Made by a program: the position numbers and the translations under genes
The notes under the pieces: model-generated
The model's input: only the letters and a program-made list of their open reading frames with translations
The model's database searches: none
What the model was told of the DNA's origin: nothing
Shown: positions 1 through 64,000 of the stretch, piece after piece
Position numbering within the stretch: the first letter of the stretch is position 1
Layout of the letters: every line of letters begins with the position of its first letter
Source: Loxodes magnus
Lineage: Eukaryota; Ciliophora; Karyorelictea; Loxodida; Loxodidae
Assembly (NCBI GenBank): GCA_946699065.1
Contig: CAMPDV010001173.1
Location: forward strand, 1 to 64,000
Length of the DNA: 64,000 nt
Direction of reading: 5' to 3'

Positions 1-650
1 CATACAAAGTGGAATTAAATATTTTTTAAAGATTGGATGCTTTTAAAATCGTTGAAACTTATTTGAATTACATTTTTTGTTTTAAGTTTGGACATATCTC
101 ATACTTCACAACTCCAATTCCAAACCTCGATCACAAATTAGTTTCAGATTATTTTTTTAACTTTCTTAAAGCTTTTCTTAGCCACAAAATTTCAATTATT
201 TTATTATTTCATACACCTTTCATTTATAATCAATTTTAAAGAATTGAAATTATAAAATTCTAAATGATAGTCACTTTTAAAAATTATTTCAAAGGGTGGA
301 GCATTTAAACAGAAGTATTCAAATTAAAAAAAAAAAAGCTTTTAAGCGAGATATGCTAAATTTACTAGATCCATAGAATTTTTTAAATTTATCTTTATTA
401 AAATGCTTATGACGTTCGACAAATCACCACTAAGTAAGCATTTTACAGTTTGAATATTTATTAAATTTTTAAAATTAAATCTATTTATATCCAAGCACTT
501 CTTTTTAGTTAAAGTGGTTATTTTTATTTGAATATTATTATAGAATTTAGTTAAATAATATTTATACTTGCTTTATAAAAAAAAATTTAAATTTACTTAA
601 AGATAAATTTTGGTTTTTTAAATTATGGATAAAAAAGGATAAGGAAAAAT
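1..650. other. AT-rich stretch, no supported gene
   Basis: This stretch is very AT-rich with several A and T runs. Frame 1 on the plus strand stays open to a TGA at 451 when TAA and TAG are read as Gln. Its composition (very little Gly, Pro or Asp, mostly Ile, Leu, Phe, Lys and Ser) is what random AT-rich DNA gives in this code. It could be the 3' end of a gene that begins outside the window, but nothing in it is recognisable. Confidence 0.3.
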
Positions 651-654
651 ATAA

Positions 655-2045
655 AAAGATATAAATAAAGAGTCGTTAGCAAAGATAGTAGGTAATCTAT
701 TGTAGTGTATACTGTCACATGAGTAATCTCGTACTAGATGTCATTACAAATAAGGGTGAAATAGCTACATGAGATAAACCTAATTTTTTCGAAGGTTCTC
801 TCTAACGGTATGAAAAAAGTCTGGTTAATAACTCAATATCTGAGTTTAATTAATCGGATTCTGAAATAAGAGTCGTAAGGTTCTCTGATGCCATCTTTAA
901 TTTTTAAAATAAGATTAGAAGAATTTAGACCTCAGCAAAAAACGTTAAAAAAATGAGAATTCCTCTATGACTTCATTCTCCAGTCTTCGGAAAGAATTTC
1001 AAGACGCAAGAAGAAGAAAATAAAAGATTTAGATTTGAAATAATTTGTTTATAGGAAGAAAAGTAAACTTTTAATTATAGACAAGTCAAATAAAGACGAT
1101 ATCACATTAATAAATTATTATTATTATATATGATAAAAAAGAAAATCAGATGTCAAGTTAAAAGAATTCCTTTTTTGTTTCTAAGCAGGAAGTAAAAAAA
1201 GGAAGTGAGAGGAACCGAAAAATCAAAAAAGCTAAATCCATGCCCTCAATAGCATTGGGAAAGTGCTATAAGAATATTTTAATTAATAATCCAAAAGAAG
1301 AAGAGTATTAGTATTTAATATCTTTCATTATAATAAATAAACATTATTCAAAATCCCTTTTTTAATAAAATGATTTCTGCCACAAAACTTATTCTCAATT
1401 TTATTTTACAATCAACTTTAACTAATAATTATAATTTGCTTATATTTCAGCATAAATAGAATAGATAAAGGTAATAACTTTATAAAGTTAAATAATTTAG
1501 TAAATTATCTTGTAATTTTTTTAATTCTAAATTTAAATAAAAATAATAAAAAAATAATAATGCTTATATTATAGTTATAAATATTCAAAAAGAAAGAAAA
1601 TATAAAAGAAATAGTATTTTACGTTTTATAAACTACTTATTTACAGAATAATAAACAGAAAATATTGCGAAATTTTTTTATATTATCTTGTAGTAATTCT
1701 ATGCAATCTATCCTAATGGAGATCGAATAAGAGAATAATAAGCTAATTGAACGAACTAAAGAAAAATATTTTAGGAAAAATTGTTACATCTGCAGGAGAA
1801 CAGACCACCTATGGAGACAATGCTGGAAGAGAAAGAAGATTTAATAGAAAATATGGAATGAACTAACTTAATTTTACCCAACCAAGAATGGAGAAATTTA
1901 TAAGAAGAAAGCAAGCTATATGAAGAGACAACCATTCCGAAAACTTGACAGTGAAGGGAGGAGAAGACCACCTAGAGATCAAGTTCCTATTGGTTGGATA
2001 GGGAAGTAGGAAGCTCTTAAGTAGACGATCCTTCTTTAACACTTT
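655..2045 (+). mobile_element. Degenerate retroelement: SINE-like head plus gag-like ORF1
   Basis: The first part (about 684-890) is a diverged copy of the SINE-A head found intact at 2673 and 12013: it keeps the aligned blocks around the GTGTATACTG and CTCG-ACTAGATG motifs, the AAGGGTGA box and the GGTTCTCTCTA box. It then runs into an ORF1-type coding region ending near 2040. The order suggests either a SINE next to an ORF1 fragment or an element whose 5' leader is related to the SINE head. Boundaries are approximate and the middle (900-1700) is AT-rich and unreadable. Confidence 0.5.
1716..2036 (+). pseudogene. Gag-like ORF1 fragment with CCHC zinc knuckle
   Basis: With TAA/TAG as Gln, the frame from the ATG at 1716 begins M-E-I-E-Q-E, the motif shared by most ORF1 copies in this window. 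It then carries a perfect CCHC knuckle, C-Y-I-C-R-R-T-D-H-L-W-R-Q-C (CX2CX4HX4C), a G-E-I-Y-K-K-K block, and a basic tail with R-R-R-P-P-R-D-Q-V-P and G-W-I-G. The same blocks recur at 46476-47405. Such knuckles in LINE ORF1 or gag proteins bind nucleic acid. No clean start or stop is visible, so it is best treated as the 3' part of a decayed retrotransposon ORF1. Confidence 0.6.
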
Positions 2046-2672
2046 AATTTAATTTCATATCTTGTAGTAATTAAACTATATTTTTGCTTATTATTTAAAA
2101 TTAAAAAGTAAAAATTATTTTATTATTTTTAGTTTCTAGTAATTTCATTTTTTTTCTTTAAAAAATACTTAATTTCATTTTTTTTCCAATTATAAAATAT
2201 TAAATTGATTCAAAATTTGTTAATAAAAATTGCTAATAAATCGAAAAAAATAACTCTTATTAGTAGAAAAAAAAATTAATTTCCTTAGCTTTTTTATATA
2301 TTTTTTTCATTTCTTAGCATTATAAAAAAATTAAATCTTTTATGAAGTGATTTATTAAAAAGTATAGCTGGAGGTTATAATTTTTTCAAATGTATAACTT
2401 TTAAAAATAAATGAAATAACTTAATATAAATTTATATTTTAAAAAAGCTTATTATCTTAGTATTTTTAAGATTTATATATATGTTTTAATTAAAAAATAG
2501 TTAAAGAATTGAAAATATTTATTTATCTAATTGTACTTTATGCGAAAATAAATTAAATATTTTTAAAATTTTACTGTTACTTTGTTTGTTTCTAACTTTA
2601 CGAAAGAATATTAAAAAATTGTATTTCCTCTTATTCTACATTTTTTGCTGAAATTTATAATTATTATATAAA

Positions 2673-3052
2673 ATGGATGTAGACTACAGTCAGGAGAACT
2701 AGTAGGCAATCTAGTACAGTGTATACTGTATTGCGAGTAATCTCGCACTAGATGCCACCACGGGGAAGGGTGAACAAGCTCAGAAGAGAAAAGCCTAGCT
2801 TGCCTGAGGGTTCTCTCTAGTAGTATAAAAGTTTGTCTGACGGGCCTTCTAATTAATGACTTAATAATTTATTCTTAATTGGGTCTTATTCAAGAAGACT
2901 GGAACATTTGATTCAAGATTCAAGAATTATCTTTAATAAGTAGATTCCCATTTGGAAAAGCTGACTTGACAAAAAGAAGTATGAGAACACTTTTTCTTAA
3001 TATTAATATTGAGAGAACTGCACGCAAACGAGGCGCTACGTGTTCTATAATA
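2673..3052 (+). mobile_element. SINE-A copy 1
   Basis: A relatively GC-rich 380-bp unit repeated at 12013-12393 (plus), 12564-12957 (minus) and 16504-16905 (minus). It starts directly after a TATATAAA run with ATGGATG and ends with a hairpin whose arms (CTGCACGC and GCGCTACGTGTTC) enclose an AACGAG loop, followed by CTATAAT and a TTTATTTATTTA tail. The head contains a GGTTCTCTCTA stretch that loosely resembles a pol III B box. No clean target-site duplication is visible. A non-autonomous retroelement is the simplest reading. Confidence 0.75.
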
Positions 3053-3364
3053 TTATTTATTTATTTAATTTTACATTATAGTTGTTTTATAAACTTCTGC
3101 TAATTAATTTTTAGAAATCTATATTATATGAAAGCTAAAAAATGACTTCTTTCTTCAGATATAAAATTATTTATTTTTTAGACTTTCTATAAAGAAATTA
3201 ATACATTACAAGATAGTCAAAACTTTCCAGATTAAGAAGAAATCTAATTTAGCATTTATCTTTATAACTATCTGTCATAGGTTCTTATATTAAATGCTTA
3301 TTCCTCATTTATTTACATTCAAACTTTATTATTTAAATAATATTTTAAACAAGTTTTATAATGC

Positions 3365-3440
3365 ATACATTGCTAGTGCGTGGTTATAATAACTTATCGA
3401 TACGCTTTATATCGCAGGTTCGATTCCCGCTATTATTAGA
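3365..3440 (+). other. tRNA-like sequence, probably a decayed tRNA or pol III element
   Basis: A canonical T-arm/B-box core (GGTTCGATTCC) sits in a hairpin here, preceded by a CGATA/TATCG hairpin and flanked by complementary TAATAA and TTATTA ends. A D-arm-like AGTGCGTGGTTA lies upstream but cannot be folded with the rest into a cloverleaf: the presumptive anticodon loop lacks U33 and the T stem has a mismatch. It is either a tRNA pseudogene, a fragment of a tRNA-derived SINE, or chance. Confidence 0.25.
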
Positions 3441-3452
3441 ATTTATTCTTCT

Positions 3453-6340
3453 CTAAATTTTTCTAAATTTCTAGCTCCAAAAAATATTTTAATCATATTC
3501 CTACCAACAAAAAAATTAGCTCGATTTAAAAGCTAGTAAAGCTTTTTTCCTTAATTAAACCAAAAGAAATACTTCCACCTACTTCTTATTATTTTTTTCA
3601 TTCAGATAAGCAAACTAGATTGATATACAATATTATAATTAAAAATAAAACTCATCCAACCCATATAATTACAATATAGTGTTCATTTATACTTTATAAT
3701 AAATAACTAGAAACGTATAACTTTGAGTATATTCTAGTTTGCACAACTTTAATAAAAATTAGAAAAAGTATGCTTTGAAAGTGAGTAATAAAAGGCGAAA
3801 GAAATTTTGAGAAATAAGGGATAATTAAAAAATAACTACTTTATTTGAATATTTTGGAATAAATCTTAGTGACTAAGTCTAATTATAGAATAAATAGATA
3901 CAAGCTGTAAATCTTTTAGATGAATCTTAAGAATTTAGAAACTAAAATTTTGGAAGTTAAATAAACTTTAAGGAATGATTTTTTAATTATAGCAGCCATT
4001 TACTTTCTTAGCAAACTTTCACTTATAAAACTTGGTAAAGCGGAATTAAAAATAGAAGCGATAGTCTTAAGCTTTTTAGATTGGTTAAATCCAATTTAAT
4101 ATATTCAAATAATTCTTAATTTGAAAGCAGATGCTTATTTACAAGAATCGGCTTTAAATATTATAAATCGGTAATTATTAAAATGCATCAAATAAAAATT
4201 CATATTTGATCATCTTAAGACTAGTGGCTTATTAGGAAAGTAGGCTATTTTAAGATTTCTAGTGGCTAAATATATTACGAAAATGACTGTGATTAAGATT
4301 TATTTAGTGTCAATTAATAAAAAGAACTAAGTATCTTTAAAACCAATTATAGGTATTAGTATTCTCTAAATAAAGTGAAAACACATAAGCTAGATAATAT
4401 GAAGCACTTGTATGAAATTCTAGTAATAGAATATTTTAGAAAAATGTAGAAAAGCTTTTAAGCTATGTCTTCACTAAAAAGGGTAATAGACAAATTATCT
4501 TAAATTAATAATGTTAAATTACTTTATTTGTCTATTCGCTCTTTAAAGAGTTTTTGATGTCAAATAAAAAAATAAAAAAGTTGCTATCCAGATTTTTAGA
4601 TTGGGAACTTGCTTAAAATTTAGATTGATATAACTTATTAAATTTCAGCTTAAATATACTAAATTTATCTGAACTTTCTCATAGAAAAATCTTTAATAGG
4701 ATCTAAAAAGAAGATAAAAAGATTCAAAATATAACCATTTGACAGTTAAACAAAACGAACCAAAAACGAAGCAAATTTGGTGAAATAGAAAGGATTAAAA
4801 TAGATATATGCTTAAAGTTGGTTAAAATGTCTCTAATTGAAAACCTTAATTTAGTTGAGTTAATATACTAAAGCAATTTTTGAAAGCTGAATTTAAAAAT
4901 TTATATTATGAGTTTCTCAACTTCAAAGCTAAATAAGCATATATTATAAACAAATAAGGTTTAACTTTAGATAAAATTTATTTGATTTATATATATAAAA
5001 TAATTGATCTTAAGTCCCTATTCTCTTGGTAGTAACTACATCTAAAGACTTAAATAATATAATACTTATTTAGAAAGAAATGAAGACTCTATTAAATTTA
5101 AGATAAGCAAGTATTCAATTTCATTATGATTAGGAATATACTTATCTATGATTCTTTTAAAAGTTACTAATGAAGTATTATATTTTAAATATACCTCATT
5201 AGTTAATTTAGAAAGTTTATCTTAAACTAAGGAAATTATCTCTTTGTATATAGTATCCTAACTTTAATATAGAGATGCTTATTTGCTAGGCTTCACCTCA
5301 ATTTTTCTTTTATAGATAGTTTAAATTTTATTAATTTATAGTGTCTATTCAATTTTCTTATTCACTTGAACATAATTAAATGATGAAATTTATTCCCACA
5401 CCAATATTATCAATAGGAAATATCTCTAATCCTTTCTCATTAAAGCATATATATAATTAAACTATAACTAGTGCTTTCAATTTTCTTTCAAATTGAAAAA
5501 TTGATTTAGATTATTATTTTTATCTAAAGAAATAAATTTATATAGTCTAAGACATTCTGAATTACAATTAAAATGAGACAGTTTAAGTTATGGTATAAGC
5601 TTGTTAACTATCCTTTACCAATTATTTTATTTTTAATATCCATTTATGGATAAAAACTTTTTTATCTAAGCTTGCTATTTTTTTTCCTGGCTACTTTCTT
5701 CTAAAAATAGTGATGACTTTCTATATTCTTTGAAGCTATCTTTTACATTCTTTAACTCTTATTATAGCTATTAAATGTTGCTATCATTGCATTAATAAAC
5801 TGGCTTATTTAAAAAGTTAAATCTAAGGACTGTGATATTCCCTTGAAATTCTATGGTATAGTATTTATATTAAAAGACTATTGATTCACTTAGTCTAGCT
5901 TTTATTAAAAGCTGCATTAATATATATAGAGATCGCTTTATTTTAATCATTATCTTTTTACCTAAATAAAAACAAAGGGTTCATTGCTTTATAGTCATAG
6001 TATAATAATTATTAGGCTAAACTCAAGAAAAAAACTCTAAATAAAGGGAAATAAAATTCTCTTAGTACATATTAGAGCGTTCTAAATAATCAATGATAAT
6101 CCTTATATTTAATAAAAAATCAAAGCCTCTTAAGATAAAATCTTTAACCTCATTACACGTAAAATCTTTGATAAGCTTATTTAGCTAAATTAATATGAAA
6201 AATAGATTTAGAAATTTCTCTTTTTTTTTAAACTTTTTGAACGAAGAAAATTTATAATAGAAACTACAATTGCTAAGTAATTTAACTAAAAAGGAAGATT
6301 TTATTAAATCTGTTTTTATAAATTAATGAAAAACTTAAAT
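3453..6340. other. Long AT-rich stretch, coding status unresolved
   Basis: No recognisable domain on either strand. A plus-strand frame beginning at an ATG at 3770 can be followed to a TGA at 6368, just past the end of the convergent Kelch gene. The part at about 3950-4450 is richer in Gly, Glu, Asp and Ala codons than random sequence and could be a real helical protein. In-frame TGA frequency over the whole frame is close to the random expectation for this base composition, so I do not call a gene. Confidence 0.3.
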
Positions 6341-6347
6341 TCTTAAA

Positions 6348-9300
6348 TCACTTTTCATAATCGTTTTTTGAATTCACAAATATCAAGGAATCTGAATTTT
6401 CTTATGTTTTAGTCTTGTTTTAATTTTTGTTAGAACGCAGCGACGCTAGATCCTTCAGTTCTTCTATTTCGTAAGGACTTTAAACTTTAATTACTCTCGA
6501 TTCCTAATTATTCTTGTCTCTGACTTTATAAGCTTCTTTTTATTACAACGTAATTTGGATAGAGGGAAATTCTTAAGTTATTTCTTACTAATTTATTTAA
6601 TTTTTTTATTAATCATTTGGCTCTTGGTCTTCTACTTCCTTTTGTTATGAATTATTCTAATAGGCAATTTTTGCTTTAAAGGGAGTTTATGAAGAAATTT
6701 CAGACTCTAAAATGAAATTTTATTTGATGGAAAATTTTTTGGATATTAGATTAATTGCTTCATTTTCAGGGTTTTTTTTCTTCGAAGTTCTCAATTTTTT
6801 TTAGAATTTGAATAGCTTCCTTTTTATAAGTCGCTTCTTCTATATTTAATTAGACCAATGTCAAAAAAATCTTTCCACAACTTACATGAGGCCTCCTATT
6901 GTTATCATTATTCCAACTATTGATCCAATAAGAGCTTAAATGAACGCTGAAAAAGTAAACTTAAGAGTTGAAACCGTTTTTAATCCACTTTCTAGTATTT
7001 CTATTTTTAATTAAGTTCTAATTCCTTCAGTTATTTGGATTTGCTACGTAGTGAAAGTAGAACCTAGTTCTATTTATTCTTTACTCATTAGATGAAAACC
7101 TGTTTACTCTCTAATACTTCCTCAGTCAGACTTGAATACTGAAGGAATTCCTATTATGGTCATAGAAGTTGGAGTTGGGCCTCTAAATATTCTCCCTTGA
7201 GGTGCGGATATTTTCATCAAGACAGTACTATATTAATTTGGAATTGAAGAAGTAGAAGTAACATTAAATTCTATCCCACTAGCGAAGCTTCTCTCTTCTA
7301 AGACTGTTAATGTTACGATAGCATTTTACGTTAAGCTGCAATCAAGCAAAGATAATCTGATTAAGCAGTTTTCCTCATCTTTTCTACATTAAATTACTCG
7401 AGCGTTTTGATTGATTTATCCTTGAATTCCAAATTGCTCTAAATTAACTTCTAACGATTCCACACAATATGTTCACTCTTTATTCTAATTACTAAACTCT
7501 GTCTAGGTAATGCATTTTCCTCCGTATTAGAGGTAAGTAAGAGTGAAATAAAAATCTGCTTTGATTACCTTATAGCTCTCTAACAGAATAAGTACTGGAA
7601 TCAAGGCCTTAGTTTCATTGATGTTGTCCTATAAGTAATAAATAAAGTTTATGCATATCACCAGCGAAGCAGCAAACAAAAATAAAACAGTGAAGAAGCC
7701 ACCTATTCTTGTTGCTTTTTATCTAAGGATTTCTTATTTATAGTTATGCTTATTGCTGAATAAATCTATTTTATAGATTTTATCATACAAGCTTTAGGAG
7801 CAGCAAATAAATATGAAGGCTATAAATAATAAGCTACCTGTTGCAACCTAAATAAGTTTCAGTTTTTCATTAATTTCTTCGTTGTCAATTTGATAGCTTT
7901 CTGGTTACTTAAAGTAGGTTTGATTAGTGGTTTAGTAGAGTTATGGTATTATTGTACCTATTGAACATTTTTAAGATTAAGGACATTAGTAACACTCTGC
8001 AAGGCCAGGAGTTGGTCCATATGTTCCATTGTTACAAGGATTACAGAACTTATGATCAGAAGCAGCTTCAAAGCCATTAAAATTCCCTGATTCACATGGA
8101 ATACAATTACCCTCCTAAACTCAGTAAGTGCCTTTTACACAAGGCAAGCAATTTTAGTTTTAGATCAAGTAAGTACCTGCACTGCAATTTCAACCACATT
8201 CTTCTATTGGACATTCAAAATTATATATATAAAATTAATTCTAAGATTTCTAAATTTGAGCTGATGATTTAGCAACTGCTACTCCACCGAACATTATTAT
8301 TCTTCTTTAATAGTAGACCATACTTTACCCAAGCACAAATCCAGGTCAAGCTCTAGTACTTTTATTCTGCTACTAGAAAATAATTTCCCCTGTCTCTAAA
8401 TTCATTTCGATGAAATTGTCTCTCAATAAATCTCAAAATGATCCACCGTATCAAACAATTTAGTTTTGCGATGCAGCAACTCCATATAAAGAAACGGAAA
8501 ATTATAGATTTTGAGTCTCATTTATGAACTTTCACCTTTATGTTTCCAAGTTGTATTCATAAACTGCATCTGTTGGAACCTTCGATAATTTCTCACCTCC
8601 AATAACATAAAATTTATTATTTCATTAATGAGCATGGCAATAGTATATTTCACCTGGGCCATATAAGTCATTTGAGGAAAGTAAGGTTCATTTATAAGAA
8701 CCAAAATTAAAAGAATATAGTTCGCTGGAAACTCCGTTCTAGCCCATTCCCCCATAAATTAGAAATTGATTCCCAATAATTACTCCACAACTTCCGTATT
8801 TACCTGCAGGATTTTATGAAAAATATTCTTATTTTTGCCAAACTGAGGTAAATGAATCATATAAATACATATCATTGTAGATGAAATTATTATATCCAAC
8901 TCCTCCTCATATCACTAGATATTTACCGTGTGTTGCTGCTACATGCTTACTTCTCTATTATGGATTTTCTCCTTAGAAATTGGGCATAGTTCATATATTA
9001 GTCTTAAAATAAAAAAATCATAATTCGTTATTTTTTATTGCGTTATGTTCTCCACCAAAGATAATCATAATGTTGGAAATTATATTTGCTGAATGAAAGG
9101 CTCTTGGCTCAGGTGTTTGCATAACTGGATATAATTATTCCCATCTTAGTATATTTTGAGTTATATTTAATCTAATTATGTCGTTTTTGCAACCAGACAA
9201 ACTTCAGCCTGAGAATAAATAAAAGCAACCTTAATAAAAGGAAACAATAGCATTATCTCTCTCACTCACATCATCATTTTCTATCTTTAATTTGTATCAG

Positions 9301-10160
9301 ACTATTTCATCTAAGTTACTAAAGTCTATGTAGTAGCTCTAATTTATATTATGCTTAAATTAGAAATCTCACCCTTAGAATTAATATCATCGTTTTTATT
9401 CTCAATCAACTCATTCTCCATTCAGATATGTCCATTTAGGAAAAACTCCTTACACTGTTTTTCTCGTCCAAACACCAGAGGAAAGGTTTAGTAGATACAT
9501 ACTTTAATCATCGTAAATAGTTTCGTAATCTCCGTTTTTTAGAAGTAAAAACCCGTCCAAGTAAAGTAAATTTGGCTAACGCATTTTGAGAGGCTTTTCA
9601 CCTGTTGTTATTATTTATTTAAATCTTCAGTTTGAGAAGCTTAATTCCCAAAGATCATTAGTATATTGCTCTTATCCCATTCCCCCAAAAATCAGCATTT
9701 TCCATGTCTAATCTTAATCATTTCAGTAAGTTATGCATCCCATCTTTTTAGCAGGAGGAGGTGAGCTTCCTGAAATAGTAACTTTAGTTCAATACTAAAA
9801 ATCCAGACTGAAAATCCAGACATCATTTTAGTTTCCATTTTAAGTTTATCCCCCATAAAGAATTAGTAAGTTCTCATCTTCAATTTTAGAGGTACAATGA
9901 CTAGTCCTTGCTTCAGGTATCTCATTGTTAGTTAAAGTCATTCTAGTTCATTTTAAGTCATGAAAGGTATATATTCAGGTATCATCTAGCATTTAAGTGG
10001 TTCCCATTCCATGAGTTATTATTAAAAATTTATCAGAAAATTGCTGACCACTACTTCAATAACGTGGAGGAGGTGGAGTTCCGCTAAAGGGAAATAATGA
10101 TCACTCTGACTAAGAAACCTTTAATAAAAACTCAAATATAATTAATAGCTATAAAGGCAT
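6348..10160 (-). CDS. Kelch-repeat, cysteine-rich multi-pass membrane protein
   Basis: This is one uninterrupted frame of 1,270 codons plus a TGA stop, with several internal TGA codons read as Trp. The N-terminus (M-P-L-Q-L-L-I-I-F-E-F-L-L) is a good signal peptide. Residues about 30-630 form a long series of Kelch repeats with L-I-L-Y-G-G, M-L-I-F-G-G-M-G, L-I-Y-G-G-M-G and M-I-I-F-G-G cores, enough for two beta-propellers. Residues about 640-760 are a Cys-rich module of the growth-factor-receptor/GCC type (C-x2-C pairs, N-G-T-Y-G-P-T). Three hydrophobic segments follow near residues 775, 825 and 1075, then a Gln/Lys-rich tail. The layout suggests a surface protein with the propellers outside the cell; ligand and role are unknown. 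It is convergent with whatever lies at 3453-6340. Confidence 0.85.
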
Positions 10161-11690
10161 TTTTATTTTTATAGTTAGGACTACAACTCCTCAAATAAAT
10201 GGTTAAGCCAATCATTAAATGATGTCATCAAAAGAAATTATTTTTCTATCTTAATACTAGTAAATTAAACCTTATAAAGCTAAGTATTTCTCTACTAAAA
10301 GTAAACATTTAAGTTAAATTTGCCTTAGTCTAAAAACATAATTATGAAGTTGGGCAAGCAACTAAAACTACAATGCATTTGCATTATATAAAATTAGTTT
10401 CTAGATTATAAGCATAGTCTTATTATAATTTTAACTCGTTTACTCTAGATTAAAATGACAATTTTATTTCTCTTAACTAGATTCAATTTATGTAGATATT
10501 CGAAATGACTCTTGACTATGATTATTTTACTTTATCTTATAGCTTCTATGGATTTTTTTAAAATACTGTTTGAATTGAAAGAGTTATCTCATTTTATTAT
10601 TTTATTTCACCAAATATTGGTTTAAAGTTAAATGATATAATAGCATAGTATTAAGATATTTTTCATAGAAAGTGTAAAGGGGCTATATGGAAGCATTTAC
10701 TGTGCTGAGTATTATCGAAGCAATAATTTTATAAATGATATCATTTCTAAATATCCCATTTTTTTAATCTGATTCCTTTATTTTTAATTTGAATTCGCTT
10801 ATTAATCTACTTTAGTCAACTTATTCTTTAAATAACTTGGTTAATAATTATCTTTAAGGTAAAAAGCTTTATCTATAGTAAAAATAATAGAAAATTAGTC
10901 TTAGGGATTTAAGCGTAAGAGTATAATGAGATTCTTTAACTTTTATTTAGAAGTCAAATTTTAAATCTCAGCCAACTATAATGCTTCTTTGAGTCTCTAT
11001 GCTTCTAAATTAAGCTAAAGAATTCACTTTTCTAGATATTGTCCTAAGCAACTCCATTTCTGTAAGTTTCTTAGTGGAATTCATCTTATTTTTGTTGTCT
11101 AGTTTTATACTAAAATCTCAAAGAGAGACTAAAATTCTAACTACATTAAAGGCTCTTAATAAGTCTAAGAGAATCATATTAAAAGTGTAGTAATTTAGTT
11201 AGTTTAGAAGGTAAATTTTTACTCATAGTAGTTTGTAGCTTCTTTTGAGATGAAAAATTCACTTAATCTATTAATAAAATTCCTTTTATCTTAACTACCT
11301 TTTTTGACTCTTATACACTTAACTTCCTTCTTTGGAAAGTACAAATGAAGCTTCTAAAAATAAAGAAATAAATGATTGGATATCTTTATAAATTCCAAAG
11401 ATAAAAGAGTTAAAGCTTTAATATTCTAAGCATTAAGATAACAATTCCTAGTATAGCAGAGAGGAAGAATAATAAAATCAGAGTGATAGTTGCTTATCAA
11501 TATTCAGTAAAATAGTCAAAACAAATTAGCAAATATTAATGTTGCTTAGATATTCTAAGGAAAATAAATGTATTTAAGACTCATTTTTAGTTTTGCGTTA
11601 TTAGGATATTTATCTTAATTTTCTAATTAAAGATAGAAAGGGTAGTTTGATAATCTATTTAGTTATAATGTAATTTAAATAAGGAGGAGT
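10161..11690. other. AT-rich stretch, no supported gene
   Basis: A plus-strand frame from ATG-ATG at 10219 to TGA at 11734 is open in this code and would be divergent from the Kelch gene with only 58 bp between starts. Its translation is almost devoid of Gly and has about 2% TGA codons, as expected for random AT-rich DNA, so it is not called. The Kelch gene promoter must lie near 10161-10220 but no motif is recognisable. Confidence 0.3.
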
Positions 11691-11699
11691 AATCCTCAT

Positions 11700-11985
11700 A
11701 CTGAGATTTTAAAATTTTTAGAGATTAGGAAGTTGATCAAAGTATGAAAACTTGTTCAAGACTCTTTGCAGGAGTTAAGAGAGAACTCAAACGTATAGAA
11801 TCAAATTAATAAATGCTAAAGGATGTTTACACATTTGGTCTCTTTTGGTGGCATTTAAATCTACGTCCACAGATAAAAAGAAGGATTTAAGGGATAATGC
11901 TTGGAAGACTTCAAAAAAACTTCTAATAAGCAAGAAAGATTTAATTTAAAGAGCTGCGCACATTGAGGTACTACGCCTTATATAA
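11700..11985 (+). mobile_element. LINE/SINE 3'-tail fragment with terminal hairpin
   Basis: The end of this segment (about 11945-11985) carries AAAGAGCTGCGCAC-loop-GTACTACGCCTTATATAAT, a diverged copy of the 3' hairpin that terminates the SINEs and LINE tails elsewhere in the window. The preceding 200 bp are less AT-rich than the surroundings and may be the body of a 5'-truncated element. SINE-A copy 2 begins only about 30 bp downstream, so elements are stacked here. Confidence 0.45.
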
Positions 11986-12012
11986 TTTAAGTTTTTATTA
12001 TATATATAATAA

Positions 12013-12393
12013 AATGGATGTAGACTACAGTCAGGAGAACTAGTAGGCAATCTAGTGCAGTGTATACTGTTCTAGGAGTAATCTCGCACTAGATGCCACA
12101 ACGGAGAAGGGTGAACAAGCTCGGAAGAGAAAAGCCTAGCTTGCCTGAGGGTTCTCTCTAGTAGTATAAAAGTTTGTCTGACGGGCCTTCTAATTAATGA
12201 CTTAATAATTTATTCTTAATTGGACCTTATTTAAGAAGACTAGAGTATTTGATTCAAAATTCAAGAATAATCTTTAATAAGTAGATTCCCATTTGGAGAA
12301 GTTGACTTGACAAAAAGTAGTATGAGAACACTTTTTCTTAATATTAATATTGAGAGAACTGCGCGCAAACGAGGTGCTACGCACTCTATAATA
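12013..12393 (+). mobile_element. SINE-A copy 2
   Basis: Near-identical to the copy at 2673-3052 over its whole length, including the ATGGATGTAGACTACAGT start after a TATATAATAAA run, the AGGGTGAACAAGCTC box, the GGTTCTCTCTA box, the internal TTAATATTAATATTGAGAG segment and the terminal hairpin ending CTCTATAAT. The close similarity suggests recent activity. A minus-strand copy lies 170 bp downstream, so the two form an imperfect inverted repeat. Confidence 0.75.
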
Positions 12394-12563
12394 ATCTTTA
12401 TTTATTTTATATATTAATCGATTTTACCTTAAAAAATCTATCTTTACTATTAAATCAATTCACTAAAATTAGTTATTTATATGATTTTAACTATGCCAAA
12501 ATGTTGAAAAAAAGACAAAAGACTAATTAATAGTAATCAAAATATAAATTAATTAATTAATGT

Positions 12564-12957
12564 GATTATAGGTGTGTAGCACCTCGTTGGCGCGTATTTT
12601 TACAATATTAATATAAAAAATGCTCTCATGCTTCTAGTTGTCATTCATACTTCTATTCGTCTAATGAATCACGTCAGCTTCTCCAAATAGAGAATCTGCT
12701 TATTAAAAATTATTTTTGAGGTTTGAATCAAATACCATATTCTTCTTGAATAAGACCACAATAAGAATTAGTAATTAAGTCATTATCATAACTGTCAGTC
12801 AAACGTTCACACTGCTAGTGAGGACTTTGGGCAAGTTAGACTTGTATCTTCCGATCTTATCCACTCTTCCCCGTGGCGGTATCTAGTATGAGATTACTCG
12901 CAACGCAGTATACACTGCATCAGATTTCCTGATAGTTCTCCTGACCATAACTAACCA
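12564..12957 (-). mobile_element. SINE-A copy 3, inverted
   Basis: Reverse-oriented SINE-A: the 3' hairpin (GTAGCACCTCGTTGGCGCG) is at the left edge and the head (complement of AGTCAGGAGAAC) at the right. It is more diverged than copies 1 and 2, with several changes in the head box and a weakened hairpin stem. The left flank has TTAATTAATTAA, matching the simple-sequence tail these elements carry at their 3' ends. Confidence 0.7.
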
Positions 12958-13430
12958 TATATTTTAATAACAAAAATTAGAATAGAGCAATAGTTAAATA
13001 ACCAGAATAGTACCACAATTATAATTCTAAATAAATCTAAATTCATTAACTAAGAAACTATAGCCAAAAGTTAACAACTACTAAGCAAATAACTATTAAA
13101 GCTAAAACATTATCAAATATTAATTACATCCTCATGACTTAAAAAACATCTATAATACCAAAAGCTTCTTATTTTAAATAATTAAACCTTATGTACAAAA
13201 TAAACAAAACTTTGACATCATATGTTTCACTCTTTTAACGAGTTTTAAGAATTGATAGCACAAGGTTAAATATTATATTCAAATATAGTTAAAGAGATAA
13301 ATAAAAATCAAATCAAATATAGATATAATTATGTCTAATAACTTAGCTGACTTTTAAAACTAAAGAATATAAATTATACTTCATTTTATTAAATCAAATT
13401 TAGCTATTTTTTTCATAAATCTAAATTATT
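12958..13430. other. AT-rich spacer, nothing recognised
   Basis: No coding or RNA signal found. It ends in TATTATATAAA, the same kind of run that precedes SINE-A heads and other ORF1 starts. Confidence 0.3.
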
Positions 13431-13437
13431 ATATAAA

Positions 13438-14215
13438 ATGGAACCTAAGAAATAATCACTAAAAAATAATTTTCTAACTAGAAATAAGATATCCTGATTG
13501 AGGTTTTTTCGTTATAAACTGAGATATAAAAACTATAGGATGCAGTGTAGCAATTAATTAAGTAAATAAACAGCATTTTTTTCAAATTAATTAACTCTAC
13601 AATGATAATAAAATCTTGAATACAGGATTAAGATTAAAAGGCTCTGAATATAAATTGAATTAAGAAATTAAAAGAGAAGAAGATAAAATATAAGAAATTA
13701 GAAATCTTAATTGAATAAACAACGAATAATCGATGATTAAAGTTATGAACGATCCAATGGAGATTGATTAATCAAATTTAAATATTGATAAAATATTTAA
13801 AAAATAGATGATTAATAAAGTAATAAAAAGAATATTAAATATGTGCTTATTCTGTAGAAGGTTAGGATATGTAAAAAAAGAACTGTTTGAGAAAGAAAAA
13901 AATTCCATAAAAGCAAAAAAAAATTCTCAAAAAACCTTACTAAGATTTATTGTAAGTCTGAAAGTGACCTATAAAGGAAAAAAATGATTGGTGGAAACTA
14001 TAAACTCTAGCAAATAGAGTTGTTCTAAAACGAAGAAGCAAACAAATGTTTGGAAAGGACTGAGATTGGAATAAAATACCAACGATAAAGAAAGGATAGA
14101 TTAGCAGCCATAGATATTTAATTTAAAAAATATGAACTTAAAAAAAATTGAACGATTTCAATGAGTTTAACAAAGATTCTTGAGATTTTTTATAGACTCT
14201 TAAATGGTAAGGCAA
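13438..14215 (+). pseudogene. Gag-like ORF1, frameshifted
   Basis: It begins with ATGGAACCTAAGAAA directly after TATTATATAAA, closely matching the ORF1 start at 60453. A later frame contains V-M-N-D-P-M-E-I-D-Q (the conserved N-D-P-M-E/D motif) and then C-L-F-C-R-R-L-G-Y-V-K-K-E-L, where a CCHC knuckle should be but the His and last Cys are gone. The two parts lie in different frames, so at least one frameshift has occurred. It is a decayed copy of the same ORF1 family as 46476-47405, 60453-61186 and 62538-63155. Confidence 0.55.
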
Positions 14216-14956
14216 ATAAAGGCTTCGTCATATTATTAAAAATGCTATGCTATTATTTATAAATATTTCATATATATTTTCTATTTTAGTTATTTTTCAT
14301 ATATTTATAAAAACTATTTACTCACTTTACTAAAAGAAGCTAACAAATCAGTTTAAGATCTAAAATAAATAACTTATTCTCTTATATTTACCATCAGCAA
14401 ATTGATTAACGGAACCTTAAATAAGAAATTAACTAATAGATGGAAATTTAATTTAAGGCAATCGAAAGGAACTTAAGACAAATTTGAATTAGAGAACTAA
14501 TCGCATGGAGTGTATCAATTAACAAACTGATCATGAATCAAGAGGTAAATATGATTCTTCCTCAGGCTTCATTTACTGAAAAGAAAAGTTAAATAATGAT
14601 TTTGCAAAAAATATGGTAAAAAAGATAAGAAATTACTACAGATTTTAAGACTTAGCAACAGAAAAAGGAGTTTAAAACCTATTTAATATTTATTACAACA
14701 AAACGGAAGCCTTTACTACAAAAAAAATTTAACCATAATTAGAAGCTCAAAAGATTATAGATGTATTTAGATGATGAGAGATTAATAGTGCAATTTTGAT
14801 TTTCAATCACTAGCAATAGGAGAAAATAATCAAGCTATAAGAATTTACAGCCCAGAGAAAACCAGTAAAATTTATTTAGAAATATTTTGAAGATAAAAAG
14901 CGTGTATAAACTCTAATTTGGGATTAATCAAATAAAAATTATTTCACTTTAATATA
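14216..14956. other. AT-rich spacer, nothing recognised
   Basis: No supported gene. The last bases (14957-14974, just outside) form the upstream copy of a target-site duplication. Confidence 0.3.
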
Positions 14957-14974
14957 TTATGTTATAATTATTAA
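14957..14974. repeat. Target-site duplication, left copy
   Basis: TTATGTTATAATTATTAA, identical over 18 bp to 15462-15479 on the other side of the SINE-C element. Confidence 0.75.
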
Positions 14975-15461
14975 TAATATTGATGCTGGCTACTGTCAGT
15001 TAGACTTCTAAGTTAGCCATCGTGGATAAGGGTGACAGATTTAAGAGGATAAACCTAACTTATTCATGGTTCGTGCTAAATTAAAAGTGTAACTGGTGGT
15101 ATGCTACCTCCTAGTTCGGATAAAATCTTCTGGCGCCTCATGTCGTATAACAAGTCAGAAGATAAAGTGGAAGATGCAATGACATGGAGGAGGAGTCTAA
15201 TTTTAATTTTCGATAAACGAAACCTAGTTTAAGAATTTTTTTTCATTTGAAAAAAAAGTCTAGAATTATGATTACGTTTGACTTCCTATTTGAAGAAAAT
15301 GTAGTGTCTCCGGATTGAACTAAGCCATAACCAAGAATAATTCAAGAAAAATCTGAAAATACAAGGAAAAATATTCTAAATAAAGAGAACTCTAATAGCT
15401 ATTTTAAAATTAATTCGTGACAATCAATCAAAGGTGACGCCACGTTAATTAATTAATTAAT
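14975..15461 (+). mobile_element. SINE-C copy with intact target-site duplication
   Basis: A 487-bp, relatively GC-rich insertion flanked by perfect 18-bp direct repeats. Its core (GCCATCGTGGATAAGGGTGA, then GATAAACCTAACTTATTCATGGTTCGTG) aligns with the SINE-A core (GCCACCACGGGGAAGGGTGA, AAAGCCTAGCTTGCCTGAGGGTTCTC), so the two families share a head. GGTTCGTGC is the best match to a pol III B box among these elements. It ends in a TTAA-repeat tail rather than TTTA, and lacks the GC-rich terminal hairpin of SINE-A. The duplication length fits target-primed reverse transcription. Confidence 0.75.
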
Positions 15462-15479
15462 TTATGTTATAATTATTAA
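15462..15479. repeat. Target-site duplication, right copy
   Basis: Identical to 14957-14974. Confidence 0.75.
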
Positions 15480-15777
15480 AGTTAAATGATGATTATAAAT
15501 AAATTTGATACTTTGATTACTTTTAAAATTAGCAAGTATTAATTAAATATTCTAAGCAAATTTTAATTTTGATGCTAATATTATTTATGCTGCTTGCATA
15601 ATCATCCAATTACCTTCTAAAAAGTTTAATATATATGCAAAATAATCTAATTTTATACTAAATAACGTAATACAGTTTTAGATGTTTTTTATTATTTATC
15701 GTACTATTACTTTTATTTGTTGCTAGCTGTTATAAATTAATTATTTAAGCACATTTTTTATCTAAATTATAATCAAA

Positions 15778-16490
15778 ATGTAAGCGTTACCAAAATGCTT
15801 AATCTGCTTAGAAGATTACAACTTAACTAATGCTCTTCCAACTGTCTTACCTTGTGGACATATTTACTATGGTTTGTGCTTGAATGTTCAGTACTGATTA
15901 TAAGGTATATAATATTGTCCTATTTGCTAAAAAGGATTCCATTTTAGATTTGATGATGTTCCCTAAGAAAGTGATTTAATAAAAATGATATAAGAAAACA
16001 AATAACACTCATAAAAGATTTAAGATGTTAGATTGAAATTAAAAGAAACCAAAAGCTAAATTAAGGAAAAATCTAAAACTATTACAACCAAACAATCTAA
16101 AATTACTGATACTCTCATACACTTCATACAATCAAATCTATTTATACATCAAGAAGCGTACTCTTTAACTACTTCAAATTTATATCAAATTATTAAGAAA
16201 ATAAAGAATCTTTAGATTTAACAAGAAGAAGTAATTGAACTTCTATATTTCCTTATTATAATATTTATTAAATTTCAAAATTGACAAATAAGAACTTAAA
16301 GGAACTATAATGGAAATAAAAAATTTATAAGCAATATAAGAAAATTTAGAATATAACTAGTAACTTTAATAGAAAAGGCATTAAAATTTATTTAAAATGA
16401 TATCACATAAATAAGATAGAAACTATAAAATAATACAAGTTAAGAAGAATGGAAAATTATTTAGACAAATAAAGGTAAAAAAATTAATAA
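15778..16490 (+). pseudogene. RING-finger/coiled-coil protein, N-terminal part, one frame break
   Basis: From the ATG at 15778 the frame shows a RING finger at residues 7-50: C-L-I-C, then P-C-G-H-I-Y-Y-G-L-C and Y-C-P-I-C. The Cys expected after C-G-H-x-x is Tyr, so one zinc ligand is missing. A charged helical region follows to about residue 150. A TGA lies in this frame at 16282, but the coiled coil clearly continues in another frame (K-I-D-K-Q-E-L-K-G-T-I-M-E-I-K and onward) to about 16490, so there is a frameshift or unrecognised intron near 16230-16270. SINE-A copy 4 follows immediately, and Kelch repeats on the same strand resume after it. RING-coiled-coil-Kelch would be a plausible original E3-like protein. 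Confidence 0.65.
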
Positions 16491-16503
16491 ATAAATAAAA
16501 ATT

Positions 16504-16905
16504 ATTATAGAGAGCGTAGCACCTCATTGGCGCGCAGCTCTTTCAATATTAATATTAAGAAAAAGTGTTCACATACTTCTTTTTGTCATTCCATTTGTTC
16601 AATGAGTCAAATCAGCTTCTCCAAATGGGGAATCTTCTTATTAAAAATTATTCTAAAATATTGAGTCAAATGCTTCAATCTTCTTGAATAAAGTCCAAAT
16701 AAGAGATAGTCATTAAGTCGGTAATTAGAAGACCCGTCAGTCAAATTTTCATACTGCTAGAGAGAACCTTCTGGGTAAGTTAGGTATGTCTCAACGGAGC
16801 TTATCCACCCTTCCCCGTGGTGGCATCTAGTGCGAGATTACTCGCAATGCATTATACATTGCACCAGATTACCTACTAGTTTTTCTGACGCGGCCAACAT
16901 CCATT
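16504..16905 (-). mobile_element. SINE-A copy 4, inverted
   Basis: Complete reverse-oriented SINE-A: hairpin end at the left (ATTATAGAGAGCGTAGCACC) preceded by a TAAATAAATAAA tail complement, head at the right ending CATCCATTTTATATAA. It lies exactly between a RING/coiled-coil segment and a Kelch segment on the opposite strand. Confidence 0.75.
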
Positions 16906-17018
16906 TTATATAATAAAGCTTTAAAAAATCAAAGTTTATTCACCTTTCTGATTGATCTATTTAAAAATTAAGTTTACTTAATATATAAACATAGTAATTA
17001 CGATAAATTTAAGTTTAA

Positions 17019-17690
17019 ATGATAATTCCTGTAGGCAATTAAAGTATAGAATATTAAAATAAGTTATATTTAAATAGAGGATATAACTAGAATTTATAAT
17101 AAGGATTGAAAGAAACCTAATAGTTTGATTATGAAGGTAATAGCATAAAACTTAGTGATCTAAATGGTGGAAGATATGGATTTGGAATAGCTTTAGCTTC
17201 AGAACATCTTTATGTAGTTGGAGGATTTACTAATAATTAGCAATTTCTATAATAAGACAAAAAGTTGAAGATAGGATTCTTAAATAAATGATAAAGCTTT
17301 TCTTAATTTCCATTCTAAATAACAGTTTAGACTTTGTTAGTAGATAAAGATGAATAAAATATTTATTCTCTTGGAGGATCAAATTTGAAATTCTAAACTT
17401 TAAAAGATATATGAAAGTATAATATATAGAATGATAGATGAACTAAGTTGGATTAAAATCTTCTTGAAGCTACTGTTTGACTTATAGTTTCTTTAGAGCC
17501 TTTTATCATATTTGGAGGTTTAAAAAACTGGTTAAAGAAAGATTTTTCAAGAAGATTTATAAAAGAAAAAAAGAATAATGATAATAAAGTTAAATTTATA
17601 AAGATGTTTCTGCTTTAACGGAGATGAAAATAAGAGATAACTATGGATATATTTTACTTAAGAATAGAAAAGAATTTCAATAATGAGGAT
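17019..17690 (+). CDS. Kelch-repeat protein segment
   Basis: From an ATG at 17019 the frame gives M-I-I-P-V-G-N-Q and then Kelch-type blades: N-G-G-R-Y-G-F-G followed by L-Y-V-V-G-G-F, then I-Y-S-L-G-G-S with D-I-W-K-Y-N and R-W-T-K-L, then F-I-I-F-G-G. Three or four blades are visible, fewer than a full propeller, and the frame becomes ambiguous after about 17560 (C-F-N-G-D-E-N-K-R and I-S-I-M-R-I-D appear in a second frame). It may be a short separate gene, but with the RING/coiled-coil segment 110 bp beyond the other side of a SINE it more likely is the 3' half of that gene. The C-terminal end is uncertain. Confidence 0.55.
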
Positions 17691-17835
17691 TGATTTAGAA
17701 AAATTGAGTTATAGAAGTATTAAAATTCATAATTGATAAACATAATAATATTTATATTATATGTATTATTAATATTATTTATAATAAATATAGTTTCATA
17801 TAATTATGATAATAATATAAACTAACTGTCAATAT

Positions 17836-18358
17836 AAATGTTTACCTTCTTCAGGGATTTTGACCTGATTGGGAGGCCCATCAAGTTTTACGTGGCAGGG
17901 TTTCACGACCTTTTTTGTTAGGAAGGTTAACCAACTTGCTCTCTCTAAGTTTTGCCATTAAAATATTCTTTTCTTGTAAATTCCTCTCTTGTTATTCACA
18001 GTCTTGAGATCTGCCTTAGAGTTTTTTCTTCTCTTACTTGAAGGTTTTTAAAGTCTTTACAGTTTCTAATTAAGTGTTATGTTGATTTGCAATATCAACA
18101 TCTTTTTCTGACTACTTGCTTTTTTTGTCTCATGATAAGGATTCTTTCTATTTTATCTAATCTTTCAGAAATTCTTTATTTTTTTTCCTCTTAAGTTGAG
18201 GCAATATTTTGTTATTAGATTTGAAGAAGTGACTACTAGTATTCAGGGTTTTCTATCTACATTGGTACTACTTAACTAGATGGTTGCTAGGACTGTAATC
18301 ATATTTATTCTCTTGCTATGTGCTTATTTGTGACAAGTAAAGTCTTTAATTGGTCGAG
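17836..18358 (-). pseudogene. Gag-like ORF1 (group II) with CCHC knuckle
   Basis: On the minus strand one frame reads C-W-Y-C-K-S-T-Q-H-L-I-R-N-C, a perfect CX2CX4HX4C knuckle, preceded by a basic coiled-coil region and followed by S-R-L-W-I-T-R-E-E and a Pro/Lys/Arg-rich tail. The minus-strand protein at 45570-46354 has the same layout (C-W-H-C-K-S-R-F-H-L-L-R-K-C, then N-R-L-W-I-T-S). No start codon was found because the 5' side abuts a truncated LINE. Confidence 0.55.
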
Positions 18359-19480
18359 TTCTTAAATTAAATTTAAACTAAAAGAGTTTTTTGACGTCTT
18401 TAATTGCAAGAATTGCTTCTTTCTATTCATCTTTAGCTTCTTCCTTTTTTGCTTTCTCCATTTCTAGAATCTCAAGTCTCCTTGTCATTAGTTTCTTGTG
18501 AAAGTCTAAATACTCCAATTTAGGCCTTGAAAATGAGTTTAGATATTCTTGATCGAATAGTATAAGGGGCCTTAAGTCATAATTTCCGATCTTTTCCGAT
18601 AATAAATTCATTGTGTTTAAATAATACACACATTTAAAGATATTCTCGAAAGTCTCATACTCTCCACACATACAATAGGGATTATCAATGGGGTAATGAC
18701 GATCTTAAAGATCCTTACAAAAATTATAAGTTTAGGTTCTAAGTCTATACATCCTGATAATTTTTCGTCTATACTATTTGTTTAATTTCGTATAAGTAAT
18801 TTGTGGAAATTGTTAAAGATTACCAAATTATTCAATATACTTTAGCTGTTTTCATTCTCATAAATTTTTAGTAGCTACTTTATAAAAATATTGTTGTATT
18901 TTTTCTCATATGTTTAGTAAATGTTTTAAGATTGAAATTATTCTATTAATTCTGCAGATCGATATTATAAAGGTCTGATAATTGCTACACTTAATCGTAG
19001 TGTTGAAATCCTTTTTTCCATATATTAATGAAAAGAGAGCCTATTGTTGATCTTGGAAAATCAATACTTTCTTATTTCATTTTATAGTAGAATCTGAAGA
19101 ATTTTATAGCCTTAATATGCTTAAAAGGTAATCAATTCAGGTCTATATAACATGATTCATTAAATGTTGAAATTGCTACTTAACAAGCTTTTCTTGAAAT
19201 TAATCTCATGCTTGATTCAATTCTGTTCAGAACTCCAGTTACTCCTTTTTGAATACTTCATGGTGCTAAGTCTCCTCCATATTCTGCTTTAGGTAATGTA
19301 AGTTCTATATAGCAATACTCATTTAAAGTATGTTCAGGTGCTTAAATGACTTTTCTTGCTATCAATCTCATGCTTTTATCAATTTTATTTAATGTTGCAG
19401 TAATTCCATTTTAGATAGATCAAGATACCAATTCTCCTCCATATTGTTATACTTGGCTATTTTAAATAAATATTATATTT
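18359..19480 (-). mobile_element. Truncated LINE ORF2 3' end, inverted, with a nested second piece
   Basis: The reverse complement matches the C-terminal part of the LINE at 42180-43230, including the zinc-finger block P-Y-C-M-C-G-E-Y-E-T-F, the coiled tail L-E-I-L-E-M-E-K-A-K-K-E-E-A-K-D-E and the final K-D-V-K-K-L-F. It lacks endonuclease and most of the reverse transcriptase. Around 19330-19480 a second diverged copy of the 'V-T-G/A-V-L-N' stretch appears, so one LINE fragment is inserted into, or duplicated within, another. The copy deletes about 60 bp near the C-terminus relative to the long LINE. Confidence 0.7.
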
Positions 19481-19608
19481 GTCTAGATTTAAGACAAAAA
19501 AGAATTTAAAAATGGTTATATCAGCGATAAAGTAATTATAAGTGTAAATAATTAAAATAAATTAAGTTATTTAAATTGTTTTGAAATTTAGTAAGGGAAA
19601 TTATTAAA

Positions 19609-20590
19609 ATGAGCTACTTTAATACAAAAATTATTTAAGTAAGTTATAAAATTAAAAATGGAGAAAAAAGAAATACAATTTACTAAAAAAAGCTTGCTTT
19701 TACGAAAAATCTTAAGATAACGAAAAGATTTCTTGGAACAATACCACTTCTTCTATTTAAATATGAAATATTACCAAATTTATGCTTCTAAAAACTTGTT
19801 AATAAGATCAATTACGATAAAAGCAAAGGTATTTCTTTAATATTTTTAGACTAATCCCTTACTGGGCACTTCTCATATGTTTACTCGGTAGTTATTTCCC
19901 CTGATTAGAAATAAATTGTATCAGCATCTTACGATAAAACGATAAAGATCTGAGATTTTCATATTGGTTTTCTCTTAAAAAATTTGACTGGACATAATTC
20001 TTACGTTTACTAGGTAGTTATCTCTGCTGACTAGAAATAAATTGTATCTAGCTCTGCAGACTCCTCAATAAATATCTGGAATTTCTAGACTGGTGCTCTC
20101 CTAAGAACTTTGATTAGACACTGCTCATCTATTTACTAGGTAATTATGAGTCCTGATTAGAAATGAATAATTTCAGCATCTAACGATAAAACAATAAAGA
20201 TCTGGGATTTCCTTTCTGGTCAGCTTGAACGAACTCTTTCTAGGCACTCTAGCTCAGTTTTTTCAGTAATTGTGTCTTAGGATAATAGGTATATAATATC
20301 GGGTTCCTATGACAATTCAATTAAGATATGGGACTTCTCTACTGGTTGGCTAGTTTGTACTCTTCAAGGGTATATAGAATTATATAAAGTATTTAACTTA
20401 GTACTGATTCTAGCGTTATATTTTCTGGTTCTTATGATTAAACAATCAAGATAAGGAACTTTATAATGGGCGAATATATCCAGACTCTTTAAAAGAATAA
20501 ATCATCAATAGAATCTATAGAATTAAGTAGTGACAATAGATGGTTAGTATCTGGAGATTAGGATAGTATGTGAGAAAGTAGAGAATTGCA
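19609..20590 (+). pseudogene. WD40-repeat protein, decayed paralogue
   Basis: This is a paralogue of the WD40 gene at 44308-45086. The ATG at 19609 opens a frame containing I-P-L-L-L-F-K-Y-E-I-L-P-N-L-C and L-V-N-K-I-N-Y-D-K-S-K-D, matching the other copy. A 21-nt GT-AG intron (19829-19849) sits at the same place as in the intact gene. WD blades follow (S-Y-D-K-T-I-K-I-W-D, S-N-D-K-T-I-K-I-W-D, S-Y-D-N-S-I-K-I-W-D). Near 20360 one base is missing relative to the paralogue, the last blade is frameshifted again, and the position of the TGA stop is TAG. It is therefore probably a pseudogene. Confidence 0.65.
19829..19849 (+). other. 21-nt GT-AG intron in the WD40 pseudogene
   Basis: GTATTTCTTTAATATTTTTAG. 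Removing it joins K-S-K-D to the first WD blade in frame, as does the equivalent 20-nt intron at 44447-44466 in the paralogue. Confidence 0.65.
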
Positions 20591-20599
20591 AGTTGCGAA

Positions 20600-20985
20600 T
20601 TAGAGATAAACTAATTTAAGACTAATTTTATTTTACAATTTAGTAGTTAATAATAAAAACTAAACGAAGCTAAGTAATACATTTTAAATTGCTTAATATT
20701 TTAAAAAGATTAAAGTTCTCCATTTTTTTAATTAAAGGAAAATATCGATTATGTTTACGTGTATTATTCATATTTATTTTAAAAGATAATTATACAGATT
20801 AGTTTTTTGTATTATGAGATATTAAGTTTCTAATAGAGATTGATTTAGATCATGTTTTTGTATATTTAGAAATTTATATAAATTTTTTGGGCTTTTTCTA
20901 TTTAGTTGATAAATATGAATATTTCTTAGTTTTTTTTTAAGTTTCAAAGTCTTTTCCATTATCGTTTCAAAGCAAGTTGAAATTT
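20600..20985. other. AT-rich spacer before the tRNA array
   Basis: No gene or RNA recognised. Confidence 0.3.
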
Positions 20986-21360
20986 TAAAATAACACTGTA
21001 ATCAGATTTAACAAGGTCTATAATTGATTGATTATTATAAAGTCAGGTTTAGCTCTTTTTTACTGTTCTTAGGTTCTAATGAATTTCTCGAAGATGGCGG
21101 AACCTCATTTTATATCTTTTACATTTTGATATTTCTTTTGTAAATTGATTCTAAATATTATAAGTTTATTAACAAGCATATTTATAGAATTCCTATTACT
21201 TTGAAAAATGTTGTCTAACTTAAAAACACTTCTAAAATAATCTCTTTTAAAGTCTATTATTAGAATGACAGAAAGTATAACTTTCATTTTATAAAGTAAA
21301 CTAGTTTATGTCAGAGAACTACAGTAAGGTTTTTAAGTGAAGTAAAGCATATAAAATTAA

Positions 21361-21441
21361 GACACTATGGCCGAGTGGTTAAGGCGACAGACTTGAAATC
21401 TGTTGGGTTCTCCCGCGCAGGTTCAAATCCTGCTGGTGTCG
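21361..21441 (+). tRNA. tRNA-Ser(UGA), unit 1
   Basis: An 81-nt cloverleaf with a 7-bp acceptor stem GACACTA/TGGTGTC (one G-U), G discriminator, D arm GGCCGAGTGGTTAAGGC, anticodon loop CTTGAAA (anticodon UGA, reading UCA), a long class II variable arm and T arm CAGGTTCAAATCCTG. All are standard serine features. A T run follows directly (GTTTTTAG) and would terminate pol III. Despite its name it reads UCA, so it is not the tRNA that decodes UGA as Trp. Confidence 0.95.
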
Positions 21442-21501
21442 TTTTTAGTAAACTCTTAATAAAAAATGATACTTATTGTAGTGAAACAATTAATTATAGA
21501 T

Positions 21502-21574
21502 GCCCTTGTAGCCTAATGGATAAGGCGCTTCCCTCCTAAGGAAGAGATTGCGGGTTCAAGTCCCGTCAAGGGTG
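21502..21574 (+). tRNA. tRNA-Arg(CCU), unit 1
   Basis: A 73-nt cloverleaf: acceptor GCCCTTG/CAAGGGT with a G1-U72 pair, D arm AGCCTAATGGATAAGGC, anticodon stem CTTCC/GGAAG around loop CTCCTAA (anticodon CCU, reading AGG), T arm GCGGGTTCAAGTCCCGT, discriminator G, then a T7 terminator. The sequence closely follows eukaryotic tRNA-Arg(CCU). Confidence 0.95.
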
Positions 21575-21642
21575 TTTTTTTATATAAAATTTAAATATTT
21601 TGTTAATGAATATATTGATTGCTTAAGTCATATAAAAAAAGA

Positions 21643-21722
21643 TGACAGTGGTGGGATTTGAACCCACGCCCCGAAAGACTAGCGCCTAAAGCTAGCGCCT
21701 TGGACCACTCGGCCACACTGTC
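21643..21722 (-). tRNA. tRNA-Leu(UAG), unit 1
   Basis: An 80-nt class II tRNA on the minus strand: acceptor GACAGTG paired with CACTGTC, discriminator A, D arm GGCCGAGTGGTCCAAGGC, anticodon stem CTAGC/GCTAG around TTTAGGC (anticodon UAG, reading CUA), short variable arm and T arm GTGGGTTCAAATCCCAC. It ends before a TTTTTT tract on its own strand. It is a leucine tRNA, not a suppressor reading UAG codons. Confidence 0.95.
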
Positions 21723-22029
21723 TTACCAATATAGTGAGAAGAAAGAAATAAAAAGTCTAAACTTTTTTAATGAGAATGATATTTTGTTGATGTGATAAAC
21801 CTTAAGAAATGTTTCATTTTTAAGAAACATTTTTTTTAAATCTTTTTATTTCATTGAACAGCATTTACTATTCTTTTTTTGCTTCATATTAGCTCCAAAA
21901 ACAAGTTTTTAAAACTATTAAATAATATAAAAGTTTTATTGTTTTCTTTATTTACTTTTTTAAATATTTTTTTTGATCTTCTATTTCCTTCTTAAATTCT
22001 CTTTTTCATTAGATTCGAAAACAACAAGA

Positions 22030-22395
22030 ATATTTTTATGAAGAGCGCACTTTTTTCGTGCTCAGCTCTTTGCATTTATATATGTTCGTTGCTTCAAGTA
22101 TAGAAGGTCTTTCCTTATTAGTTACATATCTTGCTCATTTTCCTCTATTTTATCTCTTGTTCTTCTATCATCGCTTTAATAGATTTTTATTGCTTAATAT
22201 GTTTTTTCTTACATATTTTACTAATTTTAATTTCTAATTCTTTTCTTCTTTAACAAGCTTTTTTATACTCATAAAAATTATCCTTTTCCTGCTCTATATT
22301 CTTTTCCTATTTATTTTTTTCATTCAAATTTCTTTTCTATATTTTCCTTTTTTCTAATGAATCTTTGATATAATCTTTTATTATATCATTTAAAT
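22030..22395 (-). mobile_element. LINE-B 3' tail inside the array unit (unit 1; repeated in all full units)
   Basis: On the minus strand this matches 51837-52222: the I-K-D-Y-I-K-x-x-L-E-K-R-K block, the AGAGCAGGAAAAGGATAATTTTTATGAG stretch, and at the left end (22041-22073) a variant terminal hairpin with arms GAGCTGAGCAC and GTGCGCTCTT around a poly-A loop. It is therefore the 3' end of a 5'-truncated LINE that was co-amplified with the tRNA genes. Equivalent copies recur every 1655 bp. Confidence 0.7.
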
Positions 22396-22640
22396 AGGGT
22401 GCAAACCCCTTTCCTTCGGATGCTGCTTGGAGGCAAGGCAACAAAAAATTAGCGCGGAGGATAAATCGGAGGAAGAGAAACCAAGAGAAAGAAGATGCGA
22501 CAAGCTGGAGAACTCTGAATGCCAGGAGGAAACTTTCTTCATCATAGGAAATATACCCGTAATCGCATCCTATGCTTTGGAAGGAAAAATTACAGGGACG
22601 TACAGGAAGAGGATAGAATAAAAAAATGTTCGACATGAAA
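22392..22640 (+). mobile_element. SINE-B fragment inside the array unit (unit 1; repeated in all full units)
   Basis: It aligns with 57511-57820 from the TTTAAATAGG junction through the CTCCTTCGGA/CGCTGCTTGGAGG hairpin region, the CAAGCTGGAGAACTCTGAATGCC block and ACTTTCTTCATCATAGG, but lacks the terminal hairpin. The match is about 80-90% by eye. It abuts the LINE-B tail head-to-head, a typical result of nested insertion. Confidence 0.65.
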
Positions 22641-23015
22641 TAAAATAACACTGTAATCAGATTTAACAAGGTCTATAATTGATTGATTATTATAAAGTCA
22701 GGTTTAGCTCTTTTTTACTGTTCTTAGGTTCTAATGAATTTCTCGAAGATGGCGGAACCTCATTTTATATCTTTTACATTTTGATATTTCTTTTGTAAAT
22801 TGATTCTAAATATTATAAGTTTATTAACAAGCATATTTATAGAATTCCTATTACTTTGAAAAATGTTGTCTAACTTAAAAACACTTCTAAAATAATCTCT
22901 TTTAAAGTCTATTATTAGAATGACAGAAAGTATAACTTTCATTTTATAAAGTAAACTAGTTTATGTCAGAGAACTACAGTAAGGTTTTTAAGTGAAGTAA
23001 AGCATATAAAATTAA

Positions 23016-23096
23016 GACACTATGGCCGAGTGGTTAAGGCGACAGACTTGAAATCTGTTGGGTTCTCCCGCGCAGGTTCAAATCCTGCTGGTGTCG
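23016..23096 (+). tRNA. tRNA-Ser(UGA), unit 2
   Basis: Identical to 21361-21441. Confidence 0.95.
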
Positions 23097-23156
23097 TTTT
23101 TAGTAAACTCTTAATAAAAAATGATACTTATTGTAGTGAAACAATTAATTATAGAT

Positions 23157-23229
23157 GCCCTTGTAGCCTAATGGATAAGGCGCTTCCCTCCTAAGGAAGA
23201 GATTGCGGGTTCAAGTCCCGTCAAGGGTG
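23157..23229 (+). tRNA. tRNA-Arg(CCU), unit 2
   Basis: Identical to 21502-21574. Confidence 0.95.
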
Positions 23230-23297
23230 TTTTTTTATATAAAATTTAAATATTTTGTTAATGAATATATTGATTGCTTAAGTCATATAAAAAAAGA

Positions 23298-23377
23298 TGA
23301 CAGTGGTGGGATTTGAACCCACGCCCCGAAAGACTAGCGCCTAAAGCTAGCGCCTTGGACCACTCGGCCACACTGTC
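23298..23377 (-). tRNA. tRNA-Leu(UAG), unit 2
   Basis: Identical to 21643-21722. Confidence 0.95.
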
Positions 23378-24670
23378 TTACCAATATAGTGAGAAGAAAG
23401 AAATAAAAAGTCTAAACTTTTTTAATGAGAATGATATTTTGTTGATGTGATAAACCTTAAGAAATGTTTCATTTTTAAGAAACATTTTTTTTAAATCTTT
23501 TTATTTCATTGAACAGCATTTACTATTCTTTTTTTGCTTCATATTAGCTCCAAAAACAAGTTTTTAAAACTATTAAATAATATAAAAGTTTTATTGTTTT
23601 CTTTATTTACTTTTTTAAATATTTTTTTTGATCTTCTATTTCCTTCTTAAATTCTCTTTTTCATTAGATTCGAAAACAACAAGAATATTTTTATGAAGAG
23701 CGCACTTTTTTCGTGCTCAGCTCTTTGCATTTATATATGTTCGTTGCTTCAAGTATAGAAGGTCTTTCCTTATTAGTTACATATCTTGCTCATTTTCCTC
23801 TATTTTATCTCTTGTTCTTCTATCATCGCTTTAATAGATTTTTATTGCTTAATATGTTTTTTCTTACATATTTTACTAATTTTAATTTCTAATTCTTTTC
23901 TTCTTTAACAAGCTTTTTTATACTCATAAAAATTATCCTTTTCCTGCTCTATATTCTTTTCCTATTTATTTTTTTCATTCAAATTTCTTTTCTATATTTT
24001 CCTTTTTTCTAATGAATCTTTGATATAATCTTTTATTATATCATTTAAATAGGGTGCAAACCCCTTTCCTTCGGATGCTGCTTGGAGGCAAGGCAACAAA
24101 AAATTAGCGCGGAGGATAAATCGGAGGAAGAGAAACCAAGAGAAAGAAGATGCGACAAGCTGGAGAACTCTGAATGCCAGGAGGAAACTTTCTTCATCAT
24201 AGGAAATATACCCGTAATCGCATCCTATGCTTTGGAAGGAAAAATTACAGGGACGTACAGGAAGAGGATAGAATAAAAAAATGTTCGACATGAAATAAAA
24301 TAACACTGTAATCAGATTTAACAAGGTCTATAATTGATTGATTATTATAAAGTCAGGTTTAGCTCTTTTTTACTGTTCTTAGGTTCTAATGAATTTCTCG
24401 AAGATGGCGGAACCTCATTTTATATCTTTTACATTTTGATATTTCTTTTGTAAATTGATTCTAAATATTATAAGTTTATTAACAAGCATATTTATAGAAT
24501 TCCTATTACTTTGAAAAATGTTGTCTAACTTAAAAACACTTCTAAAATAATCTCTTTTAAAGTCTATTATTAGAATGACAGAAAGTATAACTTTCATTTT
24601 ATAAAGTAAACTAGTTTATGTCAGAGAACTACAGTAAGGTTTTTAAGTGAAGTAAAGCATATAAAATTAA

Positions 24671-24751
24671 GACACTATGGCCGAGTGGTTAAGGCGACAG
24701 ACTTGAAATCTGTTGGGTTCTCCCGCGCAGGTTCAAATCCTGCTGGTGTCG
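24671..24751 (+). tRNA. tRNA-Ser(UGA), unit 3
   Basis: Identical to 21361-21441. Confidence 0.95.
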
Positions 24752-24811
24752 TTTTTAGTAAACTCTTAATAAAAAATGATACTTATTGTAGTGAAACAAT
24801 TAATTATAGAT

Positions 24812-24884
24812 GCCCTTGTAGCCTAATGGATAAGGCGCTTCCCTCCTAAGGAAGAGATTGCGGGTTCAAGTCCCGTCAAGGGTG
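24812..24884 (+). tRNA. tRNA-Arg(CCU), unit 3
   Basis: Identical to 21502-21574. Confidence 0.95.
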
Positions 24885-24952
24885 TTTTTTTATATAAAAT
24901 TTAAATATTTTGTTAATGAATATATTGATTGCTTAAGTCATATAAAAAAAGA

Positions 24953-25032
24953 TGACAGTGGTGGGATTTGAACCCACGCCCCGAAAGACTAGCGCCTAAA
25001 GCTAGCGCCTTGGACCACTCGGCCACACTGTC
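24953..25032 (-). tRNA. tRNA-Leu(UAG), unit 3
   Basis: Identical to 21643-21722. Confidence 0.95.
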
Positions 25033-26325
25033 TTACCAATATAGTGAGAAGAAAGAAATAAAAAGTCTAAACTTTTTTAATGAGAATGATATTTTGTTGA
25101 TGTGATAAACCTTAAGAAATGTTTCATTTTTAAGAAACATTTTTTTTAAATCTTTTTATTTCATTGAACAGCATTTACTATTCTTTTTTTGCTTCATATT
25201 AGCTCCAAAAACAAGTTTTTAAAACTATTAAATAATATAAAAGTTTTATTGTTTTCTTTATTTACTTTTTTAAATATTTTTTTTGATCTTCTATTTCCTT
25301 CTTAAATTCTCTTTTTCATTAGATTCGAAAACAACAAGAATATTTTTATGAAGAGCGCACTTTTTTCGTGCTCAGCTCTTTGCATTTATATATGTTCGTT
25401 GCTTCAAGTATAGAAGGTCTTTCCTTATTAGTTACATATCTTGCTCATTTTCCTCTATTTTATCTCTTGTTCTTCTATCATCGCTTTAATAGATTTTTAT
25501 TGCTTAATATGTTTTTTCTTACATATTTTACTAATTTTAATTTCTAATTCTTTTCTTCTTTAACAAGCTTTTTTATACTCATAAAAATTATCCTTTTCCT
25601 GCTCTATATTCTTTTCCTATTTATTTTTTTCATTCAAATTTCTTTTCTATATTTTCCTTTTTTCTAATGAATCTTTGATATAATCTTTTATTATATCATT
25701 TAAATAGGGTGCAAACCCCTTTCCTTCGGATGCTGCTTGGAGGCAAGGCAACAAAAAATTAGCGCGGAGGATAAATCGGAGGAAGAGAAACCAAGAGAAA
25801 GAAGATGCGACAAGCTGGAGAACTCTGAATGCCAGGAGGAAACTTTCTTCATCATAGGAAATATACCCGTAATCGCATCCTATGCTTTGGAAGGAAAAAT
25901 TACAGGGACGTACAGGAAGAGGATAGAATAAAAAAATGTTCGACATGAAATAAAATAACACTGTAATCAGATTTAACAAGGTCTATAATTGATTGATTAT
26001 TATAAAGTCAGGTTTAGCTCTTTTTTACTGTTCTTAGGTTCTAATGAATTTCTCGAAGATGGCGGAACCTCATTTTATATCTTTTACATTTTGATATTTC
26101 TTTTGTAAATTGATTCTAAATATTATAAGTTTATTAACAAGCATATTTATAGAATTCCTATTACTTTGAAAAATGTTGTCTAACTTAAAAACACTTCTAA
26201 AATAATCTCTTTTAAAGTCTATTATTAGAATGACAGAAAGTATAACTTTCATTTTATAAAGTAAACTAGTTTATGTCAGAGAACTACAGTAAGGTTTTTA
26301 AGTGAAGTAAAGCATATAAAATTAA

Positions 26326-26406
26326 GACACTATGGCCGAGTGGTTAAGGCGACAGACTTGAAATCTGTTGGGTTCTCCCGCGCAGGTTCAAATCCTGCTG
26401 GTGTCG
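26326..26406 (+). tRNA. tRNA-Ser(UGA), unit 4
   Basis: Identical to 21361-21441. Confidence 0.95.
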
Positions 26407-26466
26407 TTTTTAGTAAACTCTTAATAAAAAATGATACTTATTGTAGTGAAACAATTAATTATAGAT

Positions 26467-26539
26467 GCCCTTGTAGCCTAATGGATAAGGCGCTTCCCTC
26501 CTAAGGAAGAGATTGCGGGTTCAAGTCCCGTCAAGGGTG
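26467..26539 (+). tRNA. tRNA-Arg(CCU), unit 4
   Basis: Identical to 21502-21574. Confidence 0.95.
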
Positions 26540-26607
26540 TTTTTTTATATAAAATTTAAATATTTTGTTAATGAATATATTGATTGCTTAAGTCATATAA
26601 AAAAAGA

Positions 26608-26687
26608 TGACAGTGGTGGGATTTGAACCCACGCCCCGAAAGACTAGCGCCTAAAGCTAGCGCCTTGGACCACTCGGCCACACTGTC
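26608..26687 (-). tRNA. tRNA-Leu(UAG), unit 4
   Basis: Identical to 21643-21722. Confidence 0.95.
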
Positions 26688-27980
26688 TTACCAATATAGT
26701 GAGAAGAAAGAAATAAAAAGTCTAAACTTTTTTAATGAGAATGATATTTTGTTGATGTGATAAACCTTAAGAAATGTTTCATTTTTAAGAAACATTTTTT
26801 TTAAATCTTTTTATTTCATTGAACAGCATTTACTATTCTTTTTTTGCTTCATATTAGCTCCAAAAACAAGTTTTTAAAACTATTAAATAATATAAAAGTT
26901 TTATTGTTTTCTTTATTTACTTTTTTAAATATTTTTTTTGATCTTCTATTTCCTTCTTAAATTCTCTTTTTCATTAGATTCGAAAACAACAAGAATATTT
27001 TTATGAAGAGCGCACTTTTTTCGTGCTCAGCTCTTTGCATTTATATATGTTCGTTGCTTCAAGTATAGAAGGTCTTTCCTTATTAGTTACATATCTTGCT
27101 CATTTTCCTCTATTTTATCTCTTGTTCTTCTATCATCGCTTTAATAGATTTTTATTGCTTAATATGTTTTTTCTTACATATTTTACTAATTTTAATTTCT
27201 AATTCTTTTCTTCTTTAACAAGCTTTTTTATACTCATAAAAATTATCCTTTTCCTGCTCTATATTCTTTTCCTATTTATTTTTTTCATTCAAATTTCTTT
27301 TCTATATTTTCCTTTTTTCTAATGAATCTTTGATATAATCTTTTATTATATCATTTAAATAGGGTGCAAACCCCTTTCCTTCGGATGCTGCTTGGAGGCA
27401 AGGCAACAAAAAATTAGCGCGGAGGATAAATCGGAGGAAGAGAAACCAAGAGAAAGAAGATGCGACAAGCTGGAGAACTCTGAATGCCAGGAGGAAACTT
27501 TCTTCATCATAGGAAATATACCCGTAATCGCATCCTATGCTTTGGAAGGAAAAATTACAGGGACGTACAGGAAGAGGATAGAATAAAAAAATGTTCGACA
27601 TGAAATAAAATAACACTGTAATCAGATTTAACAAGGTCTATAATTGATTGATTATTATAAAGTCAGGTTTAGCTCTTTTTTACTGTTCTTAGGTTCTAAT
27701 GAATTTCTCGAAGATGGCGGAACCTCATTTTATATCTTTTACATTTTGATATTTCTTTTGTAAATTGATTCTAAATATTATAAGTTTATTAACAAGCATA
27801 TTTATAGAATTCCTATTACTTTGAAAAATGTTGTCTAACTTAAAAACACTTCTAAAATAATCTCTTTTAAAGTCTATTATTAGAATGACAGAAAGTATAA
27901 CTTTCATTTTATAAAGTAAACTAGTTTATGTCAGAGAACTACAGTAAGGTTTTTAAGTGAAGTAAAGCATATAAAATTAA

Positions 27981-28061
27981 GACACTATGGCCGAGTGGTT
28001 AAGGCGACAGACTTGAAATCTGTTGGGTTCTCCCGCGCAGGTTCAAATCCTGCTGGTGTCG
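27981..28061 (+). tRNA. tRNA-Ser(UGA), unit 5
   Basis: Identical to 21361-21441. Confidence 0.95.
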
Positions 28062-28121
28062 TTTTTAGTAAACTCTTAATAAAAAATGATACTTATTGTA
28101 GTGAAACAATTAATTATAGAT

Positions 28122-28194
28122 GCCCTTGTAGCCTAATGGATAAGGCGCTTCCCTCCTAAGGAAGAGATTGCGGGTTCAAGTCCCGTCAAGGGTG
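28122..28194 (+). tRNA. tRNA-Arg(CCU), unit 5
   Basis: Identical to 21502-21574. Confidence 0.95.
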
Positions 28195-28262
28195 TTTTTT
28201 TATATAAAATTTAAATATTTTGTTAATGAATATATTGATTGCTTAAGTCATATAAAAAAAGA

Positions 28263-28342
28263 TGACAGTGGTGGGATTTGAACCCACGCCCCGAAAGACT
28301 AGCGCCTAAAGCTAGCGCCTTGGACCACTCGGCCACACTGTC
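28263..28342 (-). tRNA. tRNA-Leu(UAG), unit 5
   Basis: Identical to 21643-21722. Confidence 0.95.
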
Positions 28343-29635
28343 TTACCAATATAGTGAGAAGAAAGAAATAAAAAGTCTAAACTTTTTTAATGAGAATGAT
28401 ATTTTGTTGATGTGATAAACCTTAAGAAATGTTTCATTTTTAAGAAACATTTTTTTTAAATCTTTTTATTTCATTGAACAGCATTTACTATTCTTTTTTT
28501 GCTTCATATTAGCTCCAAAAACAAGTTTTTAAAACTATTAAATAATATAAAAGTTTTATTGTTTTCTTTATTTACTTTTTTAAATATTTTTTTTGATCTT
28601 CTATTTCCTTCTTAAATTCTCTTTTTCATTAGATTCGAAAACAACAAGAATATTTTTATGAAGAGCGCACTTTTTTCGTGCTCAGCTCTTTGCATTTATA
28701 TATGTTCGTTGCTTCAAGTATAGAAGGTCTTTCCTTATTAGTTACATATCTTGCTCATTTTCCTCTATTTTATCTCTTGTTCTTCTATCATCGCTTTAAT
28801 AGATTTTTATTGCTTAATATGTTTTTTCTTACATATTTTACTAATTTTAATTTCTAATTCTTTTCTTCTTTAACAAGCTTTTTTATACTCATAAAAATTA
28901 TCCTTTTCCTGCTCTATATTCTTTTCCTATTTATTTTTTTCATTCAAATTTCTTTTCTATATTTTCCTTTTTTCTAATGAATCTTTGATATAATCTTTTA
29001 TTATATCATTTAAATAGGGTGCAAACCCCTTTCCTTCGGATGCTGCTTGGAGGCAAGGCAACAAAAAATTAGCGCGGAGGATAAATCGGAGGAAGAGAAA
29101 CCAAGAGAAAGAAGATGCGACAAGCTGGAGAACTCTGAATGCCAGGAGGAAACTTTCTTCATCATAGGAAATATACCCGTAATCGCATCCTATGCTTTGG
29201 AAGGAAAAATTACAGGGACGTACAGGAAGAGGATAGAATAAAAAAATGTTCGACATGAAATAAAATAACACTGTAATCAGATTTAACAAGGTCTATAATT
29301 GATTGATTATTATAAAGTCAGGTTTAGCTCTTTTTTACTGTTCTTAGGTTCTAATGAATTTCTCGAAGATGGCGGAACCTCATTTTATATCTTTTACATT
29401 TTGATATTTCTTTTGTAAATTGATTCTAAATATTATAAGTTTATTAACAAGCATATTTATAGAATTCCTATTACTTTGAAAAATGTTGTCTAACTTAAAA
29501 ACACTTCTAAAATAATCTCTTTTAAAGTCTATTATTAGAATGACAGAAAGTATAACTTTCATTTTATAAAGTAAACTAGTTTATGTCAGAGAACTACAGT
29601 AAGGTTTTTAAGTGAAGTAAAGCATATAAAATTAA

Positions 29636-29716
29636 GACACTATGGCCGAGTGGTTAAGGCGACAGACTTGAAATCTGTTGGGTTCTCCCGCGCAGGTTCA
29701 AATCCTGCTGGTGTCG
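29636..29716 (+). tRNA. tRNA-Ser(UGA), unit 6
   Basis: Identical to 21361-21441. Confidence 0.95.
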
Positions 29717-29776
29717 TTTTTAGTAAACTCTTAATAAAAAATGATACTTATTGTAGTGAAACAATTAATTATAGAT

Positions 29777-29849
29777 GCCCTTGTAGCCTAATGGATAAGG
29801 CGCTTCCCTCCTAAGGAAGAGATTGCGGGTTCAAGTCCCGTCAAGGGTG
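29777..29849 (+). tRNA. tRNA-Arg(CCU), unit 6
   Basis: Identical to 21502-21574. Confidence 0.95.
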
Positions 29850-29917
29850 TTTTTTTATATAAAATTTAAATATTTTGTTAATGAATATATTGATTGCTTA
29901 AGTCATATAAAAAAAGA

Positions 29918-29997
29918 TGACAGTGGTGGGATTTGAACCCACGCCCCGAAAGACTAGCGCCTAAAGCTAGCGCCTTGGACCACTCGGCCACACTGTC
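29918..29997 (-). tRNA. tRNA-Leu(UAG), unit 6
   Basis: Identical to 21643-21722. The single unit-specific substitution (30180) lies outside it. Confidence 0.95.
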
Positions 29998-31290
29998 TTA
30001 CCAATATAGTGAGAAGAAAGAAATAAAAAGTCTAAACTTTTTTAATGAGAATGATATTTTGTTGATGTGATAAACCTTAAGAAATGTTTCATTTTTAAGA
30101 AACATTTTTTTTAAATCTTTTTATTTCATTGAACAGCATTTACTATTCTTTTTTTGCTTCATATTAGCTCCAAAAACAATTTTTTAAAACTATTAAATAA
30201 TATAAAAGTTTTATTGTTTTCTTTATTTACTTTTTTAAATATTTTTTTTGATCTTCTATTTCCTTCTTAAATTCTCTTTTTCATTAGATTCGAAAACAAC
30301 AAGAATATTTTTATGAAGAGCGCACTTTTTTCGTGCTCAGCTCTTTGCATTTATATATGTTCGTTGCTTCAAGTATAGAAGGTCTTTCCTTATTAGTTAC
30401 ATATCTTGCTCATTTTCCTCTATTTTATCTCTTGTTCTTCTATCATCGCTTTAATAGATTTTTATTGCTTAATATGTTTTTTCTTACATATTTTACTAAT
30501 TTTAATTTCTAATTCTTTTCTTCTTTAACAAGCTTTTTTATACTCATAAAAATTATCCTTTTCCTGCTCTATATTCTTTTCCTATTTATTTTTTTCATTC
30601 AAATTTCTTTTCTATATTTTCCTTTTTTCTAATGAATCTTTGATATAATCTTTTATTATATCATTTAAATAGGGTGCAAACCCCTTTCCTTCGGATGCTG
30701 CTTGGAGGCAAGGCAACAAAAAATTAGCGCGGAGGATAAATCGGAGGAAGAGAAACCAAGAGAAAGAAGATGCGACAAGCTGGAGAACTCTGAATGCCAG
30801 GAGGAAACTTTCTTCATCATAGGAAATATACCCGTAATCGCATCCTATGCTTTGGAAGGAAAAATTACAGGGACGTACAGGAAGAGGATAGAATAAAAAA
30901 ATGTTCGACATGAAATAAAATAACACTGTAATCAGATTTAACAAGGTCTATAATTGATTGATTATTATAAAGTCAGGTTTAGCTCTTTTTTACTGTTCTT
31001 AGGTTCTAATGAATTTCTCGAAGATGGCGGAACCTCATTTTATATCTTTTACATTTTGATATTTCTTTTGTAAATTGATTCTAAATATTATAAGTTTATT
31101 AACAAGCATATTTATAGAATTCCTATTACTTTGAAAAATGTTGTCTAACTTAAAAACACTTCTAAAATAATCTCTTTTAAAGTCTATTATTAGAATGACA
31201 GAAAGTATAACTTTCATTTTATAAAGTAAACTAGTTTATGTCAGAGAACTACAGTAAGGTTTTTAAGTGAAGTAAAGCATATAAAATTAA

Positions 31291-31371
31291 GACACTATGG
31301 CCGAGTGGTTAAGGCGACAGACTTGAAATCTGTTGGGTTCTCCCGCGCAGGTTCAAATCCTGCTGGTGTCG
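31291..31371 (+). tRNA. tRNA-Ser(UGA), partial unit 7
   Basis: Identical to 21361-21441; the last complete tRNA gene of the array. Confidence 0.95.
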
Positions 31372-31431
31372 TTTTTAGTAAACTCTTAATAAAAAATGAT
31401 ACTTATTGTAGTGAAACAATTAATTATAGAT

Positions 31432-31444
31432 GCCCTTGTAGCCT
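31432..31444 (+). pseudogene. Truncated tRNA-Arg(CCU) at the array edge
   Basis: Only the first 13 nt (GCCCTTGTAGCCT) of the tRNA remain. Sequence then changes abruptly to unrelated DNA, marking the right breakpoint of the array. Confidence 0.9.
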
Positions 31445-33260
31445 GGAAGTCTTTAGTTACTTTTAGTATGAATCTAATCATTTCCAAGATAAGTATTGTT
31501 AACATAACTAAATAACTAAATGATAAAAATTTTAAATTTAAATCGAAATAATTAAAAAAACTTATAAAGAAATATCTGATTAAACTAGATATGTCTAGTT
31601 TAATTTTTGATAATGATGCTATAATTTTACTCTATTTGTTTTATTAGTTAGAAGCAAGAGAAGACGATTTTTTTTAATATCTTTTTTATTGCTTTCATTA
31701 AGCTTTAGAATTAAGATTTTGGGAAATTGAAATTTAAGATTTTATAAAGTTCATTCATTTAACCTGTTTGAATTTAAGGAAATTTTAGATAAGATATAAA
31801 ATTATAGTTTTAGAATTATTTATCAATCTAGTGGATAAATAACTGATCTTACACTGAATTTGATGGAGTTTTTTTATCAGTTTATACTTTTAAAGTTAAT
31901 AATCTGAGGATAAAGTTTTACAGATTAATAAAATCTTAAGAAAGTAATAAGAAACTTAAAATTTATCGGCTCTATAGGAAAAGTAAGGATCGATTTTAAC
32001 TCCAGCGATAAAGCCTCAATTCAATAAATAATTTAGAATTTTAGGAAAGACAATTGAAGCCAATTATAAATTTAGAATATAGGATTATATTGTCTAGCTT
32101 TTAATTTCGTTTTTAATTTCAATTAATAGTTTTTGTGAGGAGATGGAAGCACTTGAATCTTTCAAGATAACTGATAGTTATCATGTCCTTTTGAAGAAAG
32201 AGAAATAAAATAATTAAAAAATGAATATGTAATTAAATATGCTGTATTAATTACAATGGTATTTATATAAGTGGTGGTTTCTTTATTGGAAATAAAAGCA
32301 AATTACAATTATGAGTTTGTTAATCTTGAAAGAGTATTTGTAATATCTATTTGAGACTTTATTTATATCTTGCGTTTACTTTTTTATTTCTTATAGATTG
32401 TATCAGTAGGACCCGATATATCTAGCTACGGAAATTTGGTATAGTTTATTATAAACTGCGTTTAATTAGATTTTGTAAAAATTTTTGTTGATTCGAATAA
32501 TAAGCAATACTCTAAAAATATAGTTGCATGTATTTTTGCTGTTTTATGAATTATATACTTTTTATCTATCCTACTTCGGCTTGAACTTTCATGATGAACA
32601 ATTTTCTATTTAATATGAAGCGTATCTTATTATATAGGGCCTTTCTTAACTTATAGCTTTTTTCTCCCTTTAAATTGAAATTTTATGGATCTGTTTATTT
32701 GCTTGGAAGGAGTAGATTGAAATCACGATGGAAAAATACAATTTTGAGAGTCTTTTCATTATAAAGATTGCAGCTGAAAATGCTGATAAGGAGTTCATCT
32801 TAAGCCTGTAATTTTATGTTCAATCTACTTTTTAATTTATTAAATTTATGGAACTAAAACAGTTCTGATGTGACAGGAGCTTTATGGATGGTTAATGAAA
32901 GTAAAATATAAAAAAAGTTTCTTAGTAATTTTAAGAGTCCTGCTGATAGTATTATGTTCCTTTAACATTGTTTTATAAAAGTAGAATAAAATAATACATG
33001 CTATGCTTTTTCTTTTCTATTATACTTATAAGTTGAATCCATGTAACTATCCTAATTGGGAATTCTTATATTTCTTTCTTATAATATTAATCATGCTGTA
33101 GTTTAAATTTTTAGATTGTCCCTTTCTTAATTTTATATTGATGAAAGAAATTATTTAAGTTCATTTTTTATAGGCTGCTTAATTACTAGTTAATTAGGCT
33201 ATAAATTTCAAAGCAAATATAAAACTTTGATTACTATTTTTGAGTTGGACGAAACATATT
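31445..33260. other. AT-rich stretch, coding status unresolved
   Basis: A plus-strand frame from ATG at 31591 is nearly free of TGA for about 400 codons, but its Gly/Pro content is at random level. A better-looking frame covers about 32850-33260 (S-S-D-V-T-G-A-L-W-M-V-N-E-S and F-E-L-D-E-T-Y-L-F) without TGA and with more acidic residues, so a fragment of a membrane-type protein is possible. No family is recognised. Confidence 0.25.
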
Positions 33261-33269
33261 TATTCAGAT

Positions 33270-33970
33270 GATCATTCTAATGCAAAAAGAATTAGAATCT
33301 ACTTTACTTTTACATTTAGAACTAGATAACCTATCTTAATTTTAGAAAATTATTTAAAGGATGCTAGTATCTTTCTTCAATGTTAAAGACCAAATTTACT
33401 ATTCCGTTTTATTTAACGATGAATTTGGCCACTGCTTGTCAGTACTCGCTCCATATTTTATTCCTTACCACTTGTATCACTTCTTAGTTTATGGCATTTT
33501 TTTTACTAAATTAGTATTTTCCAGATAGTGGTTAAAATAAACTGCGACCGCCATATCTGATAGATCATCATAAGTATTTTAGTAGACTCTTACTATTAAG
33601 TCTTCAGGGACGTTGGTTGAAATAAGTTGCTCATTCTTTTGCTAAATTATTGCTTAGGTTTTTTACTTTTTTTACCACTTCATTCCTTTCTTATTTTATA
33701 CTCCTCCTTTTAGTGAAGTCTGTCCAACCATAGATATATTGATATCCTTTTTTCTGCTGAGTGTATTATTATATCATGCTTCTTCAATCGGTGAATTTGG
33801 TTCGGTGTATTCTGAGTGCTTGAGTTATGAGTCTAGTTTCCATTCATAATAAAGAAGGTTGGATTAATTAAAGCGAAGATCTGGTAGAAGAAGAAAGCGC
33901 TTCAGGTTTTCTCTCCTATTTTGAGGTGGTATAAAAGCCCTTCTTGAAGCAAACCTTTTTTTTAATTATA
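33270..33970 (-). pseudogene. Gag-like ORF1 relative, frameshifted
   Basis: On the minus strand the first readable block is K-K-G-F-Y-T-T-S-K-Q-E-R-K-P-E-A-L, matching the N-terminus of the ORF1 at 46476 (K-K-G-F-Y-T-T-S-F-K-V-Q-K-E-E-R-K-Q-E-V-L). Further on, a different frame reads N-V-P-E-D-L-I-V-R-V-Y-Q-N-T-Y-D-D-L and V-Y-F-N-H-Y-L-E-N-T, with normal amino-acid composition. No zinc knuckle was found. At least one frameshift separates the two parts. Confidence 0.45.
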
Positions 33971-33979
33971 CAAAGAAAG

Positions 33980-35050
33980 CAGACATATTAACCCATAAAA
34001 AGCAATAAGATCATTTATTATATATATCATAAAATGTATTTATTGAATCATAAATCAAGAAAGCAATACAGAAGATTATTTTATTTTAGTTAATAAAAGG
34101 ATCAAGACCAATATGTATATAAAATAGAAGATATCAATTTAAAAATCTAACGATTACTCAAAATATATACTAATATCATATAACTATATCAAGAAGAGAA
34201 ACTGAGAGTGAAAATAAAGAAAAAGAAAAAGAGAAGAACATAAAAATGAAAAAGTATTAAATAGTATATTTCGTACTTAAAAAAACAAATACGATGAAAG
34301 AAATTTCATAAAAAATATAAATCTCAGTTCTTAGTTGAAATCTTCTTCATATGCTTCACACTGAGTTGCTGACATTTTATTTTTTTGAATGAGTGAAAAA
34401 TAAAAATGTTACTTAATATTTTATTGTATAGATATCACTTAAGAAAGTAACTGAAGGTAATTTGTTTTGCATTAATTATATGAGATTACTTATTAAATTC
34501 AAAAATAGTTATTACCTACTTTTAAAATTATTACATTAATGGAAGATTTTTCCCTCTGAATCTAAATCATTATACAACTATAAAGAGGAATTAGTGAAAG
34601 TCACTTCTAAGCTATACTGCTAACTAAAACTAAATCATCCAAAAATTCGTTTATTAACTAATTTTCCAACCTTTTATCTTCTAAAACGAAGGGAAAATAT
34701 CTAGGAAGATAAAGAAAAGTAAGAAAATAATAGGCTTTCAAAGGAAGTAGTTCAACTATAGAAACTGATAAAAAGAAGAGGAAGAAGATTTAAAAATAGT
34801 ACGATATGCTTAGAATGATAATAAATGGTTAAATGGTTTAACTTGATCTTAGTGATTTTGAAGCTAAGTATTTAATAAACTTAATCAACATTGAGAAATA
34901 TCCAATTAGATTAATCTATAAAATGATTTAATAAGTACTTTCTAAGGTAGAATAAATGCTTAATATTATAATGTATACTTTTTAATATATCAAGAGGATA
35001 AGTTAGAAGAGTTATTTAATTATTGTATTTTCTTATATGAGATAGATTAG
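33980..35050. other. AT-rich stretch, nothing firmly recognised
   Basis: An ATG at 34034 follows TATATATCATAAA, the run seen before SINE-A heads and ORF1 starts, so a decayed element may begin here. No knuckle, enzyme motif or RNA is visible. Confidence 0.3.
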
Positions 35051-35059
35051 TAAGAAAGA

Positions 35060-36540
35060 TATTTGAGTGCTTTTAGTAATTTAAAAATTAAAAAATAGAT
35101 AAGAGGCGACTTTGAATGGAAGTAGTCTTAGAGCTCAATCTTTAAATCCTTATCTCTAATTTTCTTTATTAGTAACACTCTAGTTGAGATGTTAAGAGAT
35201 TTAATGCTTAACCTAGCAAATAAACTTTCCTCTCAGCTTTCTTTAAAATATTTCATATTTTTTTCGTTTATTAATGTCCATGGTGCATATTTTCTCTACT
35301 TAAATCATTTTTATATTCCTTTTAAAATGTTGTTTAAGTTTCTTAATTAATTTCATCTAGGAAAATATTTAATTGATTTTTCCTATCTTTTTTTGATGCA
35401 ATCTAGATTTTCTCCTTGCTTCTTATCTCATTTTAATATAATTATCAATTTCTTAGCATCCTTATCTAATTAGATATTTTACTTATTTCGCCTGCTATTA
35501 GGATATTTTCTTAGTTTTATTGTTTTTGCTGTATATTAGTACCTTCTCATTTAATTTGCTACAAAGCCCCTCATATCGCTTTGGTCGCTTTTTGGATGTG
35601 TTCTGATCATTTGTCATAGTATGCTTTTCTATTAAATTTTCGAATTCACTAAAATCTATTTTCTCGAATATTATTTGAATCTCTCTTGAATCTTCTATAC
35701 CTTTAATTTTTGAACATTTATCCTTTTAATTTACGGACTTTTGCGATATTCTTCCGCAATTTTTATCTTTATTTTACCTGACTAACAATCTCCTATTGGT
35801 CTCTATTAAAAGAATTTTGCGCTGACAATGTTAGGCGTGATATATTGATTTGTTAAGAAGTAATCTATTTTGAATTTTCCTTTCCCTTATGTTATGATGA
35901 AGGTTGAATCTTTACATTCTAAATGATAATCTCTCATCAAGTTAAGTAAGTATTAGCCTGCTAATCTACTCATATGATAAAAATTGGGAAATATTCACAT
36001 TAAAGTCCCCTAATATTAAAATTTACAATCTTTTGCTACTTGCTGCTATTATGTATTATTATAGACTTTCATAAAAGGTTATTAGTTAATCAGAGTCGGA
36101 TCTTGCAGTGTATATATGTTTATCAAAGCCAGCTGATCATCAAGTGCTAAACCTATTGATCTTCCTCTCTAAAATAATTCTGTTTGATTGAGATCCGCTA
36201 TATCCAATACTTTGGTTCCGCGGATAATTCCATCTTTTATATAAAATGCTACTCCTTTGCAGTGTTTTGTACAACCTTCAAATATTTCATCGACATATTT
36301 TAAAGAAATATATTTAAGTCAGCTCTACGAATTGTTTGCTTCTAAATATTCAATTCTGATTTTTGCTGAATAATTATATCGCATTCTATTCTTATGATTT
36401 ACAAATCAGGTATGCGATTTTTCCTTCAAGCTATTATACATTTCATAAAAATTTAAAATTCTCCTATTGCATAATTTTGAGTTCTTGATGTGTATTTTGC
36501 AAATCATAATTTGATTGAGATAGATCTTGTTAGAATAAAC
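35060..36540 (-). mobile_element. Truncated LINE: endonuclease and linker region
   Basis: Minus-strand frames carry pieces of an APE-type LINE endonuclease: G-V-A-F-Y-I-K-D-G-I-I-R-G, L-A-L-D-D-Q-L-A-L-I-N-I-Y-T, then in a second frame I-L-G-D-F-N-V-N (the G-D-F-N catalytic motif) and G-K-G-K-F-K-I-D-Y-F-L-T. Downstream comes the charged linker normally found between endonuclease and reverse transcriptase (W-G-A-L-Q-Q, K-S-K-E-K-I-Q-I type sequence). No reverse-transcriptase motif is left. Frameshifts make this a dead fragment, distinct in sequence from the long LINE at 37214. Confidence 0.6.
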
Positions 36541-37205
36541 TTTTTGCAAAAAATGTTTAATTTTTTATATAAAATATTAGTAATTTTTTAGTTTTTACTT
36601 AATTTGATTCCTTTTTAGTAACTTTTCTTTATTTTTAATTTTTGCTTTTTTTATTATTTTTACTATTTTGAAAGTTTTATCAAATCTACTATAAACTTAG
36701 TTCGTCATAAAGGATTTTATAATTATTTAATAATGTATTTATTTTGATAGGAAGTTTTCTTATTAGTTAATATAGCAGTAATTCTATAATCTTGTAAATG
36801 ATAATAATAACTTATATAAATATGATATTTTAGAGTTAAATTGATAATATATAATCTAGAATAATAAAGATTAGCATAAGTATAAATAATAAAAGTTCGA
36901 TGAACATATTAGTTGGTTTATTTAATGCTTCTTAAATATAGCTAGAACAACAATTCTTAACTTTATTAAATATAGGATAAATATGTAAAAATTCACTATT
37001 TTACTTTAAATTTATAAATCATAGTTTGAAGTACTTTATTAGACATAATCAAATTTTTTAAGGCTTATTTGAAAAATAAGATAAAAAGCTATAATTTAAG
37101 AATTATAAACTATAGTTAGTGATACTGTAAACGTTTCCTTTCTTGCTAGTTTTAAATATTTACTTTCTACAACTTTATTTTATTTATTAAACTTCTAAAA
37201 TCAAA
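36541..37205. other. AT-rich spacer upstream of the long LINE
   Basis: Nothing recognised beyond A/T runs; it ends in an A12 tract immediately before the LINE start codon. Confidence 0.3.
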
Positions 37206-37213
37206 AAAAAAAA

Positions 37214-40200
37214 ATGGACGAAATATAGAATTCACTAGTTTTTAATAGTGACTCTTCTTTAATTAATTTCAAAGAAGCTGCAAATTCATAGGAAAAGCAT
37301 AGGCAGGTGCATTAAAATCTCCAAACGAAAGATTTGGAGTAACTACAAATTAAATAAGTAAACCTAATAATGAATTTATTAAGACAACTACTTAAAAATT
37401 GTAGTCAAAAACCGGAAAACAAATTCATACGCGTCCCATTAAAACTACTTAGGAACTCTCTTCAACGTGGATATTAATTGTAGCGTATTATGAAAGTGAA
37501 ATCAACCTATAAATAGATGAACAGATTAACCGCCTAAAATAATACCGCGAAAGATACGAAACGATTACCTAAGAAATCTTTCCAAAAATAAGATATTATC
37601 TTAGATAGTTAGAATTCAAAAGATATACCTTCAAATCCTAATTAAAATTCAAATAAAGATATCCTTTTATGGTAGTCAAAAATAACATAAACTTAAGATT
37701 CATTTTTGAATAATACTAATTAACAATTCTATTAAATTTCAAATAACGAAATTAATCAGAAATAAAATAATACTACTAATCCTGATAATTCAAATAATCA
37801 TTATTTACCTGATCTTCAGAGCAAACAAGCTTAAAATTAAACTGCTGATTTAAGAAATGTAATATAAAATCAAATAATTAATTAGTCTAATGAGAATTTA
37901 TTTACCTTAGAAATAAAAGAACTTAAACATAATATATAAAGACTTATAGATAAGAACCAATAATTAAATGAAATGTTAATTAATATAAAAGCAAAATATG
38001 AACGAGATATTGAAACATTGATAAGTAACTAAGAAATATCCAAAATATATTATAAAACTTATATAAATAAAATTTATTAGAAATATAAACTATTATAGAA
38101 CTATTTTTAGTCAATCAAATCTGATATATAGCAATATCACAAAAAAATGCTATCAAAATAACTAGTTCATAAAATTACTTAAACAAACTTCTCCACTTAT
38201 TACAGTAACTAAATAGTTTAAACAGATGAAATAATTAGTATATTTCAAGAAATTTAGATATAATAGAAAAACTATGAGAATTAAGTCAATTCAAAATATG
38301 AAATATAATCTAATTAAGAGATTCAAATTGAAGCCAATGCTAATTAAAGCTTTACTTAAGCTTAAATGATAGGAGCAAATAATTCACTATGCCAAAACTT
38401 TAATAAAATTAAAAATTTTACTTAAATTGAAATAGATAACTTTCTAAATAAAACTTAGCAAGGATATCAATAGACTATATTAGAATAGAACTAATATTTA
38501 CTTCAACAAATTACCTAATAAAAAATAATAAACGAAATTTAACTCCAAGAGTTATATTCTTAATATTAAAAATTATAAAACTAAAATAAGTAATTTATAG
38601 ATTAAGAATAGAAAGCTTAAATGGAAATTTTAACTTTTAAAATCGAATTAGATAAGTAAAGATAATAAAAATATGAAATAAATATAGCTTTTCAAAATTA
38701 AATTCTATTAAAAAATAAGGAAATTCAAATGTATAAAGAATTATTTTAGAATTAAATCTAACATACAAAAGAATTCAGTAATTAATAGTAATTTTAGAAG
38801 AAGTAATTTGTAGATGCATAAACTTAGACATTATATGGAAATATTTAAACAAAGGATAGTATTATCTAAACAGATAATATAAATAAATAATAAACAGCTT
38901 TTTTGTGTCAAAAATTTACTCAAACAAATATAATCAAGCAAGACAAGTTAATGTAAACTTAAAATAATTAATAGGAAGCATAAACTAATACTATTATAAC
39001 ATAACATAATAACTAATACTGTCAAATAAAATTGCCAGATGAAGATTTTGTTTTACTATAGCATTAATATCACTAACTCAACTTAAAATTCATTTAAAGT
39101 ACCCAAAATATATAGACACTTGAGATAAAAATAGAAGAGTTTTAAAAACTTAATTAAAATTTGAAAAAAGATATATTTAATTATTCTACTAAAAGATGAA
39201 AAAAAGATTAATAAAACTAAACAGATTCGATCGATGCTATTTATCAGAATTAAGCCTTATCTTCCAATATTAATCTTAATATTCTTAAAAGGAAACATGA
39301 AGAAGAAGATAAAACAATTCCGCCAGCAAAACGTATGAGTAAACATAATAATAAAAAAGAGTGCGATTAAATAATATGTTATTTCAATCTGACTAGTCTA
39401 TAACTTTAAAAGTTTATTAAATCCGAAACTTGAAGACGTCCATAGTACGAAATGCACAATATATAAGGTAGATATGTCACAGTTACTTAAGATTTAGAAT
39501 AAGGTACATGTGATAGTGTGAAAAGTAAAATTGATATAGATAGAAAGCTACTTAAAAAATATACGACGTAAGTAATATATATTTTGATACAATATTTTCA
39601 TTAACATCCTGAGTATGGAAAAAGATTAGTACATATTTAGATTAACCAATAAGGATAGAAAAGCATTTGCATTTACGAAAGTGGTCTATCTGCAGGCTCG
39701 GAAAAAATTAGAAAGGACTAATAAATTTAAAAAATAAAGATGGGACATATAAATATTAATGGAATAGCGAGCAAGTGCTTGAATATTGAAGAATTTATCA
39801 GAGATAACAGTATAGATATTTTATCAATAAACGAAACCTGATAAAAAGATGACTTTCCTCCAATATTGATAAATGGATTTAAAACATATTTTAAGAACTC
39901 AGGAAAAGGAGGAGGTGTATGCTTAATTGTAGGAGAAGAATTTAATAGTACAGAAATACATATATAAGTTGAAAAAGAAATAAATAGATTCATAACAATT
40001 AAACTGGATAATATTTTAATCACGTCTTGTTACATGCCTGATAATGGAAAAAGTTAAGATGTTAAAGATTTAGCTTATGAACAACTAAATACATTGCTGA
40101 ATTTATATAATGATAATCCACATATACTAATGGGAGATTTCAATGCTCTTTTATAAGGCTTCGGTGATAATCCTGAAAATGCTTATGATAATAACATTAG

Positions 40201-43129
40201 ACTATAAGAATTCTTACTATAAAACGATCTTGAGATAGTGAATGATAGCAACATTAATACATGTATTCACAAAGGAACAGGAAAAACGTATTGTAATGAT
40301 TATATCATTATAAACAACCATTTGAACGTTAATTAGTTTGCAAATTTCACTGCTCATAATAATAGTTTATTTTCTGATCATATTCCAATCACTGTCGACT
40401 TTATCAATAATTCTATAGTATATTGGGAAAAGATAACTCAGAGAAAATATAAAATAAATAGGTTATAAGATGCAATAGATAGATAAAAATATTAAGAATC
40501 TTTCCTACAAACTTATCTAGAATTCTTTTAAATAGATTAAGATAATCTTGAAGATTAATATGAATGCATCAAAAGTAATATTTAAGACAATGCTGATCAA
40601 ACATTAGGTTCGTTTATTCCAGATTCAAATTATAACAAACTTCCTCGAGCTCTCACAAAGAAATATATAGAGGCAAAAAGAACTAACTCAGAATATAAGG
40701 AAGCTCACGTAAGATTTGGAAGAATAAACTAGCAAGTAACTAATCTTCATGAGGAAGCAAAACGACTTTGGAAAGACTTCAAGTATAATCTATGAAAATT
40801 TAAAAAAAACAAAGCAAAAAAGAAATTTCTACTTCTTAATGGAGATTCTAGGGAAATTTTTTCACAGGCTAAGAAAATTTTAAATCCTTTGAAGAGAAAT
40901 ACTATGAACTTTAATTAAGAAATCAAAAATAAATTCATTGAATCATGGGAAAATTGTGTTTTTAACAAGCATTATAATCTAACTCAAGAATAGATAAATC
41001 TTAGTAATTAAAAAATAGATAAAATATACGATAATATTTAAGAAATTAAAGATTATCCACTCTCGTATTTGTAAGGATTTGATCTTTTTACCATAAAAGA
41101 AATATAAGAAATTATAAAAGAAATTCCGAATGGAAAAGCAGCTGGTCCAGATGGAATAAAAGGCGAACTTCTGAAATATGGTGGATAATATTTATTAATA
41201 ATTCTTCATTCTTTTCTGAATAATATGCTAAGACTTGGAAGAATCCCTTAGGAATTAAATATATCGGTGATAATTCCAATATTTAAAAAAGGAAATAAAG
41301 ATGATTGGAAAAACTGACGACCTATTTCTCTTATTAATACTATTCTAAAACTATATGATAAAGCTTTAACAAAAAGACTATACAATCTGATTTATTAGAG
41401 AAATTTGATTCACCCTTCATAAATGGGATTTATGAAAAACAGATAAACAACTTAATAAATTTGAATAATATAACAAATAATTGATAACTATCGGAAATGT
41501 GCTAAAGGTAAGACTAAATTGATAGCAACACTGATAAACGTTGAAAAAATGTTTGACTCAATAGAAAGAAGACTCTTGTTTGATTAACTTAAGAGAGTTA
41601 AACTACCACTTGGAATAATAATAGCTTTAGAATCGTTTTATAAAAACCTAAATTCTTCATTTATCATAGATGGTAAGAGCACCAGAACTTTATAGTTCAA
41701 CAATGGAGTTATGTAAGGAAGTTCTCATGGACCAGTTTTAGCATTATTGTATTATGACATAGTAATTAGATATCTGGAAAGTAAAAGTACCTAATTGGGA
41801 TTTAAATGCCAGGATTCAAGTATTAGCTTCGCTTGTAGAGGATGGGCAGATGATCTTATTCTTCTTTCCAAATCTGCAAAGTAGATGTAGAATTTAATAA
41901 ATGAAGCAAATAAAGTTTTTGCATGAATACATTTAAAGATTAATGTTACCAAATCCGAATGCATCTAATTTCTAAAGAAGAATCAGAAATAATAAATTTT
42001 AAATTTATGATTAGGAAATTAGCCAATTGCTTAAAAAGAACAAGTAACATATTTAGGAGTTATTCTACATTAGAAGAAGAACTTAAATCCCCATTGCAAA
42101 GAAACTGCATTCAAGTATATAGCTGCAATGAAGAAAGCTGTTTTTTAACTGATGAGATATAAGAATGTAACTCCTTGACATTTTAAAACTTTATGTAGAC
42201 TTTTTACATTACCTAAAGCAGAATATGGAGGAGACTTAGTACCATGAAGTATTCAAAAAGGAGTAACTGGAGTTCTGAACAGAATAGAATCAAGCATGAG
42301 ATTAATTTCAAGAAAAGCTTTTTAAGTAGCAACTTCAACATTTAATGAATCATGTTATATAGACCTGAATTGATTACCCTTTAAGCACATTATGGCTATA
42401 AAATTCTTCAGATTCTACCATAAAATTAAATAAGAAAGTACTGATTTTCCAAGATCAACAATAGGCTCTCTTTTCATTAATATATGGAAAAAAGGATTTC
42501 AATACTACGATTAAGTGTAGCAATTATCAGACCTTTATAATATCGATCTGCAGAATTAATAGAATAATACCAATCTTAAAACTTTTACTAAACATGTAAG
42601 AGAAAAAATACAACAATATTTCTACAAAGTAGCTACTAAAAAATTTATGAGGATGAAAACAGCTAGAGTATATACTGAATAATTTGGTAATCTTTAACAA
42701 TTTCCACAAATTACTTATACTAAATTAAACAAATAGTATAGACGAGAAATTATCAGTATATATAAACTTAGAACCTAAACTTATAATTTCCGTAAGGATC
42801 TTTAAGATCGTCATTACCCCATTGATAATCCCTATTGTATGTGTGGAGAGTATGAAACTTTCGAGCATATCTTTAAATGTGTGTACTATTCTAATATAAT
42901 GAATTGATTATCGGAAAATATCGGAAATTATGACTTAAGGCGCCTTATACTATACGATCAAGAATATCTAAACTCATTTTCAAGGTCTAAATTGGAGTAT
43001 TTAGACTTATAGATCAAAATATTTCATAAGAAGCTAATGACAAGGAGACTTGAGATTCTAGAAATGGAGAAAGCAAAAAAGGAAGAAGCTAAAGATGAAT
43101 AGAAAGAAGAACTAATTAAAGAAAAATGA
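37214..43129 (+). CDS. LINE retrotransposon polyprotein (coiled coil, APE endonuclease, reverse transcriptase)
   Basis: One frame of 1,971 codons runs from ATG at 37214 to tandem TGA TGA at 43127. Residues 1-842 are a Gln/Asn-rich coiled-coil region whose Gln codons are mainly TAA/TAG. Near residue 843 an APE-type endonuclease starts: G-H-I-N-I-N-G, I-N-E-T-W (Trp is TGA), L-M-G-D-F-N-A, C-N-D-Y-I-I, F-S-D-H-I-P-I. The reverse transcriptase has G-K-A-A-G-P-D-G-I, N-W-R-P-I-S-L (Trp is TGA), G-V-M-Q-G-S-S-H-G-P, W-A-D-D-L-I-L (Asp1546-Asp1547) and a Cys-x-Cys...His...Cys finger near residue 1875. Motif A reads L-I-N-V-E-K-M-F-D: Asn1442 replaces the catalytic Asp, so this copy may be inactive. 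ORF1 and ORF2 are usually separate in LINEs; here they are fused. Confidence 0.85.
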
Positions 43130-43304
43130 TGAGATGTAAACAAGATTAAAAAACTATTTAAAAACATTTACTAACGTCTATAATTGAAAGAAGCAATTCT
43201 TGCAATTAAAGACGTCAAAAAACTCTTTTAGTTTAAATTTAATTTAAACTTCTAAAATCAATTTTGCTAAGAATAAGCATTAAATAAATAATAAATGATC
43301 TTAG

Positions 43305-43470
43305 TTAATTATTTAAGAGGGATATTTATAAGTTAAAAATGTTAATGAAATAGTAGCAAGAAAGTGGATAATTAAATTAGCTTATTTGCTTATAAAGTCT
43401 TAAGTTAAATATTTAATCTTAAATAGTTTGATATTTTTATTTAAGCTAATAAGTAAGAAACTTATTTATT
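43305..43470 (+). repeat. Dispersed repeat, copy 1
   Basis: It shares AAATAGTAGCAAGAAAGTGG and flanking blocks (ATAATTAAA, TAAGAAACTTATT) with 62270-62440. Both copies are AT-rich and noncoding. They may be remnants of a common retroelement 3' region, since each lies just downstream of retroelement sequence. Confidence 0.45.
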
Positions 43471-43820
43471 TTATTAGTGTAAGTGAAATTAAGATAATTA
43501 ATAACAGACATTTTTAAAGCAATTTTAATATTTTATTTATCACTTAAAAGGGTTTATAAAGAAATAAGGTTTTCTTATTAAGAGTCTTTTTATTTAAAAC
43601 TCAGATAGGATATAATTAATAATTGCATAGCAAAGCTATTATAATAAGGATATAAATTCTTCGTTATAAAACTTTTGATATAACCATTTATCCTTTTATT
43701 TAAATATGAAAATATATTAAATTATTAAAATTATAAAAGCCTTGTATATTGGACTGTTTAAAATCTTATATCTGTCTAGATTAAGGTAAAAAAACAGAGA
43801 TTTAAAATAATTTTAATAAT
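43471..43820. other. AT-rich spacer upstream of the structured RNA candidate
   Basis: No gene recognised. A TATAAAAGCC run near 43732 could serve as a TATA element for the RNA that begins near 43827. Confidence 0.25.
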
Positions 43821-43826
43821 TGAAAA

Positions 43827-44112
43827 GATGGAAGGAGCTGAGAATGACCTTCGTGACAACACTTTCTGGTTTTATGGCTAGGAATAAGTTCCTTTCCTGT
43901 CGCTGAGAAAGTCCCTGCTCAGAGTCATTTTCTGAAGGGAACGCTGTCTTTGAGATTATCCGCTTTGGTAGGTGCTTGAAGCCTGGCTGCTCATAGGGAT
44001 GGATTTCCCTAGCACCTGTACCTGGAGCATAACAGGATATCCTCGTTATTCCATAAAAAGAGAGCGTCGGGTCGTGCAATCGGAAAGGAGTTTCCGGTCC
44101 AAAAACTTTTTT
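43827..44112 (+). ncRNA. Structured RNA candidate, possibly RNase MRP or RNase P RNA
   Basis: A sharp island of about 285 nt near 50% GC in flanks of about 20% GC, ending in T6, a pol III terminator. About 75 nt from its 5' end is GAGAAAGTCCCTGCTC, which resembles the CR-I motif (GAAAGTCCCCG in MRP, GGAAAGTCCGGGCTC in bacterial P RNA). A GAGATTATCCGC element and a GGAGCATAACAG element lie downstream in the order of CR-II and CR-IV. The spacing and total length fit MRP (about 270 nt in human). The 3' CR-V strand could not be paired convincingly. Alternatively, the reverse strand contains CCAGGTACAGGT and GAGCAGCCAGGC, recalling SRP helix 8, but lacks an Alu domain. An 88-residue open frame across it on the minus strand is incidental. 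Confidence 0.4.
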
Positions 44113-44307
44113 AGTTGAAATTAATTAATAAATTAAAATAATTTTATTAATAATAGAGTAGTTATAAGTGAACTTAACAAACAAATAATTTAATTATTTA
44201 TTATAATTAAGTCAGTAAATTTATTTAGATAAGTTGTTATAATTTCTAAATTTTAAAAGTGAGTTATAAAAGTTAAAAATGGACAAAAAAGAAATAAAAT
44301 TTACTAA

Positions 44308-45086
44308 ATGTATTTTTTTACGAATGCTATTAAAACAACGAAATGAGTTCATTGAAGAATCCCTCTACTCGTATTTAAATATGAAATTCTGCCAAACTTA
44401 TGCTTCTAAAAACTGGTAAACAAAATAGACTACGATTAATCTTAAGGTAATTCTTTAATATTTTAGATAGAATTTTTACGGGCCATTCGGATCCAGTTAG
44501 TTCGGTAGCTTTAGCAAGTGACATGAAATGAATTATATCGGGAAGTAACGATAGAACGATACGGATATGGGATTTCCAGACTGGTAGCTGTACGAGAACT
44601 TTGACGGGTCATTCATATGCAATTGCTTCGTTGGTTTTAACAAGTGATATGAAATTAATTGTATCGGGAAGTTATGATGAAACGATAAAGGTGTGGGATT
44701 TCCAGACTGGTAACTGTACGAGAACTTTGACTGGACACTAGCATTGAGTTAGAGTGATAACTTTAACGAAAGATTAGAAATGAATTATATTAGGAAGTAG
44801 TGATGGAGCGATACAGATATTGGATTTCCAGACTGGAAGCTGTACGAGAACTCTCGAAGGCCATACAAATTCTGTAACAAGTATTTAGATTAGTTCTGAT
44901 TCGAGTGCTATATTTTCTGGATCTTATGATAAAACGATTAAGATATGAAACTTTAATACGGGTGATTATATCTAGACTCTTTTAGGGAATGGAGGAATAT
45001 ATTCTTTAGCATTGAGTGGCGACAATAGATGGTTGGTATCTGGAGCACGGGATAAAACTGTGAGAAAGTGGAAGATTGCGAATTGA
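44308..45086 (+). CDS. WD40-repeat protein with a 20-nt intron
   Basis: Exon 1 (44308-44446) and exon 2 (44467-45086) join to 252 codons plus TGA. The N-terminal 45 residues (I-P-L-L-V-F-K-Y-E-I-L-P-N-L-C, L-V-N-K-I-D-Y-D) are conserved in the paralogue at 19609. Five WD blades follow, each with G-H, G-S-x-D and I-x-I-W-D type ends (S-N-D-R-T-I-R-I-W-D, S-Y-D-E-T-I-K-V-W-D, S-S-D-G-A-I-Q-I-L-D, S-Y-D-K-T-I-K-I-W-N, A-R-D-K-T-V-R-K-W-K). TGA is Trp at three or more blade positions and is the stop after K-I-A-N. Five blades are fewer than a usual seven-blade propeller. The start is uncertain: a second ATG at 44280 lies in another frame. Partner and role are unknown. Confidence 0.8.
44447..44466 (+). 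other. 20-nt GT-AG intron in the WD40 gene
   Basis: GTAATTCTTTAATATTTTAG. Splicing it makes exon 1 plus exon 2 divisible by three and joins Q-S-Q-D to R-I-F-T-G-H in frame. The paralogue has a 21-nt intron at the same site. Confidence 0.75.
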
Positions 45087-45089
45087 GTA

Positions 45090-45560
45090 AGCAAGTACAT
45101 TTAACATTTTAATTTCCGTTTAAAGTTGATTAATTATTTAAGTTAGTTAAAGACATTTAAAAATATATGCTAATGAGAGTTTATAAAATTAAAGGGGTTA
45201 TTAAGTTTTTATTAAAGGTAAATGTATTAATGTTTATATCATTTAGTTATTAAAAAGTTTCATATTCTTCATTAATTTAAAATAAAGGTTATTAAATAGG
45301 TTATTATAAAACCATTATAAACTTACTAAAGATAAAGAGAGCAAAATTCTATTTAAAAAATGATGAAAAAATTGAAAAATATTAAAAGTAAAAATCCTTC
45401 TATGAAGATAAAAATATGTTAAATAATTCTAAATCACTGAACAGAAAAATTACAAAAACCTAGTGAATATAAAAGAAATTCTCATAAAATAATTTTCAAT
45501 TTATATAAAATCAGAAAAGCTAAAAAAAGAATAAATTGATTTGAAAATTAATTAATTAAT
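45090..45560. other. AT-rich spacer, nothing recognised
   Basis: No supported gene or RNA. Confidence 0.3.
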
Positions 45561-45569
45561 TATAAACTA

Positions 45570-46354
45570 AATGTAAAAAAGAGTTTAGCATTCTCTGGGA
45601 TTTCAACCAGGTACTTGCTGCCATTTTCTTAACAAGGATGGATACCACGACTTTCTTGATTAAGTGGTAGGTAACCACTGCTGATTCTCAGTCTATCCAG
45701 CAAATATTTTCTCTTATAAATTACATTTGATGTAATTCAAAGTCGGTTAATTTAAGTTCATGTTCTGTTTTGTTCTTTTTCGTTCAGTTTTTTTAAGGTT
45801 ATGCATTTCCTTAATAAATGAAATCTTGATTTGCAGTGTCAACATTTTTAAATTCTTATCTTGATTAATTTTTTATTATATTCTGATCTTAAATTTCGAT
45901 TTATGAGATTTCTTTTTTTTTATTTAAGTTGGAGTTTTTCTAATTCCATTATTTGATTATTGGGTAAGTTTGATTAAGATTATATTCATAATTATTCTTC
46001 CGTTATTAATTGATTTTATATTAGTTATTTTTTTAAGATTGTTAATTCATTATCCTGAAAATCAATATTTCTCATAAGTTCTCTTATTTATATGCTTTGG
46101 TTATATATGGTTTCATCGTATCGGTAAATTTATTTTTTCATTTGTTCGACTTAATTTTATAGTTTTTAATATGGGTCAATTTTATATTCTTCTACTTATT
46201 ACATTCCAACCATCACTTTACTTTTGGAAGAAGAACTAGATTCTGATGTAGTCATCTACTTTTATTTTTCTTTGCCCGCCTTTCTTTTGGCTTTACTATT
46301 TTAGTTTCTAGAAAGGTGAATTGACTATTCCGTTTTTACCGCGCAATTTTCCAT
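45570..46354 (-). CDS. Gag-like ORF1 (group II) with coiled coil and CCHC knuckle
   Basis: The minus-strand frame from ATG at 46354 is open for about 260 codons. It starts M-E-N-C-A-V-K-T-E-Q, has a Lys-rich and Ser-rich N-terminus, a central coiled coil with regular Leu/Ile spacing, then C-W-H-C-K-S-R-F-H-L-L-R-K-C (CX2CX4HX4C, Trp from TGA), R-L-W-I-T-S and a C-terminal block with S-S-G-Y-L-P-L and V-E-I-P-E-N-A. It is the intact relative of 17836-18358. The next ORF1 at 46476 begins 121 bp away on the opposite strand, a head-to-head pair. No stop was located with confidence; the frame ends near an ATTAATTAATTA run. Confidence 0.6.
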
Positions 46355-46475
46355 TATTGATTTGAAAATTTAAAATAAAAACTATTTTAATTAAAAACAG
46401 ATAAATATTATTTTGATTATAGTTACATTATAAGAATAATAATCATTAATAAATATTTAATTGATAATTAAAAAT

Positions 46476-47405
46476 ATGGAAGGTCTTAAGAAAGGCTTCT
46501 ACACCACCTCCTTCAAAGTCTAAAAGGAGGAGAGGAAGCAGGAAGTTCTAAGGACTAAAACCCAAACCTAGACCCTCTAATAATAACATTCTCCCCAGAA
46601 GACCTAAAAATAACTCTAAACAACTCCTCCTAGACAGCCTCAGAAACATAGCCATGCTACTACCTCAACGGAAAATCTTCCAAAGAAGTAGAAGATAAGC
46701 GACTTTCAGACGCAAATTCGGAACTTCTCACCATATATGGACCTCGGTGAGATAAACAAAGAACAAATACTCGGAATGGTTAAAGAGGAAATGGCTAAAT
46801 TAATTATAGCGTTAATTAGCCATAACTAAGACCTAGAGAAATAGGTTATGGAGCTTGCCCAAGAACAACAATGACACCTGGACGACGATGAGATGCATGC
46901 TCCTAGAAACAAAAACTAAGCTGCCATGAATATTCGAATTGACGAATTCGACAGGCAGTTGGAATAGCTATATGATATGAACGCGAACATGCACATCAAG
47001 TTAGAGAAAATTGAAAACAATATTAACCTTAAAATGGAGAATATCAAGAATGATATCAAGATCTAGACAGCACACTCCGTTCCAATGGAGTTGGAAGAGG
47101 TCTAGAATAAGTAAATCGAATTAACTAAAGAAAGATACTTTAAGAAAAAATGCTTTATCTGTGGAAGAATAAACTATCTCTGAAGGAAATGCAGATAAAG
47201 AAAAGAGATCCAAAAGAAAATTTGAAACGAACTAACCTAATTCTACACAACTAGCAGTGGGAATATTTATAGGAAGAAAAGCAAAATTCGAAGCAATCCA
47301 CTGCGAAGACTTGAAAGTGACTGGAGGAACAGACCACCAAGAGTTCAAGTACCTATCAGTTGGATAGGGAGTAGGAAACTATTAAGAAAACAATCCCTTC
47401 TCTGA
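46476..47405 (+). CDS. Gag-like ORF1 (group I), complete
   Basis: A 309-codon frame from ATG at 46476 to TGA at 47403. It starts M-E-G-L-K-K-G-F-Y-T-T-S, has a Gln/Pro/Thr-rich region, then a coiled coil (residues about 100-200), P-M-E-L-E-E-V-Q, and C-F-I-C-G-R-I-N-Y-L-W-R-K-C, a knuckle in which the His is missing or displaced. It ends with G-N-I-Y-R-K-K, R-R-L-E-S-D-W-R-N-R-P-P and S-W-I-G-S-R-K-L. The same C-terminal blocks are at 1716-2036. It would act as an RNA-binding protein of a LINE. No reverse transcriptase follows, so it may be a truncated or non-autonomous copy. Confidence 0.65.
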
Positions 47406-47409
47406 ATAA

Positions 47410-47882
47410 CTTAAATTTAATTTAATAAATATTTAATTATTTTAAGTTTTTAGTGATTAATTATTAAAATAATTAAATCTTTCAGAAATTTTTCTTCATT
47501 TCAACTTAGTTTAATAAAGCAAAAATAAAAAAAATTTGAAAATTTTCAGATTTTTAATTAATCTTCTTATAACCTTGATTGACTTAATTATTCAAACAGT
47601 ACATTTTTTTTAATTATGATTTGCTAAATTTTTTTAATTAGATGTCTATATTTTAATTATTTTAATTATTTTAAATTAAAATTATTTTATATTTTATTTG
47701 ATTTTATTTAGCTATAAATAACATATAATTTCTATATTTGTTTACAATTATATTTTATTGCTTTTTCTTCTAAAGAATTTTAAAGCTAATTAAAATTTTA
47801 CTTATTTAATAAATATTTAAAACTAGAATAATTTTAAATTAATTTTTCACAATATACACTTTATTTGATTATTATATATTTT
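47410..47882. other. AT-rich spacer with TTTTAATTA repeats
   Basis: It contains an imperfect ATTTTAATTATTTTAATTATTTT microsatellite-like run near 47650-47690 and nothing recognisable as a gene. Confidence 0.35.
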
Positions 47883-48380
47883 TTAAAACCACCATAGTTG
47901 TTCGAAGGTGAACAACAAGGTCATCTTCATCAGAGGTTGGGGAAGTTAAGTACCCATAATCGACTTTATGTCTTCCTCTGCTTTGGTTTGGCCTCGAGAC
48001 ATAAGATTCTTAGACCTTCAACACTGGCTTGGCTTGGCTTCATTTATTTTTAATTCTGGAACGAAAAAGAAATAATATTGCGAGCTTCATCAGAGGTGGG
48101 GAATTTAAGTACCCATAATTGACACATGTCGTCCTCTGCTTTGGTTATGCAATGAGACACAATCCTGCCATGTCCTTGGACCTCCAACAAGTAGATAAGA
48201 TTACGAGTATTCTTAAATTATATTAGTATTGAACATTTTTATCAGTACTGAATAATTGAACCAGTATTGAACAAGGTCTACCAGTATCTGATAATTTTAT
48301 CAGTAACAAGCATTCTTGTCAGTATGAAACATTTTATTAAAGAGCTGCGCACCAACGAGAGTGCTACGCGCTCTATAATC
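47883..48380 (+). mobile_element. SINE-D: dimeric head, short tandem repeats and 3' hairpin
   Basis: Two related units of about 100 bp (47927-48028 and 48085-48190) share CTTCATCAGAGGT, AAGTACCCATAAT and CTTCCTCTGCTTTGGTT-like blocks; within each, CAGAGG can pair with CCTCTG and in the first TTATGTCT with AGACATAA. A block of six roughly 20-bp repeats built on CAGTATTGAACA follows (48225-48335), then the GC-rich hairpin GAGCTGCGCACCAACGAGAGTGCTACGCGCTC and CTATAAT with a TTTA tail. The hairpin is the one found on SINE-A and LINE-B. I do not recognise the RNA from which the dimer derives. Confidence 0.65.
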
Positions 48381-49055
48381 AAATTTATTTATTTACTTAT
48401 ATTTATTAATTTTTCTTTAAAAATACTCAATTATTAATTTCTATCACTTCTAATTTTAAATATAACGATTAACTTTAAGATTTTATTTTATTAATGCTCT
48501 AATAGTTATCATTTGTCTATTTTAATTATTTTTGTTTTGTATAAATAAAATATTAGTTGCATAATCTCCAAGATTTTAAGTTTATTTATAGTAATTTATT
48601 TTAAGTTAGACTATAAAATTCAACACTCATAATCATTCTATTTAAAAAAGTGTTTTTTTAAGTAACTTTATCCTTATATTTTAATTTCAAATATATAGAT
48701 AAGTTTTCATATATTGCACTTATTTTAAATTGATTATCTTAATCTAAGTTTGCTACATTATAAATTTTCTTAGTATACTTGTATCATTTATATTATTTCT
48801 TTCTTTCAATTAAGCACTAAAGATCCAGAAAATATTTTTCTTAATTAGTTTTATATAACTACACTAACATTCTTTATTTAATTATGACTTAAAAGTCTAG
48901 CATTATTGTAAACATTATATAACGTTTAACACTTCAAGCAGATCTTCTTGGTAAAGCTTTTCAACTTTTATTAATTAAATATCTAAAAGCATTAAAATTT
49001 GGAGCAAATTAGCTTCATATTTGAAATTTATTTCTCTTAAAGTCTTATCATTAGT
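48381..49055. other. AT-rich spacer, no supported gene
   Basis: A 46-codon plus-strand frame (48884-49024) with reasonable composition ends 35 bp from the convergent actin stop; it could be the last exon of an unrecognised gene or chance. Confidence 0.25.
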
Positions 49056-49059
49056 TTCC

Positions 49060-50178
49060 TCAATAACATTTCCTGAATACTATTCCTGGTCCTGATTCTT
49101 TATATTCACTCTAAGTTATGCATATTTTTTCAAAAAGGCCTAAGCTTGATAATATGGATCCTCCGATAAATGTCAGTCATTTTCTCTCTGGCATAACCAC
49201 CATTTTAATTTTGGCATTTGGCGCTAGTTTTGACATTTCTTTTTTCATTCTTTCTTCCAAACCTGGTAAAAAAGTTGTACCTCCAGATAATATTATTTAA
49301 TTGCATAAATCTTGTCTCAAAGTAACATCACATTTCTATATAGATTAGTTTGTGATTTCATCAAGACCTTTAAAATAATTTCCATTAAATGAAGGCTGGA
49401 AAAGTATTTCTGCACAGCGAAATCGTTCACTTCTGATAATTATTCTATTACCATCAGGCATTTCATATGACTTTTCTAAAGCTGATGATTCTGCTTAATT
49501 TTTCATCTCTTAATCAAAATCTAAAGCAACATATGCTAATTTTTCTTTTAAGTCGCGAACTATTTCTTTTTCTGCTGAAGTATTTAGATAATAACCTCTT
49601 TCTTTTAGAATCTTTCTCAAGTATTTACTTACATCTCTGCCTGCAAGATCTTATCTCTTAATAGCCTTAGGAATACTATATCCATCAAAAATAGGAATGA
49701 CTTGACTTACACCATCACCTGATTCTACTACAACTCCAGTAGTTCTACCTGTTGCATATAAAGAAAGTATAGCTTATATCTGGATATACATAGCAGGAAC
49801 ATTAAATTTTTCGAACATTATTTGAGTCATTTTTTCTCTGCTTTTTTTAGGATTTTTAGCAGCTTCAGTCAACAAAACAGGATGCTCTTCAGGTTTTACT
49901 CGGAGTTTATTGTAGAAAGTATGATGCCAAATTTTTTCCATATCATCCCAATTAGTTACAATGCCATGCTCGATTGGATAAGTCAAGTCTAAATCTCTCT
50001 AATTTATCATTGCTTCATTTCCTATAAAATAATTCTTAGCTTATATTCTAATAATAGCTAGTTATGCTTTATGGCGCCCTACAATCGAAGGGAATACAGA
50101 GTTCGGAGCATCTTCTCCAGCGAAACCAGCTTTGATCTAACCAGAACCGTTGTCAATTATAATACAATTTTGTTACAT
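49060..50178 (-). CDS. Actin
   Basis: An uninterrupted minus-strand frame of 372 codons plus TGA, close to the usual 375. It starts [13 protein letters not shown], the phosphate-1 loop of actin, followed by [10 protein letters not shown] and V-F-P-S-I-V-G-R. Later landmarks are [52 protein letters not shown] and I-G-G-S-I-L-S-S-L. It ends [10 protein letters not shown] then TGA. One internal TGA falls where canonical actin has an aromatic residue, and Gln is often TAA or TAG. It is clearly diverged from conventional actin, so an actin variant is possible. Confidence 0.9.
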
Positions 50179-50179
50179 T

Positions 50180-50640
50180 TTGCTAGTTTCTAAAAAAATG
50201 TTAAAAAGAATAATTGATAAAGAAATATTAAAGTTAATATAAACAGTGTATGGTAAAAATATTTTGGTAAGTCTTTTTGCTCTAAGAACTAATATAAATT
50301 AGTTATAGTTTAAATAATATTAATATGCTTTATGTTAGCAAAATACAATATACTAAAAGAGGAAAATGAGTATAAATCTGACTTATTAAATTGAATATTT
50401 ATTATTATTTCGAATAAATTTTTGGGGAAAAATAATAGATTGAAAAGATCCCTCCTTTAATAGAATCATTAATTTTTTGGTAAGTCTAATTTTACTGTTG
50501 TTTATGAAATTTCTCTTATTGTTTCTGAAATTGTTTAAAGTTTTCTTTCTATTCTTTCTCTTTTGTTTAGTCTTCTTTCTGTTCTGTTATGCAGTCCTTT
50601 TTGCGCTTTAAGGATTTTACTATGATTTAATTCTTTTTAT
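50180..50640. other. AT-rich spacer upstream of actin
   Basis: It must contain the actin promoter, but no motif stands out. Confidence 0.3.
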
Positions 50641-50644
50641 CATT

Positions 50645-52222
50645 TAACTTATTAAGAATAATTAGAGGAAGTAATCAAAAATTTAACCTCATGGGCAGAA
50701 AAATACAAACTGGAAATTGCAGATAAAACAAAATGAATGATATGAAAAGCAGCAGAAATAGAAACTGAAAAAATATAGGCAATACTATTTAGGTGAGAAA
50801 TTTAAGAATCGAAAGAGTAACGTCCTTTTAGTACCTAGGGCATATAATAGAAGAGACCATCAGCTTTGAAAAACACATGGAGAACAGACTAGAAGCAGCA
50901 TAAAAGATGTAAACATGAATACTGGGTAAAATAACAATGAATAAGGGATTAACACCATATAACGCAGGTATAATGATAAAAACGTTCGTAAGCTCAGTAT
51001 TCAGCTATAGGACAGAAGTTATCCCATATAGTGAATAATTTGTAGGAAAATAAGTGATGGAACAATTAGAAATAATATAGAGAAGATCTTTACGAGCAAT
51101 CATAGATGCCCCTTTCTAAGTGTAAAATGAGATGCTAGAATACTAGTTACAGTTTATGAAATTTAAACATTACCTATGGCAGAAAACGCTGAGATTAAGA
51201 GGCAGACTAATAGGTAACTAAGGAAAAACAGTAGATGGATTAATGTTCGATCTAAGTAAAGAAGAGAACTTTATTTTTGAACAATACTGCACGACAATAA
51301 GATTAGAATTAAAAATTGAAGACAAAAATATATTTATAGATGATGGTAATAATAATCAAAAAGGGAAGAAAAACATTAATCGTGCAATTTGAGAATATAG
51401 AGTATACGTAGAGGATAGAGAAATAATGGAGTAAATGATAACAACTCTACAGTATAGAAAAACATGATTTGATGAATATGTAATAGGACCACCCAACTAC
51501 CTGAGATACAATAAAAATAGAAAAGAAGAAATATGCTGCATATTTAGAATAAGAACGAGATGTAACGGGAGCCAGGATTGTTTAAAAGAAAGACACCTAG
51601 TTGCGACAAGCAAATGCCCTTTCTGTAATGATGCAAGAGAAAACGAAAGGCATATCATAGAAAAATGCTCAGAATACAAAGAAAGTAGATAAATATGTAT
51701 TAGAAAGTTAAGAATAATAGGAGTAGAGAGACAATGAATGGAACTATTTGATATAATATGAGGTACGGCAAAATTCGAAAAATTCATTAGAACCTAAGAA
51801 GAGTAAAAAAGAGCTAAAACTGATTTGATAATAAAAGATTATATCAAAAACATTTTAGAAAAAAGAAAAAAAGGATAATTAGAAAAGAAAATTGAATGAA
51901 AAAAAGAAATAGGAAAAGATTATAGAGCAGGAAAAGGATAATTTTTATGAGTTTATAAAAGCTTGATTAAGAAGAAAAGAATTAGAAACGAAAATTAGCA
52001 AAGTATGTAAAAAAAATAATGGACACTTGTAACAAAGAATCAATAAAACGTAGATAGATAGAAGAAAGAAGAACAAGAGATAATGAAGAAGAAAATGATG
52101 AAGATATGGAACTAATAAGAGAAGAATTTTTATTACCTGAAGGCTTACTTGAAGAAATAGACATGTATTGAAACATTTATTAAAGAGCTGCGTACCAACG
52201 AGGTGCTACGCGCTCTATAATC
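50645..52222 (+). mobile_element. LINE-B: 5'-truncated ORF2 and 3' tail
   Basis: Plus-strand frames encode the C-terminal part of a LINE ORF2: N-L-T-S-W-A-E-K-Y-K-L-E-I-A-D-K-T-K, then in the next frame L-G-H-I-I-E-E-T-I-S-F-E-K-H-M-E-N-R and further post-RT sequence with several Trp from TGA. A zinc-finger block C-P-F-C-N-D-A-R-E-N-E-R-H-I-I-E-K-C is typical of LINE ORF2 ends. The 3' end (52184-52222) is the GC-rich hairpin GAGCTGCGTACCAACGAGGTGCTACGCGCTC, then CTATAAT and TTTATTTATTTA. Endonuclease and RT core are missing (5' truncation) and there is at least one frameshift. It is the best candidate partner LINE for SINE-A, SINE-B and SINE-D, which end in the same hairpin. Confidence 0.75.
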
Positions 52223-53590
52223 AAATTTATTTATTTATCTATTTAATTGATTTTATACATTATTGATTTATGCATTTCCATACCTTAATATAGTTTTCTC
52301 CTATAAATATTACCTTCTCTCAAGCAATTTATTTAACTCAGTTTGGTCCAAAGTTATTTTTATAATTTACTTTTATTAAAATATAAGCATTATTTTAAAA
52401 TATGTCCTTTTTCTTGTATAATCAACATCTTAATATATTTTTCAGCATATAGATGTAAACAGATTTTTATTTTTTATCAATACTTTTAGAGTTTAACATA
52501 TTTATTATTTTAAATTTTCAAATATAGGTTAATTAATTAAGTCTCTCTTCTATTATTTTATTTGCAAATTTAACTTTTGCATTTCAGGATTGATTCTAAT
52601 CATCTTTTTTAATTAATAATTCTAAAATTGAATCTTTACCATAATTTATAATTAAGTCCTTATTTTTTAATTATTTCTATGGCTTTAATTTTTAAATCTG
52701 ATATTCTGAGAAATACTTTTGTGTTCTCCTTTTGAAAATTTATGTTTTATTTATTTATTTATTTTTTCCAAAAAATAACCATAATTTCTATTTTTTCATC
52801 AATAAAAAGTATAATAATATTTCAGATTTTTGAGTTGTTTCACCATCATCCTCTCATCCTACAAGTAAATTTACCTTACGGATTATAAAAAAGTTTATAA
52901 GTGCTTCTTTACTCTGCACTTCATTCTTTATCTTTGTCTTTAGCATGTTTTACTCCTATATCTTATTTATATTTGATCTTAGAGTCCATCTTGATATTAT
53001 TCTAGTAGTTCTGCCTTACTTAAATTACATATAATCAAAAATTATGTTTTCTTACTTTTAGTTTTCTTTCTTGTAAATAATACTCAAATATTAAATATAT
53101 TGAGATATTCTCATCTTTGAAGGAGCAATCTTCTTTCTATTAATTTATCTGTTTTATTAAGCTAGTAATTAGGAAATTCCATCCATTATTAATTAAAATT
53201 TTTAAGTTAATGTAATACTTCAGTTATATTCCAAATAACTCAAACATAACAGTAAATTCTATATAATTTTCAGTATCATGCTTTTTTTCTTAACTTAACC
53301 AACATCATAAATACGCTTATATCTTGATAACTGTTGAGGCCTTTTTATATTTAATATTTTTCCTAATAAAATAATGCATTTTCTCTTATATTTTTAGTAA
53401 TATAGTGCTAGGGTACTTTAGGATATTAACTATTTTAATTCTTTAAAAGAGACTTTAGGAGTTTAGTTACTTTGGCGATTTCCTAAGTTCTTTGCTTCTT
53501 TATTGTTGGACTCCTAACTTATTTTTAAGAATTTATCAGTTACCAGTCTCATATAAATTAAATGTTCTTTTGACTATTTGTTTACAAGTG
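52223..53590. other. AT-rich stretch, no supported gene
   Basis: A T-rich plus-strand frame from ATG at 52402 to TGA at 53335 would look like a multi-pass membrane protein, but Gly occurs only a couple of times in 311 codons and TGA frequency is near random, so I treat it as noncoding. Confidence 0.3.
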
Positions 53591-53592
53591 AA

Positions 53593-54420
53593 ATGGAGAA
53601 TAGTACTAATAAATAAGTGTATGATTAAAGTGAGGAAGGAATGTAGAAGTTCTAAGGCATCTAGTTAGATAAGCAAGATATTCAGTATAGTTCCTCTTAT
53701 GATTATTAAATACGAAATCTCTCCTAATTTCTGCATCAAGATTTCCAATCATTTCCAACTATAAAGTTAGACTCTAACATTTTAACTATTTTCAGCTTTA
53801 TTAATTACTAATAAACTGATATAGAAATTACTAGCATTTAGAAAATTGATAATCATTCATATGTGGAATAGACAAAAAGTAACTAATGGATAATATCTGG
53901 AAACACACCATAAAAAATTTACTTTGCTAGAATAAACAAAAAGTGGATTTAAAGTAAAGGAAAATGAAACTATATTTAATAGAAGCTATCATAGAACTAT
54001 ATAAGTTAACTAAAATTTAGTTTATTTAATAGGTGGAGATGCATCTAGATCAAATGATATCTATAATATGAAGAGTGATAAATTCACGTAAGAGTTAAAA
54101 GATTTTACTATAACCATAAGAACTTTTGACTGTGCTTTAATGTAAATAATTTTTAAGTTTTTGGAGGGTATAATTTTGATATGAATTAAGCTTTAATCTT
54201 TATTTATACATGCAATTTAATAAATTAAGAATGGATAAAATAAGAAATTGAACTATCAGGAAGGAGTTCAGCAAGTGAGCTTATCCCTAAAATTAAAAAA
54301 GTTACTTTATTAGAAATAGTGAAAGATAACTTAGTAGAACATTAGTCTACAACTTTTAAAGCATTAAAGAGCATGAATAAGCAATGGAAGAAGTCACGTA
54401 TACTTAAGCTTTAAAATAAA
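53593..54420 (+). pseudogene. Kelch-repeat gene fragment with frame breaks
   Basis: From the ATG at 53593 (M-E-N-S-T-N-K-Q-V-Y-D) the frame is rich in Ser, Gln and Asp. Kelch blades then appear in shifted frames: R-S-Y-H-R-T-I-Q-V-N-Q-N-L-V-Y-L-I-G-G-D-A followed by N-D-I-Y-N-M, and Q-V-F-G-G-Y-N-F-D with Q-E-W-I-K. Two frame changes (about 53980 and 54140) are needed; neither fits a clean 16-21 nt GT-AG intron, so a decayed gene is likelier than a spliced one. It lies convergent to the RBR-PARP gene. Confidence 0.45.
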
Positions 54421-54549
54421 AGTAGAGTATTTTAAGAATAACTTAAAAAATCATGAGCAACTTGATATAAAGGCTTAAATAAAATAATCTAAAATGAGAT
54501 ATTTAGTAAACTATTTTAAAGAAAAATACCATTAAATAAATAAAAAACT

Positions 54550-56589
54550 TCATTTTTAAGAAAACGATATCAGATATAAAGGTAGGCAATAGTTATTCTC
54601 ATAAACTATATGCATTCCTTTTCCATCCGTTCTACTGTCATAACGTTTCTACTCATTTTCGTTTTCTGTATTCACTTAGTTGTTACTCTATTATTACTGA
54701 TTGAGTAAAGGTAGTTATTCCGAATTATAGTCTTAAGTTTGCTTTCCAACGATAACATCCAGTAATAGTACCTGATATTTATAATCGTGATCTTCTACAG
54801 TTTTATGTTTAAAACGTAGACAATAATTAAAATCCTCATGGAAATATATTCCTCTTCCATACGATCCATTTCTGGAAAGTTTAATATTTAACCCAATAGA
54901 ATCAGTAATAATAAGACTAGGATTATTAAAACTTGTTCCGTGAAATAGAAATTTTCTTTCAACTGGTTATCCATAATATTTACTTAAATTATCTACATTT
55001 GCTTAAAATTTCTGATATTAGTCAAAGTTCAAAACCTTTTGAATTTTCTAAATGAAGATCTTTTTATTGGCTATAAGTTCCTAAACTCATTACCATTCCA
55101 CACAGGAAGGGCTTATCTACACTAAATTAAATCTGTTAATCTCATTTATCTTTTCATAGTCCTTTTTGTTTTTTTCTTCTATGGCTTTTAGCATTTATTT
55201 ACATAAATTGCTCTATATGTGAGTTTAATTACAGAAGTTGCATATTTATACCTAACAGAAAAGACATTTCTAATAAATAATTTAATCTTCATTCAGATTG
55301 CTTGTTTCACTATAATACTTATCTAGATACTCTTAAGGTACTCTTAACTATCCCTAGAGATTTATTAACGGATCTACAACTTCGTTCATAAAAAATGACT
55401 TCAGTTCGTAATCTATTTCTTGTGACTTGATAATTTAGTTTAATATTTTTAAAATTTACTCTTTTTTTATAAAATCTGCCTTAAATCCTTGATAAGCCAG
55501 TAATTCTAGTGATTTGTTTATATCATAATCAGTTCATATCAATGCTTAGCAACTTTGAAACACTCCAAATCCATTTTCAATTAGATATTTCAAAAATATA
55601 GTTTTAGACTCAATAATATTCTCCAAATCATCTATTTCTAACTTTTTATCTTAGAAGGTATTTTTCCAGGTTTAACTTTGCTATCTTCTATATATTATGC
55701 AATTTTTATTTTTACAATAGGAACAAGAACTTATCAATAAGTTATTAAGTCTAGCAGCTGTAAGTTGCTTTTCTATGTACTCTCGTTTTTAACAGGTCAT
55801 ATTTGAGTGATATTCAAGTAAGCATTAAGAGCATAATTCTGTGTTACAGCTTTAGCATCTGATATTAAATTAGAATTCAGAAATTATAATCTAATCCTTA
55901 CATTTCTTACAAGCTATAACTATTTTTCCTTACTATTTTATTGAGTATTGCTTTATCTATTCCTTATACACTTCAGATATTTATCCTTAAGTGGCTATTT
56001 AAACAATATCGCTTTCTTATAGCTTTTAATTACAAACCAAACATTAAATTTCAAAATCATTTCTGCTTAGTTTATCTTCTAGTCATGGAACTAAGAAGGA
56101 GTAGCACAAATAATGCCCACACGATTCCATTTGAATAGTTTCTTCATTTTGTAAATGATTTGAGCAATGTTAGCATTGTTTTGAACTAAACTTATATTAA
56201 TCTAATACTTAGTTAATCACTTCGAAATCAATTTACTACTTGCATTCGCATTAGAAAGAAGCATAAGGAATCATACCATAAAAACTAGGATCAACTTACA
56301 AAAGATTAGTAAAAGTTTCTTGAATACAATTAAAGCAATAGAAATGGCCACAACTCAATTTGGAAATAAGATTTTTCTTGCTTGTAACTGACGATTATCG
56401 TAAGCATTTGACACAAAAGTAATCTTACTAAGTCGGCAGTTTAATTTCAACTTTGTATTTCTACAAATTAAAATTCTATTAGATTAGATTAGACAAGATT
56501 TAAGCGACATATTTTATCTAATTCTAAGAAATGTACTAAGTTGATGAAAATTGCTTTTGAATTTCATTAAGGTAGCAGTCTCCTTACAT
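54550..56589 (-). CDS. RING/IBR zinc-finger protein fused to a PARP catalytic domain
   Basis: A single 679-codon frame ending in TGA. Residues 59-116 form a RING (C-V-K-C, C-G-H-F-Y-C-F-N-C, C-E-C). Residues 139-186 form a second RING-like unit (C-Q-H-C, S-C-G-H-Y-L-C, C-L-V-C). Residues 208-266 form an IBR domain (A-C-K-K-C, R-C-Q-S-C, L-C-S-Q-C, H, C). A further Cys/His cluster (C-L-F-C, I-C-N-F-C, H, C) precedes the C-terminal PARP domain. That domain has L-F-H-G-T (His550), S-Y-G-R-G-I-Y-F (Tyr582) and Y-D-S ending P-L-Y-L-I. The position of the catalytic Glu appears to be Met659, so mono-ADP-ribosylation or loss of activity is likelier than poly-ADP-ribose synthesis. RBR proteins are ubiquitin ligases, so the fusion suggests crosstalk between ubiquitin and ADP-ribose. 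TGA encodes Trp at least three times. Confidence 0.88.
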
Positions 56590-57510
56590 TTGATAATTAA
56601 ATTGAAAATAATAGTTTAAATATGCTTTTATAATTTATTTATATTGTAAAAATATCTAATAATGCCTATTGAGGAAAATTATGAAATAATATTTGATGCT
56701 ATATTATATTCTTTTCTGTTTATGACTGATAAATAAAATTAATACTCTTTTCCTAATAAACCTTAAAGCAAGCTATTATTCTATTCTAGCTAGCAAAACT
56801 TATATGCATAGCTTTTACTTTGATTCTATATTAAGAAGAAAAATGAAATAGATTTTATTGCTCTACTATGAAGTAAGTTTAAGAGTAATAATCTTTAACT
56901 AATTCTCTATAATCTTCAAACAGATAAACAATTAACCTTATAAGAAAGTGCATGTTAGTTTCTATTAAATTCTCATTTCTCATACCTTAATATTTAATAA
57001 AATATGAGACTCAATATTTGCTTATATGAAGTATATGCTCATAAAAGCTATCAGTAAAAAAAGTAGTTTATTAGATATCATTAATATAATAAAATCAGAT
57101 TTCATCAGACAAATTAAAGTATAGTGTCAGCATAAAAGTATACAAATCTTAATAAGCAACACTAACTTGATAGTACTATATTCAATTACTAGTAAAATAT
57201 AAACTTCCTGTAAATAAGCAACCATTTTAATAAAATAAAGATACATAGAAAAAACAGTTAAAATCAATATAAAGTATATCTTATGATCATATTCAATTAT
57301 TAAAGATAAATGCTAACCATAAAAACCTATAAAGCATCATTTAGTATATGTAGAATTAAATATATTGCTGAATGAATACATATTACTATATTATTTATCT
57401 TTAAAAAGAAATTATTAACTACTAACTTTTATCTAAGATTTAATTATTAAATACCTTATGCTCAAGAGTTGGGAGCTATTTTTTCAAATTTATTAAAATT
57501 TAATTTAAAT
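56590..57510. other. AT-rich stretch upstream of the RBR-PARP gene
   Basis: A plus-strand frame from ATG at 56662 to TGA at 57373 (237 codons) starts only 72 bp from the divergent RBR-PARP start. It has just two internal TGA codons but contains no Gly at all, which argues against a real protein. Nothing else was recognised. Confidence 0.25.
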
Positions 57511-57865
57511 AGGCTGGAAAGCCCTCTCCTTCGGACGCTGCTTGGAGGTCTATCAAGGCAACAAAAAAATGAGCGTGGATGGAGGATAAATCGGAAGAAG
57601 AGAAACCAATAACAAGAGAAGGAAGATGTGACAAGCTGGAGAACTCTGAATGCCAGGAGGAAACTTTCTTCATCATAGGTCGGGGAAATGTACCCGTAAT
57701 CGCATATTGTATCCTATGCTTTGGAAGAAAAAATTACAGGGATGTACCGCAGGAAGAGGAAACAAGGAAAGAGAGAAAAGAGAGACCTATAAAAAAAATT
57801 TCGACATTAATTAAAATTATTTTAAAGAGCTGCGCACCAACGAGAGTGCTACGCGCTCTATAATG
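57511..57865 (+). mobile_element. SINE-B copy with 3' hairpin
   Basis: It starts after a TTTAAATAGG junction with GGCTGGAAAGCC and TCCTTCGGA hairpin-forming segments, contains CAAGCTGGAGAACTCTGAATGCC, and ends (57823-57863) in the hairpin GAGCTGCGCACCAACGAGAGTGCTACGCGCTC, CTATAAT and a TTTATTTA tail. The same sequence without the hairpin is part of every full tRNA-array unit (for example 22392-22640). An open frame across it (57579-57863) includes a C-D-K-L-E-N-S-E-C block, so it could instead be the 3' end of a LINE ORF. Either way it is a retroelement tail. Confidence 0.65.
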
Positions 57866-59125
57866 AATTTATTTATTTAAAAGGCTTGATTTTGCTAGTA
57901 TTCTTGTGAAATTTTTTATATAGAAATTTCCTTTTAAATAATATAGATGCTTCATTTCTTGCCATAATTTTCTTTATTTTATTATTTAAATTTTTTTAAT
58001 GCTTAGCATCGATTAAGAAGGATTAGATAAAGCCTCAATAGTAAATTTTTTTTCTTGGTTATTTTGATACAGTTATTTTAGATTTTGTGAAGCATAGACA
58101 GGAGGCCTGCACTTTGGATTCCTAAATCATTTTAATTTTGAGAATTTTATGCTTTAATTCGGCTGTTTCTCCTGGAAATTCAATTTTAGGTCTTTTTTTT
58201 TGTCAATTCTTCCTTATAGTAGTATATTAATATCGACATATCTTGAAATTCAAGTAAGTCTGGGGAAATTTAATCAATTTATTCTCTTAGCATCGAATTT
58301 TCGTATTTTGGAACACCTCTATCAAGTAAATTTCTTTTACATCGTATGTTGTATCTCAATTTTCATTTTACTCAGCCAAGTAACATTCTTCATTTTAAAC
58401 TATAATGATCTTATTTTTGCGTTACTATATTTTTTTCTTAATATTTATCTCTTCGGAACATCCAGAAGAGTGTTGGTGTTTTTCTAGCTTCCGAGGACGG
58501 GTTAATAAATGAGATGGTTCATTTCTTCTCCTCGTTTCTCCTTTTTAATCATAAAACTCTCTTAGAGACCTACCATTTTTATATTTTTTATCTAAGATAA
58601 CTAAATTATTAGGCTAATATATTCTACTTAAATTTAGAAGGAATTAAAAATCTATATCTAAAATTAAATTATATTAATAATTGTAGAAACATCTTCTACA
58701 TCAATTTCAGAGTATTTTCGTACATTAACAGAAAAAATAGAAAAACCAAGCAAAAATCAAATTTTCAGCATAAGAAAGAATAAAATATTCATGGTCTATT
58801 GACCTTTACAGTACAAGAGATTTTATTATGAAATATAAGAAAAATTATCATAGTAGTAATTGAAATGTGATTTAAGCGAAATAGTGAATTTTTATACTTG
58901 ATTCTTAGAGTTTTATTTCTTTTAGTTTATAGTCAATAGCAAGTTCTAGATTTCTCTCCTCATTTTATTTATTTTTATTTTTATTTATATGCTTTTACAT
59001 TAATAAAGTTTCAATACATTAATATATTTTAAGAAAACATTTAAATGAAGCTAACCTAATAAATAGTAAGTATTATAGATATTCAAATGTTTTCATTTAA
59101 TTTTTATATATAATTATTATTATTT
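57866..59125. other. AT-rich stretch with a weak ORF1-like trace on the minus strand
   Basis: Around 58050-58560 the minus strand gives Lys/Arg-rich sequence with W-F-R-N-P-K-C-R-P-P-V-Y and R-L-T-W-I-S-R, vaguely like the C-terminal tail of the ORF1 family (R-R-P-P-R). It is too degraded to call. The remainder is A/T runs. Confidence 0.25.
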
Positions 59126-59129
59126 ATGT

Positions 59130-59470
59130 TTTCCCTTATGAGGTATTTCAATCCCTTTCGGAAGACAGCAGTTCATGCTCCCTGATATAATTAAAAATGT
59201 TTGACATCTCCAACTTTAGTGAGATTGGGAACTCAGGTTTTTTCAAGTTCTCCTCTTCTCTCCTGTTCTTGCCTTAACGCATCTTTTTTGATTTTATAAA
59301 TTTCTCCATTCAGACTGCAATATATTCGATTTAATCTTGCTTCTCCTTGTTCCTTTCTTCTTTTTTCTTGAATCCAATAATTCAATTTTTTCTGCTAGAA
59401 TTTAAACATTTCCAATATAGGTAGCATCAGCTTGCAAGATTAAAGAAGCTATAAAATTCAAATAGAAATA
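59130..59470 (-). pseudogene. Gag-like ORF1 C-terminal fragment
   Basis: A minus-strand frame reads a basic helix (K-K-L-N-Y-W-I-Q-E-K-R-R-K-E-Q-G-E-A-R), then L-N-G-E-I-Y-K-I-K-K, matching the G-E-I-Y-K-K-K block of other ORF1 copies, and W-V-P-N-L-T-K-V-G-D-V-K. A degraded Cys-containing stretch sits where the knuckle should be. No start. Confidence 0.45.
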
Positions 59471-59474
59471 TTAA

Positions 59475-60450
59475 TTTTAAAATATAATAAAAGATAGAAA
59501 TTATGCTGGCATGCATAAAGAAGAAGTATCTTTACAAAAATCATAAAAAGCCTATTTTATAAAAATAATTACTTAAATAAGGAAGAAAAATAAAATTTAA
59601 TAAAATATAGTGTAAGAATATAAGACAAACAAAAAGAGAACTTTTACCTCAGAGAAATAGGACAAAAATTTAGTAATACTGAAAAAGAAGTTTGCGAAAA
59701 AGCATACAATATTTAATTATAGTTTTTAAGAAAAGCTAAATACTTTTAATAAATATCAAAAATATATTTTATAAAATTAAAAAGATCTCTGAATCAGCAA
59801 AATTTTAGTTTTCTTTATTAATTTCCAATTCATTAAATATTTATTTATTTTTAATTTAAATTTAACTTTAATATTTATATTTATTTTATACTTTATTTTT
59901 TAATTATCTATTTTTTTATTTGATAACTATTTATAAATTTTTAGTTTATTGTAAATAAAAATTATTTTTTATGAAAAACTAATATTTATTGTCTTTATAT
60001 ATTAATTAAAAAATGTTTCTTAATTTTATAAATTTCTTATTTTTATAATTATTATTTTTAATTTTTTTATTAATTTATCTAAATATAAAAGTTTACAATA
60101 TCATTTTTCATTTTTAATTTTGTTGCAATTAAAATTAATCATTTAAAATATTTTCACATACTTATAATATTATTTTAAATTTAAATAATTTTAACTATTT
60201 TAGATTTTATTTATTACATTTTATTTAATATTTATTAAATCCTTTAAAAGATATACTATTAGCATTTTTAAATTAGGATAGAATTATTTAAATAATATTT
60301 CCTAATTATTTTTTTAATTATTACATTTTGTATAAAATTAGCATGCAATTTACTTTTATATAATCTAATTATTATTATTATGAAATTAAAATGTTCAACA
60401 TTGCCAATCTGGACACCGTTTACAATAAGTTGTTTTATTAGGATATAATA
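59475..60450. other. Extremely AT-rich stretch
   Basis: About 1 kb of almost pure A and T (mostly TTTATT/TAATTA combinations). No gene or RNA. It ends in GGATATAATAAA before the ORF1 at 60453. Confidence 0.4.
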
Positions 60451-60452
60451 AA

Positions 60453-61186
60453 ATGGCTTCTAAGAAATAACAGAACTTTGAACAAAACATTTAAACAGGA
60501 AAATTCTCTAAAAAATAAAAAAACGAAATAATTACAATGAGTGAAAGTGAGAAATATGATTGATATGACGAACATTAACCACTTGGGAATACAGAACTAA
60601 AAAAACTTCCGACACAAACTCAAATAGAAATATTATCTAAGTCATTAAAAGAGTTTATGTTTAAAAATAGATACCTCACTGATAAAGTAGAAAAATAGAA
60701 AAACTAATAACGTCTTTACTTGAGAAACAATATTAATAATCATAAGAAATAGAAGACAAACTGGAAAAAAGAATTATTTAAATTTAATAATAAATTCAGG
60801 TAACGCCATTTTCAATTTAACAGAATTAATCAGATCCTATGGAAATAGAAAATGAAACCTCAAATTAAAATAAACAGTAAACGTTTATTTAAAATAAGTA
60901 GTAAATTTAAATTAAATAAGTGTTACAGGAATAATAGTTTAAAGGAAAAATAAAATGCTACGTGTGCAATAAATAACACCAATGAAAATACTGCTATTAA
61001 CTAAGCGAAATTTAAAGAAAGAATAAATAAGATATTTTTAGAAAACTATTTAGAATATATCCAACATAAAGCGGAAAAATTTATAGAAAAAAATTCTTTA
61101 ATTCAAATCTTAATCCTTGGATAAATAATTAGGACTACATGCAAGATGAAAACTATTCAGAATATTAAAGAATGGTGCACTAATGA
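60453..61186 (+). pseudogene. Gag-like ORF1 with knuckle, one frameshift
   Basis: It starts ATGGCTTCTAAGAAA after GGATATAATAAA, like the copy at 13438. The second half, in another frame, has S-D-P-M-E-I-E-N-E, then C-Y-V-C-N-K-Q-H-Q-W-K-Y-C (a knuckle one residue short of CX2CX4HX4C), S-G-K-I-Y-R-K-K and a TGA at 61184. A degraded form of the 3' hairpin follows immediately (GGTGCAC..GTGCTACACC, about 61173-61200). The frame change between 60700 and 60830 makes it a probable pseudogene. Confidence 0.6.
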
Positions 61187-61276
61187 AGTGCTACACCGCC
61201 TAACTAAGCCTAGTAGGAATTAAAGAGAAATTAATAGAGACAAGCTGATAGAATAGGTCAGATGGCTGACTACTAA

Positions 61277-61960
61277 GGCTTTAACAAAGTTTTTTAACTT
61301 TTTTTTTTAGCAACACTTCTCATCATTCTTGACTTTCTAATGAAATTATCTTCACTAAGGTCTTCTCAGTTTCTTTGATTTCTTGTTTTTATTATTTCAA
61401 AAGGTACTTCACATCATTTTCTTCTGTAAATATCTCCATGCTAGTTACAATAGAGTCTCTAGTATTTTTCCTATTCTTTACGCCAAAATTTTCTCTTGAA
61501 ATTCTAAAATTTTTAGCAATTCTTGTACAAATGTCACTTACTCTTACAGTAGTAGCATTTCTTCCTTACTTATCTGATTGGTTTTCGATTTATAACCTCT
61601 TTTTATTCTATCTCCATCTAATTTGTCTAATTAGTTATGTTTGTGCTAATATTATTTTGCTTAATAAACTCCAACTCTTGTTTTTATACGATGCTCCAAG
61701 CCTTGCTGTTTCTTATCTATGTTCAGTTTAAATGTTCCAATATGCTTGGAGTTCCCTTTCTTAGTTTATAATTCTAATCTCTAGGCTATCTTATCCAAGC
61801 GATAATAAGTTTCTTAGTTCTTAATTTTCCTACTTAAGCACTTTAATCTCTTCCTAGAGATTGGATATTTCAAATACTAACTGTTAAATATTTATTTCCT
61901 TTTTAATTATCTTTGATGGAAGTTCTTTTCCTGTTATTATATTAGATTCCTTTCTTTTTA
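61277..61960 (-). CDS. Gag-like ORF1 with CCHC knuckle, minus strand
   Basis: A minus-strand frame has a coiled-coil region, then N-Q-M-E-I-E-Q-K-E-V (the family's conserved motif), R-K-K-C-Y-Y-C-K-S-K-W-H-L-Y-K-N-C (perfect CX2CX4HX4C), H-G-D-I-Y-R-R-K and a basic C-terminus. It lies tail-to-tail with the plus-strand ORF1 ending at 61186. The N-terminal limit is uncertain, and two frames compete upstream of the M-E-I-E motif. Long plus-strand frames here are shadows. Confidence 0.55.
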
Positions 61961-62269
61961 TTACTTTAGGAGGTGTTTATTATAGTTATTAGGTTCTTTA
62001 TTAATTTTGTAAGTGAGAAGAAGAAGACTCTCGATACTTTTTTTATGCCTGCTTTTTCTCTAGAGCTTTTTTCTCTTCTTTGCTCAAGAAAAAGCCGGGA
62101 ACAAGATTTTAAGACTCCATTTTTATATATTATTAAAGCTTATAATCAAATTAAATATTACTATTTAATAATTGTAAACTAAAATTAGTGATCAACCATT
62201 TCTAGTTACTATATTTACATTTATATAACCTATTTTGCTTAACATTAAATATAAGTAATCAATTATATT

Positions 62270-62440
62270 AAGAGAGACCTTTATAAATAAAAAGTTTTAA
62301 TCAAATAGTAGTAAGAAAGTGGACAATTAAAAGACTCTATCTTATAAATTTTAAATTTAAATACTTTGTTTTATGCTTTTATATATGATTTCTATTTAAC
62401 ATAGTTAATAAGAAACCTATTTTATTTCATTAATTAGTAA
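62270..62440 (+). repeat. Dispersed repeat, copy 2
   Basis: It aligns with 43305-43470 around AAATAGTAGTAAGAAAGTGG and TAAGAAACCTATTTTATTT. Confidence 0.45.
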
Positions 62441-62537
62441 AAAGCTTAAACAAATCCTTTTTTTTATTGTATTTTATAAGCTTATTAACATAAAATGCAA
62501 CATTTAAAAGTCTCTCTTCTTAAAAGGATTCATCTCA

Positions 62538-63155
62538 CTACCATCAGTAAACTATACTTTAAGACCTCAAAAGTATGCAATAAGAAATTTTAAACTTTTA
62601 AGACAAGTATAAAAGCTAGAAAAAAGATTAATACATTATGATTAATGCAAATATACCAAAACTTAAAATAAGTAGGCAGATAATATCAGAATAGATTAGT
62701 TAGAAACAAAATTCAAGCAATTCGCAGAGCTGATGGAAACCATATTACTCTAAAAGATATCAATGAATGATCCGATGGATGTGGAACAACAACCTATGAT
62801 AAATTATAATACCAGAAAATAATTAGATGTAGTCATTCAAATGGTCAGAACATAAAGTGCGAACTTGTTTCTAATTTAGACTAAAAGAAAAGAGAATTAT
62901 AGAAAATTAATAGGTAAATAAATTCAGATTTTATTGCAATTAAGAAGGAAAAATTTGGAGGAAAAAAATACTTCAACTAAAGAATCTCCATTTGTTTAAT
63001 TTACAGTTTATGAATTCAATAAGAAATTATCGGGACTCTATCTATCGGAAACTATTAGAAAGAACAAACCAAAAATTATCAAGACTTATGATATACATGA
63101 TCCAAGCAAATTTGGAGTTAATTGCTTTATTTACCAATAAACTTTTAATTCGTGA
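62538..63155 (+). pseudogene. Gag-like ORF1 relative lacking a knuckle
   Basis: One frame reads Y-T-L-R-P-Q-K-Y-A-I-R-N-F, a coiled coil (L-E-T-K-F-K-Q-F-A-E-L-M-E-T), M-N-D-P-M-D-V-E-Q-Q-P (the conserved N-D-P-M-E/D motif also at 13438-14215) and then F-T-V-Y-E-F-N-K-K-L-S-G-L-Y, ending at TGA TGA (63153). No CCHC follows, and no in-frame ATG was found upstream. A frame change after 63150 leads into a basic tail with S-N-G-R-R-E-E. It is probably a diverged or decayed copy. Confidence 0.5.
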
Positions 63156-63249
63156 TGAACCAAATTTAGATGAAATCACGTTCATTAATTATTATTATAA
63201 AACTGGTCTTAAAAAGGCAAATTTTAGACAGATACTGTAAGGAGTCTAT

Positions 63250-64000
63250 TCACAACAAGTTTTTAATGAAAATACATTAAGTATCCTTATTACGTGATAT
63301 TTAATATAGTCATATGAGTCTAAATCTATTAACATTACAAATAGAATTACAAAATGTAATCAAATCTTAATTAATAGAGCTTAAATGAATTAGGATACAT
63401 CTACAAGAGAAAATTTGATTAGAGATAAAGATAGAATTGGAAATGAAAAGAGCAATGGGAGGAGAGAAGAGTAGAGATTTATAAAAATTTATTTTTAATA
63501 CCAAAGCAATCTGCCGTCCAGCATGAAGAGGTGAAAATCCTCAATAATTGGTAAACTAAATTTATCCTATTATTATTTCTATGTTAATCAATAGAGCAAT
63601 AATAAGCAAAAGTATTATTTAATTATTATAAGCTAAAGAAATTAATTTTATCCTTCTAAAATTTAAATTATCTTACTTTATACATTTTCAAAACATTTTT
63701 ATTTATTTACTTTTTAAATATAATTATGCTTAAATTTATAATTCTAACATGAATTAGAAGTTAAGAAAATAAAGGAAAATTAATTTAAGAAAGTTGAATT
63801 TATAAATTTGCAAAAATAAAATAAAAAGTACTTTATTTAAGTTAACTTTCTAAAAAAGTATCATAACTCAAAATCTATTTCATCTCATTCTTGATGTTTA
63901 TAGCTATCATCATAATTTAATTTAGTTATATTTTTGCTTCAAGCTTTTAAGTGATTATTCATTTATTTATTGCAACCTTATAGCTCTAAATTTCTTAAGA
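63250..64000. other. AT-rich stretch to the window end
   Basis: Apart from a possible ORF1 tail up to about 63480, no gene or RNA was recognised. Confidence 0.3.

Follow-up and report, generated by a model that had tools for sequence, protein, structure and literature searches.

A tandemly repeated trio of tRNA genes with nested retroelement fragments in a probable karyorelict ciliate

Tandem repetition of small RNA genes is familiar from the 3.18-kb tRNA repeat of Xenopus and from the human U2 array, which we mention as comparisons and not as evidence here. For tRNA genes, the phenomenon appears independently outside one protist clade (Bermudez-Santana et al.). The human 1q23.3 tRNA VNTR consists of head-to-tail units with multiple tRNA genes on both strands, each unit also carrying an LTR fragment along with part of a LINE (PMC4041453). 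In Entamoeba, a protist, long head-to-tail arrays have one to five tRNA genes per unit (PMC2652664), and the SYY cluster of Arabidopsis is a small mixed tRNA cassette repeated in a nuclear chromosome (PMC12308677). The karyorelict ciliate Loxodes magnus has chromosomal head-to-tail arrays of RNA genes in its rDNA (PMC11441545); the word "tRNA" never occurs in the main text of that paper, and none of the papers listed in our literature searches described tRNA genes arrayed in tandem in ciliates of this type. Here, we analyzed a 64,000-nucleotide stretch of DNA (the window) containing a repeat that in part resembles the human, Entamoeba, Arabidopsis and L. magnus systems. The original prediction, made from the sequence alone, had named Entamoeba as the precedent; arrays are indeed known there, but it is not the sole precedent, as human and Arabidopsis also have tandem tRNA repeats.

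Self-comparison of the window at an offset of 1655 bases revealed a period of exactly 1655 bp from 20986 to 31444 (10,459 bp, or 6.32 units). The self-match was unbroken over 20986-28524 and 28526-29789, with a single mismatch among the 8804 bases compared between copies; outside the array, identity at this offset was 30.7%, the same as the 30.7% expected from base composition. Units 1 to 6 (20986..22640, 22641..24295, 24296..25950, 25951..27605, 27606..29260 and 29261..30915; unit positions 1-1655, plus strand) are followed on the same strand by a partial unit 7 (30916..31444, unit positions 1-529), which stops 13 nt into what would be a 20th tRNA gene, a tRNA-Arg truncated by the right array edge. 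Units 2-5 had no differences from unit 1, and units 1-5 were mutually identical. The sole mismatch, 28525 versus 30180, is at unit position 920, where units 1-5 have G and unit 6 has T; the 529 bp of unit 7 matched all six full units without difference along their length. These units run head-to-tail, each full one with three complete tRNA genes, as in a tandem tRNA gene array. The near-perfect 1655-bp array noticed earlier was borne out by the exact offset match, its six full units, partial seventh and 19 intact tRNA genes were counted again with the same result, and full unit alignment likewise gave the base at 30180 as the only difference. The array is confirmed as real in the given sequence, with copy number and junctions as they stand in one assembly.

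ARAGORN detected 19 tRNA genes in the whole window, all within the array: seven tRNA-Ser (anticodon UGA), six tRNA-Arg (CCU) and six tRNA-Leu (UAG). The identical 19 were recovered by the Rfam tRNA model (RF00005) with scores of 64-69 bits. In unit 1, tRNA-Ser is located at 21361..21441 on the plus strand (65.6 bits), tRNA-Arg at 21501..21575 on the plus strand (69.1 bits) and tRNA-Leu at 21643..21722 on the minus strand (64 bits). Both programs placed the other copies on the corresponding strands, with starts at 23016, 24671, 26326, 27981, 29636 and 31291 for tRNA-Ser, at 23156, 24811, 26466, 28121 and 29776 for tRNA-Arg (in addition to the copy cut at the right edge), and at 23298, 24953, 26608, 28263 and 29918 for tRNA-Leu. 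All three genes have A and B box matches and a T-run terminator (T5 for Ser, T7 for Arg and T7 for Leu), and their unit-1 copies fold as cloverleafs. The folds were just 2.2-2.3 s.d. better than those of shuffled sequences, 4-7 of 200 shuffles folding equally well; the tRNA calls rest on ARAGORN and Rfam. When one unit was searched at a relaxed threshold, no other RNA genes were found beyond the tRNAs and two sub-threshold matches overlapping tRNA genes. No 18-mer of the tRNA block was repeated elsewhere in the window, and an exact 41-base unit pattern was absent from viral contigs, a set that may omit records near the window's own genome. Each full unit is predicted to carry three ordinary RNA polymerase III tRNA genes.

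Retroelement fragments were present in all six full units, and the partial unit has the first pieces only. A minus-strand remnant of a LINE 3' end (22037..22384, unit positions 1052-1399, repeated in each full unit), with a hairpin-like tail recognized by eye, adjoins an inserted 302-bp element on the plus strand (22385..22686, unit positions 1400-1655 and positions 1-46 of the next unit), beyond which lies the remainder of the interrupted LINE remnant, again on the minus strand (22687..22771, unit positions 47-131; unit-1 copy at 21032-21116). In BLAST searches within the window, unit positions 1107-1399 matched the minus strand at 52142-51828 (78% identity, E = 1e-70), and unit positions 47-131 matched the minus strand at 51834-51750 (87%), adjoining the match of the other LINE piece; the two pieces are contiguous in this uninterrupted copy at 52142-51750. 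The 7-bp sequence TTATTAT flanks the 302-bp insert on both sides and is present once only in the uninterrupted copy, showing that the 302-bp element split the minus-strand LINE 3' remnant by inserting into it and duplicated 7 bp of target site. The original prediction of a LINE tail and a SINE fragment meeting head-to-head misread this anatomy: one element sits inside the other. Unit positions 1387-1628 matched 57487-57760 (81%), and the last 73 bp of the insert had no BLAST match in the window except a weak one of 40 bp. No target-site duplication of the LINE remnant itself was found in a check by eye. Elsewhere in the window, a LINE frame at 39.8-43.0 kb carries reverse transcriptase and endonuclease domains (Pfam), and LINEs of L. 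magnus have been described with both domains (PMC11441545). The frame at 50.7-52.25 kb, which matches the remnant, had no Pfam domain and no protein-database relative at E 0.001; in one comparison, it aligned to the 39.8-43.0 kb frame after the reverse transcriptase (23%, E = 2e-8).

Both array edges lie inside features, the left edge (20985..20986) within the 3' part of the inserted element and the right edge (31444..31445) within tRNA-Arg. Because the 302-bp insert straddles what appears as the unit junction, and tRNA-Arg is truncated at the right edge, the array does not seem to have been founded by a break at either edge. A breakpoint at the junction 1655|1 is unlikely, this being a point inside the insert flanked by the target-site duplication, and one at the right edge is rejected because it would have divided tRNA-Arg, which every full unit carries intact. 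The founding breakpoint was not located, and the candidate stretches left are unit positions 131-375 or 738-1051. The similarity of the insert to the 57.5-kb element ends at unit position 1628 by BLAST and at about positions 1-6 by eye, near the left edge, which could be a genuine old boundary if the target-site duplication match is coincidental. The longest word common to 100 bases of each flank was just 8 bp, indicating no clear target duplication around the array. WD40 repeats were found by Pfam in two of the three plus-strand frames of the left flank (18401-20985), and the right flank (31450-36002) had no Pfam match in three plus-strand frames.

We then considered the host. In the two frames inspected, LINE and actin, TAA, TAG and TGA are all read as sense: in-frame TAA and TAG as Gln, and TGA as Trp and also as stop, consistent with table 27; the reading of TGA as Trp is absent from the original prediction. 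The actin frame finishes with the Cys-aromatic pair typical of other actins, directly followed by TGA. Among the 120 matches listed for this actin, the one host gene compared, that of Loxodes striatus had the highest identity (68%), and 64 matches, all of at least 426 aa, outscored it in bits. Taken together, the sense stop codons and the actin suggest that the host is a karyorelict, with Loxodes or one of its relatives probable. Loxodes magnus is described as retaining retrotransposons in both nuclei.

Most simply, the array would provide additional tRNA gene copies, which may be transcribed and functional. We counted codons in five coding-like stretches, of which two are LINE or LINE-like, another (37073-39199) has no Pfam match and the actin one overran the gene end by 10 codons. 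AGG, decoded by the tRNA-Arg with anticodon CCU, accounted for 13 of 139 Arg codons, UCA for 55 of 188 Ser codons and CUA for 63 of 317 Leu codons. AGG is a minor codon, and this does not favor a dosage purpose for the tRNA-Arg gene; gene dosage driven by codon demand for all three genes is not favored, in what is a weak test from five stretches.

We regard this locus as probably a cassette of three tRNA genes arrayed in tandem on a chromosome of a karyorelict-type ciliate, with a history of insertion followed by amplification. A small cluster of Ser, Arg and Leu tRNA genes would have lain beside an old LINE 3' remnant, into which a second, shorter element then inserted; the 1655-bp segment with the cluster and the nested elements would next have multiplied head-to-tail. 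The units may have become or stayed uniform via recent expansion, unequal exchange or gene conversion, and later alteration of both array ends would explain why neither edge seems to be the original breakpoint. Insertion before amplification, as first proposed, is the simplest reading but not a necessary one, since an insertion could also spread among units by gene conversion. The proposed recent amplification or homogenization fits units at most one base apart, and the insertions look much older than this uniformity because the retroelement fragments are only 78-87% identical to their best matches in the window. The age of these fragments also suits an old array, not a recent burst, whose units concerted evolution has kept alike, and gene conversion or unequal exchange has been offered for the Entamoeba arrays (PMC2652664); with units differing by one base, one genome cannot separate the two, and we rate concerted evolution as a possible, if tentative, account. 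By contrast, it is very improbable that the tRNA genes are non-working, retroposed tRNA-like sequences (SINE heads) carried by retroelements. Retroelement pieces do share the unit with them, but the Rfam scores of 64-69 bits, cloverleaf folds, A and B box matches and a T run for each gene argue against this origin, as do the occurrence of three different tRNAs on two strands and the uniqueness of the tRNA-block 18-mers in the window.

The edges bear on two further explanations, both of which we consider unlikely. In one, the array exists, but its 6.32 copies and one or both edges are assembly products, dissimilar flanks having been bridged by a longer or shorter repeat. Edges within features, the fractional unit count and the lack of differences among units 1-5 would suit such a partial artefact, and the L. 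magnus authors suspect that low-complexity repeats were misassembled in the long-read assemblies they produced (PMC11441545). However, the private base change of unit 6 means that the units are not blind copies of one sequence, and sequence crossing the unit boundaries inside the insert would require at least two tandem copies. In the other, a 1655-bp extrachromosomal circle gave rise to a rolling-circle concatemer that was inserted at a break, leaving arbitrary ends, as seen: the edges fall at unit positions 1 and 529, where founding breaks are implausible, the unit number is fractional and the units are near-identical. Duplication in place with two separate end deletions or rearrangements accounts for the same facts, however, and the flanks show no clear target duplication. 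Quite doubtful is the fuller version, that the cassette with its nested debris was excised as a small circle, concatemerized and re-inserted in a ciliate without extensive genome editing; if the circle origin were true, a chromosome would have gained new tandem tRNA genes that the working nucleus could use without editing.

A tandem tRNA array is a known kind of structure, placed here in a karyorelict-type ciliate, and confirmation by reads would establish its presence in such a host. The nested insertion and its target-site duplication allow events to be ordered relative to one another, and because the array ends are odd, ideas on how it was amplified can be tested. Compared with this array, the L. 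magnus rDNA differs in consisting of rRNA genes, hundreds of them (PMC11441545). The Arabidopsis SYY cluster has serine and tyrosine genes and variable regions with pseudogenes; it adjoins heterochromatin and is silent in most tissues (PMC12308677). In Entamoeba, retrotransposon sequence often flanks the arrays, whereas here the unit itself contains retroelement pieces; E. histolytica keeps almost all of its tRNA genes in arrays, which comprise 25 unit types and have intergenic short tandem repeats (PMC2652664). Unlike E. histolytica, 20986-31444 contained no short tandem repeats detectable by Tandem Repeats Finder (score of at least 50, period of at most 500). The human 1q23.3 unit is 7.3 kb, GC-rich and has five tRNA genes, whereas the present unit is 1.655 kb, AT-rich and has three; the human units are 98% identical, number 9-43 per allele and include a CTCF site, whereas the units here are almost identical (PMC4041453). 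Nonetheless, retroelement fragments recur in every full unit here as at 1q23.3, and the human design, a tRNA cassette accompanied in each unit by LINE and LTR remains, is echoed in a distant lineage.

Comparison of the window with itself at an offset of 1655 revealed a period of 1655 bp extending from 20986 to 31444, a length of 6.32 units. Within the array, a single mismatch was found in 8804 bases compared, at 28525 versus 30180; outside the array in the same window, identity at this offset was 30.7%. No differences were detected among units 1–5, whereas unit 6 has T instead of G at unit position 920 (position 1 being 20986 in unit 1), and the partial seventh unit has 0 differences. These data bear out the original prediction of six units plus a partial seventh with one base difference, at 30180.

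ARAGORN identified 19 tRNA genes in the array, seven for tRNASer(UGA) and six for tRNAArg(CCU) on the plus strand and six for tRNALeu(UAG) on the minus strand, and none elsewhere in the window. At gathering thresholds, Rfam returned the identical 19 tRNAs and no other match in the 64 kb, so that both searches confirmed the predicted number of intact genes. The Ser, Arg and Leu tRNAs of unit 1 each folded alone into cloverleaves; in the lowest-energy fold of tRNALeu the D arm is slightly shifted, and the centroid fold is the clearer cloverleaf. These folds were 2.2–2.3 s.d. better than shuffles, with 4–7 of 200 shuffles equally good; the firm tRNA evidence is therefore that from ARAGORN and Rfam. 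Each of the three genes contains A-box and B-box matches (at most two and one edits, respectively) and is followed within 4 nt by five or seven consecutive T residues. They resemble ordinary nuclear Pol III genes. The tRNA block shares no 18-mer with the rest of the window. Most simply, the array would provide RNA polymerase III with more templates for the three tRNAs. AGG represents 13 of the 139 Arg codons in five stretches of the window, counts that do not suggest any special need for tRNAArg(CCU); the gene set may therefore simply reflect which cluster happened to be amplified.

Matches to the retroelement fragments of the unit were sought in the window with the array masked. Unit positions 1107–1399 resemble 52142–51828 (minus strand, 78%), and positions 47–131 resemble 51834–51750 (minus strand, 87%). 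In the copy at 52142–51750 the two LINE pieces adjoin, with one TTATTAT common to them. In the array they are separated by a 302-bp insert (unit positions 1400–1655 and 1–46 of the next unit) with TTATTAT on either side; in sequence of this composition, seven bases would agree by chance at a given site with a probability of about 3 in 10,000. Because the pieces adjoin in one copy and are split between two TTATTAT motifs in the other, a second element appears to have inserted into a minus-strand LINE 3′ remnant. Unit positions 1387–1628 resemble 57487–57760 (81%), a match that leaves out the final 73 bp of the insert. By eye, the likeness to this 57.5-kb element continues to about unit positions 1–6 (TTCGACAT, then TAAAAT) and ceases close to the left edge of the array. 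Between tRNALeu and the LINE remnant, a short inverted repeat followed by a T run (AAATGTTTC...GAAACATTT; 21807–21837, also in the other full units) was noted by eye; it had no Rfam match at E 1.

Translation of 50700–52250 with table 27, in which TAA and TAG encode Gln and TGA is Trp in frame and also stop, yielded no Pfam domain and no protein-database relative at E 0.001. The product aligned end-wise to residues 733–1016 of the LINE frame at 39.8–43.0 kb, the portion after the reverse transcriptase, with 23% identity (E 2e-8 for a single comparison). The unit remnant reads in the same frame (FEKFIRTQE-QKRAK, then IKDYIK--LEKRK), and by eye it has at its 3′ end a hairpin-like structure similar to a tail found repeatedly in the window (at 48342, 52185 and 57827, among other positions). 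On the basis of this alignment, reading frame and 3′ end, we call the fragment a putative LINE 3′ remnant of a family other than the 39.8–43.0-kb LINE. The retroelement fragments diverge by 13–22% from the sequences that match them best in the window, whereas the units are uniform, which suggests that amplification or homogenisation was recent relative to the retroelement insertions.

An array formed by simple tandem duplication in place would consist of whole units, with its edges at the founding breakpoint. The left edge of the array lies at unit position 1, within the inserted element, and is unlikely to be that breakpoint, because the LINE–insert–LINE order with its target-site duplication crosses it; the fading likeness to the 57.5-kb element is the only evidence in favour of a genuine old boundary at this point. 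The right edge, at unit position 529 within tRNAArg, is excluded for practical purposes, since the full units keep this gene intact. Both edges were thus altered after the unit had formed, or else are assembly joins. End erosion after unit formation may explain them, as may re-insertion of a circle-derived concatemer; alternatively, misassembly may account for them. No word longer than 8 bp is shared by the two 100-base flanks of the array.

Several other repeats are present in the window. Inverted 0.9-kb copies at 18416–19301 and 43109–42204 are 93% identical; the latter overlaps the 3′ portion of the 39.8–43-kb LINE, and the former is probably a second, truncated LINE copy. A dispersed family of ~0.4-kb repeats (2654–3069, 11994–12410, 16916–16488 and 12539–12945; 76–92% identity) possibly represents short retroelements. 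A hairpin-like tail (AGAGCTGCG...CTCTATAAT), after which comes a sequence resembling ATTTATTTA, was seen by eye at 48342, 52185 and 57827 (plus strand) and 16540 (minus strand). This common tail ends otherwise unlike elements, suggesting short elements that borrow a LINE 3′ end. The plus-strand stretches 19509–20595, within a WD40-repeat coding region, and 44135–45085 are related (71–76% DNA identity), and the similarity stops ~0.4 kb before the array.

The LINE frame at 39842–43000 (plus strand), in which Pfam detected endonuclease and reverse-transcriptase domains under table 27, is open only if TAA and TAG are read as Gln and TGA as Trp. Its TGA at KN-W-RPISL is a stop under plain table 6, with which the frame has nine stops. 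An actin-like gene at 49063–50178 (minus strand) has an in-frame TGA at the site of F in Loxodes striatus actin, and its end directly precedes TGA. The L. striatus actin (377 aa) had the highest identity, 68%, among the 120 matches listed in a protein search; 64 of these exceeded it in bits, all of at least 426 aa and from other or unnamed organisms. A further frame open under table 27, at 54541–56979 (minus strand), has an IBR (half RING finger) domain that barely passes the Pfam cut-off (25 versus 24.3 bits). The L. magnus paper (PMC11441545) states that Loxodes uses table 27, that retrotransposons are kept in both nuclei of L. magnus, that its LINEs carry endonuclease and reverse-transcriptase domains, and that it has chromosomal rDNA arrays; 'tRNA' is absent from its main text. 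Taken together with the codon usage and the actin, these traits make a karyorelict similar to Loxodes the likely source of the window.

Among the papers listed in our literature searches, no karyorelict tRNA array was seen. Entamoeba histolytica has 25 array types containing almost all of its tRNA genes (PMC2652664). Bermudez-Santana et al. describe independent appearances of large tRNA clusters beyond a single protist clade, and neighbouring tRNA genes in Tetrahymena that are mostly of the same type. Two further reports describe the SYY tRNA cluster of Arabidopsis (PMC12308677) and a human repeat unit at 1q23.3 in which a partial LINE and a MER LTR fragment accompany five tRNA genes (PMC4041453).
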